Positions 1 to 64,000 of a stretch of 64,000 bases of DNA are shown piece by piece (position 1 is the stretch's first letter; each line of letters starts with the position of its first letter). The notes below the pieces were generated by a model. The model was given only the letters and a program-made list of their open reading frames with translations, did not search any database and had not been told where the DNA came from. Both the position numbers and the translations under genes were made by a program. The stretch comes from Mesostigma viride (lineage: Eukaryota > Streptophyta > Mesostigmatophyceae > Mesostigmatales > Mesostigmataceae): assembly GCA_009746045.1 (NCBI GenBank), contig RPFO01002263.1, positions 93,501 to 157,500 of the forward strand, written 5' to 3'.

Positions 1-739
1 TCGGCTAGACAAGCTTCACAAAAAACGCAGCAAACATGTTAACGTTGCTAATATTCCAACGACGCGCATCCGCAGTCCGGCTGCCAATGAAGTCTTCTTG
101 GTCGCCAGCTGTGCACAGAGGAGTAACCGCTAGAGACGCCAATTTGCGAACAACTCATTACAATTACAAAGCGCAGGAAGCAGATGGCTATGCATCAACA
201 ATTACTTCCGCTCGCCCTCGTATTTAGCCAGGTCTATCTGCCCAAACTGGGTAAATGTTTTGCGATCGGTGAAATTGGCACTCTAGTGACTTACTTTCCC
301 AGAAAGTGTCCATTCACACGACAACCGACTCACGCTCACACGTCGTGAGGAGTTGCCGATAGGATAAAGAAGCCGAACGATGAATTGCTGTACATAAATG
401 CCACGCTAACGGCGTCGTGAACTGACTTCTTGCAATCACGATTAAAGTGCCCGGCCCAACAACAAATTGGCGACACACGACCCCGCAACTGGAAAAGAAT
501 TCTGGCCACATTGATATACATCGGTTTGATAAAGTAAAACCTCGCATTCGGTTCTGGCTAGCCTCAAACGCATGCGCCTTGAAACCTTTATCCTCCTGGC
601 GGCCACAGTTTCTCGGTTCTCTTGTTCCGTTGGTCGTGCCGCTAGCGTGCCAGCCGCTCCAGTCCCTAAAATTCAAATTCGTGTTGTTCGAGAAAACGTT
701 GTCGGGTCGGCGACGGCACGATGCCGGGCCGGGCTGCAT

Positions 740-1165
740 GGGCCATGGAGGGTGGTGGTACACAAATACCGTACAGGTGGTACACAACTGCAGCCAGGAC
801 AACAGCCGGGCGCTGCGTACCTGCCGTGGGAAGGAGGGGGTGGTACACAAATACCGTACAAGTGATACACAATTGCAGCCAGGACAACAGCGGGTCGCTG
901 CGTACCTGCCGTGGGAAGGAGGACAAGTGATACACAAATACCGTACAAGTGATACACAAATACCGTACAAGTGATACACAATTGCAGCCAGGACAACAGC
1001 GGGTCGCTGCGTACCTGCCGTGGAAAGGAGGACAAGTGATACACAAATACCGTACAAGTGATACACAAATACCGTACAAGTGATACACAATTGCAGCCAG
1101 GACAACAGCGGGTCGCTGCGTACCTGCCGCGGGAAGGAGGGGGGTGGTACACAAATATCCGACCT
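740..1165. repeat. GC-rich minisatellite, left CACTA-1 copy
   Basis: Tandem units of about 85 bp contain GGTACACAAATACCGTACA, then TTGCAGCCAGGACAACAG, then CGTACCTGCCGTGGGAAGGA. The left copy has drifted to GTGATACAC units while the right copy keeps GGTACACAA units, so the arrays have been homogenised separately. Unit-length variation shifts the frame, yet reading frames stay open on both strands across the array. Confidence 0.8.
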
Positions 1166-1247
1166 ATATATTAGCAATAGCCGCCGCCTATCAAACAGGT
1201 CCTATTCATCACGAGCGTCAACGCCCCGTCATCGCCCCGTCATCGCC

Positions 1248-2218
1248 AGTGTTTTTTTTAAGGTTTTCGTTACTAGTGGCGCTAGGCCACTTGTGGCGTT
1301 TCGAACTATGAAAACTTCAGTTTACTCGGCCAATGTGTGGCTTTAAGCCAATTAAAATTGGGCTTGGCACGGCCACGTGTGGCGGGCTGGCTTTTTGGTG
1401 CAGCAAATGACCCTACCGGCAGCGGGGTCAGCGCGGCGCGGCGCCGTACTGGCATTCCAAGTTCAAAGTAGTTCAGAACAGTATGTTTAATTATCTTAAG
1501 TTCAAACTAGTAGAATTTATTAGAATCATTCACGCCTTAAGTTGGGTTCACGCCTGAAGTTGGGTTGACCAAAAACCTCGAACCCAACTTAAGGCGTGAA
1601 TGCCTGTACACAAGGCGGGCGAGCGTCTCCGTCTCAGGCATCGGCGCCGGGCGTACTTGGTAAATTAACAACAACGATTACCACTACAGCCACTGCTTAA
1701 CAAAACGATTACTGAAGTGCCGAAAGTCGAAACACATAGTCAATGCAATGCAGTACAGTACTGTATGGCTGGCGAGTGACTGGAACTGAGGCGCCAGCCG
1801 CCAGGCCGCCAGCCAGCTGAAGCCAGAAAATGCACACAAGCTGCAGTCTGCACAGTGCACTCTGGTCTCTGGCAGCGGGCCACTTGCCACTTGGCACTTG
1901 GCCGGGCTCTACGTACATGCACTATGCAGTCAGTAAGTCAGTCAGTCATAGTAATACTCATAGTAGTTCTAGTACTAGGGAGGCTTGTGGCGGAACGCCG
2001 GCCGGAAGACCGGCTGACACCGCCAATTGTGGCGTAGCCTGTACTAGAGTGAACTTCAGGCACGGCCACCCTGTGGCGAAACGAAACTACAAAGTAGAAC
2101 AGCACGGCCAAATTGTGGCTTCTTGGGTGCCCTGTCCAAGTGGGTGGCACCGCCACATTTTGCCAAAAAAAGTGCCACACCGCCACATTTGGCGGTGTAT
2201 CGCCACTAAAAAAAACAG
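1248..2218. mobile_element. hAT-like MITE in left CACTA-1 copy
   Basis: This 971-bp segment is absent from the right copy. It begins (C)AGTGTTTTTTTT and ends AAAAAAAACAG. It is flanked by an 8-bp direct repeat TCATCGCC (1240-1247 and 2219-2226), the duplication length of hAT elements. The interior repeats short inverted GGCCAC/GTGGCG words near both ends. The target already contains tandem TCATCGCC-like units, so the duplication could be fortuitous. No coding sequence is seen. Confidence 0.6.
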
Positions 2219-2480
2219 TCATCGCCCTCGACGGGCCAACATCTAAACTCTTCTCTTAATCAACAAAGTATATTACCAATAGCCGCTGCCTATCAAACAG
2301 GTTCTATTAATCACGCGCGTGAACGCCCCGTCATCGCCCCGTCATCGCCCCGTCAGCGCCCCGTCATCGCCCTGCCGAGGGCCAACCTCTTAACTCTTTA
2401 TTCGGAGTAATAAAAAACGGCCTATATTGTGAATAGCTGCCGCCTATCAACCAGGTACTTTTCATCACGCCCGTCGAGAG

Positions 2481-2510
2481 CGATGACGGTGACGGCCGTC
2501 ACCGTCATCG
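2481..2510. repeat. 30-bp perfect palindrome (hairpin)
   Basis: CGATGACGGTGACGG is followed directly by its reverse complement. The right copy has longer versions at about 38999-39045 and 39281-39335 within a tandem repeat of CGATGACGGGG words. Confidence 0.85.
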
Positions 2511-3268
2511 CCCTGCCGGCATTGCCATACAAGAAGAAGCTCTCGATCCCAGGTATAGACTACCTCGGGTATCATCATCGTAATTGCTAGCATCGAGATC
2601 ATTCATACCTACCGACGATGGCCAGCTGCAAAAGAAAAATGTCGACCAACAGACAGGACCTATCGCCGGGAACCCTCAAGGCAATAAGGGCGAGACAGGC
2701 TTTCACCGTTAAGTAAAGTTGTCCACATCGTGCTAAGGAATTTGTGCTAATCTATGAGTACCTATATGGACACTTTGTCGCATTTTTTACATGGCAAATA
2801 AGCGATGTATGTGTCATGTAGGCTGCCATTGGTGCATGCATGCATGGGCCAGCAATGATGGTCAGAGGTACATTGTGCCTATGAGATAACCATCGATTTG
2901 TTGATCAGCAAGTGATTCATTACGTGAGACAACAATATGTTTGGGGGCTAAGCTTCTTACATTCCAAGTCACATGGCCCGCCATAATTGTTTTCTTATGT
3001 GTTTAAGGTTAGGGCTCTGTTCATGACTGAACGTCATGAACGCGCTCTATTCATGACATTGATTAATTGATTTTAATTAGTCTCATGTCCATGTTGGGGG
3101 ACCGGGATCTCTGAATTCCCCAAAGAAGATATAGTGGAAGTCACCCCAAGACGTCAATATCCGTCAAGACGTCAATAACAACATGTATGTCCACAGCTCA
3201 GCTAGTAGTCTAAAATATGGGCCTCGAGCTAATCTTGCACGCAAGCAATGCCTATCATCAAGGATTAA

Positions 3269-5006
3269 CCCGTGTTTTTTTTTTTAGAACGCGATATACT
3301 GCGTTGTAAGCTATTTATAGAACACGTCATAACATCTAGGGAAAATTTTTTTTCATAGTCATGTGTATACTTTCCTGAAAGCCCATAAATCAAAGGATTT
3401 TTTGAGCTACTCAGACCTACAATATGCTAATTCATTAGAGAGATACACTGGTTTGAATACAGGGGGGTCTGGCCATGACCGCGATTTGTTGACCCTAGGT
3501 CACAAGTCATGTGCTTATTCACAAATGGTTCATGAAAAAAATCTGGCTTCTTGCACGAGCTATGGGCAACATATGCAGGCTCTGTGAAACGAAACTCAGG
3601 CCCATTGGGCCACTGGAGCTATTTTTTATTAGCATTACAATTACAACGCAGTACAACGCAGTGGGAAAAATGAGAGCCCTTCACAACATGACCCAACGAC
3701 ACGAGCCCCATAAACGGGGATATCATGAGCTAGGAGGGTCAAAACGTTGAAAATAGGTGTTGTATAAGTTATACAGCATCAAACATGCATCAAACATCAT
3801 GACTGGATGACATAATATGACTGAATCAGGCAGCCATAGCCAAAGCATCATCCACTCTCACAACGTGTTGAGCACATGCCTCGTGGGAAGGGAGGCACTG
3901 GGTTTTCATTCCATAACGTGTGCAATACTGAAAGAAAGAGGCATGTGTAATGCAAGGCTTGGATAGGTTGAGTGATCCATGAGCTTACATGCAGGCAAAG
4001 ATGACGCTGGAATGCATGCTAGCAAATGGTGGCAAGATGCCAACAACGCATGATTATACACCATGATTATGGGCACCTAGCTTATCTTCTTGCACAATCA
4101 ACGCAGTATAAACCATCAATATCCAATCCTCACGATATATGCACGGCTTGACGACGTATAAAGCACCTAAATAGTGCACAACTGCAACCTGCTATGGCTG
4201 ACATGCAAGCAACGTCGAGTAGGATGGCGGTCTTAGAGAGGCTGGGCAGAGGTCGGCAGAAATAAGTGGAAAACTGGCAGAAACTAGGTAGAAACACGAT
4301 ATACTTACGCCTGCAAGCACTATTGAGCCGGTGGCAGAGGCCATTTCCAGGGAAATACAGCATACCGTAGCAATAGCCACGGTCACGCCTTACGCTATTT
4401 GCAGGCACCATCATGCCCGGAGCTACCCAATAAAAGTCTGCACAAATCTCGGTTTAGCCGAGAGTCCGGGCGTTCGGAATGAATAAACATGTGTTAAGAA
4501 GTCGAAACACCATGGAAATACCAAGCATGGTGCCGCAGCAGACCCGAGTCTTGGCGTAATAATATGTATGCCGGTTTCCAGGGGTTCCGCATGAAAGTTG
4601 GGTGAGAAACTGGAAAAATCTACGTTTCCTTTGCCCCAGTACCTCAACAAACTCGTAGAAACCTAATTATCAACCTTTGAACGCATAATCATGGTCGTGC
4701 CACCCAACAGCCACTGAAATTCGCGCGAAAACTGGCGAGATCTACCTGCCGCCATCGCCGTCGTCTTCACCTTCGTCCCGCGAAAATGCCTGATTTCAGT
4801 GGTACATATTTGTTTGCAGCTGTCACAAAAAAAATCCAAAAAATACCAGGATTTTTTCTTGAGTTCTACGGGATGTAAGGAGGCCGTCCACCGAGTTTCA
4901 GACCGAAAATCTCGTATCTACTGTGCCTGCCACGTGTCAGATTACAACGCGATACATCGCGTTCTAACCCTACAACGCGATACATCGCGTTGTAAAAAAA
5001 CACGGG
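3269..5006. mobile_element. TTAA-flanked piggyBac-like non-autonomous element
   Basis: This 1738-bp insertion is present only in the left CACTA-1 copy. It begins CCCGTGTTTTTTT and ends AAAAAAACACGGG, flanked by TTAA on both sides (3265-3268 and 5007-5010). The right copy shows the unoccupied site near 38053-38062 with a single base change (TGAA). TTAA duplication and CCC...GGG ends are the signature of piggyBac-type elements. Subterminal repeats of ACGCGATACATCGCGTTGTA lie at both ends. It has only short ORFs and no transposase domain, so it must have been moved in trans. Confidence 0.8.
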
Positions 5007-5393
5007 TTAATTAATGCCTATCAACAAGGAGACAATCATGCTTGTTAAATTTCCTAGGACCCACAACTGGGGGGTCGTAGTCTTTGACAATGTCCGCCTG
5101 GGCAACGCTACTAATCCTACACATCCGAGGTCCCATGTCTGAATAATGAGAGGGGTTGAGCGGATGACGCCAACAATGTCTGTGCTCTGCATGTCAGCTA
5201 AAATCATATCGCGGAGACAAACATATGGCGGTATGTCCAATGCTGGCCACTGCGTCGCCTAACAGGTTCTTACATGGTCGGCAAGGGCCTGACCATGTAA
5301 GAAGATATCTCCCTGGCTGGCCAGTCCACAAGGAACCAGCACAGACCTCATCTGAATCAACCTGATTATAATTAACTAACTACTTAATTCATT

Positions 5394-5513
5394 TATTAAA
5401 CTCATGCCCCCATTAGGGAGTCAAGGAGCATTAGCTAACCCCGATTAATTAATTAATTAATTAATTAAACACGTGCTCCTGTTGGGGAGTCACGGAGCAC
5501 CGAAGTGCTTTTA
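5394..5513 (-). repeat. Two stacked LINE-like 3' tails with hairpin and tetranucleotide tract
   Basis: On the minus strand two units read GCTCC-GTGACTCCCCAAC-GGGAGCACG (or a close variant), then GT(C)TTTAA, then a (TTAA)n tract. The stem is GCTCC/GGAGC. The same layout occurs at 7003-7050 after a LINE coding fragment and in the right copy at 37560-37690. I take them as 3' ends of short LINE or SINE insertions. Confidence 0.5.
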
Positions 5514-6100
5514 CACTACATTTCGCCACCGCGGAAACCCAATTTATGCGAGAATGTGGTTCCGTCAATACGGCGGGGGTTACAAATTCAATTTCGAAGT
5601 TCGGCACCGTCGGATACCAGTAAAGCAACACTTGTTATCTAGAATCGCGCCATTTGGCATCAATTGGCCAGTTCTGAAAATTCGATGAAATCTCTAGTCC
5701 TTGGTCGAATATTTCCCTCCGATTTGGATGACGAAAATTGAGTACGAATTTCTTAGTACAGTCCACCGTTTAGTTCAGTTCAGTTTATTCCCACGCCGCT
5801 TGCTGACCTGACGGAGGCCAAATTCGTACTGAACACTATCGCAAGTCCGGTCGATCCTAAAAATTGCTACTTCCGAGATGTCTGACGGAATTCCTGCTAG
5901 GTCCATGCTTTGGTACTGGACGGATGCTGAAATTCACTGCGATTCTGTCCGAATGAGGAAAATTGTCAGAAATCTACTCTCGATACGAACGTAACGAGAA
6001 TTTCAAGTATCTGACGCTCGGAGAGCTGCCACCGTTTTCCCCTACTTGACCGAACCACATTCCCCGCTAAAAAAGGTGTCCTAGGCGGCGAAATGTAGTG
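5514..6100. mobile_element. Short CACTA-type MITE
   Basis: 587 bp with TIRs of 17 bp, CACTACATTTCGCC(A/G)CC, and no coding sequence. It is missing from the right CACTA-1 copy, where the flanks are continuous near 37552-37560. The duplication is imperfect (TTA on the left, AAT on the right), consistent with a CACTA-type 2-3 bp target duplication that has decayed. The TIR differs from both larger CACTA families here. Confidence 0.65.
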
Positions 6101-6331
6101 AATCCCTGTGTGTGCACAACAGGAGAAAGGGCAGAGACCCCCAGTCTCCTTCATGCCTAACGGCATGCCACAGCTGCATTCGGGAACGCTAGCTAAACGG
6201 ACACGCCAACGATCCGGCAATCTGTGGGTGCAATAAGACCCATGTGAGCATGGCATAACACTAGGAGCGTGGGCAAGTAATCTCATCATAGCCAGGACGT
6301 AGCATGGCTGTACTAGGACTATACCCCGATC

Positions 6332-6986
6332 AATGGATGGATGGATGGATGGATGGATGGATGGATGGATGGATGGATGGATGGATGGATGGATGGATGG
6401 ATGGATGGATGGATGGATGGATGGATGGATGGATGGATGGATGGATGGATGGATGGATGGATGGATGGATGGATGGATGGATGGATGGATGGATGGATGG
6501 ATGGATGGATGGATGGATGGATGGATGGATGGATGGATGGATGGATGGATGGATGGATGGATGGATGGATGGATGGATGGATGGATGGATGGATGGATGG
6601 ATGGATGGATGGATGGATGGATGGATGGATGGATGGATGGATGGATGGATGGATGGATGGATGGATGGATGGATGGATGGATGGATGGATGGATGGATGG
6701 ATGGATGGATGGATGGATGGATGGATGGATGGATGGATGGATGGATGGATGGATGGATGGATGGATGGATGGATGGATGGATGGATGGATGGATGGATGG
6801 ATGGATGGATGGATGGATGGATGGATGGATGGATGGATGGATGGATGGATGGATGGATGGATGGATGGATGGATGGATGGATGGATGGATGGATGGATGG
6901 ATGGATGGATGGATGGATGGATGGATGGATGGATGGATGGATGGATGGATGGATGGATGGATGGATGGATGGATGGATGGATGGAT
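6332..6986. repeat. (GGAT)n microsatellite
   Basis: About 164 perfect tetranucleotide copies. Long ORFs reading MDGW or HPSI are artefacts of the repeat, which has no stop in any of several frames. Confidence 0.95.
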
Positions 6987-7178
6987 TAATTAATTAATTA
7001 ATTAATTAGACTCGTGCTCCCGTTGGGGAGTCACGGAGCATTAACCCCGATGAATGGATGGATGGGCGCACACATTCCTACCGGTCTAATCTATCTACAT
7101 TGGCTACATACTACATCTATCTAACAACATTCTAACTACATCATCTATCTAGGCAGCCGCACGCTGCCCTGGGGGGAG

Positions 7179-7367
7179 CTATCTAGCGTGCCTCCCGCGG
7201 GATTGCACACGCGGGCGCTTCCCCACTGGGGGGGGCTCGTTGTCCTCTATGACCTGGGCCCACTTGGCCTTGTCCATCATCTTCTTCCAAATCACGGAGA
7301 GGCCTAGGCCCCCCATGTCCTCTACTAGCTGTTCTTTGAAGGTGCGGGCCTTGCGGCGTCTAACGTG
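7179..7367 (-). pseudogene. LINE reverse-transcriptase C-terminal fragment
   Basis: Minus-strand codons read [20 protein letters not shown], then a [17 protein letters not shown] segment, ending at a stop at 7179-7181. This resembles the basic C-terminal end of non-LTR retrotransposon ORF2 proteins. A 3' UTR of about 170 bp follows (7010-7178), ending in the hairpin and (TTAA)n tail at 6987-7050. The fragment splits a (GGAT)n array that is uninterrupted in the right CACTA-1 copy, so it is a 5'-truncated LINE insertion into the microsatellite. Stop-free coding is only 62 residues; the family assignment rests on motif resemblance. Confidence 0.5.
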
Positions 7368-8008
7368 GATGGATGGATGGATGGATGGATGGATGGATGG
7401 ATGGATGGATGGATGGATGGATGGATGGATGGATGGATGGATGGATGGATGGATGGATGGATGGATGGATGGATGGATGGATGGATGGATGGATGGATGG
7501 ATGGATGGATGGATGGATGGATGGATGGATGGATGGATGGATGGATGGATGGATGGATGGATGGATGGATGGATGGATGGATGGATGGATGGATGGATGG
7601 ATGGATGGATGGATGGATGGATGGATGGATGGATGGATGGATGGATGGATGGATGGATGGATGGATGGATGGATGGATGGATGGATGGATGGATGGATGG
7701 ATGGATGGATGGATGGATGGATGGATGGATGGATGGATGGATGGATGGATGGATGGATGGATGGATGGATGGATGGATGGATGGATGGATGGATGGATGG
7801 ATGGATGGATGGATGGATGGATGGATGGATGGATGGATGGATGGATGGATGGATGGATGGATGGATGGATGGATGGATGGATGGATGGATGGATGGATGG
7901 ATGGATGGATGGATGGATGGATGGATGGATGGATGGATGGATGGATGGATGGATGGATGGATGGATGGATGGATGGATGGATGGATGGATGGATGGATGG
8001 ATGGATGG
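7368..8008. repeat. (GGAT)n microsatellite
   Basis: About 160 copies, the other half of the array split by the LINE fragment. The flank after 8008 matches the flank before 36333 in reverse complement. Confidence 0.95.
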
Positions 8009-9554
8009 CTTGTCTTACATGATGCAGTGGAACTTTGGTGCTGGAGGGTTAATTGTGGCCCGGTCTGGTTTAGCTTCAGTGCTCTCATGGCGGCCTTCAT
8101 TTGTAATTATTTGAATGCATGCCCATTGGGCCATGCATAGTGTATATTTTTTACGCATGCACGCCCATTATGTATCGCTGGGTCCATCCCATCAATGCTT
8201 GTTTATTGCCAGGTCTGGTGTAAGTAAGTTAGTGCTATCTAGTCTACAAAATCCTCACTACACTTCTCCCCAAAGCGCCCCTTCCGCTTTGGGGGAGGGG
8301 GCTTACCCACATGGGCTGGCGTGTGAGCCGGGACATTGGTCTTCCACCTCTTCTTGTTCTGCATAGGAACAGAGAGCGAAGAAATGCGGTGTGGGGACCC
8401 CTTCTCGTGGTAATGCGTTACATGTACTCCCCACCGGGCTTTGCTCTTCATGGGTTCATAAAGACAACAATTATTCAGTAAGAATTTAATAAATTAGGAA
8501 CATATATCCGTTGGGAGTCACTGTTACACATATACCTGAAAAGGGGCATATGATTTTAAATACATTCTGAGCTACAACCTGCACGTGCATGGGTTTAGTT
8601 AACTGGCACCTATACTAGAGGCCTGACATGGGGTGGAGCTTCAGTGCTTCCCCGCCTTCTCCTTCTCCCACACTGGGTGCTCCGCGTCCTTCTTCTCCGG
8701 CCCTGCCCATGGGTGCACCGGCCCCGCCTCCTCCTTCTCCTCTCGGGACGATTCGCGCTCCACGCATGGCTGCAGCATCAGTTAGCACGGGCAAGACATA
8801 GCAGTAACCGCGCTATTGCTGTTCTAGCACCAGCCTAGCAGACTGCCATGATCACTCAGCAAACCCACGACAGCTAAACCCTTGGCTGTCACAACCAGTC
8901 CATGCATCATTAAGTATGGGTACAGGGAAAGCTTCCCGCATATCCATGGCCATATGGATGGCAGCAACACAACGACTTGCCCCCTAGCCCCCCGTGCACA
9001 CACAAAAACGTGGGTCGTGGCTTCCACGCCCCATCCGCCATGCATGACAGCGCGTACCTTACTCGCATTCACACCGGGCTGCATCCCAGCGCCGTTGCTG
9101 TCCCCATGTGACACGTCGGCTGATTAAGCAGACACACAGCAGAGTCTGATGTAAACCGCTAAACCCCAAACCCATGCAGACCACAGTCAAGGACGCGTGC
9201 ATGTCAAGCCATGCCAATTGTGAACCGTACAGCAATTTACTTTTCAAGCCTGAAGAGGTGGATAGCAGATACTAGCCTGGAAGAGGTTACAGGGGCACAT
9301 GTCCATTAGCGAGCGGAACAACACAGCATACACCCTACAAGCGTACCGCACAATGTCCTCCTGCAATTGTCTGCAGATCTCCCAATGCCGCAGACATCTC
9401 CACTGCTCTCATGGCGATTGCAAATGCTTCATGCCGCTGACATCTCCACTGCTCTCATGGCGATTGCAAATGCTTGATGCCGCACCTCTGCTTACAGCAG
9501 AAAAGCTTCCTCCGGGCGAGGCACCTGACTGGAACCAACACCCATTCCTTGGCT

Positions 9555-10665
9555 TCACAACGTGGCCATGACAGCATCGTGAATCTGCTTCGCCAACGCC
9601 CACACTTCAGGACCCGCGCCCTGCACCGCCATGGCCACAGGCTGCACCGCTGCAATCGATGCAGCATTCACTGCCTGCGCCGCACCATGTACTGCATGCA
9701 CGAAAGCCAATCCTGGCTCGGTTATCATGGTCTTGCCCGATTCCTGCTGCTTCTTCTTCTTCGATGCGGTCATGCGCACTTTATACCCCTTCCTCTCCAA
9801 GCACGCCTTCAGCACCTGGCTCGTGCGGTGCTGAATATGCTTCTGAAGGCGCGCCTTCTAAACACGAAATGTTGGCAATGTATGATTCCCAAACGGCATG
9901 ATAGGCACATAATCAGTCCCATTAATTGCTTTGCGGCAGTCAATGCACCAGAACACCTGTTGAAAAAAGAAGGTTATGCGCGCTAGCGATTACCCGCGGC
10001 AAGAAGCAATCAACACGCCTCGCTAACAACTGCAACCACAATGTAATTCATGACGGGCCACTCACCGCTACCCTGCTCTCCTGATTCAATGTCTCCCCAT
10101 TCTCAAGGCCTCCATTGTAAACCTCTCCATCTTCACCATCGTCATCGTCTTCCTCTTCCTCCACTCCGACGTATCCGTGTTTCCTTTTCCTAAGATACCT
10201 AGGGTTGTTCAAGTCGTATGTGCGGCGTTGGCACACTTCCAACAAAATTTTGGCCGCCTCTACCCATTACCATTTATTCGTACTATCATAACATATCCAG
10301 GCGTTTGAAAAATCATTCCCTCGTTCGAACTTCTACCCCTGGGCGTCCATGACGAGGCAGTCACGACGGGACGCAGATGCACAAAAATAAAACAAGGCGA
10401 CATCCCTTCAATCATTGACCAAAAAACAGAATACGCGCAGAACTTGGATTTCAACACCACGCACCCATTACCAGCGAGCACGGCTGGCCTGCAACCGCCA
10501 TCATTTCATAACCAGAAGCCAGGGCCCACACTCCATCCCGTTACCTCATCTTCCACGCACGGCTTCCGCTGCTTCCCTCTGCTCTTTCGCATTCTCCGCC
10601 AGCAACCTCGCCTTCTCCTCGTCCAACAATCCACTAAGAATAAAATCCCCTCTATTGGACGCCAT
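9555..10665 (-). pseudogene. Candidate multi-exon gene of CACTA-1 (left copy)
   Basis: Exact inverted counterpart of 33448-34558, with exon-like blocks at 10546-10665, 10066-10257 and 9555-9956. Splice-site bases and the internal TAG are the same, so the stop predates the separation of the two copies or is tolerated, for example by splicing I cannot resolve. The copies differ at only scattered bases here, such as an N-to-K change in the acidic exon. Confidence 0.4.
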
Positions 10666-11116
10666 TCAGACGAACTTTGCTAGCGTCTTTTCACCGGCCC
10701 CAGCACACATAATCTATAGCCGCTTAATGACAACGGCCGACAACGACAACTGCTGAATAGGCGAAAAAGGCTGATAACTACATTTTTATATTTCGCTGCA
10801 TTTGCTAATAGACACGCACGTTCTCCCACTTCTCCATTACAATATAATTATCCATCTGGCCGTGTACAGGCAAAGATCCCCGAAGTAACTTACTGAAACG
10901 TATCTTACAGCATCGGATCACTGGCACCTAATCTACAGGTGGTAGATTACCAACCAAGACCCGTCGCGGTAATTTACTCTGTCGGTAATGTACTACCAAA
11001 GATGTGCAGTCGTAACGTTACTCTTACTTACGGCTAGTAAAATTACTACGTAGGATGATAGGTAGTAATGATTACGGCGTTGGATCTCACGCCTCGTATC
11101 TAGGTAGTAAGATAAG

Positions 11117-11172
11117 ACCTCGTAATTTACGCCTCGGATCCTTTTTACTACCCTCGGACGAAAAGTATAGTG
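11117..11172 (-). repeat. CACTA-1 terminal inverted repeat, left copy
   Basis: Matches 32949-33004 in reverse complement with two mismatches by eye. Sequence after 11172 is unrelated to the sequence flanking the right copy, as expected for an independent insertion. Confidence 0.85.
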
Positions 11173-11475
11173 AAGTACTGACTATCATTCACATTGCGCC
11201 ACGCAGGCCTGCCGGCTGGCGCAAGTACAAGGTGACTGACTGCCCATCACAGTTGCGCCACGCCTCAGTGGCGGCTAGCGCAGGTACAAGGTCTTAGTAG
11301 TGACGTACGTTAGAAGCTAACTAGGCCTGCACTCCGGAACCACACTCAGCCGCAAAAAGGGCCGGCCGGTGCAGTACCCTCGTGACAAGCGCTAGTCTTA
11401 CGCTACCTACGGCAGGTCGGTCCCCTTTGAGCCCGTCCACGTACGCGTCATATATATAAAATGAGCGAAGCTCAA
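11173..11475. other. Non-coding stretch with a short direct duplication
   Basis: Two imperfect copies of about 60 bp sharing GCGCCACGC, then TGGCGCAAGTACAAGGT or a close variant (11198-11297). Otherwise I see no gene or element boundary here. Confidence 0.5.
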
Positions 11476-11478
11476 CAA

Positions 11479-11690
11479 TTCATTCATTCATTCATTCATT
11501 CATTCATTCATTCATTCATTCATTCATTCATTCATTCATTCATTCATTCATTCATTCATTCATTCATTCATTCATTCATTCATTCATTCATTCATTCATT
11601 CATTCATTCATTCATTCATTCATTCATTCATTCATTCATTCATTCATTCATTCATTCATTCATTCATTCATTCATTCATTCATTCGTTCA
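11479..11690. repeat. (TTCA)n microsatellite, probable LINE tail
   Basis: About 53 tetranucleotide copies. On the minus strand it lies immediately downstream of the LINE 3' region at 11700-11860, in the position of a target-primed microsatellite tail. Confidence 0.85.
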
Positions 11691-11695
11691 TCAAT

Positions 11696-11860
11696 AGACA
11701 CGTAGTGACTGCGTCAGGTGAGCATAAGTCCTCAGTGGGAGGGGAACATGGGATGGAATGGATTAATTAATTAATTAATTAATAGACACGTGACTGCGTC
11801 ACGTGAGCATAAGTCCTCAGTGGGAGGGGAACATGGGATGGAATGGATGGTGTAAGCTAT
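11696..11860 (-). repeat. Duplicated LINE 3' end with (TTAA)n tail
   Basis: Two near-identical copies of a 70-bp unit (GTGAGCATAAGTCCTCAGTG and GGAACATGGGATGGAATGG), separated by (ATTA)n. On the minus strand each ends in ...GTGTCTATT followed by a tetranucleotide tract. This parallels the GTCTAATT tail after the other LINE fragment, so two insertions of one LINE family may be stacked. Confidence 0.5.
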
Positions 11861-12065
11861 CTAGGTCCTAGTTACAGGGCCGGTGTGGGCACCGCGGCCC
11901 GAATCGCTATGAATGCCATACGCGGTCACACGCGGAGCCCCCACAGACTTGGGGGTGGTCTCCTAGTTCATCACTACGTGCCATCTATCCTTGCGTACCA
12001 TCTGCCTCCATATTACAGACAAACCAGGAGGCTGCCCGGGCGTGGGCCCGTCGCGTCTAGTGTTA

Positions 12066-12995
12066 CTAGCACATGTCCATGCCGAGTCTAATAATCACGA
12101 AAAGTCCACGGGTGGTGGCCCTGCCGCGCGCGGCCTGGGGCACGCCAGGTGAGGACATATATCGCCCAGGCTGGGCGGGTTTGGTGCCAACTAGTCTATC
12201 TGATGTGTCTACCTGATCTGTGCGGGCCAGGTGCCCGGCTAGGCCCAGGCGCCTGTGCCTAATAATGTGGGAAACATAGGGCAAATCAGCGTACAAATCC
12301 TCATTACTAACTAATGTGCAAACCAAAGGGCCTTGCGCAGCATCTTGGTGACGTTGCCGTCGAGTCGTTGCTCCAGCTCCTGCGTCAGTGTCCAGGTCTC
12401 GGCGCCGTAGATCAGGATCGTCAGAATGATGACCTTGAAGAGGTCACGCAGCGTGACTCACGCTTGACGATCCGGGGTAGGGCGGGGTTGCTCCACCAGC
12501 TCGGCGGTGGTCAAGTGGAGGTGCGCCCACGCCATCACCGATCCATGTCGTCAGGTCGTCCTCGCAGTCGGGAAGCCAACTGCCGAGCAGCTTGAAGCGG
12601 CCTGAAGTAGGGTAGGGGACCTCGGTGTCATCTAAGAGGCGGAGTGTGGGTGGGGGCCCTGCCATGCCGAGGGCCAGGGCCTCCGTTTTGGGGCTGATTT
12701 CTAGACCAACCGCCCGAGCCTCGAGCGCCAGGCAGTCCAGCCAAAGTTGGGCAGACTCCGCGGCTTCTCGATGAGCGTGACCGTTACTGGTTGCGGGTTG
12801 GCCTGCTTGGCTGCCCTAGCCTGGTGGACCGGCTCCGGCCGGTTCAGGGCGGCAGCCCGGGCCTCAAGCTGCTCCGGGATAAAGTAATCGTCCATGCTCA
12901 GTTGGGTATAGTTGTGCTCCCGAGTGGCATCTTTCCGCTGGCCGGTAGTCGCCGGCCTGGGCGCCTAGTCAGGTGGGCATCAAAGATTGGTGTCT
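12066..12995 (-). pseudogene. LINE ORF2 (reverse transcriptase C-terminal part), frame-broken
   Basis: Minus-strand frames in order contain TSGRFKLLGSWLPDCEDDL (about 12600), then LIYGAETWTLTQELEQRLDG with KMLRKALWF (about 12430-12327), then HRRLGLAGHLARTD (about 12250). These three blocks, in this order, are typical of the region after the polymerase core in non-LTR retrotransposons. At least two frameshifts separate them, and a stop follows ALWFAH. The upstream RT core is missing. It ends toward the (TTAA)n/(TGAA)n tails at 11479-11860. Confidence 0.65.
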
Positions 12996-13059
12996 AGATG
13001 CTAGTCGGTGCCTAAGCAAGGTACGGAAGCCAGTGCGCGCCGGGACGGTCAGAGAACCG

Positions 13060-13180
13060 TCGCCCTCGGTAGCACAGATCCGCTGAGTGCCGGTAGTCTC
13101 GGGTTAGAGGCTCGAGCATGCACTATCGGGTAGCCTACCGGTAGTCTCGGGTTAGAGGCTCGAGCATGCCTTATCGGTTA
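13060..13180. repeat. Short tandem duplication
   Basis: Two copies of CCGGTAGTCTCGGGTTAGAG with GCTCGAGCATGC, about 47 bp apart. Unknown role. Confidence 0.7.
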
Positions 13181-13199
13181 GCGCCGCGCCGCTGAGCTC

Positions 13200-13501
13200 C
13201 TTGCGGCCTGGCCAGCAGCAAGGGTTCAATAGCAATCAGTGGCGGCTGCGGGCTCAGCCTCCCACAATCGGTTCCCCAAACAACAAAAATCCCGTCTCCA
13301 TCGCCGGCGTGCTAGCCAGCGGTGAAGGGCATTCAACTGGTATCGTGGAGGTTCCGGCGGGCCTTCTGCACAGTGCAGTTTGTCCTCCTTGCGGTGGAAG
13401 TCCACCAAGACGGGGGCGGTGGGGCCGCCGAGCCGGCGTGCCGTTTTAATGACGACGCTTTGGGCCACGCCGAGCTTCCCCAGGAAGAGGTCGCCCCGGA
13501 G
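13200..13501 (-). pseudogene. LINE ORF1-like fragment interrupted by element 1
   Basis: On the minus strand a frame reads LRGDLFLGKLGVAQSVVIKT and then a PVLVDFHRKEDKLH segment, resembling the C-terminal part of LINE ORF1 RNA-binding proteins (a VLVxF...DK motif). It resumes on the far side of element 1 at 29306. Weak similarity judged by eye; it may belong to the same LINE as 12066-12995. Confidence 0.35.
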
Positions 13502-13506
13502 GTAGG

Positions 13507-14193
13507 AGTTAACGTTTTTATAAAACGCAATGTGTAGGATATGGTTGCAATGCAGCAATGTGTGAATATGGTTGGAAACGGAGCTTTGTTAAAATTGGAT
13601 AATGTTACAGCGCTCACACACTTGAGGCTTGTACACGAGGTTGCCAAGTCAAGGCAATACACGTGAGGCGGGCTCGCAAGAGATGCCCGATTGGCACTGG
13701 CCTATTCTTTATATACTTGTGCACTGTGCTTGCTAGTCCTGAGCAGCCTAGGAGGCCTGCTCAGTAATAACACTCCCGGTACAGTATTCACTACCTGTAC
13801 AGCGCCCAGTTCCTATACAGTAGGTTTGCTATACAGTACAGTGACCACAGAGCACAGTCCACAGTGACTATTGCATCTGCACCTAGGACCAAGCCTGCGG
13901 TACCAACAGTCCACAGGTTAAGGTTCCTATTTCCTGCGTACGACGTATTAATCCAATACCGTCGTAGGTTCAGCACCTAATTCCTGTCAGCCCAGGAATT
14001 ACTGTCGACCCCATATGTCGTCGGCAAATATTCACGTCCGACTTAGAAGAACAGCCGGCTCGCGCTCGCGCGCGACCGGGAAGTCGGAACGTCATAACTT
14101 TCTGGATACTTGTCGGAATGAACTCGTTCCGGTGCCGCTGGAATCGCAGAGAAATGCCGAATCAGGATCACGCCAATGCGCTTGGCGTTAACT
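13507..14193 (-). repeat. Element 1 3' LTR
   Basis: 687 bp, near-identical to 28613-29300 and to the reverse complement of 30407-31102. The termini are an 8-bp perfect inverted repeat, AGTTAACG/CGTTAACT, instead of TG...CA. A TATA-like TATATAAAG lies on the minus strand at about 13707-13716. Confidence 0.9.
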
Positions 14194-14946
14194 CCAATCC
14201 TTTCTTTTCTTGAGCTGTAGCAGCTCACACAAGTCTACATACAAACACACACAATGGGTACTGGATATCCTCCCCGACTACAAGTCACAACCCGCTGGGC
14301 ATGACAGTCAGCTTGGATTCCTTATCATATGTACATAGCACCCATACTGGTTCAGGAGCACAAACAAATTACAATGAGTCCCTATCCCTTCACGGGAGGC
14401 TCGTTGTGTTACCCATGTACAAGAGGTTGGCCAACTGTGGCAGCCCATAGGTGTTCAGCTAAGAACTTGAGAAGTATGTACAACCTTCAGGACCTTAGGC
14501 GAAACCCCACAGATCACCCACAACAGCTCATCAGAAAACATTGCTGACCCCCAGACGGGAGTCGGCGCCGGTCTGCTGCCCCTTATCGAACCAGACACAA
14601 CATCTACACGAAGCACATGCAAACACAAGCTCCTATACTCGTTCCAACCGTGGAAAATCAGGGGACCTGTCGCCACCTCACCAGCATGGTGGATGGGTCA
14701 GCCAGTCCGTGAAACTCCGCCTTAAGACGGCACCATGCAGGGAATCGAACCCCGCCCACAAACCATGCCAGATCTGGGGAAACCTCAGACTGAGATGAAA
14801 ACCCCAGATAGACATCTCTCCATCAGAGACAATGTCAGACATTCCCACACCAGAGACATGTCTCACCCCTCAAGGTGTGCTCAGGATTATGTACAATCAA
14901 GCTCCCAGCCTGATATCCAGAGACTTAAGTACCCAGCTCTCAGCTT
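14194..14946 (-). other. Element 1 3' untranslated region
   Basis: About 750 bp between the RNase H stop and the 3' LTR. I see no domain or convincing ORF. It includes a GAGGGGTGAGACATG purine-rich stretch but no clear polypurine tract directly next to the LTR. Confidence 0.5.
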
Positions 14947-15400
14947 TTAGACAGATAGACCGACTTGACAGTCAGCATTCATGAGCTTCCTCAGTACATT
15001 GTACTGGGCTGGGGCCTTGTGTGGCAGCTTTGTCAATGCATCAGCAGGGTTCTCCTCGCCAGGGATATGCTTCAAGTCAACCAAACTGGCCAACTCCTTC
15101 AGCAACAAATAATCCAGGTCCCGGCTTCTGGCCAGCTGCTTGTGAACAAACTGGACCATACCCATGCTGTCTGTTAGCAAGAACGTCTCCATCTGCAAGG
15201 TCCAAGGGGTAACTGAAGCCAGCTCCAGCATTAACTCCTTTATGTACAGGCTGGACTGGATCCCCTCGCATATGGCCCTGCATTCTGCCACATCTGAACT
15301 GATACAGACCCTCTTCTGCAGTCTGCTGTACCATGCAGCTGAACAAACTTGCCCTGCTCTGATAAAAAGCAAACAGAGCAGCAGATCTCCCCCTGACCTT
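14947..15400 (-). pseudogene. Element 1 RNase H
   Basis: The shifted frame gives AAWYSRLQKRVCISSDVAEC, FLLTDSMGMVQFV and EENPADALTKLP, the Glu, Asp and Asp blocks of Ty1/copia RNase H. The preceding VDSSMDAR block is in the RT frame, so one frameshift splits the domain. It stops at 14947. Confidence 0.8.
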
Positions 15401-16851
15401 GGTAACCTGGCGAGCATCCATGGAACTGTCAACAAAGATCTCCAAGGTGATAGGCTGGGTAAAGTCAATCCCAGACAAAATCAGATCAGGGGTACTCTCC
15501 ACCAACCGGGCTATGACTCGAGGCTTCTCATCCTCAAGCACCTCATCAGGCATTCTGCTATGGACCATCAAAGACGGACCACAGATGCTGGCAAACCAGG
15601 CCCACATGCCTCTCAACTCAGGTCCTGCAGCCTGGGTGATCTTCTCTGGCAAGGCCTTCACAATGGTCTGTTTATAATCTCCTCCAGCCTGAAGCCTGAT
15701 ACTCCACTCCCCATCCCTCCTGAACAGGGTAGCCTGCATTCCACAGAACACTACAGGCTTGTTGGGCTCCTGCCACAGCTCCTTGCCCAGTGAAAACTTG
15801 CCACTGATGACAGGAATAAACTTCTTCAGCCAGGTCGTGGGGGCTAGCAAATGCAGATCATCTCCATGCAAACTAGCATACACTGGCAGACCCTCCCATT
15901 GGGCCAGCAGCAAACAGGGATCAACTGAAGACACTCTCAAGCCACACTCACTGATCAGAGCTTCCTGCAGCGTGAGTCTCCAGATGATTGGGCTCGACCT
16001 GAGTCCTTCCAGGCCCTTCAGAATAACCAGGAATTGTTGATGCAGCTCCAGCTTCCAGATGGCAGGCACCTCAACACAGTAAGGCTCATCCTGCTTCCAC
16101 ACCCTCCTGGCCACTTCTGGATCAGATTTTAAAAATGCCCTCTTGAAGTCCAGCAGCACTGATGACATAGCTGCTCCCCTGTTCAGCAACCCCACGTAGA
16201 GACATAGCAAAATTCTCCATGTGTCGTGTAGCATCCCTGGCGTGTACAGCTCCTCTCCTGGCAGACTCCCCGTGCCGTGATATTCATTCAGGACAGGCCT
16301 GACATGGGGCACTGATACCTCATCCACAACCTTCCTCTTCAGCACAAATCTCAAAGCAAGCTTCCTTGATGCTGGGGGACGTCTGTCTGTTGGTGCAGCA
16401 CACTCAAACTGCAACCACTCCTCCAATGCCTTGGAGAAGGCGAGCTTCCAAGCCTCAAACAAAGTAGGCGAGCTCATCTCTTGGACTAGCTGGTCATATG
16501 TCAAAGGAGAGTGTGCAGCAAGGCTCCTGTGAGTTATGCCAATACTGCTGGGGTGCAACACAGCTGGAATCACCAAACTGGCTGCTGGGGGCACCTCCCC
16601 TTCATCCCATTTTACACCCTTGACCGGCTTGACCCTGCACCTGATTGGAAATGTTGTCCTGAAATTTTCTAGGGGAATCATCCCCCAGCTATCTCTTTTC
16701 AGAGCTGTAGCTCTGATAGAAATCCCAGGATTGCCCAGAAAATTCTGACCCAAAATCACAGGGCCATCATAGTCCTCTAGGACAAGGAAGGTCACATCCA
16801 CACCCATGACAGGGGCAGTAACCTCTCCCAACACCCTTAGATGCGTCCTAC
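15077..16851 (-). pseudogene. Element 1 protease C-terminal half and reverse transcriptase
   Basis: The open frame starts inside the inner LTR at 16954, but true element-1 sequence resumes at 16851. It reads GVDVTFLVLEDYDGPVILGQ, the second half of a retropepsin-like fold with its ILG motif. A linker follows, then a Ty1/copia-type RT: RKLALRFVLKRK, LLDFKRAFLKSDPE (first catalytic Asp), KGLEGLRSSPIIW, SVDPCLL and SLHGDDLHLL at about 15868-15842. The usual YVDD is HGDD here. The RT frame runs into RNase H (VDSSMDAR), then shifts at about 15340. Polymerase for the retroelement cDNA in intact relatives. Confidence 0.85.
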
Positions 16852-17373
16852 AGTTAATGCACTCGTGCAAATGGATGCGAACGTGTGTTGGATTATGCAA
16901 TGGCTGGCATAATATCAACCCATGCAAGCTTGCCAAGCTGGATTGCATGGGCACGTAGGTTAGGGTAACCTAGCTATCCTGTACTAGTGCTAACCAATGA
17001 GGTGCTGGCTCCATCCAGCTAGATCTACTCCAGCTAGGACTGATACGATGCCCACAGGCAACGACTGCCTAACAGCACTACGTGGACGGTCCTGGACCTC
17101 CCCTAGGACCTCCGTACAGGACTAGCACTGCAACCACCTTGTGGTCTGCATCACAGCTCATAAACCCTACCACGTGAATACCCACGTGCGTGTGCACTAC
17201 ATATCTCAGTGCTAATATCTAGCACCCACGTGCCCATCATGGCACGTGCGGATCTAAATCCTAGTAGAGATATGTCCAGTGTACTACACTACCGTCCATG
17301 TCCGTATCCCACTTGGGAGACGGGGACAACGCCACGTGTACTGATAGTCTAGGCCTGAAGCCCTAGAATAACT
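16852..17373 (-). repeat. Inner element 3' LTR
   Basis: 522 bp, AGTTAATGC...AGAATAACT on the plus strand. The upstream sequence on the minus strand (AAAGAAAAGTAATAATGGG) is purine-rich and may serve as polypurine tract. Confidence 0.92.
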
Positions 17374-17713
17374 CCCATTATTACTTTTCTTTGGGGAGTG
17401 AGGGGAAGACTCTTCCCACAACCCACTCATATGCCAACCACTACTGATAAGCAAGGTTCCCACAGGGACAACCAGGACACTGAAAGAGATGCATTTATAA
17501 AAGCGCCCATAGCTCCTCCGTGTTGGATACAACATCCCACTGGTTGGGTGCCTGTGTTGGGAAAAACCATTGCCAGAAAAATATGACCACACGTTTTATT
17601 GACAAAGAACAAGCCATCAATAAAGGAGGACCCTTCTGACCTCAAGCTTTAATGACGCAAAGAGAGTCTTACGGGTGGGACACTTCAGACCCTGCCACCC
17701 CATGACCACCCTC

Positions 17714-18268
17714 CTATCTGGTGCTAATAGCCCTAGGCTGAGGCACTTCACCCTCTGCCATTGTATATGGGTTCATCAGCGTGTATAGGACTCTGTACTG
17801 AGGCCCTGCAGCCTGTGGCACTTTTGTGAGTGCATCTGCTGCATTGTCAGGGTCTCGGATGTGAGTCTTGGACTCCAGATAGGTACACTCCTGCTTGAGG
17901 ACAATCCAGTCCAAATCGGTGTGCACAGCCAAGGGGTTGTCCAGGAAAGAGAGAAGGGATTGACTGTCAGTCAGCAGATGGGATTTGACACCAGCATAAC
18001 TACCAGCCTGATGCTGCAACCACACCAGCAGATGGTTCAAGTACCTGGCATGTAACACAGCAGATACCACAGCACGGCATTCAGCTACATTGCTGCTGAC
18101 TGCCTTGCGCTTGTGGAGTCTGCTGAACCAGGAAACCAAAGACTGCTTGCCAGTGGGGTTAGACAACATAAAGAGACCTGCCTCTCTGGCTTGTACCTTA
18201 GTGACTACCCGTGACTCCATGGAACTGTCCATCATGCATGTGATGTGGATGGGTTGGAACAGATCCAA
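17714..18268 (-). CDS. Inner element RNase H
   Basis: 184 codons with CMMDSSMESR, SSNVAECRAVV, HLLTDSQSLLSFL and DNAADALTKVP, the four acidic blocks of Ty1/copia RNase H. The frame starts about 55 bp below the RT stop, so it would belong to the polyprotein if the intervening frameshift were absent. The 3' UTR (17374-17713) carries nothing recognisable. Confidence 0.8.
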   Translation of the reverse strand: MDLFQPIHITCMMDSSMESRVVTKVQAREAGLFMLSNPTGKQSLVSWFSRLHKRKAVSSNVAECRAVVSAVLHARYLNHLLVWLQHQAGSYAGVKSHLLTDSQSLLSFLDNPLAVHTDLDWIVLKQECTYLESKTHIRDPDNAADALTKVPQAAGPQYRVLYTLMNPYTMAEGEVPQPRAISTR

Positions 18269-18323
18269 GCATGAAGAATAAGGGGAGGGCCATCATGTAA
18301 CACCTGTTTAATAGCCCTAGACC

Positions 18324-18887
18324 CTACCTCCATGAGGACATCATCATCCACTCTGCTGACCACGCCAGATGAGGAGCACAAGTGGCACACAGCCAACCTA
18401 GCTTACCCCTAATAGTGGGACAGAGATCAGGAGTGATGTCAGAGGGAAGAACATCTTTGCAAGACATGACATACTCAGGGGATGCTTTGAGAGAACACAC
18501 CCACTCCTTCTGCTCCTTAAACAGGTTCAGAATGATGCCACAGAACTTGACAGGATCTTTCCCCAGCTCCAGCTGCTTGCCTAATTCAAAGCTAGCAGAC
18601 ACTTGAGCAATGAAATCCTCCACAGCTGCCCTGGGACCAGTAATGAGCTGATCATCCCCATGCCACACAAACATCATCATACCAGCAGGATGAGGGATGG
18701 TGAAGAAACAAGGGTCAATATCATCATACTGGGCCCCCAGCTTCAGGAAGACCTCTTGGGCAGACAGCCTAAAAATTTTAGGTGCTGACTGAAGCCCTTC
18801 TACCCCCAAGTTAGGCCTTAATGAGGTTCCTTGATGTCCCCAGACCAGACTTTGGGAGTGTTTACCACATAGACTTGACCCCTCCAC
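18324..18887 (-). pseudogene. Inner element RT C-terminal half
   Basis: A shifted frame gives VEGLQSAPKIF (RT motif usually YGLKQSPRxW), DIDPCFF and MFVWHGDDQLITG, the active-site block with HGDD in place of YVDD. PVKFCGIILNLF and an RT thumb-like part follow, then a stop at 18324. The overlap of 70 bases with the 850-codon frame marks a one- or two-base frameshift at about 18820-18880. Confidence 0.8.
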
Positions 18888-21370
18888 ACCTTTTGGGCTA
18901 TGTCAGGGTTGCCTTTAAGGAAGGCTCGTTTAATGTCAGTGGCTTTACACACGTAGTCCTTACCAGCATTCAGATGGTGAAGGAAAGTGGCCAACAGGAC
19001 CTTAAGAGACGTCTGCTGAATACCAGGGGTATACAGTTCAGCCTCTGTTAGCTCAGTGGAGCCCCTGAACTCCGTGACACAAGGTCTGGCATGAAAAATG
19101 GGAGGTGTCCCATCTGCCTGGGGTTTATGCTTGCAGACAAACTTCAGTCTGAGCTTTCTGGCCCCTTGTGGCAGTGCCTCAATCGGTGTTACAGGTGGTA
19201 CCTGGGACTTGCTACGTGGATCAGGACAAACCCATTCCTCTCTAGCCCTGTTAAAGGCTTCCATCCATTTCAGAAAACCAATCTGCGTTTGACAGTCTTT
19301 GACCACATCATCATAGGACAAGGGAGACATGGACGCTATGTCCCATCTACCAAGCCCAAACGCAGAGGGGTGTAGCTTCTGAGAATGAATGAGGGAATCA
19401 ACACAGGGTTCCTGACCTGGGAGGTATTTTATGTTGACAGCATTGATGGCTGCTTCCAGGCCATCACTGATCTGTGTTAAAGGAATTTTAAAATGGTCCA
19501 GGGTGACCTGCCCCACCCCAGTCACACTCAACCTCCCAGCTGAGATGACTACTCCAGGGTATGAGACAAATGGTTCCCCCAGCAGTGCATTCCCCTTGTA
19601 GCCCTCTACTACCTGGAAGGGAGTGGGCACACCCAGAATGGGAATTAGCACTTGGCCTTTGACTGCCATTTTTGTTTTGCCTGAAAAATCTGACACTCTA
19701 GCCCAGGGCGAGCGTTGCAGACTTAGGCCAGATACAGCTTGTGCACTGATGATGCTCACCTGTGCCTGTGTGTCTACTGCCAGAATACTGGGATCCTGGT
19801 TAGATTCACCCACAGCATTGACTTGTGCTGCACCTGCTGCCATTTGTGCCTTGGCAGTGTGTGCTCTATGTAGAGCTTTTAGAGCCTCAGCAAATTTATT
19901 CCTGGGGACAACAGGATCTGCTGCTTCGTGTGGCTGTTCCTGAGATGAGGGAGGAGCGACCTGCTGCTCATCCAGTGCACGTTCCTCCTGCCCAGTTGGA
20001 CCAGTGGGCTGTGGTGGGGCTGCACCACTGAGGAACACAGGAGCGTCTATGGTTGTGTTGCTTGCATCAGCTATGTCCCTGGCCAGTTCACTGGGTGAGA
20101 CCAACCCACCAGACTGAGGCTCTGAATCCATGTCCAAGAATTCTACCCCTGACACGTCTGCCAAAGGAGGGTAATAAAGCTTCAGTCTATGCTTGCCAAC
20201 CATTCGCTCTCTGTGATGCTGAATAGTCACCGTGTCACCTGTTTCTGACAACCTGATGATTTCAGCTGGACCATGCCATCTACCAGAGTGGGCTTTGTTC
20301 CCTTCCCCCTCCCTATAGTAGAGTACCTGATCCCCCACTTCAAACACAGGCCTGGCATTACTTTTATCCTTTTTTGCCAGCAACTTGGCCAAGTGTTGCC
20401 TTTGCGTGTTGTAGTGGTCTAGTACCTCCTGAGAGTAGCTACCTGATTGCAGGCCAATTGATGTGATTTCACCAAAAGGAGAAGACATGAGGGGTTTGGT
20501 GTTCAGAGTTCTGCACACCTCAGCTGCCCACGCTGTCCTATCAGCATAGCTCCCAGACTCTGCTGTCCTGGACTCATTTTTCTTTATGAGGTCCCTGATA
20601 GCACGCATGGTACGTTCAATCATCCCCTGGCGTTCATGATCTTGAGCCCCAGCAATGTCTATCTTGGGCAGATCAGGATAATCTTGTATCCACGTGAACT
20701 GCTGATCCAGCATTAGTTTTTCCTGAGGATGATACCGTGCTAGTGCAATCAGCAGGGCTCTGTGCAGTTGTTCATTGGCCATGCCTGGCAAGGGTTCTAT
20801 CACCACAAACCTAGACCAGGCATCTTTTAGGACCAAGTAATACACCGTGTCCTTCACCAGGTGTATCACATCCCCTACTAGCTTTCCTCTAGCCAGTGGT
20901 GGGGTGGCCACATGCCATCTCTTGGGTTTAGGTGCATGCAGTTGGCACGCTTCACAGTGCTTCCTGACATGCCTGCACATCTGTTCCAGGTCACGGCCAT
21001 CAATTTTATTGGCCAGCCTTTCTGCCACTGCCTCATGCCCCATTGCCTTGTGTAGCTGCTGGGCTAACCTGGCATAGGATATAACCTTATCTGCTGCTGC
21101 ATCTAAGGAGGCTATAGTGGGATCTTGGGCCACCTGTGCTAACGTCATGTCATAAGCCAGGTCCCAATCCACGTCCTCACTGTCAGGCAATACAGAGCAA
21201 ATAGAGGGTACACGGCCATTAAGAAACCAGGGTACAGGAGACTTACAGTCGTCCTGAGTGCTGGCTTGTTTTGGGGTGCGCCCCGTCGAGGCTCCCTTCC
21301 TGGGCTTGTTGCAGCGTCCCCCTGCAGGTAACGGGTGGCGGGGCTCCCAGCAACCTGGGCACACATCCAC
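18818..21370 (-). CDS. Inner element pol: integrase, protease-like, RT N-terminal half
   Basis: 850 codons. Integrase zinc domain: H107-x4-H112 and C139-x2-C142. Catalytic core: D167, D222 (LMLDQQFTW) and E252 (HERQGMIER), with 29 residues between the last two. A C-terminal module follows at about 345-402 (GDQVLYY, RWHGPAEIIRL, HRLKLYYPPL), GPY/F-like. A linker is followed by ILAVDTQAQVSIIS (D533), DFSGKTKMAVKGQV and NALLGEPF, a retropepsin-like domain at about 530-625. RT begins at about 735 (KLRLKFVCKHK), with D812 in ATDIKRAFLKGN. The frame ends at 18818, with RT continuing in another frame. The start at 21370 is arbitrary: the frame is open upstream into the gag zinc knuckle. Confidence 0.85.
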   Translation of the reverse strand: MDVCPGCWEPRHPLPAGGRCNKPRKGASTGRTPKQASTQDDCKSPVPWFLNGRVPSICSVLPDSEDVDWDLAYDMTLAQVAQDPTIASLDAAADKVISYARLAQQLHKAMGHEAVAERLANKIDGRDLEQMCRHVRKHCEACQLHAPKPKRWHVATPPLARGKLVGDVIHLVKDTVYYLVLKDAWSRFVVIEPLPGMANEQLHRALLIALARYHPQEKLMLDQQFTWIQDYPDLPKIDIAGAQDHERQGMIERTMRAIRDLIKKNESRTAESGSYADRTAWAAEVCRTLNTKPLMSSPFGEITSIGLQSGSYSQEVLDHYNTQRQHLAKLLAKKDKSNARPVFEVGDQVLYYREGEGNKAHSGRWHGPAEIIRLSETGDTVTIQHHRERMVGKHRLKLYYPPLADVSGVEFLDMDSEPQSGGLVSPSELARDIADASNTTIDAPVFLSGAAPPQPTGPTGQEERALDEQQVAPPSSQEQPHEAADPVVPRNKFAEALKALHRAHTAKAQMAAGAAQVNAVGESNQDPSILAVDTQAQVSIISAQAVSGLSLQRSPWARVSDFSGKTKMAVKGQVLIPILGVPTPFQVVEGYKGNALLGEPFVSYPGVVISAGRLSVTGVGQVTLDHFKIPLTQISDGLEAAINAVNIKYLPGQEPCVDSLIHSQKLHPSAFGLGRWDIASMSPLSYDDVVKDCQTQIGFLKWMEAFNRAREEWVCPDPRSKSQVPPVTPIEALPQGARKLRLKFVCKHKPQADGTPPIFHARPCVTEFRGSTELTEAELYTPGIQQTSLKVLLATFLHHLNAGKDYVCKATDIKRAFLKGNPDIAQKVWRGQVYVVNTPKVWSGDIKEPH

Positions 21371-21375
21371 ATCAG

Positions 21376-22711
21376 ATCCAAGTTCGGGTTTGCCCTTCCA
21401 GCAATCATCCCTCTCATGCCCCTTGCATGAGCACCTGGTGCAGTACAGGGTGGAGTCGTGAGGCTTACCTTTTTGACTAGGCCCCTGAGAGGGCCCTGCC
21501 TTACTGCCTGTGTTCCCCTTTCCCCCCTTGTCTGATTTCCCTGCTGCTTGGATGACCCCCCTGCCTTCTTACCTTGCTGGGGACCCTTGAACACCGCCTT
21601 GACCTGAGCTACCACCTCCTTGATGAGCTTCTTCCTGCTAGGCCCTGCACCGTCCTGACTACCCCCCCCTTGGACTTTGTTAACCTTGGGTTCCTTGACA
21701 GTGGAGAAGGGTTCTAGGCTCTGCTGAATGAACAACATGGCCCCCCTAAAATCATCCCACTTGTCTTTAAGGCCAGCCAGCAGAACTGCATTGGTGTTCT
21801 TGTCTAACTCGGCTTTGGTGAGCCACTGATGGATCAGGTACTTAGAGTTGAGCTTCTTCAACTCTCGTCCCTGTCTATGTACAGGACATACTGTTTGTTG
21901 TCCGTACGTAGTCAGACTTGTTGACTTTGTATGAAGCCAACCATGTGAACCCCTTGAGAGCCTGCAGGTGTTCCCCCTTGGTCAACAGCCCTTTTAGGTC
22001 TGCTATGAATTCTGTGAAGATTTGCACCTCATCTGCCCCAGGCGTGCTTGCCCTCCTCTCATACATCTGCACCATTTGTTTTATGCTAGGTGCAGATTGG
22101 TGGATCGTGTTAGACACCCTAAGAGCAGGAAACCAATCACGGATATTATCATGGGACCATGAGTGTTCTATCTTGAAAAGAAACTCAAGTGCATCCTCCT
22201 GCACAAATCCCTCAGCTAGACCTGGGAAGGTAATCCTATCTTCCCTACGGGATGCATCAAACCTGGGTCGCTGTGGTACAGCGACAGTCGCTTGTGGTTG
22301 AGGTTGCTGCTGCTGCTGCTGCTGCTGCGGTTGCTGTTGCTGTTGCTGCCGCGGCTGCTGCTGCTGCTGCTGCTGTTGCTGATGCTGTGGCTGCTGCTGC
22401 TGCTGCTGGGTTGTCGCTCCAGCGTTGCTGCCGCCCGCCATACCCCCGGTGCTTGCTGGTGCCCCTCCCCCTGGTGCTCCCCCGTCCTTCCCCTCGTCAC
22501 CATCCTCCTCTGGATGCGACCGCTGGGGCGTAGACGATGGTCCACACCCCTCCTGCCACTTTCCTTGGCGGACCCGCTTGGCGGCCCTCAGCAGTTGCTC
22601 GATTGCCTCTGCTGCCCGCGCCCGCTTGGTCGGGTTGGCCTCCGCTGCGTCCAGCTCCTGGTGGAGTAGTGCAGCGATGCGGTCCAGCTCCAGGTCCGTG
22701 TCGGTCTGCAT
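21376..22711 (-). pseudogene. Inner element gag with polyglutamine tract and CCHC knuckle
   Basis: Starts MQTDTDLELDRIAALLHQEL. A Q-rich tract (about residues 100-145, CAG/CAA repeats at 22300-22410) precedes a helical capsid-like region (FPGLAEGFVQEDALEFLFKI). The frame ends at 21875 and resumes in another frame at about 21861 (KYLIHQWLTKAELDKNTNAV). It shifts again near the G-run at about 21550 into the frame holding LYCTRCSCKGHERDDC (C-x2-C-x4-H-x4-C, about 21445-21400). That frame is continuous with pol, so gag and pol may form one polyprotein. Two frameshifts are seen. Confidence 0.7.
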
Positions 22712-22778
22712 GGTGTGTTTGGGTGTGGGGGTGGGGGGTGGGGTGTGTCTGCGCCAGCGCGAACACGCTCACGCGCGT

Positions 22779-24037
22779 TTAACAAGGCCGTTCCTCGCTG
22801 GGCCCTTGCTGGCTGTGGGGTGCGCATGAAGTCCAATACCGCGTCCTCGGCAGCGGCTCATGTGGCGCCAGACCACGCTCAAACCGGATTGCGTCTCCGA
22901 ATTCTCCCTGCAGAGCCCAGGTCCTGGCCGCCTCCTGATACCTGCGCAGAGCCCGCTCCTCCTTGCGCATGCGCCTGTCTAAGGCACGAGCATTCCTCCT
23001 GCTCTTCCTTGCCACCGGCCTCCTGCTCACGCCTCGCCGGGCCCACCATTGTTGCCAGTGTCGCCTCTGACCTCTTCATCGCCGCGTCCAGCCTCGCCTG
23101 GTGACGCCGGGTCTTCTCTGCTGCGTCGTGCGCCTTCGCACGGAGTCGCTTCATCTCCCGATGCTGCGCCTCCCTGCTGCGCGCTCCCTGGCCAGACTGT
23201 TCTCCGCCATGGACCGCACCATTGCCCTCTTGGCCTTCCGCTGGCAATGCCTGGCGTACTCTATCTTGGCCAGACGCTCTGCCTCCACCATGGCCGGGTC
23301 CATCAAAACCAGCTCCTCTCCCGCGCTCCGGGCTGCATTTCCACCGACGAGTCGGTCTCCTGCAGCACATCTCCAGCCATGCGCCTGAAGGAGCGCGCTG
23401 TGCGCCTGTGCGCAAAGGTGTAAGCTCGTTCTTCTTGCGGAGAACGTATGGGGGCGCCTCTCGCGCGCCTGTCGGCCCCGCGCGCAGCCCGCCCTCGCCA
23501 CTCGATCCCTCTCCAGCTGCCGCTCCGCGAGCTCCCGGGCTATTCTGTCAATCTCAGTCTCCGCCCGCAGCTGAGCCTCGCGCTGAGCCTCCAGCTCGCG
23601 CTGCTGCTCCAGCTCCTTGCGAGCTGGGCCTCCTGCCGAATGCGCTCTGCCTCTCGGCGGAGCAGCTCCTCGCGTTTCGCCTTGTCCTCCGGCAGCTCGA
23701 GGTCCACGAGGTCCTCGTCCTCGTCGTAGCCATCTGACGGGATGTCCCCCACTATCGGCACCACCCTCCCCGGCCCCGTAACCAGCTCGGGTGCCGTGGG
23801 CTGCCCTTCCGCCGGTGGTGCGTTGGGACGCCATACATTGTACAGCAGCGGCCTTGCCGCCAACTGATCCAGGAACCGCGGGTCCTCGTCCGAAGACGAG
23901 CGACCACTGCCGGCATCGCTGCCAGCGTGATCATCCCTCCCCTGCCGGCCCCGCACTGCCGCCCGGTAGTCCAAATCTTCGGACGATGGGGACAGGCTTG
24001 ACTCCGAAGAGCCCTCACGATCAGAAACGTTCGACAT
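22779..24037 (-). pseudogene. Inner element 5' ORF, charged coiled-coil protein, frame-broken
   Basis: Starts MSNVSDREGSSESSLSPSSE with an acidic N-terminus (DEDEDLVDLELPEDKAKREE). It becomes a long arginine/glutamate/alanine-rich coiled-coil-like stretch that continues in two other frames (around ELEAQREAQLRAETEID and HREMKRLRAKAHDAAEKTRR), ending near 22779 with a basic frame. Total span about 420 codons, GC-rich. At least two frameshifts are needed to read through. It sits directly upstream of gag, the same place as the 5' ORF of element 1, but I see no sequence similarity between them. Confidence 0.5.
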
Positions 24038-24081
24038 TTTGGAATGATAAAGATGAAAACTGTGAGAGTTTTATAAATGCA

Positions 24082-24603
24082 AGTTAATGCACTCGTGCAA
24101 ATGGATGCGAACGTGTGTTGGATTATGCAATGGCTGGCATAATATCAACCCATGCAAGCTTGCCAAGCTGGATTGCATGGGCACGTAGGTTAGGGTAACC
24201 TAGCTATCCTGTACTAGTGCTAACCAATGAGGTGCTGGCTCCATCCAGCTAGATCTACTCCAGCTAGGACTGATACGATGCCCACAGGCAACGACTGCCT
24301 AACAGCACTACGTGGACGGTCCTGGACCTCCCCTAGGACCTCCGTACAGGACTAGCACTGCAACCACCTTGTGGTCTGCATCACAGCTCATAAACCCTAC
24401 CACGTGAATACCCACGTGCGTGTGCACTACATATCTCAGTGCTAATATCTAGCACCCACGTGCCCATCCTGGCACGTGCGGATCTAAATCCTAGTAGAGA
24501 TATGTCCAGTGTACTACACTACCGTCCATGTCCGTATCCCACTTGGGAGACGGGGACAACGCCACGTGTACTGATAGTCTAGGCCTGAAGCCCTAGAATA
24601 ACT
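24082..24603 (-). repeat. Inner element 5' LTR
   Basis: 522 bp, one difference from the 3' LTR by eye. The sequence just downstream on the minus strand (TGCATTTATAAAACTCTC) shows no TGG-type primer-binding site. Confidence 0.92.
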
Positions 24604-24753
24604 CCTACCACTGAAATCAGACACCCAGGGGCAACTTGGTTCTCCGACCAGCAGTTCTCCTGTATGCTGAGGTCCCATCACAGAAACCTGTGCATTGGTA
24701 TCTATCTCCATGGCAGCTACCTCAGGTTCATCCAACTGGACAAGCTTGGACAC
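24604..24753 (-). pseudogene. Element 1 protease-like domain, N-terminal half
   Basis: The frame contains MEIDTNAQVSVMG, matching the D-[ST]-G-A active-site loop of retropepsins with Asn in place of Gly, followed by PWVSDFSG. Coding is cut at the 5-bp target duplication of the inner element. Joining 24604 directly to 16846 restores an uninterrupted frame (FSGRTHLRVLGEV). It lies downstream of the integrase coding region, not between gag and integrase. Confidence 0.65.
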
Positions 24754-26268
24754 TCCTTCTTGGCTCTTTGCAAAGCCTGTACAATATCTGATAGACGCAC
24801 ACCCCTAGGCCTGGTGTCGGGCCGTTCCGGAGGTGCAGCCTGTCCGCCTGCTTGCCCAACCACCGTATGTGAAGGTACCCCAGGGGCCGGGCCAGGGTCA
24901 CCCTGAGGGCTCGATACAGCTGTAGCACCCTGATCAGGAAGTTCCACGTCACCCCCGCCTTGTACACCAACGGGCACCTGGAAGAGGTCTCCTTGATTAC
25001 CTCCCCGGGGACGGATCTTTGACCAGGACAGACGGTGCACTGCTTGGGAGCCATCAATGGCCACCCAGCACTTATGGCCAGCGGCTTCTACTCGGGTCAC
25101 CACCCCATCATGCCAGCTGCCACGTTTCCCTGGAAAGCTTGGTTCCTTCCACACAACAACCTGTTGTCCAACGTTAGGTTCTAGGACACTCCAGCCCTTG
25201 TCTTTCTGCCTCAGCTTGAGGAACTTGGCCTCTAGCTTCTCCTTCCATGCCTGCTCAGCATCAGCTGGCAGCATCCTGGTGTGCAGCATAATAAGAGGAT
25301 TGATGGCAATGTCACCAAAGAACATGGGAGTCCTGAGGTTCAGCCTATCCTCCACAGAACGTAGCCATGCAGATGTCACAATGGCAGATGACGTCCTTGG
25401 AATTAATCCTCTCCACCAGCAGCACAGTCTTGATCTCTTGGATGGCTCTCTCCACAACCCCTTGCTGGCCGTGGCTCTCCCTGGGTGTAATCAGCAACTC
25501 TGGAAATTCTGGCAGGTTCTCACAGCACTCAAACTGAATGTCACACTGCAGCAACTCCAACCCAGGGTACCTGCTCCTTGTCAGCTTCAGAGCAGCAATT
25601 AATGTAGGCTTCTCCATGTCAGGCAGGATCTCTAGGGTCTTATACTTGGTTTATCTGTCCACTGCCACCAGCAGCTTCAAACCCCTGATTCTCTGAATAT
25701 CTACCTGCACATGGCCTGGCTGCAAAATAGGAGACCTGGCATGAGACTGCTTGGGCTTTCTAGCAACTAGCCTGCACTTGCAAGCTTGAGCAACCTGTTG
25801 GCAGATGGAGTACAACTCACTAATTCCTCCCAGCCGTCTAGCAACTTGCAAAGACTGAGCTGCATGGCCAAACATGGTATGCAACCTTGAGGCAATGTCA
25901 TACAAGAGAGAAAATCTTTTATTGTCATTATTAGCACTCAAGGTATGTACAGATCCCTTATGTACAGGAGGCACCAGGGTCGTGCCTGTCAGACTGTCTC
26001 CAGCCCTATCCTCATCCTGACCATCCTGTGCCAGTCCTGCACGGTCAGAATGCTTCTGAGATCCACCTGGGTCCACATCACCAGGTCCTACCTCAGGCTC
26101 AGCACCGCCATGGCGGGCACGTTGGCGAGTAACCACTGCAGCTACAGCTGGCATACTCTCTGTGGTAACCAAGCTTGCCCCATCGTGTCCAATAGGCTCT
26201 GTCACTAGAGCATGGGGCTGCCCCTCACTGCCGTCACTAGCAGCTACATTACACACCCCTGGGGGCAC
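24717..26268 (-). pseudogene. Element 1 integrase region, frame-broken
   Basis: 26268-25651 starts with a low-complexity linker, then LHTMFGH (H-x4-H) and an ACKCRL cysteine pair of the zinc domain, ending at a stop after LKLLVAVDR. The next frame (25617-25345) gives LLQCDIQFE and then HGQQGVVERAIQEIK, the second Asp and the Glu of the DDE triad with 29 residues between them. The frame from 25457 to 24717 holds a C-terminal module (VGQQVVVWKEPSFPGKRGSW and WVAIDGSQAVHRLSW) similar in layout to a GPY/F-type domain. At least two frameshifts or stops make it inactive. It catalyses cDNA insertion in intact relatives. Confidence 0.7.
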
Positions 26269-26301
26269 CCTCCAGGGTTCAGGGATGTGTGCAGGCTCAA
26301 G

Positions 26302-27490
26302 TCAATGATCAGCAGCCTTGCCCTTGCCCTTATCCTGGGATGGACCAGCCTTCTCCTTGCTGCCACCCTGAGCGGGCTTGCTCTGACCTTCCTGCCTCAG
26401 GTACGAGGGACACTCATTCCTGAAGTGACCCTTCCCTTGGCAAAAATAACATTCCACCTGACTGATGTCCCGTGAGGTCCCACTGCTGGGCCCAGCCTTG
26501 GGAGGACCACCCACCCAATTGAAGTCAAACTGGGACTGTGGATGCCCCGACTTCGGCGGTGTCCCCCGTCCAGCCATTCTGCCACGCCCCCTCCTGGACC
26601 TTCCTCGACCCCTAGAAGAGGCCTCAGGCCCTCTCGAGGACGCTGGGCCCCCGTGGCCCGATCCCCTCATGGACTTAACCGCAGGTTCAGTGGCCCGTCC
26701 TCGTCCCCTTGACGTGGGCGCTTACCACCTACGTACTTGCCGCTGAAACACTCATACAGCTGGTCTGTCATGGCTGCCCAGCCATGGACCTGTCGCATGT
26801 GGATGGTCACATTATCCATGGTGACAGGATCCAGCTGCAGCGACTTGAGAAAGTCGCCCATGGCCATCCGATCTGCAACGAAGAATCCTTTGCCATGGCG
26901 TCCTCCCTCAGCTTGACAAAGTCTTCAAAGGCGTGGACCACTAGCTGCCCCTTGATGGGCTTGTAGTCCAGGTATTCTTGCTTCAGGTGAGACCCATCTA
27001 TGGTCCTCTTATCACTCAGGAACACCCTGAGTCGCGTCATAAACGCCGCCCAGGTGTCCCCCGCCGTGTGTCGCTCCCGGACGAACTTGAACAGCCGCCT
27101 CGCCGACTGCCTTATGTAGGCACTAGACGCCAGGATGCGAAGCTTGTCACCGGTGTAGATGTCCGTGTACAAGTTCATGTCCTCTAACATCCTCTCCGCG
27201 TCCCGGGGCTGCCAATTGTCCTTGATGGACTGAAACTGGCTGAGCACCGCGTACCCCTCAGCCACGGTCGGCCGCCTAGGTGCTGCTTGGTCTGCAGCTG
27301 GCGCGTTCTGACCGCCCTGCGATCCTTGGCTCTGATCATCTGCCAGAGCAGCCTGGTCTCCCAGCGCCTGGCCGTCACCGCGCCCATCGCGTCCATCGCG
27401 TCCATCACGTCCATCATGTCCATCCATCCCAGCGCCGCGCCGCTCGTAGCCCATACCGCGCCCCCGTTGGTCAATAGCACCCTCACTCAT
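26302..27490 (-). pseudogene. Element 1 gag with CCHC zinc knuckle
   Basis: Begins MSEGAIDQRGRG with DGRDGRDGRD repeats. The capsid-like helical region (about residues 75-225) includes YAVLSQFQSIKDNW and YIRQSARRLFKFVRE. A one-base loss after AMAK (about 26890) shifts the frame relative to element 2; the reading continues as FVADRMAMGDFLKSL and on to LYECFSGKYVGGKRPR. A further small rearrangement lies near 26690. The RG-rich tail carries CYFCQGKGHFRNEC (C-x2-C-x4-H-x4-C) at about 26451-26410, then a basic lysine/glycine end. Structural nucleocapsid protein of the retroelement particle by family knowledge. Confidence 0.75.
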
Positions 27491-27594
27491 GATGGCCCCT
27501 GTTCAGATCTGCTATACAGCCAGCCAAGTGGCCAAGCAGCAATTAAAGCAATATAAGCTACTGAACAGGAAAGGAAAATGACAAGTGTTACCAC

Positions 27595-28519
27595 TCAGTC
27601 AAGACCACCACGGTTACCCACGGGCGCTTCCTGGTTCTCCTTGTCGCTGTCGCTGTCGCTGTCGCTCACAACAATAAGCTCTGGCACCCTGCTACCTGCT
27701 GCGCCGTCGTCGACCCGCTGTCGGCCCGCGATGACAGAGTCGTCACCGTTAGTGTAGTAGACAGGTGACAACCCGTCGTTAACACCCCGCGGATTGTATC
27801 TTGGCACCTCGTGGTCGCCAAGTGCCTCGTCGCCTAGATCGGCGACCCCCACTGCGCCCAACTCAAGGTCACTGTCGTAACCAAGAGGGGCGAACTCTTC
27901 CCAACCAACGCGTCACACGAACGCGAAGGGGTTGGGGCAGTACCTGAAAAGGAACCCTTGCTCGCTCCGGAAACCTGCCGACTCGTGCCGCACGCTGTCC
28001 TCCGGTGATGGCTTCCGCAGCCGCCTCGACCTCTGCAAGCCGCCTGTAGCGCTCCGCCCCGCGTCGCTCACGTCGAACTGGCCCCGCTGCAACACCCTCG
28101 TTGCCGATTACGCCTGCGAACGTACGTTGTACACCCGCACCCGCTGCTGCCGGTACGAACTCGTGTCGCACTGCACCAGCTGTCTCCGCAGCCTCTCCTC
28201 GCCTAGCCGCCAACTCCGCACGCACCCGCTCAGCTAATGCTGTAATCACAGTCTGGATACCGACCAAACCGTGAAGCTCTTGCTCGATGTCGTCGATGCT
28301 CCGGTGCTCCGGAATGACGATGGTTTGGACGTGCCGCAGAATTCGCTCCCAATCCTCGACCTGGTCGTCGACGAATTGCACGAAGTTGCGATTAACAGGT
28401 GGACGATCTGCAAGCAATAAAGATAAATCTCGAACCACACGACGCAATTCAGGCGAAATTGAACCACCAGCAGACTGCCGAAACCGGAAATTCTGCTGCC
28501 GTTGTTCTTCCTGCACCAT
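27595..28519 (-). pseudogene. Element 1 5' ORF upstream of gag, unknown function
   Basis: Starts MVQEEQRQQNFRFRQSAGG. A helical middle has a VEDWERILRHVQ segment, an alanine/arginine-rich coiled-coil-like part follows, and the acidic tail ends SDSDSDSDKENQ. A 4-bp insertion near 27890 relative to element 2 shifts the frame, so it now reads as two ORFs (28519-27869 and 27861-27595). Intact length would be about 305 residues. It is separated from gag by about 105 bp. Canonical Ty1/copia elements start with gag, so this is an added gene. No domain recognised. Confidence 0.6.
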
Positions 28520-28612
28520 TCACCACCGGACGAGCTTCTCGCGTCGTCAACGCTGCACGCAGCAAACAGCAACGACCCTCCTGGCCGTTCCGTCGAGACG
28601 CCTTGTAATTTG

Positions 28613-29300
28613 AGTTAACGTTTTTATAAAACGCAATGTGTAGGATATGGTTGCAATGCAGCAATGTGTGAATATGGTTGGAAACGGAGCTTTGTTAAAA
28701 TTGGATAATGTTACAGCGCTCACACACTTGAGGCTTGTACACGAGGTTGCCAAGTCAAGGCAATACACGTGAGGCGGGCTCGCAAGAGATGCCCAATTGG
28801 CACTGGCCTATTCTTTATATACTTGTGCACTGTGCTTGCTAGTCCTGAGCAGCCTAGGAGGCCTGCTCAGTAATAACACTCCCGGTACAGTATTCACTAC
28901 CTGTACAGCGCCCAGTTCCTATACAGTAGGTCTGCCATACAGTACAGTGACCACAGAGCACAGTCCACAGTGACTATTGCATCTGCACCTAGGACTAAGC
29001 CTGCGGTACCAACAGTCCACAGGTTAAGGTTCCTATTTCCTGCGTACGACGTATTAATCCAATACCGTCGTAGGTTCAGCACCTAATTCCTGTCAGCCCA
29101 GGAATTACTGTCGACCCCATATGTCGTCGGCAAATATTCACGTCCGACTTAGAAGAACAGCCGGCTCGCGCTCGCGCGCGACCGGGAAGTCGGAACGCCA
29201 TAACTTTCTGGATACTTGTCGGAATGAACTCGTTCCGGTGCCGCTGGAATCGCAGAGATATGCCGAATCAGGTACACGCCAATGCGCTTGGCGTTTAACT
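28613..29300 (-). repeat. Element 1 5' LTR
   Basis: 688 bp. The sequence after its 3' end (going down from 28612, CAAATTACAAGG on the minus strand) does not start with TGG, so no standard tRNA primer-binding site is visible. Confidence 0.9.
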
Positions 29301-29305
29301 GTAGG

Positions 29306-29318
29306 TGCCCAGGCGTGC
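29306..29318 (-). pseudogene. LINE ORF1-like target fragment between element 1 and the 126-bp duplication
   Basis: A short piece that joins 13501 on removal of element 1. Continuing into 29319-29406 the minus strand reads SIVLRGVPSNVND, resembling the RNA-binding region of LINE ORF1. This supports one LINE as the original substrate for elements 1 and 2. Confidence 0.3.
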
Positions 29319-29444
29319 ATCGTTGACGTTCGAGGGGACGCCACGTAACACAATACTGCATGAGCGAATGGGTTCTTGCATTATTAGCATCCCATGTGCT
29401 GGCTTTGACGGCTGTTTTGATTTCGTTGATGAGCTAGTTAACGC
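29319..29444. repeat. 126-bp direct duplication, left copy
   Basis: Identical by eye to 30290-30415. It ends with AGTTAACGC, the first bases of the element 2 LTR, although no LTR follows here. Confidence 0.85.
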
Positions 29445-30289
29445 CACAGGTCGGACAAATAATATTTAAATAACATTTAAATACTTCTGGCAGGTACCAA
29501 AACAAGGTCCAATAACATTTAAATATTTTCACACAAACTGGGGAGCAAGGCAAATATATTTAAATATTTTTCCGGCGAACGAGACTTCTGGACAAATATA
29601 TTTAAATATTTTCCAGCGCAACTGCCTTTCGTGACAAATACATTTAAATAAATTCTGCCAAAGGGCCCTTCGAGGCAAATATATTTAAATATATTTGTAA
29701 ATATCAAGCAAACCAAATATATTTATAAATATATTTAGTTTACTTGATATTTAAATACCCTTTAATTAGTAAATCAATTTAAATAGTTGTCTCACTTAAT
29801 TAATACTCCAACGGAGGCTGGTCATGAAGCTTCGAGAGCAAACTGACTGACTCACTGACCGACTGACTGTTATAGGAGGGGCTTCGGCCTGCGGGTGACG
29901 GACGGCGGGAAAGGGGGAAGGGCGCTCTGGATAGGGCGCAACTAGGACAGGCATGTATTTAAATGTTTAAATGTATTTAAATATACTGATACATTTAAAT
30001 ACATTTATAAATACCTGATATTTAAATAGTATTTAAATACATTTAAATAATTAGCCTCAACGGCCAATCCACTGCAAATATATTTAAATATTTTACCGGC
30101 GAACGAGACGTCTGGACAAATATATTTAAATATTTTTCCGCCTAAGGCACTTCCGTCATAAATATATTTAAATATTTCCCCCCAAGTTAGGCGAACGAAG
30201 CAAATAATATTTAGGGGACTAAATATCCAATATTTATAAATAAAATATGGGTAAATATATAAATATTTATTTTATTTGTCCGACCTGTG
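29445..30289. mobile_element. AT-rich TIR element with 126-bp flanking duplication
   Basis: 845 bp with 18-bp perfect terminal inverted repeats, CACAGGTCGGACAAATAA. The interior is built from AAATATATTTAAATATTTT words with repeated GCGAACGAGAC(T/G)TCTGGAC spacers, plus one GC-rich island at about 29870-29950. There is no ORF of note. Each side carries a copy of the same 126-bp sequence, far longer than any usual transposase duplication. Superfamily unknown. Confidence 0.7.
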
Positions 30290-30415
30290 ATCGTTGACGT
30301 TCGAGGGGACGCCACGTAACACAATACTGCATGAGCGAATGGGTTCTTGCATTATTAGCATCCCATGTGCTGGCTTTGACGGCTGTTTTGATTTCGTTGA
30401 TGAGCTAGTTAACGC
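30290..30415. repeat. 126-bp direct duplication, right copy
   Basis: Runs without a break into the LTR of element 2 (30407 onward), so this copy is the original context and the left copy is the derived one. Confidence 0.85.
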
Positions 30416-31102
30416 CAAGCGCATTGGCGTGATCCTGATTCGGCATTTCTCTGCGATTCCAGCGGCACCGGAACGAGTTCATTCCGACAAGTATCCAGAA
30501 AGTTATGACGTTCCGACTTCCCGCGGTCGCGCGCGAGCGCGAGCCGGCTGTTCTTCTAAGTCGGACGTGAATATTTGCCGACGACATATGGGGTCGACAG
30601 TAATTCCTGGGCTGACAGGAATTAGGTGCTGAACCTACGACGGTATTGGATTAATACGTCGTACGCAGGAAATAGGAACCTTAACCTGTGGACTGTTGGT
30701 ACCGCAGGCTTAGTCCTAGGTGCAGATGCAATAATCACTGTGGTGACTGTACTCTGTGGTCACTGTGCCTGTATGGCAGACCTACTGTATAGGAACTGGG
30801 CGCTGTACAGGTAGTGAATACTGTACCGGGGGAGTTATTACTGAGCAGGCCTCCTAGGCTGCTCAGGACTAGCAAGCACAGTGCACAAGTATATAAAGAA
30901 TAGGCCAGTGCCAATTGGGCATCTCTTGCGAGCCCGCCTCACGTGTGTCAGTTGCCTTGACTTGGCAAACGCGTGTACAAGCCTCAAGTGTGTGAGCGCT
31001 GTAACATTATCCAATTTTAACAAAGCTCCGTTTCCAACCATATTCACACATGGCTGCATTGCAACCATATCCTTCACATTGCGTTTCATAAGAACGTTAA
31101 CT
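30407..31102 (+). repeat. Element 2 5' LTR
   Basis: 696 bp, reverse complement of the element 1 LTRs with small differences, AGTTAACGCC...AACGTTAACT. Confidence 0.88.
30889..30898 (+). promoter_or_regulatory. Probable LTR TATA box
   Basis: GTATATAAAG in transcription orientation within the LTR, about 210 bp before its end. The same site is conserved in both element 1 LTRs. Inferred promoter only. Confidence 0.45.
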
Positions 31103-31199
31103 CAAATTACAAACAGTCTCAACGGAACGGCCAGGAGGGTCGTTGCTGGTTGCGGCGTGCAGCGTTGACGACGAGAGAAGCTCGTCCGTCCGGTGGTGA

Positions 31200-32122
31200 A
31201 TGGTGCAGGAAGAACAACGGCAGCAGAATTTCCGGTTTCGGCAGTCTGCTGGGGGTTCAATTTCGCCTGAATTGCGTCGTGTCGTTCGAGATTTATCTTT
31301 ATTGCTTGCAGATCGTCCACCTGTTAATCGCGACTTCGTGCAATTCATCGACGACCAGGTCGAGGATTGGGAGCGAATTCTGCGGCACGTCCAAACCATC
31401 GTCATTCCGGAGCACCGGAGCATCGACGACATCGAGCAAGAGCTTCACGGTTTGGTCGGCATCCAGACGGTGATTACAGCAGTAGCTGAGCGGGTGCGTG
31501 CGGAGTTGGCGGCTAGGCGAGGAGAGGCTGCGGAGGCAGCTGGTGCAGTGCGACACGAGTTCGTGCCGGCAGCAGCGGGTGCGGGTGTATAACGTACTTT
31601 CGCAGGCGCAATTTCGGCGACGAGGGTGTTGCAGCGGGACCAGTTCGACGTGAGCGACGCGGGGCGGAGCGCTACAGGCGGCTTGCAGAGGTCGAGGCGG
31701 CTGCGGAAGCCATCACCGGAGGACAGCGTGCGGCACGAGTCGGCAGGTTTCCGGAGCGAGCAAGGGTTCCTTTTCAGGAACTGCCCCAACCCCTTCGCGT
31801 TCGTGTGACGCGTTGGGAAGAGTTTGCCCCTCTTGGTTACAATAGTGACCTTGAGGTGGGAGCAGTGGGCGTCGCTGGGCTAGGCGACGAGGCTCTTGGC
31901 GACCACGAGGTGCCAAGATACAATCCGCGGGGTGCCAACGACGGGTTGTCACCTGTCTACTATACTAACGGTGACGATTCTGTCATCGCGGGCCGACAGC
32001 GGGTCGACGACGGCGCAGCGGGTAGCAGGGTGCCAGAGCTGATTGTGGTGAGCGACAGCGACAGCGACAGCGACAAGGAGAACCAGGACGCGCCTGGGGG
32101 CGACCGTGGTGGTCTTGCCTGA
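31200..32122 (+). pseudogene. Element 2 5' ORF, unknown function
   Basis: Same protein as 28519-27595 in element 1, starting MVQEEQRQQNF. A C-to-T change creates a stop at about 31590, ending the frame after AAAGAGV. The downstream part (TRWEEFAPLGY onward) lacks the 4-bp insertion of element 1, so the acidic C-terminus is in its own frame (31805-32122). The two copies carry different lesions, which implies the ancestral ORF was intact. Confidence 0.6.
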
Positions 32123-32226
32123 GTGGTAACACTTGGCATTTTCCTTTCTTGTTCAGTAGCTTATATTGCTTTAATTGCTGCTTGGCCACTTGGCTGGCTG
32201 TATAGCAGATCTGAACAGAGGCCATC

Positions 32227-32948
32227 ATGAGTGAGGGAGCTATTGACCAACAAGCGCGCCTTATGGGCTTTGCGCGGCGCGGCGCTGGGATGGATGGACG
32301 CGATGGACGCGATGGACGCGGTGGACGCGATGGACGCGCGGTGACGGCCAGGCGCTGGGAGACCAGGCTGCGCTGCCAGATGATCAGAGCCAAGGATCGC
32401 AGGGCGGTCAGAACGCGCCCGCTGCAGATCAAGCGGCACCTAAGCGACCGACCGTGGCTGAGGGGTACGCGGTGCTAGGCCAGTTTCAGTCCATCAAGGA
32501 CAATTGGCAGCCCCGGGACGCTGAGAGGATGTTAGAGGACATGAGCTTGTACACGGACATCTACACCGGTGACAAGCTTCGCATCCTGGCGTCTAGTGCC
32601 TACATAAGGCAGTCGGCGAGGCGGCTGTTCAAGTTTGTTCGGGAGCGACACACGGCGGGGGACACCTGGGTATATAAACGCGACTCAGGGTGTTCCTGAG
32701 TGACAAGAGGACCATAGATGGGTCCCACCTGAAGCAAGAATACCTGGACTACAAGCCCATCAAGGGGCAGCTAGTGGTCCACGCCTTTGAAGACTTTGTC
32801 AAGCTGAGGGAGGACGCCATGGCCAAGGGATTCTTCGTTGCAGATCGGATGGCCATGGGCGACTTTCTCAAGTCGCTGCAGCTGGATCCGGTCACCATGG
32901 ATAATGTGACCATCCACATGCGACAGGTCCATGGCTGGGCAGCCATGA
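32227..32948 (+). pseudogene. Element 2 gag, 5' part
   Basis: Begins MSEGAIDQQARLMGFARRGA and is frame-shifted in the glycine/arginine repeat region. The capsid-like part (EGYAVLGQFQSIKDNW) is disrupted at about 32670-32690, where TWVYKRDSGCS replaces the usual TWAAFMTRLRVF. It continues to HMRQVHGWAAM, where CACTA-1 interrupts it. Confidence 0.7.
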
Positions 32949-33004
32949 CACTATACTTTTCGTCCGAGGGTGGTAAAAAGCATCCGAGGCGTAAATTACG
33001 AGGT
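32949..33004 (+). repeat. CACTA-1 terminal inverted repeat, right copy, 5' end
   Basis: 56 bp starting CACTATACTTTTCG, identical by eye to the reverse complement of 43748-43803. The same sequence with two differences ends the left copy at 11117-11172. Confidence 0.9.
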
Positions 33005-33447
33005 CTTATCTTACTACCTAGATCCGAGGCGTGAGATCCAACGCCGTAATCATTACTACGTAGGATGATTGGTAGTAATTTTACTAGCCGTAAGTAAGAG
33101 TGACTGCACATCTTTGGTAGTACATTACCGACAGAGTAAATTACCGCGACGGGTCTTGGTTGGTAATCTACCACCTGTAGATTAGGTGCCAGTGATCCGA
33201 TGCTGTAAGATACGTTTCAGTAAGCTACTTCGGGGATCTTTGCCTGTACACGGCCAGATGGATAATTATATTGTAATGGAGAAGTGGGAGAACGTGCGTG
33301 TCTATTAGCAAATGCAGCGAAATATAAAAATGTAGTTATCAGCCTTTTTCGCCTATTCAGCAGTTGTCGTTGTCGGCCGTTGTCATTAAGCGGCTATAGA
33401 TTATGTGTGCTGGGGCCGGTGAAAAGACGCTAGCAAAGTTCGTCTGA

Positions 33448-34558
33448 ATGGCGTCCAATAGAGGGGATTTTATTCTTAGTGGATTGTTGGACGAGGAGAA
33501 GGCGAGGTTGCTGGCGGAGAATGCGAAAGAGCAGAGGGAAGCAGCGGAAGCCGTGCGTGGAAGATGAGGTAACGGGATGGAGTGTGGGCCCTGGCTTCTG
33601 GTTATGAAATGATGGCGGTTGCAGGCCAGCCGTGCTCGCTGGTAATGGGTGCGTGGTGTTGAAATCCAAGTTCTGCGCGTATTCTGTTTTTTGGTCAATG
33701 ATTGAAGGGATGTCGCCTTGTTTTATTTTTGTGCATCTGCGTCCCGTCGTGACTGCCTCGTCATGGACGCCCAGGGGTAGAAGTTCGAACGAGGGAATGA
33801 TTTTTCAAACGCCTGGATATGTTATGATAGTACGAATAAATGGTAATGGGTAGAGGCGGCCAAAATTTTGTTGGAAGTGTGCCAACGCCGCACATACGAC
33901 TTGAACAACCCTAGGTATCTTAGGAAAAGGAAACACGGATACGTCGGAGTGGAGGAAGAGGAAGACGATGACGATGGTGAAGACGGAGAGGTTTACAATG
34001 GAGGCCTTGAGAATGGGGAGACATTGAAGCAGGAGAGCAGGGTAGCGGTGAGTGGCCCGTCATGAATTACATTGTGGTTGCAGTTGTTAGCGAGGCGTGT
34101 TGATTGCTTCTTGCCGCGGGTAATCGCTAGCGTGCATAACCTTCTTTTTTCAACAGGTGTTCTGGTGCATTGACTGCCGCAAAGCAATTCATGGGACTGA
34201 TTATGTGCCTATCATGCCGTTTGGGAATCATACATTGCCAACATTTCGTGTTTAGAAGGCGCGCCTTCAGAAGCATATTCAGCACCGCACGAGCCAGGTG
34301 CTGAAGGCGTGCTTGGAGAGGAAGGGGTATAAAGTGCGCATGACCGCATCGAAGAAGAAGAAGCAGCAGGAATCGGGCAAGACCATGATAACCGAGCCAG
34401 GATTGGCTTTCGTGCATGCAGTACATGGTGCGGCGCAGGCAGTGAATGCTGCATCGATTGCAGCGGTGCAGCCTGTGGCCATGGCGGTGCAGGGCGCGGG
34501 TCCTGAAGTGTGGGCGTTGGCGAAGCAGATTCACGATGCTGTCATGGCCACGTTGTGA
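33448..34558 (+). pseudogene. Candidate multi-exon gene of CACTA-1 (right copy)
   Basis: Three blocks look coding. 33448-33567 starts MASNRGDFILSGLLDEEKAR, is charged and helical, and stops four bases before a GTAACG donor-like site. 33856-34047 (64 codons, after an AG acceptor and ending at a clean GTGAGT donor) contains an acidic EEEEDDDDGEDGE run. 34157-34558 follows a TTTTTTCAACAG acceptor and reads VFWCIDCRKAIHGTDYVPI, later a lysine-rich ASKKKKQQ segment and an alanine-rich helix, ending in TGA. The acidic block and the third block are in phase across the intron. An in-frame TAG at 34253-34255 is shared by both copies. I do not recognise a family. It may be an element protein or a captured host gene. 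Confidence 0.4.
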
Positions 34559-35343
34559 AGCCAAGGAATGGGTGTTGGTTCCAGTCAGGTGCCTCGCCCG
34601 GAGGAAGCTTTTCTGCTGTAAGCAGAGGTGCGGCATCAAGCATTTGCAATCGCCATGAGAGCAGTGGAGATGTCAGCGGCATGAAGCATTTGCAATCGCC
34701 ATGAGAGCAGTGGAGATGTCTGCGGCATTGGGAGATCTGCAGACAATTGCAGGAGGACATTGTGCGGTACGCTTGTAGGGTGTAAGCTGTGTTGTTCCGC
34801 TCGCTAATGGACATGTGCCCCTGTAACCTCTTCCAGGCTAGTATCTGCTATCCACCTCTTCAGGCTTGAAAAGTAAATTGCTGTACGGTTCACAATTGGC
34901 ATGGCTTGACATGCACGCGTCCTTGACTGTGGTCTGCATGGGTTTGGGGTTTAGCGGTTTACATCAGACTCTGCTGTGTATCTGCTTAATCAGCCGACGT
35001 GTCACATGGGGACAGCAACGGCGCTGGGATGCAGCCCGGTGTGAATGCGAGTAAGGTACGCGCTGGCATGCATGGCGGATGGGGCGTGGAAGCCACGACC
35101 CACGTTTTTGTGTGTGCACGGGGGGCTAGGGGGCAAGTCGTTGTGTTGCTGCCATCCATATGGCCATGGATATGCGGGAAGCTTTCCCTGTACCCATACT
35201 TAATGATGCATGGACTGGTTGTGACAGCCAAGGGTTTAGCTGTCGTGGGTTTGCTGAGTGATCATGGCAGTCTGCTAGGCTGGTGCTAGAACAGCCATAG
35301 CGCGGTTACTGCTATGTCTTGCCCGTGCTAACTGATGCTGCAG

Positions 35344-35470
35344 CCATGCGTGGAGCGCGAATCGTCCCGTGAGGAGAAGGAGGAGGCGGGGCCGGTGCAC
35401 CCATGGGCAGGGCCGGAGAAGAAGGACGCGGAGCACCCAGTGTGGGAGAAGGAGAAGGCGGGGAAGCACT
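35344..35470 (+). other. Possible lysine/glutamate-rich terminal exon
   Basis: After a GATGCTGCAG acceptor-like site the frame reads a charged stretch rich in EEKEE and EKEKAGKH, then stops with TGA at 35468-35470. The left copy has the same segment at 8644-8770 on the minus strand with minor changes. Could be the C-terminal exon of the gene at 33448 or a separate unit; no domain is recognised. Confidence 0.2.
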
Positions 35471-35661
35471 GAAGCTCCACCCCATGTCAGGCCTCTAGTA
35501 TAGGTGCCAGTTAACTAAACCCATGCACGTGCAGGTTGTAGCTCAGAATGTATTTAAAATCATATGCCCCTTTTCAGGTATATGTGTAACAGTGACTCCC
35601 AACGGATATATGTTCCTAATTTATTAAATTCTTACTGAATAATTGTTGTCTTTATGAACCC

Positions 35662-35874
35662 ATGAAGAGCAAAGCCCGGTGGGGAGTACATGTAACGCAT
35701 TACCACGAGAAGGGGTCCCCACACCGCATTTCTTCGCTCTCTGTTCCTATGCAGAACAAGAAGAGGTGGAAGACCAATGTCCCGGCTCACACGCCAGCCC
35801 ATGTGGGTAAGCCCCCTCCCCCAAAGCGGAAGGGGCGCTTTGGGGAGAAGTGTAGTGAGGATTTTGTAGACTAG
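35662..35874 (+). CDS. Small basic ORF of CACTA-1, unknown
   Basis: Seventy codons starting MKSKARWGVHVTHYHEKG, with a basic proline/lysine segment (KPPPPKRKGR) resembling a nuclear localisation signal, ending EDFVD. The left copy at 8239-8451 on the minus strand is the same length. It may be an independent small protein or an exon. Conservation is weak evidence because the copies are recent. Confidence 0.25.
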   Translation: MKSKARWGVHVTHYHEKGSPHRISSLSVPMQNKKRWKTNVPAHTPAHVGKPPPPKRKGRFGEKCSEDFVD

Positions 35875-36332
35875 ATAGCTTAGAGTTAGCTTATTTCGAT
35901 GTTGCGGCTTGACCCACCTCTACCCATTCAGCAAGGAATATGCATGTGCTGCATGATCTCCCAACGGAGGCATGTTATAATTTTATTTGATTCTTTAATG
36001 TAGTGTCTTGGGGCATGATGCAGATGAGATTTGTAACTTCCGTGTAATTATGTTTCTAAAGAGATTAGCATAGTACTCTAAACATGCCCATGCGCATGAC
36101 ACGCAAGTACTAACTTACTTACACCAGACCTGGCAATAAACAAGCATTGATGGGATGGACCCAGCGATACATAATGGGCGTGCATGCGTAAAAAATATAC
36201 ACTATGCATGGCCCAATGGGCATGCATTCAAATAATTACAAATGAAGGCCGCCATGAGAGCACTGAAGCTAAACCAGACCGGGCCACAATTAACCCTCCA
36301 GCACCAAAGTTCCACTGCATCATGTAAGACAA

Positions 36333-37330
36333 GCCATCCATCCATCCATCCATCCATCCATCCATCCATCCATCCATCCATCCATCCATCCATCCATCCA
36401 TCCATCCATCCATCCATCCATCCATCCATCCATCCATCCATCCATCCATCCATCCATCCATCCATCCATCCATCCATCCATCCATCCATCCATCCATCCA
36501 TCCATCCATCCATCCATCCATCCATCCATCCATCCATCCATCCATCCATCCATCCATCCATCCATCCATCCATCCATCCATCCATCCATCCATCCATCCA
36601 TCCATCCATCCATCCATCCATCCATCCATCCATCCATCCATCCATCCATCCATCCATCCATCCATCCATCCATCCATCCATCCATCCATCCATCCATCCA
36701 TCCATCCATCCATCCATCCATCCATCCATCCATCCATCCATCCATCCATCCATCCATCCATCCATCCATCCATCCATCCATCCATCCATCCATCCATCCA
36801 TCCATCCATCCATCCATCCATCCATCCATCCATCCATCCATCCATCCATCCATCCATCCATCCATCCATCCATCCATCCATCCATCCATCCATCCATCCA
36901 TCCATCCATCCATCCATCCATCCATCCATCCATCCATCCATCCATCCATCCATCCATCCATCCATCCATCCATCCATCCATCCATCCATCCATCCATCCA
37001 TCCATCCATCCATCCATCCATCCATCCATCCATCCATCCATCCATCCATCCATCCATCCATCCATCCATCCATCCATCCATCCATCCATCCATCCATCCA
37101 TCCATCCATCCATCCATCCATCCATCCATCCATCCATCCATCCATCCATCCATCCATCCATCCATCCATCCATCCATCCATCCATCCATCCATCCATCCA
37201 TCCATCCATCCATCCATCCATCCATCCATCCATCCATCCATCCATCCATCCATCCATCCATCCATCCATCCATCCATCCATCCATCCATCCATCCATCCA
37301 TCCATCCATCCATCCATCCATCCATCCATC
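36333..37330. repeat. (CCAT)n microsatellite, uninterrupted
   Basis: 998 bp of CCAT repeats, the right-copy equivalent of the two left arrays. Exact length should be treated with caution in any assembly. Confidence 0.95.
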
Positions 37331-37559
37331 GGGGTATAGTCCTAGTACAGCCATGCTACGTCCTGGCTATGATGAGATTACTTGCCCACGCTCCTAGTGT
37401 TATGCCATGCTCACATGAGTCTTATTGCACCCACAGATTGCCGGATCGTTAGCGTGTCCGTTTAGCTAGCGTTCCCGAATGCAGCTGTGGCATGCCTTAG
37501 GCATGAAGGAGAGTGGGGGTCTCTGCCCTTTCTCCTGTTGTGCACACACAGGCATTAAA

Positions 37560-37690
37560 AGCACTTCGGTGCTCCGTGACTCCCCAACGGGAGCACGTGT
37601 TTAAATAATTAATTAATGAATGAATCGGGGTTAACTAATGCTCCTTGACTCCCTAATGGGGGCATGAGTTTAATAAATGAATTAAGTAGT
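37560..37690 (+). repeat. Two stacked LINE-like 3' tails, right CACTA-1 copy
   Basis: Counterpart of 5394-5513. Each unit has the GTGCTCCGTGACTCCCCAAC type hairpin followed by a TTAA/TGAA tetranucleotide tract. Tract lengths differ from the left copy, as expected for slippage. Confidence 0.5.
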
Positions 37691-38789
37691 TAGTTAATAA
37701 ATCAGGTTGATTCAGATGAGGTCCCTGCTGGTTCCTTGTGGACTGGCCAGCCAGGGAGATATCTTCTTACATGGTCAGGCCCTTGCCGACCATGTAACAA
37801 CCTGTTAGGCGACGCAGTGGCCAACATTGGACATACCGCCATATGTTTGTCTCCGCGATATGATTTTAGCTGACATGCAGAGCACAGACACTGTTGGCGT
37901 CATCCGCTCAACCCCTCTTATTCATACATGGGACCTCGGATATGTAGGATTAGTAGCGTTGCCCAGGCGGACATTGTCAAAGACTACGACCCCCCAGTTG
38001 TGGGTCCTAGGAAATTTAACAAGCATGATTGTCTCCTTGTTGATAGGCATTAATTCATCCTTGATGATAGGCATTGCTTGCGTGCAAGATTAGCTCGAGG
38101 CCCATATTTTAGACTACTAGCTGAGCTGTGGACATACATGTAGTTATTGACGTCTTGACGGATATTGACGTCTTGGGGGACTTCCACTATATCTTCTTTG
38201 GGGAATTCAGAGATCCCGGTCCCCCAACATGGACATGAGACTAATTAAAATCAATTAATCAATGTCATGAATAGAGCGCGTTCATGACGTTCAGTCATGA
38301 ACAGAGCCCTAACCTTAAACACATAAGAAAACAATTATGGCGGGCCATGTGACCAATGTAAGAAGCTTAGCCCCCAAACATATTGTTGTCTCACGTAATG
38401 AATCACTTGCTGATCAACAAATCGATGGTTATCTCATAGGCACAATGTACCTCTGACCATCATTGCTGGCCCATGCATGCATGCACCAATGGCAGCCTAC
38501 ATGACACATACATCGCTTATTTGCCATGTAAAAAATGCGACAAAGTGTCCATATAGGTACTCATAGATTAGCACAAATTCCTTAGCACGATGTGGACAAC
38601 TTTACTTAACGGTGAAAGCCTGTCTCGCCCTTATTGCCTTGAGGGTTCCCGGCGATAGGTCCTGTCTGTTGGTCGACATTTTTCTTTTGCAGCTGGCCAT
38701 CGTCGGTAGGTATGAATGATCTCGATGCTAGCAATTACGATGATGATACCCGAGGTAGTCTATACCTAGGATCGAGAGCTTCTTCTTGT

Positions 38790-39530
38790 ATGGCAATGCC
38801 GGCAGTTAACTATTACTCCGAATAAAGAGTTAAGAGGTTGGCCCTCGGCAGTCGGCATGGCGATCACGGAGCGATGACGGGGCGATGACGGGGCGATGAC
38901 GGGGCGTTGACGCGCGTGATGAATAGGATCTGTTTGACAGGCGGCGGCTATTGGTAATATAGATTGTTGATTAAGAGAAGAGTTTAGATGTTGGCCCGTG
39001 GGCGATGACGGTGACGGCGTCACCGTCATCGCCCTCGACGGGCGTCATGAATACGACCTTTTTGATATGCGGCGGCTATTGGTAATATAGGTCGTTGACT
39101 ACTACTCCGAATACAAATGTAAAGAGTTAAGAGGTTGGCCCTCGGCTGGCTCGGCATGGCGATCACGGGGCGATGACGGGGCGATGACGGGGCGTTGACG
39201 CGCGTGATGAATAGGATCTGTTTGATAGGCGGCGGCTATTGGTAATATAGATTGTTGATTAAGAGAAGAGTTTAGATGTTGGCCCGTCGAGGGCGATGAC
39301 GGTGACGACCGTCACCGTCATCGCCCTCGACGGGCCCGATGAAAAACCGATGTTTGATATGCGGCAGCTATTGGTAGTATAGGTCGTTGACTATCACTCC
39401 GAATAAACAGTTAACAGGTTAAGGCCCTCGGCCGGGCGATGACGGGGCGATGACGGGGCGTTGACGCTCGTGATGAATAGGACCTGTTTAATAGGCGGCG
39501 GCTATCGCTAATATATAGGTCGGATATTTG
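38790..39530. repeat. Tandem repeat with embedded hairpins, right CACTA-1 copy
   Basis: About three degenerate units of 200-300 bp, each with CGATGACGGGG runs, a TTGATAGGCGGCGGCTATTGG word and a block ending GTTAAGAGGTTGGCCCTCG. Two units carry long hairpins of GGGCGATGACGGTGACG and its complement. The left copy (2230-2530) has fewer units, so copy number changed after the two transposons separated. Confidence 0.7.
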
Positions 39531-40154
39531 TGTAGCACCCCCCTCCTTCCCACGGCAGGTACGCAGCGACTCGCTGTTGTGCTGGCTGCAGTTGTGTACC
39601 ACCTGTACGGTTTTTGTGTACCACCTCCCTCCTTCCCACGGCAGGTACGCAGCGACTCGCTGTTGTGCTGGCTGCAGTTGTGTACCACCTGTACGGTATT
39701 TGTGTACCACCCCCTCCTTCCCACGGCAGGTACGCAGCGACTCGCTGTTGTGCTGGCTGCAGTTGTGTACCACCTGTACGGTTTTTGTGTACCACCTCCC
39801 TCCTTCCCACGGCAGGTACGCAGCGACTCGCTGTTGTGCTGGCTGCAGTTGTGTACCACCTGTACGGTATTTGTGTACCACCCCCTCCTTCCCACGGCAG
39901 GTACGCAGCGCCCGGCTGTTGTCCTGGCTGCAGTTGTGTATGGTACCACCTGTACGGTATTTGTGTACCACCACCCTCCATGGCCCATGCAGCCCGGCCC
40001 GGCATCGTGCCGTCGCCGACCCGACAACGTTTTCTCGAACAACACGAATTTGAATTTTAGGGACTGGAGCGGCTGGCACGCTAGCGGCACGACCAACGGA
40101 ACAAGAGAACCGAGAAACTGTGGCCGCCAGGAGGATAAAGGTTTCAAGGCGCAT
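39411..40154 (-). CDS. Doubtful ORF with hydrophobic N-terminus reading into minisatellite
   Basis: A 247-codon frame starts MRLETFILLAATVSRFSCS, a plausible signal-peptide-like hydrophobic start, followed by a short proline/alanine stretch and then about five minisatellite-encoded repeats. The left copy keeps the same start (572-865) but stops after 97 codons because its array has changed. A longer frame on the opposite strand (39528-40412, 294 codons; left copy 314-1177) is also open in both copies, so open frames here may simply reflect stop-poor repeats. I recognise no domain. It could be an element-encoded secreted or membrane protein, or noise. Confidence 0.15.
   Translation of the reverse strand: MRLETFILLAATVSRFSCSVGRAASVPAAPVPKIQIRVVRENVVGSATARCRAGLHGPWRVVVHKYRTGGTIHNCSQDNSRALRTCRGKEGVVHKYRTGGTQLQPAQQRVAAYLPWEGGRWYTKTVQVVHNCSQHNSESLRTCRGKEGVVHKYRTGGTQLQPAQQRVAAYLPWEGGRWYTKTVQVVHNCSQHNSESLRTCRGKEGGATQISDLYISDSRRLLNRSYSSRASTPRHRPVIARPRALTC
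39540..39975. repeat. GC-rich minisatellite, right CACTA-1 copy
   Basis: Five or so tandem units of 87-88 bp, reverse complement of the array at 740-1165. Units alternate between a TTTTTGTG and a TATTTGTG variant, suggesting a higher-order two-unit repeat. Confidence 0.8.
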
Positions 40155-40975
40155 GCGTTTGAGGCTAGCCAGAACCGAATGCGAGGTTTTACTTTATCAA
40201 ACCGATGTATATCAATGTGGCCAGAATTCTTTTCCAGTTGCGGGGTCGTGTGTCGCCAATTTGTTGTTGGGCCGGGCACTTCAATCGTGATTGCAAGAAG
40301 TCAGTTCACGACGCCGTTAGCGTGGCATTTATGTACAGCAATTCATCGTTCGGCTTCTTTATCCTATCGGCAACTCCTCACGACGTGTGAGCGTGAGTCG
40401 GTTGTCGTGTGAATGGACACTTTCTGGGAAAGTAAGTCACTAGAGTGCCAATTTCACCGATCGCAAAACATTTACCCAGTTTGGGCAGATAGACCTGGCT
40501 AAATACGAGGGCGAGCGGAAGTAATTGTTGATGCATAGCCATCTGCTTCCTGCGCTTTGTAATTGTAATGAGTTGTTCGCAAATTGGCGTCTCTAGCGGT
40601 TACTCCTCTGTGCACAGCTGGCGACCAAGAAGACTTCATTGGCAGCCGGACTGCGGATGCGCGTCGTTGGAATATTAGCAACGTTAACATGTTTGCTGCG
40701 TTTTTTGTGAAGCTTGTCTAGCCGACTGCATTTGGGAGACTTGGCAAGGTTGCCTCCAATCGTTGAAGTCACAACCTGGGTGTCAATTCACGTTTACTAG
40801 CCACGGTCATAGTAACATTCTAATGGCATTTGTCCCAGTTTCAACATGGGTTTTCACTCTGATCTGATGGAGTGAAGGGCCTAGCTCCGTGGTTTTGTGT
40901 CATTGTAGCAGTTTAGTCGCCTGCTAACGTAGTGAATCTTCCATCCCACCTCTCCCACCCCCACCCGCACTTCTC

Positions 40976-41154
<179 letters not shown>

Positions 41155-41872
41155 TCCCACCCCCGCTCTCTTGTCCCTCCCGCACCCCTCCTCTCTCTTT
41201 CCCTTTTCCTTGGCTGTTGAGAAGGACTGGGGTGAAAACTCCAGACCGTTGGTGGCTGCCTTCAAGCAGGAAGTTTCAAGGATCAACAAGTTTTTGTGAG
41301 CTGTCTGATATGGTCACTGCTGCGACAAAGGTGAGTTATCTTGTTTTTCATGTAATTTTTTTGCTGTAGCTAGGTAAGCCGGCCATTTTGTACTCCCCTT
41401 TCTTTTGCTCTCACGATTTATTCTTGTTGTGGTTTATATGGTCCCGTTAAGTGGCATGCATTATCATTATCCACATTAGTGTGAGAAACCATCCGCAGTG
41501 TTGTAGCTTGCATCTATAACAACAGTTTTTGCTGCCGCCGCCACTGCTATTACCAACATTAAGTCATTCTTGCTTTCTAAGCACTCTTTTTCCTCTTAGG
41601 CTGTTGGTTGGGATACCAGCCACCCTTGCACGCATAAATTCAAGCACCGGGTGCATGTGAAAACACAACCAAGGCAAGAATGTCCCCCTCTCGCAATATC
41701 CCACCCACGCAACGCACCCAATGCAGCAAGAATGGGACCACCTTGTTGCCATGAGCTCTAGCACCGTTGCCACCCCTAGCTTTCTACTGTTCCCGTCCAT
41801 CCTTATTTACACTGGCTGCTTTGCTTGCATTTCTGGCTCAGTGCCAGTTTGCACTTGCTAGCTTGCTAAGAC

Positions 41873-42290
41873 AATAATGCAGCTTGCAAACGGCAAGGGC
41901 AAGCACCCGGGTAAGAGCAAAGGCAACCGCACGAGCAAAGGAAAGGGAAACTGGAAGAGCAAGCACAAGGCCAAGGAAAGGACAAAGGCACTTGTGCTTG
42001 CCAAAAGGGCAGGCTCAAGGGAAATGACAAGGGCAAGGGCAGGGGCAGGCACAAGGGAAGCGGATAAGGGCAAGGGCAGGCGCAAGGGAAAGAGATTAGG
42101 ACAAGTCAAGCACGAGGGAACGGACAAGGGCAAGGGCAGGCACAAGGGAAAAGATGAAGACAAGGGCAGGCACTAGGGAAAGGATGAGGGCAACGGCAAA
42201 CACTGGGGATCAAAGGATAGGGGCAAGGGCAGATGCTAGGGTAACAGTTAGGGCAAAGGCAGGCACAAGAGAAGAATAAGGGGCCGTGAA
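41873..42290. repeat. Purine-rich cryptic minisatellite (AAGGGCAAGGGCAGGCAC type)
   Basis: Roughly 25-30 bp units with GGGCAAGGGCAGGCACAAGGG words, strongly strand-asymmetric. One frame (41877-42176) encodes a very basic G/K/R-rich peptide and the opposite strand a proline/leucine-rich one. I see no independent evidence that either is translated. Confidence 0.7.
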
Positions 42291-42489
42291 GTATAAGTGG
42301 AAATGCGGGTGGCGACATGGGGTTCGATCGGGCCTGCTGATGCAAATGCAGATTTCAACTGCAGTGACAAACACAAGCGTAGACATAGGCAACGACAAAT
42401 TCCTTGCATGCGTGCCTTGCTCTTCACCGGCTGGCTCGTTTGCTAGTTGTCTAACAGTTTCTACCGATAAACATCACTTGCCATTGTAA

Positions 42490-42760
42490 GGTCTGCCTTG
42501 CTGCCGTGCTAGTGGGTAGCTGGGTGATCGTGCTTGTTCCTTGTCAAGGGAGGGATGCATGTGGAGTAGGTGGGTGGGTGTGCTTGTTCCTTGCCAAGGA
42601 AGGGATGCACAAAGGTTAGATAGGTGCACGTGCTTGTTTCTTGTCAAGGGAGGGACGCACAAAGGGTAGGTGGGGGCACATGGTTGTGCCTCGTCAAGGG
42701 CGGGATGCACGAAGGGTAGGTGGGGGCATGTGGTTGGTCCTTGTCTTTTCACCGCCCAAG
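42490..42760. repeat. Minisatellite, about 65-bp units
   Basis: Four degenerate copies containing GTGCTTGTTCCTTGTCAAGG, then AGGGATGCAC, then AGGTGGGTGGG. No gene seen. Confidence 0.75.
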
Positions 42761-42896
42761 CGATGGCGATGTAGCATGCATTATACATTTATTCGTGCAT
42801 TAAAAATCACTTTCCTTACAAGCGGCCTTAGCCGACTCCATCTGCCGTTGCCATTTCTCCGTATTGCATTGTCCGGACACGGTTTTTGTGTCGCAG

Positions 42897-43172
42897 GTCT
42901 TCCCCCGTAAAGGCACAAGCTGCCTGCGCGCGGAATTATGTGCAGACACCTCGGTTTCCAACACGACGGCTTCCCGCACATATCGAGCTCTGGATGTACA
43001 ACATCTTCCCCCGGCGCACTTGCTCCCGGATGGAGCTTCTGTGCGGTGCCGACATCCCCGGAGCTGTCCTAAGCACCGCATGGAAACAGTATTTCAAGCC
43101 ACGAAGAGAAGCCACGAATTTGATATTGACTTGATATTGTCGTCAGAAGACTTGATATGCTATTTTCTGTGA
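42897..43172 (+). CDS. Candidate terminal exon in CACTA-1, unknown product
   Basis: An acceptor-like TTTTTGTGTCGCAG precedes an in-phase frame of 91 codons ending EDLICYFL and TGA. It contains a cysteine/histidine-bearing stretch (VRCRHPRSCPKHRME) that could coordinate zinc, and an acidic DIDLILSSEDL tail. Upstream exons cannot be fixed because the preceding 1 kb is minisatellite. The left-copy equivalent lies outside the window. No family recognised. Confidence 0.3.
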   Translation, partial: VFPRKGTSCLRAELCADTSVSNTTASRTYRALDVQHLPPAHLLPDGASVRCRHPRSCPKHRMETVFQATKRSHEFDIDLILSSEDLICYFL

Positions 43173-43447
43173 AGGCGTTGGATTTTTGTGCATGACATGT
43201 AATCCTGCATTTAATAATGAAATTTTTTATGAAATAGGAACTCGTCTTGCATGAGCCTTGCTGCAAATGCCATTCATTTTTTTCCCCCGGGTAAATGGGT
43301 GTTAGGGGTTAGGTTGACCGAAATGATAAGTGAAATCAAAGTGACATGCGTACTGCAATTCAGAACGACATAGCGACATGATTGTAGTACCGGTAGTGTA
43401 CGCGAGAAGCATACGACGTCGTAACCTACGGGACCGAGTACCGGGAT

Positions 43448-43655
43448 CGTAAATTACCAACTCGTAAATTACTACCTCGCAAATTACTACCTCGTACCTT
43501 ACTACCTCGTAAATTACTACCTCGTACATTACTACCTCGTAAATTACTACCTCGTAAATTACTACCTCGTACATTACTACCTCGTAAATTACTACCTCGT
43601 AAATTACTACCTCGTAAATTACTACCTCGTAAATTACTACCTCGTAAATTACTAC
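43448..43655. repeat. Subterminal 15-bp tandem array of CACTA-1
   Basis: About fourteen near-perfect copies of CTCGTAAATTACTAC lie 100-350 bp inside the TIR. The opposite end (33005-33180, and 10930-11116 in the left copy) carries dispersed versions of the same GTAATTTAC/GTAGTAA words in both orientations. Subterminal arrays of this kind bind transposase accessory protein in characterised plant CACTA elements; that role here is inference. Confidence 0.75.
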
Positions 43656-43747
43656 GTCGGATCTCACCTCGGATCTAGTTCGTAACTTACGACACAGACT
43701 ACGACGTAGTATCTAAACTGTAAGAGTAGTCTTGACGGTAAATTACC

Positions 43748-43803
43748 ACCTCGTAATTTACGCCTCGGATGCTTTTTACCACCCTCGGACGAAAAGTATA
43801 GTG
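43748..43803 (-). repeat. CACTA-1 terminal inverted repeat, right copy, 3' end
   Basis: Reverse complement of 32949-33004, ending CGAAAAGTATAGTG directly before the resumed gag coding sequence of element 2. Confidence 0.9.
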
Positions 43804-44560
43804 GACGGACCAGTTGTATGAGTGTTTCAGCGGCAAGTACGTGGGTGGTAAGCGCCCTCGTCAAGGGGTCGACGAGGAGGCCGCTGAACCTGCGGTTAAG
43901 TCCATGAGGGGATCGGGCCACGGGGGCCCAGCGCCCTCGAGAGGGCCTGAGACCTCTTCAAGGGGTCGAGGAAGGTCCAGGAGGGGGCGTGACAGAATGG
44001 CTGGACGGGGGACACCGCCGAAGTCGGGACATCCACAGTCCCAGTTTGACTTCAAGAGGGTGGGTGGTCCTCCCAAGGCTGGGCCCAGCAGTGGGACCTC
44101 ACGGGACATCAGTCAGGTGGAATGTTATTTCTGCCAAGGGAAGGGTCACTTCAGGAATGAGTGTCCCTCGTACCTGAGGCAGGAAGGTCAGAGCAAGCCA
44201 GCTCAGGGTGGCAGCAAGGACAAGGCTGGTCCATCCCAGGATAAGGGCAAGGGCAAGGCTGCTGATCATTGACTTGAGCCTGCACACATCCCTGAACCCT
44301 GGAGGGTGCCCCCAGGGGTGTGTAATGTAGCTGCTAGTGACGGCAGTGAGGGGCAGCCCCATGCTCTAGTGACAGAGCCTATTGGACACGATGGGGCAAG
44401 CTTGGTTACCACAGAGAGTATGCCAGCTGTAGCTGCAGTGGTTACTCGCCAACGTGCCCGCCATGGCGGTGCTGAGCCTGAGGTAGGACCTGGTGATGTG
44501 GACCCAGGTGGATCTCAGAAGCATATTCTGACCGTGCAGGACTGGCACAGGATGGTCAGG
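43804..44560 (+). pseudogene. Element 2 gag 3' part and start of integrase linker
   Basis: Resumes at DQLYECFSGKYVGGKR. The RG-rich segment leads to CYFCQGKGHFRNEC (C-x2-C-x4-H-x4-C, about 44123-44164), ending KGKAADH and stop at 44272. The next frame, MPPGVCNVAASDGSEGQ (44306 on), is the integrase-linker polyprotein of element 1. It is cut after the codons for QDWHRMV by the gypsy LTR. Confidence 0.75.
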
Positions 44561-45158
44561 TGTTACGTCCGGACCTGTGATCAGACCCGGGCCGGGTCCT
44601 GATCAAGGTATCAGGAAAGAATCTTTAACCCGTTGGACAATGGGTTGCAACTTGGAAATCTCGCGTGCCAACGTCGTTATTTCATTAATAATAAACGGGT
44701 CCGGGGCCAACTACAATCGGGACAAGAGGGGGAAGAACTAAATGGATGACGCAGGCTCAGGAAGCATGAACGCGTGGGAAGGTTGGGCCACCTTCCCCAT
44801 CCATATACTTTGACAACCGCGTGGCGTGCGTCGCCGCCACGCGCTACAACTTGTCTCTTGACCACACAAACAGACACCGGGCCAACCGGCCCTGAACAAA
44901 CATAGATCACACACTTAGGGTCGTTTGGCACACACACAAAATATCTGACGACTCTTGGTCGGCTCAGAAGTGTACAAAATAGTGTGCCACGCGACTATAC
45001 TTCTACCACACCAAACGGACAGTGACCGGGCCGGTCCCCTCCGATCGGCTCCATCTAACTCTAAAAATACTTGTCCGTTTTGTCCGCTTCCAGCGGCGGA
45101 CTGTCACACGTTGATCACTTTATCCTGCTACAGTATTGTTGCCTTGGGATGCAACACA
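44561..45158 (-). repeat. Gypsy 3' LTR
   Basis: About 598 bp with TGTGTTGC...GTAACA ends in element orientation. The first 128 bp match 63760-63887 with one mismatch. It is directly preceded, in element orientation, by the polypurine tract. Confidence 0.8.
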
Positions 45159-45170
45159 ACTCCCCCTCGT
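45159..45170 (-). promoter_or_regulatory. Gypsy polypurine tract
   Basis: CGAGGGGGAGT in element orientation directly against the LTR start TGTGTTGC, the expected place for plus-strand priming. Confidence 0.6.
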
Positions 45171-45556
45171 CACAAGGCGGGAGTTATGGCGTAAGAGCCG
45201 AAGGGACGAACAAATTCCTATCGCATGTTGGAGCTTCTAGACTTCGACCACAAGAGGTTCTCCGTAGGATCAAGCAGTCGCCAGAACCACGCGTCTCGTG
45301 TAACTTGGGCGTCAGGGGCGGGGGCCGGCCCACCTGACTAGAGATCGCATGAGGCGGCGGGGACTGTCCCGACACAGACGGTGCCGGGCCTCCTTCGGCC
45401 AAGGTGCGGGCGGGAACGCTACCTTGCCTGCTGGCTGCTCAATTCTCTCTACAGAGTCATTCCCATGGTTTCCATCCTTCCAGTCCTCCATGCTGGCTAT
45501 CTACCGGGACCCCTACACGAGTACAGGGTCATCCCGGGCGGCGTAAGGCCTTCTAT

Positions 45557-47708
45557 CTACTCCGGATCACCTTGAAACATTCCTCGGGCGTTGAGCACGG
45601 CGCGAGTATAGTCACGTTGCACGTCTCCACGGACACCCAGGGGAGGGCGCTCGCTGCGGAGATAGACGTCCTCCCAGACGTTCTCAGGCAGCAGGCCCAG
45701 AAAGGCCCAAAGATACTGGTGGCGGGTAATCACCACGTGCAAGCGTGCCCAATCAATGAATCCACACTGAAACCTTTGTAGGAAGGGTCGCACAGCACGG
45801 ACGATTGCGAGGCGCATCGTATTAACGTCACTCATTGTCAGACCACGCACCATCTCAGGTGGGTACAGTACCTCGAACAATTGCTCTCCGGAACGTGGCA
45901 TGTATCTGAAGTCTCGGACGCGATGTTGATTGCCGTTCTCGGTGTAGACCCACATGATCCGAGGGAGTCGAGTGAAATCCTCCAGGTGCGGGAGGTCAGG
46001 TGTCACGCGCACGTCTGGGTCGTCGTTCGTGACCAAGGGTCGGACAGGGGCAGGTCGCAGCGGCTCCAGCTGGGTGATTATCTCCAGGTGTGCAGGGTGC
46101 TCCAGACCCGGCACTTGGCGGTAAAAGTACACGCCTTGAACAGCGTCGACTGTCACATCGTCCGGATAGGCGAATTGTCCCGTCTGGACGATGGGATCCG
46201 TCCAAGCCCGCTGAAACTGGTATACCTGACCCTTATCACATGATGCATAGACATTGCTGCCGGCCGATAAAACGGCACTAGGCCCCAAGGGGGCGGCGGG
46301 ACGTCTTGTGGCAGAGTCGCATCCTCAGGGGCCGCGGGCGCTGCAACTCGGGGCGGCGGACCGAAATGCTCATCACTGGGAAGCATGGGTATATGAATCT
46401 GACCAAGCGGCTCGGGCAGATTGTACAATCCTGCCATGGCTAGGGCCAAGGTCGTGGGGGATGTCAAACCTGTTGGTGGTCGCACAGATTCCGCGCCGGT
46501 CGCTGGAGTTGACGCGGGACCTCCCCCCGTGTAGGAAGTATCGGGAGCCTCCTTCACTGGCCGTGGGGCTGCCGAGGCGAATCCCCCTCGCCTGGTGCGC
46601 CCGGCGTTGAGGGCAACAGAGCGGGGCACAAACATGGAAGATGCCATAGGCCGCTGAAAAGCCATACCCCTACCACCTCCACGGCCCACAGGACGCGAAG
46701 CGAAACCGCTACTTGGGCCAATGGAAGCGCCAGGGAGCTCCGAAGTCTTCCGGATGGAGGTCGCGGTGGGCGACTGCATCGACGATGCTGAAGACGCGGC
46801 TGGGGTGGCCGACACGGGATTTCCCGAAGAAGCAGGCTCAGCTTTCGGCATCGGGGTTGACGGGGGATTCTTGCACTGCGCAGGGGCCACAGCAGACTCA
46901 GGGGCCACAACAGACTCATGCGGGGCCACAGCAGACTCAGGGGCCACAGCAGACTCAGGGGCCACTGTTGGTACCTGGACCACAGGCAGGGGTGAGGCGC
47001 TTACTGCTACGCCAGCGATGGAGCCGTTGCCAGCCGTGGGATTGGCGGCGCCAGGGGCTACAGCCGATTGGGTCATAAGCTTAAGCATTTGCTCCATAGT
47101 AGTAGAGCACAACCGGTCGATCCGCTTGTTATCATGATCGGCCAAGTCGCTTGGGCTCGCGAGTGCAGGCATAGCATAACCGGATGGATCTGATGACGGG
47201 TGGTAGACAGGATAACCAGCGGGCACCATTCCATAGCCACCATACGGTGAAGCCTGCGGAGTCCATGGCGGCGCCAACACATACCCGACTGGCTGTGACG
47301 GGCCGGGCTGCGCTTGTATCCACGGGGAGGGCTCCATGCTCGGGAGAGGGAGAACACCTGGACCATCTGGACATGGTTGCTCAGGTTGGTACGCCTGCAC
47401 TCGTGGGAGGTCGGGTCGGCCTCAACCGGGTAAGACTCAGCATGCGTGAACTCAGGGTTCTCCTCATACTCTTCTTCGAACTGGCCCTCTTCATACTGTT
47501 CCTCCTCATAATCCTCCTCCTCATAATGCTCCTCCTCATAATGCTCCTCCTCATAATGCTCCTCCGGTTCAGAGCCCGATTCTTCCTCAATCGGTACTTT
47601 CACGGGGACGCTTCCGCCCGGATTGCGTGGCGGGCTGGGGTTCCTCTGCGGTTCTTTGCCGCGTGGTGACATCTGTTGACATGGGAGGGGACAACCAACC
47701 GAACGCAC
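45557..47708 (-). pseudogene. Gypsy ORFc, accessory protein after pol, frame-broken
   Basis: Three overlapping frames read as one protein of about 700 residues. 47708-47400: acidic, with tandem EEHYE units. About 47400-46300: proline/serine/alanine-rich, with APESAV repeats and a GRGGGRG motif. 46288-45557: a folded-looking part containing DFRYMPRSGEQLFEVLYPPE and CGFIDWARLHVVITRHQYLW. Two single-base frameshifts. It is not a known envelope: no signal peptide or transmembrane segment is evident. The position after integrase and before the LTR matches extra 3' ORFs of some plant-lineage gypsy elements, but I recognise no domain. Confidence 0.55.
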
Positions 47709-47732
47709 AACAATCCAGGAACTTCTGTAAGC

Positions 47733-48549
47733 TTACTTGTTTTTGAGAGAGGCCTTGTATTCAGACAACAGACGGGCACACCCTTCCAACTCTTTCTCGG
47801 AGAACCAACTGTTCTCTACATCTGTCCTGGAATACATCCATTTGACGCGGTATTGGCGGAGGTTTCCGCGACCCTTCTTGACGTCGCGGTGGCCAGTGAT
47901 TGCAGCCACTTCATCCTCCACGTCTCCCGTCTCCGGATTGTGTTCCAAGGGCGCCGGAGGGGTCTCCCGTCCCTGAAACGAACTCTGGTGGTAGAGCTTG
48001 AGTTGATTGCGGTGGAAAACACCGGAGGTGCCCCATGTTTCAGGGACAGCTACGCGAAAGGTGACATCACCGCGCTGCTCCACTACCTTATAGGGTCCAA
48101 GGAAGTGAGGGCGCAATTTTACCTTGAGATCAGCTTCGACCTTGTGAGCAAAACGGCCGAGCTGGGGACCTTCTACCAGGACAAGATCGCCTACCTGAAT
48201 AGGCGGAGTGCGACGGTCAAGGGAGGCGCGGATGCGGGCCATGTACTTCTGTCGAGCGGCACGATAGCCGATCACTGCGCTCTCATGGGACTTAACCATC
48301 TTACTCAACAGCTCATTCACTCCTTGAATGGTGCTGCGCTCGAGTGTGTCCTGGGTAAGAAGGGGACTAGTCAGCAAATCCGTGGGAGTCAACCGTGGGT
48401 GCTGTCCAGTATCGAGCAGAAAGGGGGTCATCCCATGAGCAGAATGTGGAGAGTTGTTGAGGGAGAACTCTATGAGGGGTAAGTAATCCTCCCAATCACC
48501 ACCATCACTACTCACGTAATGCTTGAGGGCCTCCTCAACCACACGGTTA
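47733..48549 (-). pseudogene. Gypsy integrase C-terminal part with chromodomain
   Basis: Resumes with NRVVEEALKHYVSSDGGDW, LPLIEFSLNNSPHSAHGMTP and a GPY/F-type module (KLRPHFLGPYKVVEQRGDVT and VFHRNQLKLYH). A chromodomain follows at about residues 205-262: DEVAAITGHRDV, LRQYRVKWMYS, ENSWFSEKEL. Chromodomains of this class direct integration to heterochromatin marks in characterised chromoviruses. Ends KASLKNK at 47733. It is joined in frame to 56081 if CACTA-2 and one TA are removed (ERLNRVVEE). Confidence 0.88.
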
Positions 48550-48564
48550 CACTAGGAAGGGGGG

Positions 48565-48780
48565 TGTGACATTTTGTGATATTTTGTGACATATCACGTG
48601 ACATTTTGTGATGTGGATGTGACAAAATGTGACACTTTGTGATTTTTTGTGACAAAACTGTGATATTCTGTGACATTTCGTGACAAATCATGTGATAAAA
48701 CCAGCATATTCTGTGATTATCTTTGTGACAAAAACAAGGAAATTATCACAAAATATCAATATCACGACTTGACAAAACGC
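48565..48780. repeat. CACTA-2 left subterminal repeat array
   Basis: At least ten copies of TTTTGTGACA/TGTGATATTTTGTGAC words. The mirrored set is at 55785-56065, where inverted pairs of TGACATTTTGTGA and TCACAAAATGTCA could form hairpins. Confidence 0.8.
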
Positions 48781-48789
48781 ACTGACAAA

Positions 48790-49010
48790 ATCCGTGACAT
48801 TATCACTGATATATCACGAAAAAAAGGGTGACAAATCCGTGACATTATCACTGATATATCACGAAAAAAAGGGTGACAAATCCGTGACATTATCACTGAT
48901 ATATCAGGAAAAAAGGGTGACAAAATCCGTGACATTGTCACTGATATATCAGGAAAAAAGGGTGACAAAATCCGTGACATTGTCACTGATAAATCTAGGG
49001 AGAAAACAGT
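48790..49010. repeat. CACTA-2 tandem repeat, about 45-bp units
   Basis: Five units of CCGTGACATT(A/G)TCACTGATATATCA then a GAAAAAAGGGTGACAAA spacer, giving the repeat-encoded ORFs in this interval, which I do not regard as genes. Confidence 0.8.
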
Positions 49011-49619
49011 GACATAAAACCACGGGCGATCATGACATATCACACAGATATATCGTGACATGTCACACAGATATATCAGAACACATTCCAAAGCAAAACG
49101 GATGAAAAGCACGCCTCGCGATTTCTTTATTACAAATATAAAGATAAATGTAACAGATCTTCATTCTTCATTCTTCATTCTTCAACAGTGATTATCGATC
49201 AGTGACAATTTGCAAACGCCGGCTTGGCGCTTGTCGTTGCGTGACAGAAATCTCGGAATGTTCCTGGAATGCATTAAAAAACGCACATGCGCAAGAAACA
49301 TGAACGGATGGTTGGTGTCAATTGTCTCATCTGCCACCGCACCCTAGTAACCAATTCATGAACAAGAAAGCGCTCGGTATAGATCAAGAAAACAAAAACA
49401 AACATGCGCAGCCGTAGTGCCTAGATGACGATGTCAAGTGGACGACGACGAGGAGGCCGGCACCTTGTCTCCCTGTGAGCAGAAAAAAAAGGCAAGTTTA
49501 AACACTCAAGATGTGTCATAGCCTTTCACAGCCTCGATCAATAGAAATGTTGCACATCAAAATCAACGTGTTGCCTAGAACATCCTTGAATGGGTTTCAA
49601 GAACAGCAAGGCGGCCTCC

Positions 49620-50690
49620 CCGCCCGCAAACTCATAATCCCAGTGTTTACAACCCCCTCATGAGGGGGTTGTAAAATTGCAATCACTCATTAAAAATAAT
49701 AATATAAAATATCCCAGTTTCACACACTGCCCACTCATAAATAATCCCAGGTTCTGACAGCCCCCGCTCAGCCCACTCATGAACAACCCAGTTTAGACCC
49801 CCCCACTCATACACTATCCCAGTTTCCCACAGCCCCCACTCAGCCCACTCTGACATAAACCACCCCAGTTTAGACCCCCCTCTCATAAATAACCCCAGTT
49901 TCCCACAGTCACCACTCAGCCACCCATAAACCACCCAGTTTCCAACCCGCCCCCCCTCATAAATAATCCCAATGGTTTTCAACCCCCTCAATCAGTAATC
50001 AAAAACAAAAAAATCCCACTTTTCACACACTGCCTGCTCATAAATAATCCCAGTTTATGACAGCCCCTGCTCAGCCCACTCATAAACAATCCAGTTAAAT
50101 ACAACCCCCCACCCACACATTATCCCAGTTTCCCACAGCCCCACTCAGCCCACTCTGACATAAACCACACCAGTTTAGACCCCCCCTCTCATAAATAACC
50201 CCAGGTTCCTACAGCCCCCCACTCAGCCCACTCATAAACCACCCATGCAGTTTACAACCTCCCCCTCATGTTAACCCCAGTTCTCCACAGCCCCCGGGGG
50301 CTATGAAAAACGAGTGCGCCACTCAGCCACCTCAAATGCCACCGAGTTTACAGTCCCCCCCCCCCCCCCATAAATAATCCCAAGTGTTTACAACCTCCTC
50401 AACCAGTTGTTAAAAAAAAAAAAAAACAGTTTCACACACTGCCCACTCATAAATAATCCCAGTTTCCGACAGCCCCCGCCCAGCCCACATAAATAACGCG
50501 GCTACAACCCCCCAACAGCCCCCGCTCAGCCCACTAAAAAACAACCCAGTTTACAGCCCCTCCACTCATAAATAACCCCAATTTCCCACAGCCCCCACTC
50601 TGCCCACTCATGAACTACCCCTGTTTGCAACCCCCCAAATCACACCACTCATAACCATGTCCAGGTTTACAACCCCACCCACTCCTGAGA
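49620..50690. repeat. C-rich cryptic repeat in CACTA-2, probable intron
   Basis: About twenty irregular units of CCCAGTTTCCCACAGCCCCC, ACTCAGCCCACTCATAAA and variants. It lies directly downstream of a GTAAGT donor on the minus strand at 50695, so it would be intronic to the exon 51007-50696. Confidence 0.7.
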
Positions 50691-50695
50691 CTTAC

Positions 50696-51007
50696 TTCAG
50701 GGGTTGCATGGGAGACATCGGCCGCCTTTCTGGCTGCAATCATTGCCTCCTTCTTGGCAAGGAGCGCGGCCAGCGCCGCCTCTACCGAGGCCATGTCTTC
50801 ATCTGCTCTTTGCGCAGGCAACATGGATGATGGCACCGATGCTGTGGCGGTTGTTGAAGGGAGTGCTGTCGGGGGCAGGATTGTCGGCGCTGCCGGCGGT
50901 GGTGGTGCTGCTGCAGGCCGCTTTGCGAGCTTCGTGCACGGCTGCACTCTTGGATCGGCAGCGCTGCGTTTCTCTCGGCGTGAACCGGCCTTCACTACGC
51001 TTCCCAT
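50696..51007 (-). CDS. Candidate first exon of a CACTA-2 gene, unknown
   Basis: 104 codons from MGSVVKAGSRREKRSAADPR: a basic N-terminus, then a proline/alanine/threonine-rich stretch, then a helical ASVEAALAALLAKKEAMIAARKAA segment. It ends exactly at CCTGAA|GTAAGT, a strong donor. The same frame would run on for 26 codons into the C-rich repeat. The layout (short basic or helical first exon) resembles the first block in CACTA-1, without clear sequence similarity. Confidence 0.4.
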
Positions 51008-51009
51008 TT

Positions 51010-54000
51010 CAAATCGATGACCATTGAAGCCTAATTTGACTAAAAATGAGATTGCTGAAGGGCACTAACATTGTAAGGGTGACCAAGTGAGACCCTAGCA
51101 CTACTATTATGAAGATACCAAAGACCAAGAAACCACGAAATTGGATATTATGAGCAACATGTTGAAAGAAGCAAAGCTCATAACTGCGTGTGCTACAACT
51201 CCCTTGCTGCCCCCATGAGGAATTATTAGCCCCCCTCCGCCTGTCCCATGATAAGGAATACATAACTAACTGACTGACAAGGAATACGCAACACAATCAC
51301 AATGATTAGAAAGGAGCTATGGCGTTTCAGAGAAAAAATGATTTTCTTACAAAACCTTAAGCGTGCTGCTCTCAGTCAGTGTTCCAACAAAAAGTTCTGG
51401 TTCAAGATAACTTGTCCAGTGGTGTGACTCTTTGGAGGTTTTATCCCAAAGGACGAGCCTCAAAGTTGATCACACATGTCTCCTAGAGCCCAATGACTGA
51501 ACTCCTAATAAAAATAGGCACAAGGATTTTTCTCATATATATTAGACAGTGTCATTTTTACAATTTGCTAACAAGGTTAAAAGCGCTGATTGTCAACAAA
51601 AAGGAGCTGATGGAAAGTGCAGCAGAGATGGGGTCAATGGGGGAAAACCGGAGAAAGTCGCGGCAGACGGGATGTAAATAGCAGAAAGACAGTTTACGGC
51701 TTTCAACAACAAAGAAGCCTTATGAAAAAATGCAACGCATGTGTGTTTAAATGTAGGCGGAGCATGATTGCAAAAATGCCAAGTAATTGGAGTTAGAAAC
51801 AGGAAGAACTGGATGCATTCTAGCAATGCCACATACAGCACGTCGATAACAAAGTACAGACTCCAGGTATGCGATGGTACCCACTACTCACCACAAGTCT
51901 CGACCAGGAGCTAGCCTGCCATTCGCGGGTAGGCCGCAGGTGAGGCCAGCCCAACGGTATCAGTCACCCGCAGGTACACGCGCAATTGAAGAGGAAAACG
52001 GCAATTCGAAGGCACACATAAGATGCCGAGCGCAGAAAGCACCATGGTATTGAAAGCCTTCAGAGAATACATATTCAAAGCTCTCAAAGACATGGCCAGC
52101 TTTACCCGGCCGCCATGAAATGGCCTCATACACATGAGCACGGCATGCTAACCGCTGTAAAAGAAGCTGGCAGAATTTTGCTAACCTTAGCGGCTAAGGA
52201 GCTTGGCGGCAGGTTCCGGAGATCTTGCTTGCGCTGTGTTTCAGCGTAAAGAACGGCTTGATTCAGAACTGGATATGATGTGTCTCAGTCCCTCATTGCT
52301 ACCTCCATGCTTAATTAAACTCGACATACATCCTAAGTGCACCTACATCATGATCCAAACTGCTACGCCGCAATTGCTAGAGAAATCACGTCGTTTCGTG
52401 GACCTGCAGCCCCGTTTGTTATTGCACACTCTGTGGTTACATAAAACTAGGTGGCCCCTTCGCTCGAGCGTACCCTCAGCCCCTCACTGCCTTAGCCATT
52501 GCGTGCACCTAGTCGTTTGCCATCGGTTTCGGCGTAATATTTGAATTTTGCGCAAGGATCCTGACGGGTTGATTCCAGACTTGCGCATGTTGCGAAAGAT
52601 TTTTGTCCATTCATTCCAGACTCCCAAGCTAGGGGCTGCTGTGGACTGTAGTCTGAACGGTACGGCTAACAGTTACGATTCCAGGCCAGCGGTCCCAACC
52701 AAGCGATACTAGAGAGTCATGTCAGTCGTCTTTTTACTAGTTTCGTCAGTCAGTTATTCCTAATGTATGGCAAAATGCAAACTTCTACTTGGGGCGAGAT
52801 GTAGTAGCGGAGAAATCGGAAGGGGACGTGGGCAGGGGGGGGGGCGGGAAGTACGACTGATGCCATCTACCGTACGTTATTATCGTCACAAAGCGAGTGA
52901 CTGACGATAGTAAAGGCCTAAAGGGCCTCTAATGACGACAGTAATGACGATAGTATTGGGCACTAATGATTGATGACAGGAAGAGCGACGACACCAGACT
53001 TTGCGACGTTGATGGGACTTGGCGAATTGCGAGCCCTAATTCCAGTGGTTGCGCGGGTGTTACGGTTGAAGTTGAAGTTAAGACGACGCGAAAAAAAAAA
53101 GACCTTAGAGTTGCACATCTATCCACGCTGCACAGGTGGGAAAGGTGGAAGGGAGCTGCGATCGGCTCGCAGCCAAGGCGGGATTATGTGCCTTTTGATT
53201 TCCAGCAATGTCGCTTCTGTATGAACGCACGTGGTGGTTGGAATAGGAGCATAGGCTCACTGATGACCGTCGTGATTTATGTAGCCATTAGGGCGTCGTC
53301 TCAAATGAATTCAGGAGCGAGCTCGGACAAGGCTACAAGCAGCCATCGGGGGAGAAACATAGGCATGGTCTAGAATAAAGCTTTAATCGATCTGTTCGCT
53401 CAGTGGTACGCACAGCACATTCGGACATCCAGAAGCTGCCCACTCTTTACCAGTTGAGGTGAGCAAGGAATTCCTCGCCTGAAATACTAATAAGTTTGCA
53501 TCGACTTTAACATGCATGCCGTACGCACGTGGCATTCTCACGTATCGCCCTAGGGCCAAGGCTGCTGTGGGCCGCTCGGTTTCATGCCAAGTTAGCCGTG
53601 CTTGCCATGAATGCTGCAGCAGTTTCACTATCTCATTCGTACAAGGTCAATAGACTATGCAAACGACATCTGATTTAGTTTTCATGAAGGGCATAACCTT
53701 GTTCAGATTGAGAGTTGCATGACATGGGCTGCTCTTGCGCCACTTTCCTTGTCTTAACCAACTGATTCTCTGTTTATGCTTTCGGTCGTTATACATTCGT
53801 ATGTGTGCATCTGTGTTGCCATTGTGGTGTCAATTTTGCGCGTGTACTTGTGATGCCTAATACCGTTGGGCTTGCACGCGGCCCCATCGCATGTGGCAGC
53901 GACAAGCTCTTGGTCGCCTGTCCAGCGCGGCGAATTCTTGATGGTGAGCAACGGTGATCATTCTTTATGTAGTGCTCATTCCTCAAATTATCAACGTGCT

Positions 54001-54800
54001 GTGCGCGTCAGCCACCATTGGCCTTGTTCTTCCAGCTTCCGTGCATGATTTTTTTGTAGCCCGCTGGTGATGCTCTCAGCTACAAATAGTTGGCATTATT
54101 CGTACCAATTCCTTCGCTGTCGGTAGAACCTTCTTTGCAATCCAGTAGCCTCGGCTGACATTCCTGGCATTGCTGGACTATGTCTCGCTTCCTTGCATGG
54201 GTAGCATCTTTGCATATTTATCCTTTTTGCTCAGATCACAGCTTTTTGTCATTCCCTCCCCCCCACACCCCACCCTGAACGACTCCTGCTAGTGTCAATT
54301 GCAGACGTAGAGCCTTCAGCCTCGTTAGAGTTCATCCTACCTGTAACGGGGCATATTGTTGGTTGATTGGCCTTGCTTTTTCTTGGCACTAATCACGCGT
54401 TTCTTTCTTATTGCCGTATTAACCATACAGAGATTGCAATGAAGTAGATTGTGAGGCCTCTTGGGATGTTAGGGAACCTTTGCGACTCCAGGATTCCTGG
54501 GTGTGCAGTTCCCTACAACTTGTGAGGCATGTAGATACAATTTAGGTGAACATCCATGGCCAATTTTTTTCTCGAGCACCCCTGTCTCTCTCTTGGCCCA
54601 GTATCTCACCTTCTTTGTCCTAAAACTAGGCCGGTACTCATAGATAGCCACGCAACTGCTGCGATCTCCCCCGCATCCTTACATACAAGTGAACTGAAGT
54701 CATGCAAAGTTGACAGTTGTTGGCGCGTCCAGCGCGTGGCTTCATCTCACTAACAAATTTTTGTGTGTACCGATGCGTGCTTTGCCGGATGATGTATTTT
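51010..54800. other. CACTA-2 interior without assignable gene
   Basis: Mixed short ORFs on both strands, none over 140 codons, with no motif I recognise. Probably introns and short exons of element genes. Includes a G-run and a 52920-52970 stretch with repeated (A)TGACGA(C/T)AGTA words. Confidence 0.4.
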
Positions 54801-54814
54801 TGTCTTGCATGCAG

Positions 54815-55051
54815 GCAATATACCTAACACAGTCGGGCTGGGCACATCCGTCAGTCCAACACGGCGAGAGGCCACATGCGGATGCAGATTTTGTAGGCTC
54901 TGAGCCTTGGTCACATTGCCGTAGCACTCGACAGTGTCCTGTGATTGTTTCTAGAGAGTCATCCAGATATTTCAGCAATGGTGGCTGGGACAGCCCTCGT
55001 AATGGTTTCAGTGATGATGAGGATGATGACTTTGATGACGAGGACTGTTGA
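54815..55051 (+). CDS. Candidate last exon of a CACTA-2 gene, acidic C-terminus
   Basis: After a TTGCATGCAG acceptor the frame reads AIYLTQSGWAHPSVQHGE, later CPVIVSRESSRYFSNGGWDS, and ends in an aspartate/glutamate-rich tail (SDDEDDDFDDEDC) with stop at 55049-55051. Upstream exons on the plus strand between 52200 and 54800 cannot be assigned confidently. No domain recognised. Confidence 0.35.
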   Translation, partial: AIYLTQSGWAHPSVQHGERPHADADFVGSEPWSHCRSTRQCPVIVSRESSRYFSNGGWDSPRNGFSDDEDDDFDDEDC

Positions 55052-56080
55052 GCCCCGTTGTGCTTGTCGGTCAACAGATTTTATATTGCATTTGTGAGAT
55101 GATTGTGGGTGTCCATTTTGCACACCACCCACAGCCATGCTTGAGTGCACCGTTCCTTGTGTGTGTATCAATACAGTTGGTGTTCGTATTTGATCAGTTG
55201 TGCCATTTCATCGGGTTGTTGCATGCCATCTGAACATGTTCACTCCCCGTTGCCATTTTATCATACCAGTGTTGTGAGCTCAGAGCAATGGATGCATGAT
55301 GCAGTGTTGTGATTTAGTGTAGATATTGACGATGCCACCTTTGATCAGCATGATGGATGCTTGGCCAGCGATGGGTCGGAGGTTGACACTTGATGACCGT
55401 GATGACGATTGCCCTGAATGTTCAATATTGGTGTTTTTCTTAACATCCCAGTCGATATTTTTGCAATAAACCATGTCTCCCACGGCACATGACATTGTGG
55501 TGCATTTTATCATGCACCTAAGGGTGTTTCCAGCTTGTTTTGTCAGTTCCTTTCAGTACCCCCCTCTGGTTTTTCAAGTTGTCACCTGCGCTTAAGAACT
55601 TTCTCAGTGGCGAGTTCTTGGTGTCATCCTTTGAAAGCTTGCCCCGTACCGCTGCACGTGTTGTCTCTCCTGGCATTGCCACCTTGCCGTGTCCCACCTT
55701 GGCCTTTTCCTTCTCCATCTCTGCTGCGGCATGCACGCACTTCCTTGCTGCGGATGTGCATTATGCGTGCTTTGTGATATATCACTTCCCCTGAGTGGTT
55801 GTGATTTATCACCTTATCACATTTTGTTTTTCTGTGGGTTTGTGACATTTTGTGACACTTTGACATTTTGTGATAATGACGTTATCACAAAATATGCTGG
55901 TTTTATCACGTTTGTCACGTTTTGTCACAATCATGACATGTCTCGATCACAATTTGTCACAGTTTTATCACATTTTGTCACATTTTGTCACGTTTTATCA
56001 TTTTTTTATCACAAAATGTCACAAAAGTGACATTTTGTGATAAAAAAATATCACAAAATGTCACAGACCCCTTCCTAGTG

Positions 56081-58440
56081 TAAGACGCTCAACCAGATGG
56101 GAGGACGAACTGTAGTAGGCGGTGCCAAGGTGTACTTTGGTGCCCAAGGCTGCGAAGAACTCTTGCCAGAAAGAGGCAGTGAACAGCTTATCACGATCAG
56201 CAATGAACTGCCGGCTAAGACCATGATATCTGAAAACGTTCTGCAGGTATAATAGGGCACAGTCACGAGAGGTGAGGGTCAAGGGACATGGCACCAAGTG
56301 GCAGCGCCTAGTAAGGCGATCCACAAAAACAAGGATCTGAGCATTGCCCTTAGGGGACTTCTTAAATGGGCCTACGAAGTCCATCATAATGCTGTCCCAC
56401 GGGCGCAATGGGTCAGGGATCTCTTGGGGCTCCGCTTGGGACCCGGTATTATGGGGCTTCATAATCTGACAAGACTGGCACGTACGAACGTATTCCTCGG
56501 CGTCGCGACGCATATGTGGCCAGTAGTACGACCGGCGGAGGATCTCCACTAGGCGCTGGGAGCCCTTGTGACCGCCCAGAGCAGCGTCATGGAGCTCGTA
56601 AAGAAGGGATGGGCGACATAAGGCTGGAACGTACAATTTCCACGCTTTAGACGGGAGCTGGACGTACAGAAAACCTCCCTCGAACCGACAAGGATAGTCT
56701 CCCATCCGTTGGGGGTGAGCAGCTACAGCGGCTTGTGCCTCTGGCTCGGTTACCGTGAAACGACTAATCAGCCGCTCGAGGTCAGAGTCAGGCATGGCGA
56801 CGTCGGTGTCGGCTTTTGGCTTGAAAACGTCAGCCGCAGCCTTACCGAATAATAGGGGCTCCCCCACATGTTCTAAAGGTTTATAAACCTGTTTGGCCAC
56901 ATGACACAGAGGGACGCGCAAAAGTTTTTGAATCTCTGGGTCAGATCCCTCCCCCCCTACCGGAGGTATAGACCTGCCCTCAGACGCAAGAGGACAGTAG
57001 GACTGCAAGTCGGGCAGGGCCATGGGGACATGAAATAAGTCATGATATTCCTCGGTGTCCGGGGTAGCACCATAGGATGGTACAATTGGGATAGGAGAGG
57101 GGACCACCGTGGTATTCAGCACGTCCATGTCAGAGTAAAAGAAATAGTCAGAGCGCCGGGACAGCGCGTCTGGGACAATGTTTTCAGCCCCCTTTACATA
57201 TTGGATTTTAAAAGGGGCAAACTGGGCTAGAAATTCCAGCCAACGGGCCATGCGGGGCACCAGATTGGGTTGTGTCAGCACGTGTGTTAAAGGGCGGTGG
57301 TCCGTATGAATTATCAGGCGATACGGGTCTGCCTCATTGGTCTCACTCAAGGCCACATCAAATTGCGCGCCCAGCAGATGGTGTTTCCACGTATGGCAGC
57401 AGTAAACGAGAGCCAAGAGCTCTTGTTGATGTACGGGGTAGTTGCGCTCTGCAGGAATCATAGTGCGTGAGATGTACTCTATCGGTTGTAGGCCGTTTCC
57501 ATGGTCCTGGAGTAGCACACCGCCGATGGCCACCTTGCTGGCATCGCACGCCACCACAAAATGTTTGCTGGGGTCAGGCAAGATCAGCACCGGGGCTGTG
57601 GTCAGACGGGACTTGAGAAGGTCAAAGGCTTGCTGGCACTCCGGCGTCCAATCAAAGGGCACGTCCTTCTTCAAGAGGTGATTAATCGGAGCGGCAATGG
57701 TTGCAAAGCGGGGGATAAATCGCCTATAGTAGGATGCCATTCCTAGGAAGCTACGAATGCTCTTGACGTCCGTTGGGACAGGCCATTCTTGTACAGATGC
57801 GATTTTCTCAGGATCTGTGGCGACACCCTTATCGGACAGGATGTGGCCGAGAAATGGTACACTTCGGCCAGCACGAACCTTGGCTCGGCGGGCCCACAAA
57901 TGGTTGGCTTCCATAATGTCGAGAACAGCTTGTACATCCTCACAATGATCATCAAAGGTTCGAGAATAAATGAGGATGTCGTCCATATATGGTACAGCGC
58001 ATTGTCGTTTGTGAGGTGCAATGGGGACAGGAGCAGCAGCTGGATCTGGGTCTTTGAGGTCCTGAGGCACTTGGGGCAGTAGAGACGTGCCCATGACAGG
58101 ACGTAGAACTTCATTCATCAACATCTGAAAGCTGGCAGGAGAATTACAGAGACCCATGGCTGCTACTCTGAATTGATAGTGGCCGAATGGGGTGGCGAAG
58201 GCCGTTTTTGCGCAATCTTCGGGAGCGATACGCAACTGCCAAAAGCCATCTGCACAATCTAGGACAGTAAAGCACGTTGCACCTTGGACTTTGTTGAAAA
58301 TGTCATCTATCCTAGGAAGGGGGTATTTTGACTTGATGGTAATATCATTCAGCTTTCGGTAGTCCGTAACTAGTCGCCACTTGCCGTTGGGCTTGGGGAC
58401 CAGAAGGACACCTGGAGAAGGGACTATTACTGGGTTCTAT
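56081..58440 (-). pseudogene. Gypsy pol: RT, RNase H, integrase N-terminal part
   Basis: The frame is open from about 58440 (VLLVPKPNGKWRLVTDYRKL). RT core: FTVLDCADGFWQLRI, and VPYMDDILIY at about 57995-57966 with intact YMDD. RNase H: D231 (ACDASKVAIGG), E272, D312 (IHTDHRPL) and D356, counting from the Met at 58235. Integrase: H548, H555, C585-x2-C588; D618 (SIMMDFVGPF), D679 (FIADRDKLF) and E715, the last pair spaced by 35 residues. CACTA-2 enters two codons after E715. About 25 extra residues, proline/alanine-rich, sit between two RT motifs (around residues 50-76). Confidence 0.9.
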
Positions 58441-59358
58441 AAGACCAGAGTCTAGCAGGGAAATGAGGATTTGCTTGAGCTCCTTGAGCTCGCTTGGGCC
58501 CATTCTATACATTGGTGAGTGTGTGGGTGCCGCACCTGGTTTGAGATGAATGCGATGGAGCACAGCGCGGGCCGGGGGATAAGCAGGTGTTCGCTCCTCA
58601 AACGTCTTGGAGGAATCGATGATCTTATCAAAGCGGGCCTGTTCCTCTGTTGTGAATCCTATGCCCATCTCGTTCAGAGCAGCGACGAGGGGATCGATGC
58701 ATGCCGGGTCAGCCATAAGCTGCAATACAAAACACTGAAGCTCTCCTTCCTGTTTGACCAGCTCACGAAGTTCCTCACGGGTCATGAGGACTTCGTCCAG
58801 GGAGCGAATATGACAAGGATCAACAGCTTGCGTAACGTCCACCACAGTGGCCTGGGTAACATCATAGTACCTGTCGGGGAGCCAGTGGGTGCCGTCGGGG
58901 AACCAGACAATCATGGTGTCATGGTTAATCTGTACCTTGTTGTCTTGCAGCCAGTCTAATCCTAGCAATATATCGGCTGCTGTAATCGGGCCGACAGTGG
59001 CAAGGACATCAATTGGGGTCCCGTTCACAACAGGTCGCAGCTTCACAGTTCCTGTGGAGACACTCGTTCGCCCATCCGCATAGTGGATGGCAACAGGAAC
59101 ATCATGTGGGACTGGAGTTAATCCTAGGCGCTGTACAAGGGCATCACTCACGAAGGTGCAGGCAGCACCGTTATCTACTAATAGCTTTACCGTCATAACC
59201 TCGGTGGTGGCGAGGGTTGGGTCGGTGACGGTCGCAGGCACTGGGAGTCCTGCTGTAAAAAGAAGCAAGGGGCGCACGCGAGGAGGTGAGGGTGGGGTCG
59301 CTTCGCCCAGTCGCGTGGTATATACTGGCAAAAATACTGGGGCGGGGTCTGACCGCAA
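58430..59358 (-). pseudogene. Gypsy protease and start of RT
   Basis: Retropepsin-like domain at about residues 55-150 of the frame from 59358: LLVDNGAACTFVSDALVQRL (D62, DNGA in place of DSGA) and ITAADILLGLDWLQ. The RT fingers region follows (HRIHLKPGAAPTHSPMYRMG, GLIEPSNSPFS). A single-base frameshift at about 58430 separates it from the rest of RT. The frame starts just below the gag stop with different phase, so a programmed shift or separate start would be needed. Confidence 0.8.
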
Positions 59359-59378
59359 GGTGCCCCCGTCTTGGCGGT

Positions 59379-61223
59379 CTACTCTTCCCCCTCCCCCAAA
59401 GGCGGGTCACGGGAGAAAGAGTCGAACACCGCCTTACCACCGAGTAGACCGGAAGGCGGCTCGTCGGCGGGTAGGCTGCCAGCGGGGTCCTGCGGTTGAA
59501 CATCCACCTCATTCAGCGGGCGCGGCGCACGCTGAGTCGGACCAGCCGTAGGTAGGGTATTGGTCGGGCGCTGAAAAGGAACGGGGCGGCCGGTCGGAGC
59601 CGGAGAGCGCTGCGGCATTGTAGGAGCGGTAGCCGGGGCGCCGGCAAGGAAACGAGGGCAAGCACGCTTGATATGCCCAATTTCCTGACAGTGATAGCAG
59701 CGGATGCGCGAGGCATCCATCACAGCCAACTCGGCCACACGCAAGGGGATCTGAAGCTCATCTACAAACTCGTCCTGGTCGGGGTCATTAATCACGCCTA
59801 ACTGATTCACGCTCGCGCGGGCCGTGCGTTGTTGTGGCATGATGAGGTCCGCGACTCGAAGGAGATAGGGGCGAATCTGCCGCAGCTGCAGGTCCTGCCA
59901 TCGGCTTTCAGAAAAGTGGCGGAAGACCTCAGCGAGGAGTGCTGGGTGTAAACCTTCAAGAAAGCGGGCGCGGGCCTCGGCACCTGAGACGTCCTTAAGG
60001 CGAGCCAGGCGCAGGTCAAAGTCGGTCATATACGCCGAAACATGGCGCTGGCCTTGACGGAGGCGACCGAATTCCAACCGCTCGCGGCGGTCGGCGTCAG
60101 GGGGAATACAACGACGCTCTATGCGCGCCATCAGCTCAGCAACCGAACCAGGGTACGTATGGGAGGCTACTTCTTCACATCCCAGGAGAGAGGCGACAGC
60201 ACGGTCAAGAGCACGGGTGCGAATGAGGCCTATCTTAACAGAGTCAGACAGACGCCAATCGTGGTATTCCTCCCACAGAGAAAATTCCTGATACAATGAG
60301 TGTTTCCAATCAAGAATCTGTTGGGCTGTACAATCGAGCGTCAGTCTAGTGACAGAAAGCGTGGGCAAAGCGGGAGGTTTGCGGTCTTTACCACCAGGAC
60401 GGCGGGGACCACTCACCTCAACATATCGAGCCCACGGAGGGAGCGAATCATCACCCGCGTTGTCGTCGGCGGGTTCCTCACCATTGTCGCTGGGACACAA
60501 GTCCGGTACGTCGTCGACCGGGTCGTAGGACGGGATCGGAGCACGGGCAGGAATACCAGGCGCAGAACGGGCGCCTCGGGTAGCCATGCGTGACCGAGGG
60601 CGAGCAGAGTGTGTCTCATAATAGAATTGATGGTCGTACAAGGGATCTGAGGGATGCATGGTACTGAAATCAGCGTTAGCCTCAATGTCGGCTACGCGAG
60701 TGTGAGTGTGGGCCATGGAATAGGGCCCATTGGCCAGCTCAGAAATGGCCTCTGTACGAGGAATAGCGGGACGTGCTACCCGACCACCGATGGGGGCGGA
60801 CAGACGCACAGATGACGGTGGGTGAGCACGCAATCCCGGGCGCAGGCTAGCACGAGGGGCTACTGATGCGACAGGATATTGGCCGACAATTCGCCCAACA
60901 TGTAACTGGGTTTGTGGGCTAGCACTGCCACCACCACGCCCGCGACCAACCGGAGAGGTGCGAGGGATAGCTACCTGGGGCTGATCAGGGGTAAGGTGTA
61001 GAGTGGGCTCGGTAGCCGCAGGGGATTGGTTTGCTGTCCTGTCATTAATAGGAGCGGTCTCGGGTGGGACTACACTAGCAGCCGGTGCAGGGACAGGCTG
61101 AGGGGGCCGTGCCTGGGGTTGGCCGGCCTGATGGGACCGGGTACGCTGACTCACAGCGTCTGCATTGTCTACTCCTGCCTGCCTAGGCGGATGTTGACTA
61201 TGATCGGCCATTTGTTTATGCAC
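59379..61223 (-). CDS. Gypsy gag
   Basis: 614 codons, intact. A long proline/alanine/arginine-rich N-terminus (about 1-290, with a GRGRGGGS patch) precedes a gag capsid domain at about 300-460 (ILDWKHSLYQEFSLWEEYHD, YMTDFDLRLARLKDV, ARFLEGLHPAL). A zinc knuckle CYHCQEIGHIKRAC (C-x2-C-x4-H-x4-C) is at about residues 518-531. The C-terminus is acidic, DPPLGEGEE. The most intact ORF of the element. Confidence 0.88.
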   Translation of the reverse strand: MHKQMADHSQHPPRQAGVDNADAVSQRTRSHQAGQPQARPPQPVPAPAASVVPPETAPINDRTANQSPAATEPTLHLTPDQPQVAIPRTSPVGRGRGGGSASPQTQLHVGRIVGQYPVASVAPRASLRPGLRAHPPSSVRLSAPIGGRVARPAIPRTEAISELANGPYSMAHTHTRVADIEANADFSTMHPSDPLYDHQFYYETHSARPRSRMATRGARSAPGIPARAPIPSYDPVDDVPDLCPSDNGEEPADDNAGDDSLPPWARYVEVSGPRRPGGKDRKPPALPTLSVTRLTLDCTAQQILDWKHSLYQEFSLWEEYHDWRLSDSVKIGLIRTRALDRAVASLLGCEEVASHTYPGSVAELMARIERRCIPPDADRRERLEFGRLRQGQRHVSAYMTDFDLRLARLKDVSGAEARARFLEGLHPALLAEVFRHFSESRWQDLQLRQIRPYLLRVADLIMPQQRTARASVNQLGVINDPDQDEFVDELQIPLRVAELAVMDASRIRCYHCQEIGHIKRACPRFLAGAPATAPTMPQRSPAPTGRPVPFQRPTNTLPTAGPTQRAPRPLNEVDVQPQDPAGSLPADEPPSGLLGGKAVFDSFSRDPPLGEGEE

Positions 61224-61313
61224 GCAAGAATTTAATTACTAATAGTTATTGAATTAAACACAAGGGGTCTCACTAGTGCCGCTATATAGAAGGAAGAACG
61301 GTCAAGACGTTAT

Positions 61314-61811
61314 CTAGCCCTCGATATTTACGGGGTCCGTCATGGGACCGTCTGAGGTACGGTGCACGTACTCCTCGCCGCCGAAAACCGTAAAGTCACT
61401 AGTAGGGGCAGGCTCCAGGCGTGCGGCGCGCGCGATGGCTTCAATGACCCAGATACTACGGAGGAGGTACCCGCCGCCAATTGTGCGGATGGCCGTACGC
61501 CGAGGCCGCGGGCCGGCCGGGCGTGACTTTGGGAGTACGAGTGACGCGAGGACGTTAGGGGCCGCGGGTTCCACAAATGGAGGAAGACTTGCGTCGTCCT
61601 CGTGGGAGAACAGTGCGCGGTAAACTAGATGGGCGTGGGCGGTCTGATGATACGACTCGCCGTAGCCGTGCACTCGTTTGCGGATGAGCTTGACAGCCGC
61701 GCGGTACCGGGCCGTTAACTCGCGAGCTTTCTCGCCAGGGTAGGCGTTTTCCAGTGTTAGAATGTCGATTTCCTTTGGGGATAATCCCTTACGAGGAAAG
61801 GGGACCCCCAT
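61314..61811 (-). CDS. Gypsy ORFb, unknown 165-aa protein
   Basis: Starts MGVPFPRKGLSPKEIDILTL, helical in the first half (EKARELTARYRAAVKLIRKR), then a proline/arginine-rich linker and IGGGYLLRSIWVIEAIARAA. It lies 90 bp upstream of gag, same strand, so it is probably on the element transcript. No domain recognised; it might be a separate protein or a leader exon spliced to gag. Confidence 0.5.
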   Translation of the reverse strand: MGVPFPRKGLSPKEIDILTLENAYPGEKARELTARYRAAVKLIRKRVHGYGESYHQTAHAHLVYRALFSHEDDASLPPFVEPAAPNVLASLVLPKSRPAGPRPRRTAIRTIGGGYLLRSIWVIEAIARAARLEPAPTSDFTVFGGEEYVHRTSDGPMTDPVNIEG

Positions 61812-62075
61812 GCTGGGGTACCATTTTGGGGGTACAATAGCGACACGAAATAAAAATCAAGCCCACTGGGGTCAGTGACTTGATGATTTTAGGCCTCTAA
61901 GAAAGAAGTAGGCCAAAACAAATTAGAAACAATAAAACATGATTTAATTAAGCAACACTACTCGGGTCTACCGCCTGCATCCTTATCATGGCCTGTTTAT
62001 TTTCCCTCTATCAGTACTGCTAACCACCCAATAAGAGGCGGGGGTGACTACTGGCACGCGTCACCCTTGTACTCC

Positions 62076-62504
62076 CTAACTAGATGTCGTAAACGGCTGG
62101 GACGATTGTCCTACTTGTCTAGTGACTTGTGACAAGGCAGGAGAGGGACACGGTTCAGGAGACGGAATGACAGGGGTACATCGAGCGCGGCGAGTAGGGT
62201 TGGTGACCGGGTGCCCACGTCTATGGAGTCCTTCTGGGGCACGCAAGTTATCTATAAGGTATTCATATGCTGCATCCAATGAGTGGAAACCTGGGTATTC
62301 ACACTGTGGGATCCCTGAGGTTAAGTTACTGGCTGTAACCCAACTAAGTACTATGCCTGCAAACGTAGGGGTGATTACAGCATAGAAGGGGTAGTTACTA
62401 CCTGTACCACTGGGACGCCAAATGGAACTAAGATCACGGGGTACTCGTTTCTTACTATTGGATGCAGAGGATTGGGAAGAGCTAGCAGATTGGGGCACAC
62501 GCAT
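62076..62504 (-). CDS. Gypsy ORFa with RNase H1-type hybrid-binding-like domain
   Basis: 142 codons. A serine-rich N-terminus (residues 1-18) and basic KKRVPR precede residues about 39-87: FYAVITPTFAGIVLSWVTAS, then GIPQCEYPGFHSLDAAYEYL. The pattern (FYAV, about seven residues, G-hydrophobic, SW, about nine residues, a proline, aromatic positions, then a helix with DAAYEYL) matches the N-terminal double-stranded RNA / RNA:DNA hybrid-binding domain of eukaryotic RNase H1, the fold also found in plant pararetrovirus transactivators. The C-terminus is proline/serine/threonine-rich. It is the first ORF after the LTR, 264 bp upstream of ORFb. Domain call is by eye. Confidence 0.6.
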   Translation of the reverse strand: MRVPQSASSSQSSASNSKKRVPRDLSSIWRPSGTGSNYPFYAVITPTFAGIVLSWVTASNLTSGIPQCEYPGFHSLDAAYEYLIDNLRAPEGLHRRGHPVTNPTRRARCTPVIPSPEPCPSPALSQVTRQVGQSSQPFTTSS

Positions 62505-63759
62505 TATGATACCATATTACTAATGACAGCCTACTCATAAGCACATACCTTGGTAACTGAAAGGGCCAGAGGGGGACCGTGTGCAGGGTGGGTAGGTTTT
62601 TCTCAGGGGGTAGTAGCAAAGGCCTGTTTCAAACAAGCAGCGCAAGCATGCACACCACTCGGTTAACGGGGTGATACTAACCCGTAACCCACAGCACAAT
62701 TACCACCTGTTTTTAGTGAAATTTCGGCAGCATTTCCCCTGTACAGTGGGGGAATGCTGGCCTCCTTGAAGCCGTGGCTGGGTCGTCGCCGTCTTGGGCC
62801 CTTCACCACTTGGGCCCTTCACCAATGGACGAAAAACAGAAAACAATGCTGGCGACCCTTGGCGTCCTGGCTCGTAGCCGTCTCGTGTGAAAATGGAGAC
62901 AAAATCACACAAACAGGTCCTAACTGCGCATGCCAGGGCAAGACATCATTCCTACAATATTCCTAAGCACTAGACTCGCAGTAGGGACACTAGCAATGCG
63001 TGAATTCAATCCAGTTCACACAATGTGGTTCTAATTTGACGACTCAAGTCTCTCCGCTTTACTGGGTCAAAAACAAGCAATATTCCACCAATTTGAGCGA
63101 TTCCAACTACGGCCAAGCAAGGGAAGGGTCTCCCCTACTTGCTAATTCGTTTTCGAAAGGAAAGGGCGATTAAAACCTAAAGAAATCGTCTAATTTCGGG
63201 CAGGGCCTGCCCTTCCATTAACCGTAATGCTACCGAGGTGATACGACCAATTTTCCACTAGAATTTGCCAAGTCGGGTCCAGATGCTGCGCCTTTACAGG
63301 GCCAAAGAGTCTAAAAAGATTCGTTAAAAGACTTGCAAAAAGGTTCGTCAAAAGACTGCAAAAAGGTTCGTCAAAAGACTGCAAAAAGGGTTCGTTAAAA
63401 GACTGCAAAAAGGTTCGTGAAGGGAAAAACTGCAAAAAGATTCGTAACAAGATTCCAAAAACGGGGCGATCTGATTTCGATTTACTACGTTAGCACTAAG
63501 TATTAAGACAGAAGCTTGCAAGGCTTCGATCTGCCAAATTTTACTGAGTATCCGGTGTCCTCTCTAGGAATCCTCTCTAGGAAGCAGCACTTGGGATCCA
63601 ACTCAGTGGGCTAGGCGTACCTTGTAGCTTGCCCGATTCGTTGACTTCGGCAGTTCGGCTGACGACCGAATATTGAATAATGAAAATAATGACTTCAATG
63701 CGGCGCGTTTGGCCGTTGCAGCCCTGTGCAGTCCAGCACGGGCGCTCCTCCGAGTCCAA
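62505..63759 (-). other. Gypsy 5' leader
   Basis: About 1.25 kb between the primer-binding site and ORFa, without convincing ORF. It includes about six copies of a 20-bp unit AAAAAGGTTCGTCAAAAGAC at about 63310-63450, which may fold or bind Gag for packaging (inference). Confidence 0.6.
63741..63758 (-). promoter_or_regulatory. Gypsy tRNA primer-binding site
   Basis: TGGACTCGGAGGAGCGCC in element orientation, one base after the LTR end. The complement ends in CCA as a tRNA 3' end would. It is not the initiator-methionine type; the tRNA identity is not resolved. Confidence 0.6.
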
Positions 63760-63887
63760 TGTTACGTCCGGACCTGTGATCAGACCCGGGCCGGGTCCTG
63801 ATCAAGGTATCAGGAAAGAATCTTTAACCCGTTGGACAATGGGTTGCAACTTGGAAATCTCGCGTGCCAACGTCGTTATTTCATCAA
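63760..63887 (-). repeat. Gypsy 5' LTR, 3'-terminal 128 bp
   Basis: Matches 44561-44688 with a single T/C difference at the final tetranucleotide (TCAA here, TTAA in the other LTR). Identity stops abruptly at 63888. Confidence 0.85.
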
Positions 63888-64000
63888 CCCCTAAATGGTC
63901 TTGCGGCCGATTTTCCGCCAAAAATCGAGTTCCAGCCGATGCATCGGCCCCTTCTCGGGCGACCAAATGCCGCGAAAACTATTGAGAATTAGGAAAAGTT
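63888..64000. mobile_element. Possible TTAA-targeted insertion start in gypsy 5' LTR
   Basis: Homology between the LTRs breaks directly after the tetranucleotide that is TTAA in the other LTR, and the new sequence begins CCCCTAAATGGTC. A CCC start after TTAA is what a piggyBac-type element would give. Only 113 bp are visible and the far end is outside the window. Confidence 0.35.

Follow-up and report, generated by a model that had tools for sequence, protein, structure and literature searches.

A probable Ty1/copia-kind retrotransposon lineage of Mesostigma viride with a retropepsin-like domain between integrase and reverse transcriptase

Background

The stretch of Mesostigma viride DNA that we analysed, 64,000 nt in length and hereafter called the window, holds a retroelement that we consider, together with the mechanism and origin proposed below, as very probably belonging to an LTR retrotransposon lineage of the Ty1/copia kind with the polyprotein order Gag-integrase-protease-reverse transcriptase (RT)-RNase H. 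The putative protease has an active site that, as read from the sequence, lacks the usual glycine, and its place in the chain would have consequences for polyprotein processing.

The order of the pol domains is used to define retroelement families. In a large survey of LTR elements from plants, 5410 Ty1/copia and 8453 Ty3/gypsy elements were classified by similarity and order, the Ty1/copia order was given as GAG-PROT-INT-RT-RH, and elements with an unexpected order were removed in every case as likely wrong predictions (PMC6317226); hence a lineage like that of Mesostigma would be discarded by design. The ICTV profile of the Pseudoviridae describes a Pol that holds protease, integrase and RT-RNase H (PMC8515867). 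For M. viride, 60339 LTR retroelements are reported in the published assembly (442 Mb, 2363 scaffolds), where they form the largest portion of the repeats (27.9%) (PMC6947507), and copia is nowhere mentioned in the main text of either PMC6947507 or PMC7027972. Among the titles, opening lines of abstracts and text passages of the literature searched, none reported a protease placed after the integrase, and we consider the domain order, on present reading, as a variant of the Ty1/copia kind that has no earlier report in that literature.

Results

Structure of the element in the window

All features of the analysed element, hereafter the inner element, are on the minus strand, and it is inserted within an older relative, the outer element, whose protease-like region it interrupts. 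The repeat ends place its 5′ LTR at 24082-24603, with the termini AGTTA...TAACT, and repeat comparison places the 3′ LTR at 16852-17373; they are 522 bp long each and differ from each other by a single mismatch, therefore the insertion is recent. Its target duplication, 5 bp in length, reads GTAGG on the minus strand.

The central part is an 850-codon frame in the ORF list (18818-21370), whose stop-to-stop extent (18821-21568, 916 codons) also includes the CCHC knuckle of gag. This open frame contains, in order, the zinc knuckle, the integrase, the retropepsin-like domain and the start of the RT, so that the ORFs and the motif scan agree with the first-pass annotation, which had placed the integrase zinc domain, the DDE residues, a retropepsin-like stretch and the RT start in one frame.

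The gag zinc knuckle, CTRCSCKGHERDDC (CX2CX4HX4C, 21401-21442), was found by motif scan, and a second, atypical one, CPGCW...H...C (CX2CX4HX7C, 21311-21361), was read from the letters; the latter recurs in subfamilies B and C (see below) with slightly altered spacing. The integrase comprises the HHCC zinc domain (20945-21052, motif scan and alignment), the D-D-E catalytic core (20615-20872, motif scan; Pfam rve E 3.8e-4, below the cut-off) and a C-terminal domain (GDQVLYY...WHGPAEII...HRLK, 20165-20431) recognised by subfamily alignment, with a dN/dS of 0.157. Precisely, when the motif scan is converted to residues of the 850-codon frame (the window position of the knuckle was obtained by the same conversion), HHCC is at 107-142, the catalytic residues are D167, D222 and E252, with 29 residues between the last two, the protease-like site D-T-Q-A-Q-V-S starts at D533, LLG is at 596-598 and the RT motif DIKRAFL at 812.

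The RT (18324-19321) is divided between two frames, with DIKRAFL in the first and HGDD (18651-18662) in the second (18324-18887), of which the part 18324-18817 is outside the 850-codon frame; the RNase H (MDSSME...AEC...TDS...ADALTK) is in a third frame (17714-18268), was assigned by motif and alignment only and has no Pfam match. This division arises because the window copy is frameshifted, inside the RT in the case of the first two frames; its gag frame is likewise broken. We call the region 21445-24037 gag from its position and knuckle; comparison of the ORF list with the intact frame of another copy, L021, gives it a coiled-coil-like N-terminal part, a poly-Q and a capsid-like part, and neither the window frames nor L021 have a Pfam gag match.

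The outer element

The outer element (13507-29300, minus strand) has LTRs at 28613-29300 and 13507-14193 that are 98.7% identical, and a target duplication CCTAC. Its knuckle (26302-26670, Pfam zf-CCHC E 2.7e-5) is followed downstream by integrase pieces (25348-26301) that were recognised by frames and alignment and have no Pfam match. The same means locate its protease-like domain in two halves, the first (IDTNAQVSVMG) at 24604-24804 and the second (ILGQNFL), followed by the RT (HGDD) and part of the RNase H, at 15080-16849, where no Pfam match was found. The domain order is thus that of the inner element, in broken frames, and the RT region is 32-36% identical to that of the inner element. 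The target duplications of the two elements are reverse complements of each other, probably by chance since those of two other copies differ.

The retropepsin-like domain

The domain occupies 19505-19786, with DTQA at 19763-19774. From sequence alone its retropepsin signal is weak: the Pfam profile gag-asp_proteas, which is with Peptidase_A2_2 and Asp_protease_2 the closest one, matched the whole frame with E 0.17 and the isolated domain with E 0.0089, neither of which reaches the curated cut-off. The AF2 prediction had a pLDDT of 62 and a pTM of 0.59, and all the 50 matches listed by Foldseek and VIA for this model were retropepsins, none of them at a Foldseek E < = 0.001; among the matches listed, chains of Ddi (DNA-damage-inducible) proteins were at ranks 1 and 2 in Foldseek and at rank 1 in VIA. 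We therefore assign residues 530-625, which had been annotated as retropepsin-like, a predicted retropepsin fold with moderate confidence.

Across subfamilies the identity of the protease region takes values of 82%, 66%, 46-53% and 29-32%, and the domain is under purifying selection (dN/dS 0.109) as strong as that on the integrase. Because of this conservation, this selection and the predicted fold, we considered the domain as more than a chance resemblance. The active site is DTQ in subfamilies A, B and C, DTN in two copies of D and DTM in the protein P0001; hence the D[ST]G of the retropepsins (family A2) is not present, the glycine being absent in every member that shows the site. The catalytic D, the T and the following A are kept, with the exception of an S for the A in the outer-type copy at L021 8324-8446. 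When the whole L021 frame was scanned for motifs, D[STN]G was not found, D[STN]xA recurred once, in the RNase H, and the only hhGxxh was the LLG.

In 17 of the 18 subfamily A copies (L001-L018) the protease piece is the same, also in those whose frame as a whole has just 88% identity, and the linker has a low dS in the comparison of A with B (0.34 vs 1.2 in the integrase). We read these identical pieces and the low linker dS as pointing to gene conversion or to recombination among copies.

The region between the gag knuckle and the integrase

In L021 the knuckle is at residues 880-893 and the integrase zinc domain starts at 1010, leaving about 115 residues that include the second CX2CX4HX7C knuckle. 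The motif scan found no D[ST]G in this region of L021, B or C, the single DSG of B (position 350 of the L024 frame) being behind the catalytic E of the integrase, and no Pfam match was present between knuckle and integrase. The segment had no similarity to a gypsy protease, as 460 and 783 of 2000 shuffles scored as high, in a test that the downstream domain fails as well. The matching stretch of the outer element had no profile similarity, and for its DGAS string (near 26190) visual inspection revealed no hhG partner and the profiles gave no match. The earlier statement that no protease is visible between knuckle and integrase holds, as regards the D[ST]G motif and Pfam profiles.

Domain order in other copies and subfamilies

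We searched the genome (440 Mb, 2243 contigs) with the frame and obtained at least 58 matches, a lower bound because only the best 53 of 8169 candidates were scored. Among these, 48 of the 58 span from integrase to RT, where a spanning match runs without break from residue < = 122 to residue > = 821, and 42 of the 48 are free of stops; the remaining 10 are partial. Four subfamilies (A-D) were read. Subfamily A unites the inner element with L021, whose natural frame of 2110 codons encodes everything: CCHC at 880, HHCC at 1010-1045, D1070, D1125, E1155, DTQA at 1436, LLG at 1499, DIKRAFL at 1715, HGDD ending at 1810 and the RNase H motifs at 1952-2087. Subfamily B (L024, L026, L030), about 77% identical over the frame, has the complete order. 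Subfamily C is represented by L031, a 1429-codon frame that runs from gag into the protease and whose integrase is 54% identical to that of A, and subfamily D by the outer element together with pieces found in L021, with protease pieces 29-53% identical. In all four, the integrase precedes and the RT follows the protease-like domain as far as the pieces reach: the C frame stops within the protease domain, D is in broken frames and the D pieces of L021 start at the domain. Transcript-derived or gene-model proteins carry the same junctions, integrase-protease in P0006 and protease-RT in P0001.

As a positive control we considered a Ty3/gypsy element of the window (56064-61235, minus strand) with the order gag-PR(DNG)-RT-RH-IN. 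The same Pfam library found its protease with E 6e-10 in one frame and RVT_1, RNase H, H2C2 and rve in the next one; hence the tools recover the normal order where it is present. The order gag-integrase-protease-RT-RNase H proposed in the first-pass annotation is thus confirmed by intact natural frames of diverged subfamilies, with the RNase H recognised by motif only.

A possible intron

P0006 joins the C-terminus of the integrase to the protease and is identical to the L031 copy in 200 of 200 aligned residues, apart from a clean 105-nt gap, GAG|GTACGT...CCAAG|, at L031 7893-7997 (L003:873-977), between integrase and protease. Because of its GT-AG ends and consensus-like donor, the gap suggests a spliced, in-frame and possibly facultative intron, seen in one sequence with a doubtful source label. 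P0006 is labelled Prorocentrum lima; P0003, P0005, P0006 and P0007 (eukprot) carry the labels Prorocentrum lima and Lingulodinium polyedra, and two of these four show, against copies in this genome, no difference other than the intron-like gap, an indication of mixed libraries. The 239-residue P0004, which carries the label Mesvir1 (Mesostigma viride), is 99.6-100% identical to copies of this genome.

Discussion

Classification

The description of the element as Ty1/copia-like stands for the RT, though only just: RVT_2 matched with E 2.6e-7 in L021 (30.9 bits) and E 1.2e-6 in a further match (28.8 bits), the better score being slightly under the 31.6-bit cut-off, and no RVT_1 match was found in the RT by Pfam. 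With Ty1/copia (Pseudoviridae) the lineage shares an RT, putatively of the RVT_2 type, after the integrase, the RNase H (recognised by motif only) in last position, the CCHC knuckle, a single gag-pol frame, which is possible there too, and the 5-bp target duplications, which were detected in 4 of 5 copies (inner element, outer element, L026 and L030, not L022). It differs from it in the canonical order, since the integrase precedes the protease in four subfamilies, and in the DTQ/N/M active site. The RT motif is HGDD, in 7 of 7 aligned sequences reaching it, whereas the usual Ty1/copia motif is YVDD. The LTRs end in AG...CT rather than TG...CA, beginning with AGTTA and ending with TAACT in A, in the outer element and in two copies of B, L026 and L030. 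Ty1/copia elements usually have, adjoining the 5′ LTR, a primer site complementary to initiator tRNA-Met; here the sequence directly after the 5′ LTR of the inner element is TGCATTTATAAAACTC, and no TGG of a tRNA CCA-type primer site adjoins the 5′ LTR in either the inner or the outer element. Both have a purine-rich stretch before the 3′ LTR.

With Ty3/gypsy (Metaviridae) the lineage shares a protease directly before the RT and an integrase C-terminus with a W.GP motif, to be compared with the GPY/F motif of the gypsy integrases. It differs from the gypsy order gag-PR-RT-RH-IN in having no integrase after the RNase H and no RVT_1. Foamy virus protease-RT is similar in that the protease is beside the RT, perhaps as one unit; in foamy Pol the integrase is last, and foamy entries appeared here only as fold matches. 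Gmr1-like gypsy elements likewise have moved pol domains, but there the integrase is the moved one and the protease stays first. The usual position of the Gmr1 integrase, upstream of the RT, is a precedent for such moves (PMC8220671).

Proposed mechanism and alternatives

Gag-Pol would be made as one chain, in which no protease exists until the integrase has been translated, because the domain comes after it. Two protease domains would dimerise in the particle, as in retropepsins, pairing only once integrase has been made, and the dimer would cut Gag, integrase and RT apart, while the protease may remain joined to the RT, as in foamy virus protease-RT. As to the origin, an ancestor may have gained a protease copy beside the RT, or moved it there, and then lost the one before the integrase.

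An origin of the order in misassembly or in nested, rearranged copies can almost be dismissed for this genome. The window copy is indeed frameshifted and nested in a relative; however, the order recurs in 48 of the 58 matches over many contigs, in full in open natural frames of subfamilies A and B, up to the protease in that of C, in broken frames of D, and at the junctions of two separate proteins. Only slightly less improbable is a second, strongly diverged protease missed between gag and integrase, of which the downstream domain would be an extra copy: copia-type proteases are diverse, profiles can miss them and the region has conserved cysteines, but its length, in part taken up by the second knuckle, the lack of D[ST]G and of Pfam matches, the gypsy comparison and the unpartnered DGAS all argue against it.

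Two alternatives that concern the domain itself deserve more weight, both being unlikely. The domain could be a descendant of retropepsins without cutting activity and with a structural role (for example, dimerisation of the RT part), the polyprotein being processed by a host protease or not at all. In favour of this, the third residue of the active site is never glycine in the members that show it, being Q in A, B and C, N in two outer-type copies and M in P0001; against it are the retained D, T and A (S in one outer-type copy), a selection as strong as that on the integrase and a survey of endogenous proteases in humans, in which DT[R/E/V/D/A]AD variants are still listed as potentially active (PMC6058741). 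A little more doubtful is a Ty3/gypsy- or Ddi1-like origin of the protease-RT block, by which the element would be a chimera and not a copia element whose protease has moved, as the closest Pfam profiles, the Ddi chains heading the matches listed and the W.GP motif could suggest. Beside the Ty1/copia-kind lineage with a relocated protease, which we prefer, we tentatively put forward a deep separate LTR lineage, with Gag-IN-PR-RT-RH order, DTQ/DTN/DTM site, HGDD RT and AG...CT LTR ends, whose protease might work as a unit with the RT and have its production tuned by facultative splicing of the in-frame intron suggested above.

A conserved retropepsin in which the glycine of DTG is missing would be a natural test of the need for that glycine, and with a protease after the integrase its timing relative to Gag assembly becomes testable.

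Other features of the window

Long ATGG/CCAT tetranucleotide arrays are present at 6333-8008 and 36334-37330, with the same flanks in opposite orientation, and we read them as an inverted duplication. Related tandem arrays with a unit of 85-86 bp are at 747-1140 and 39525-39979.
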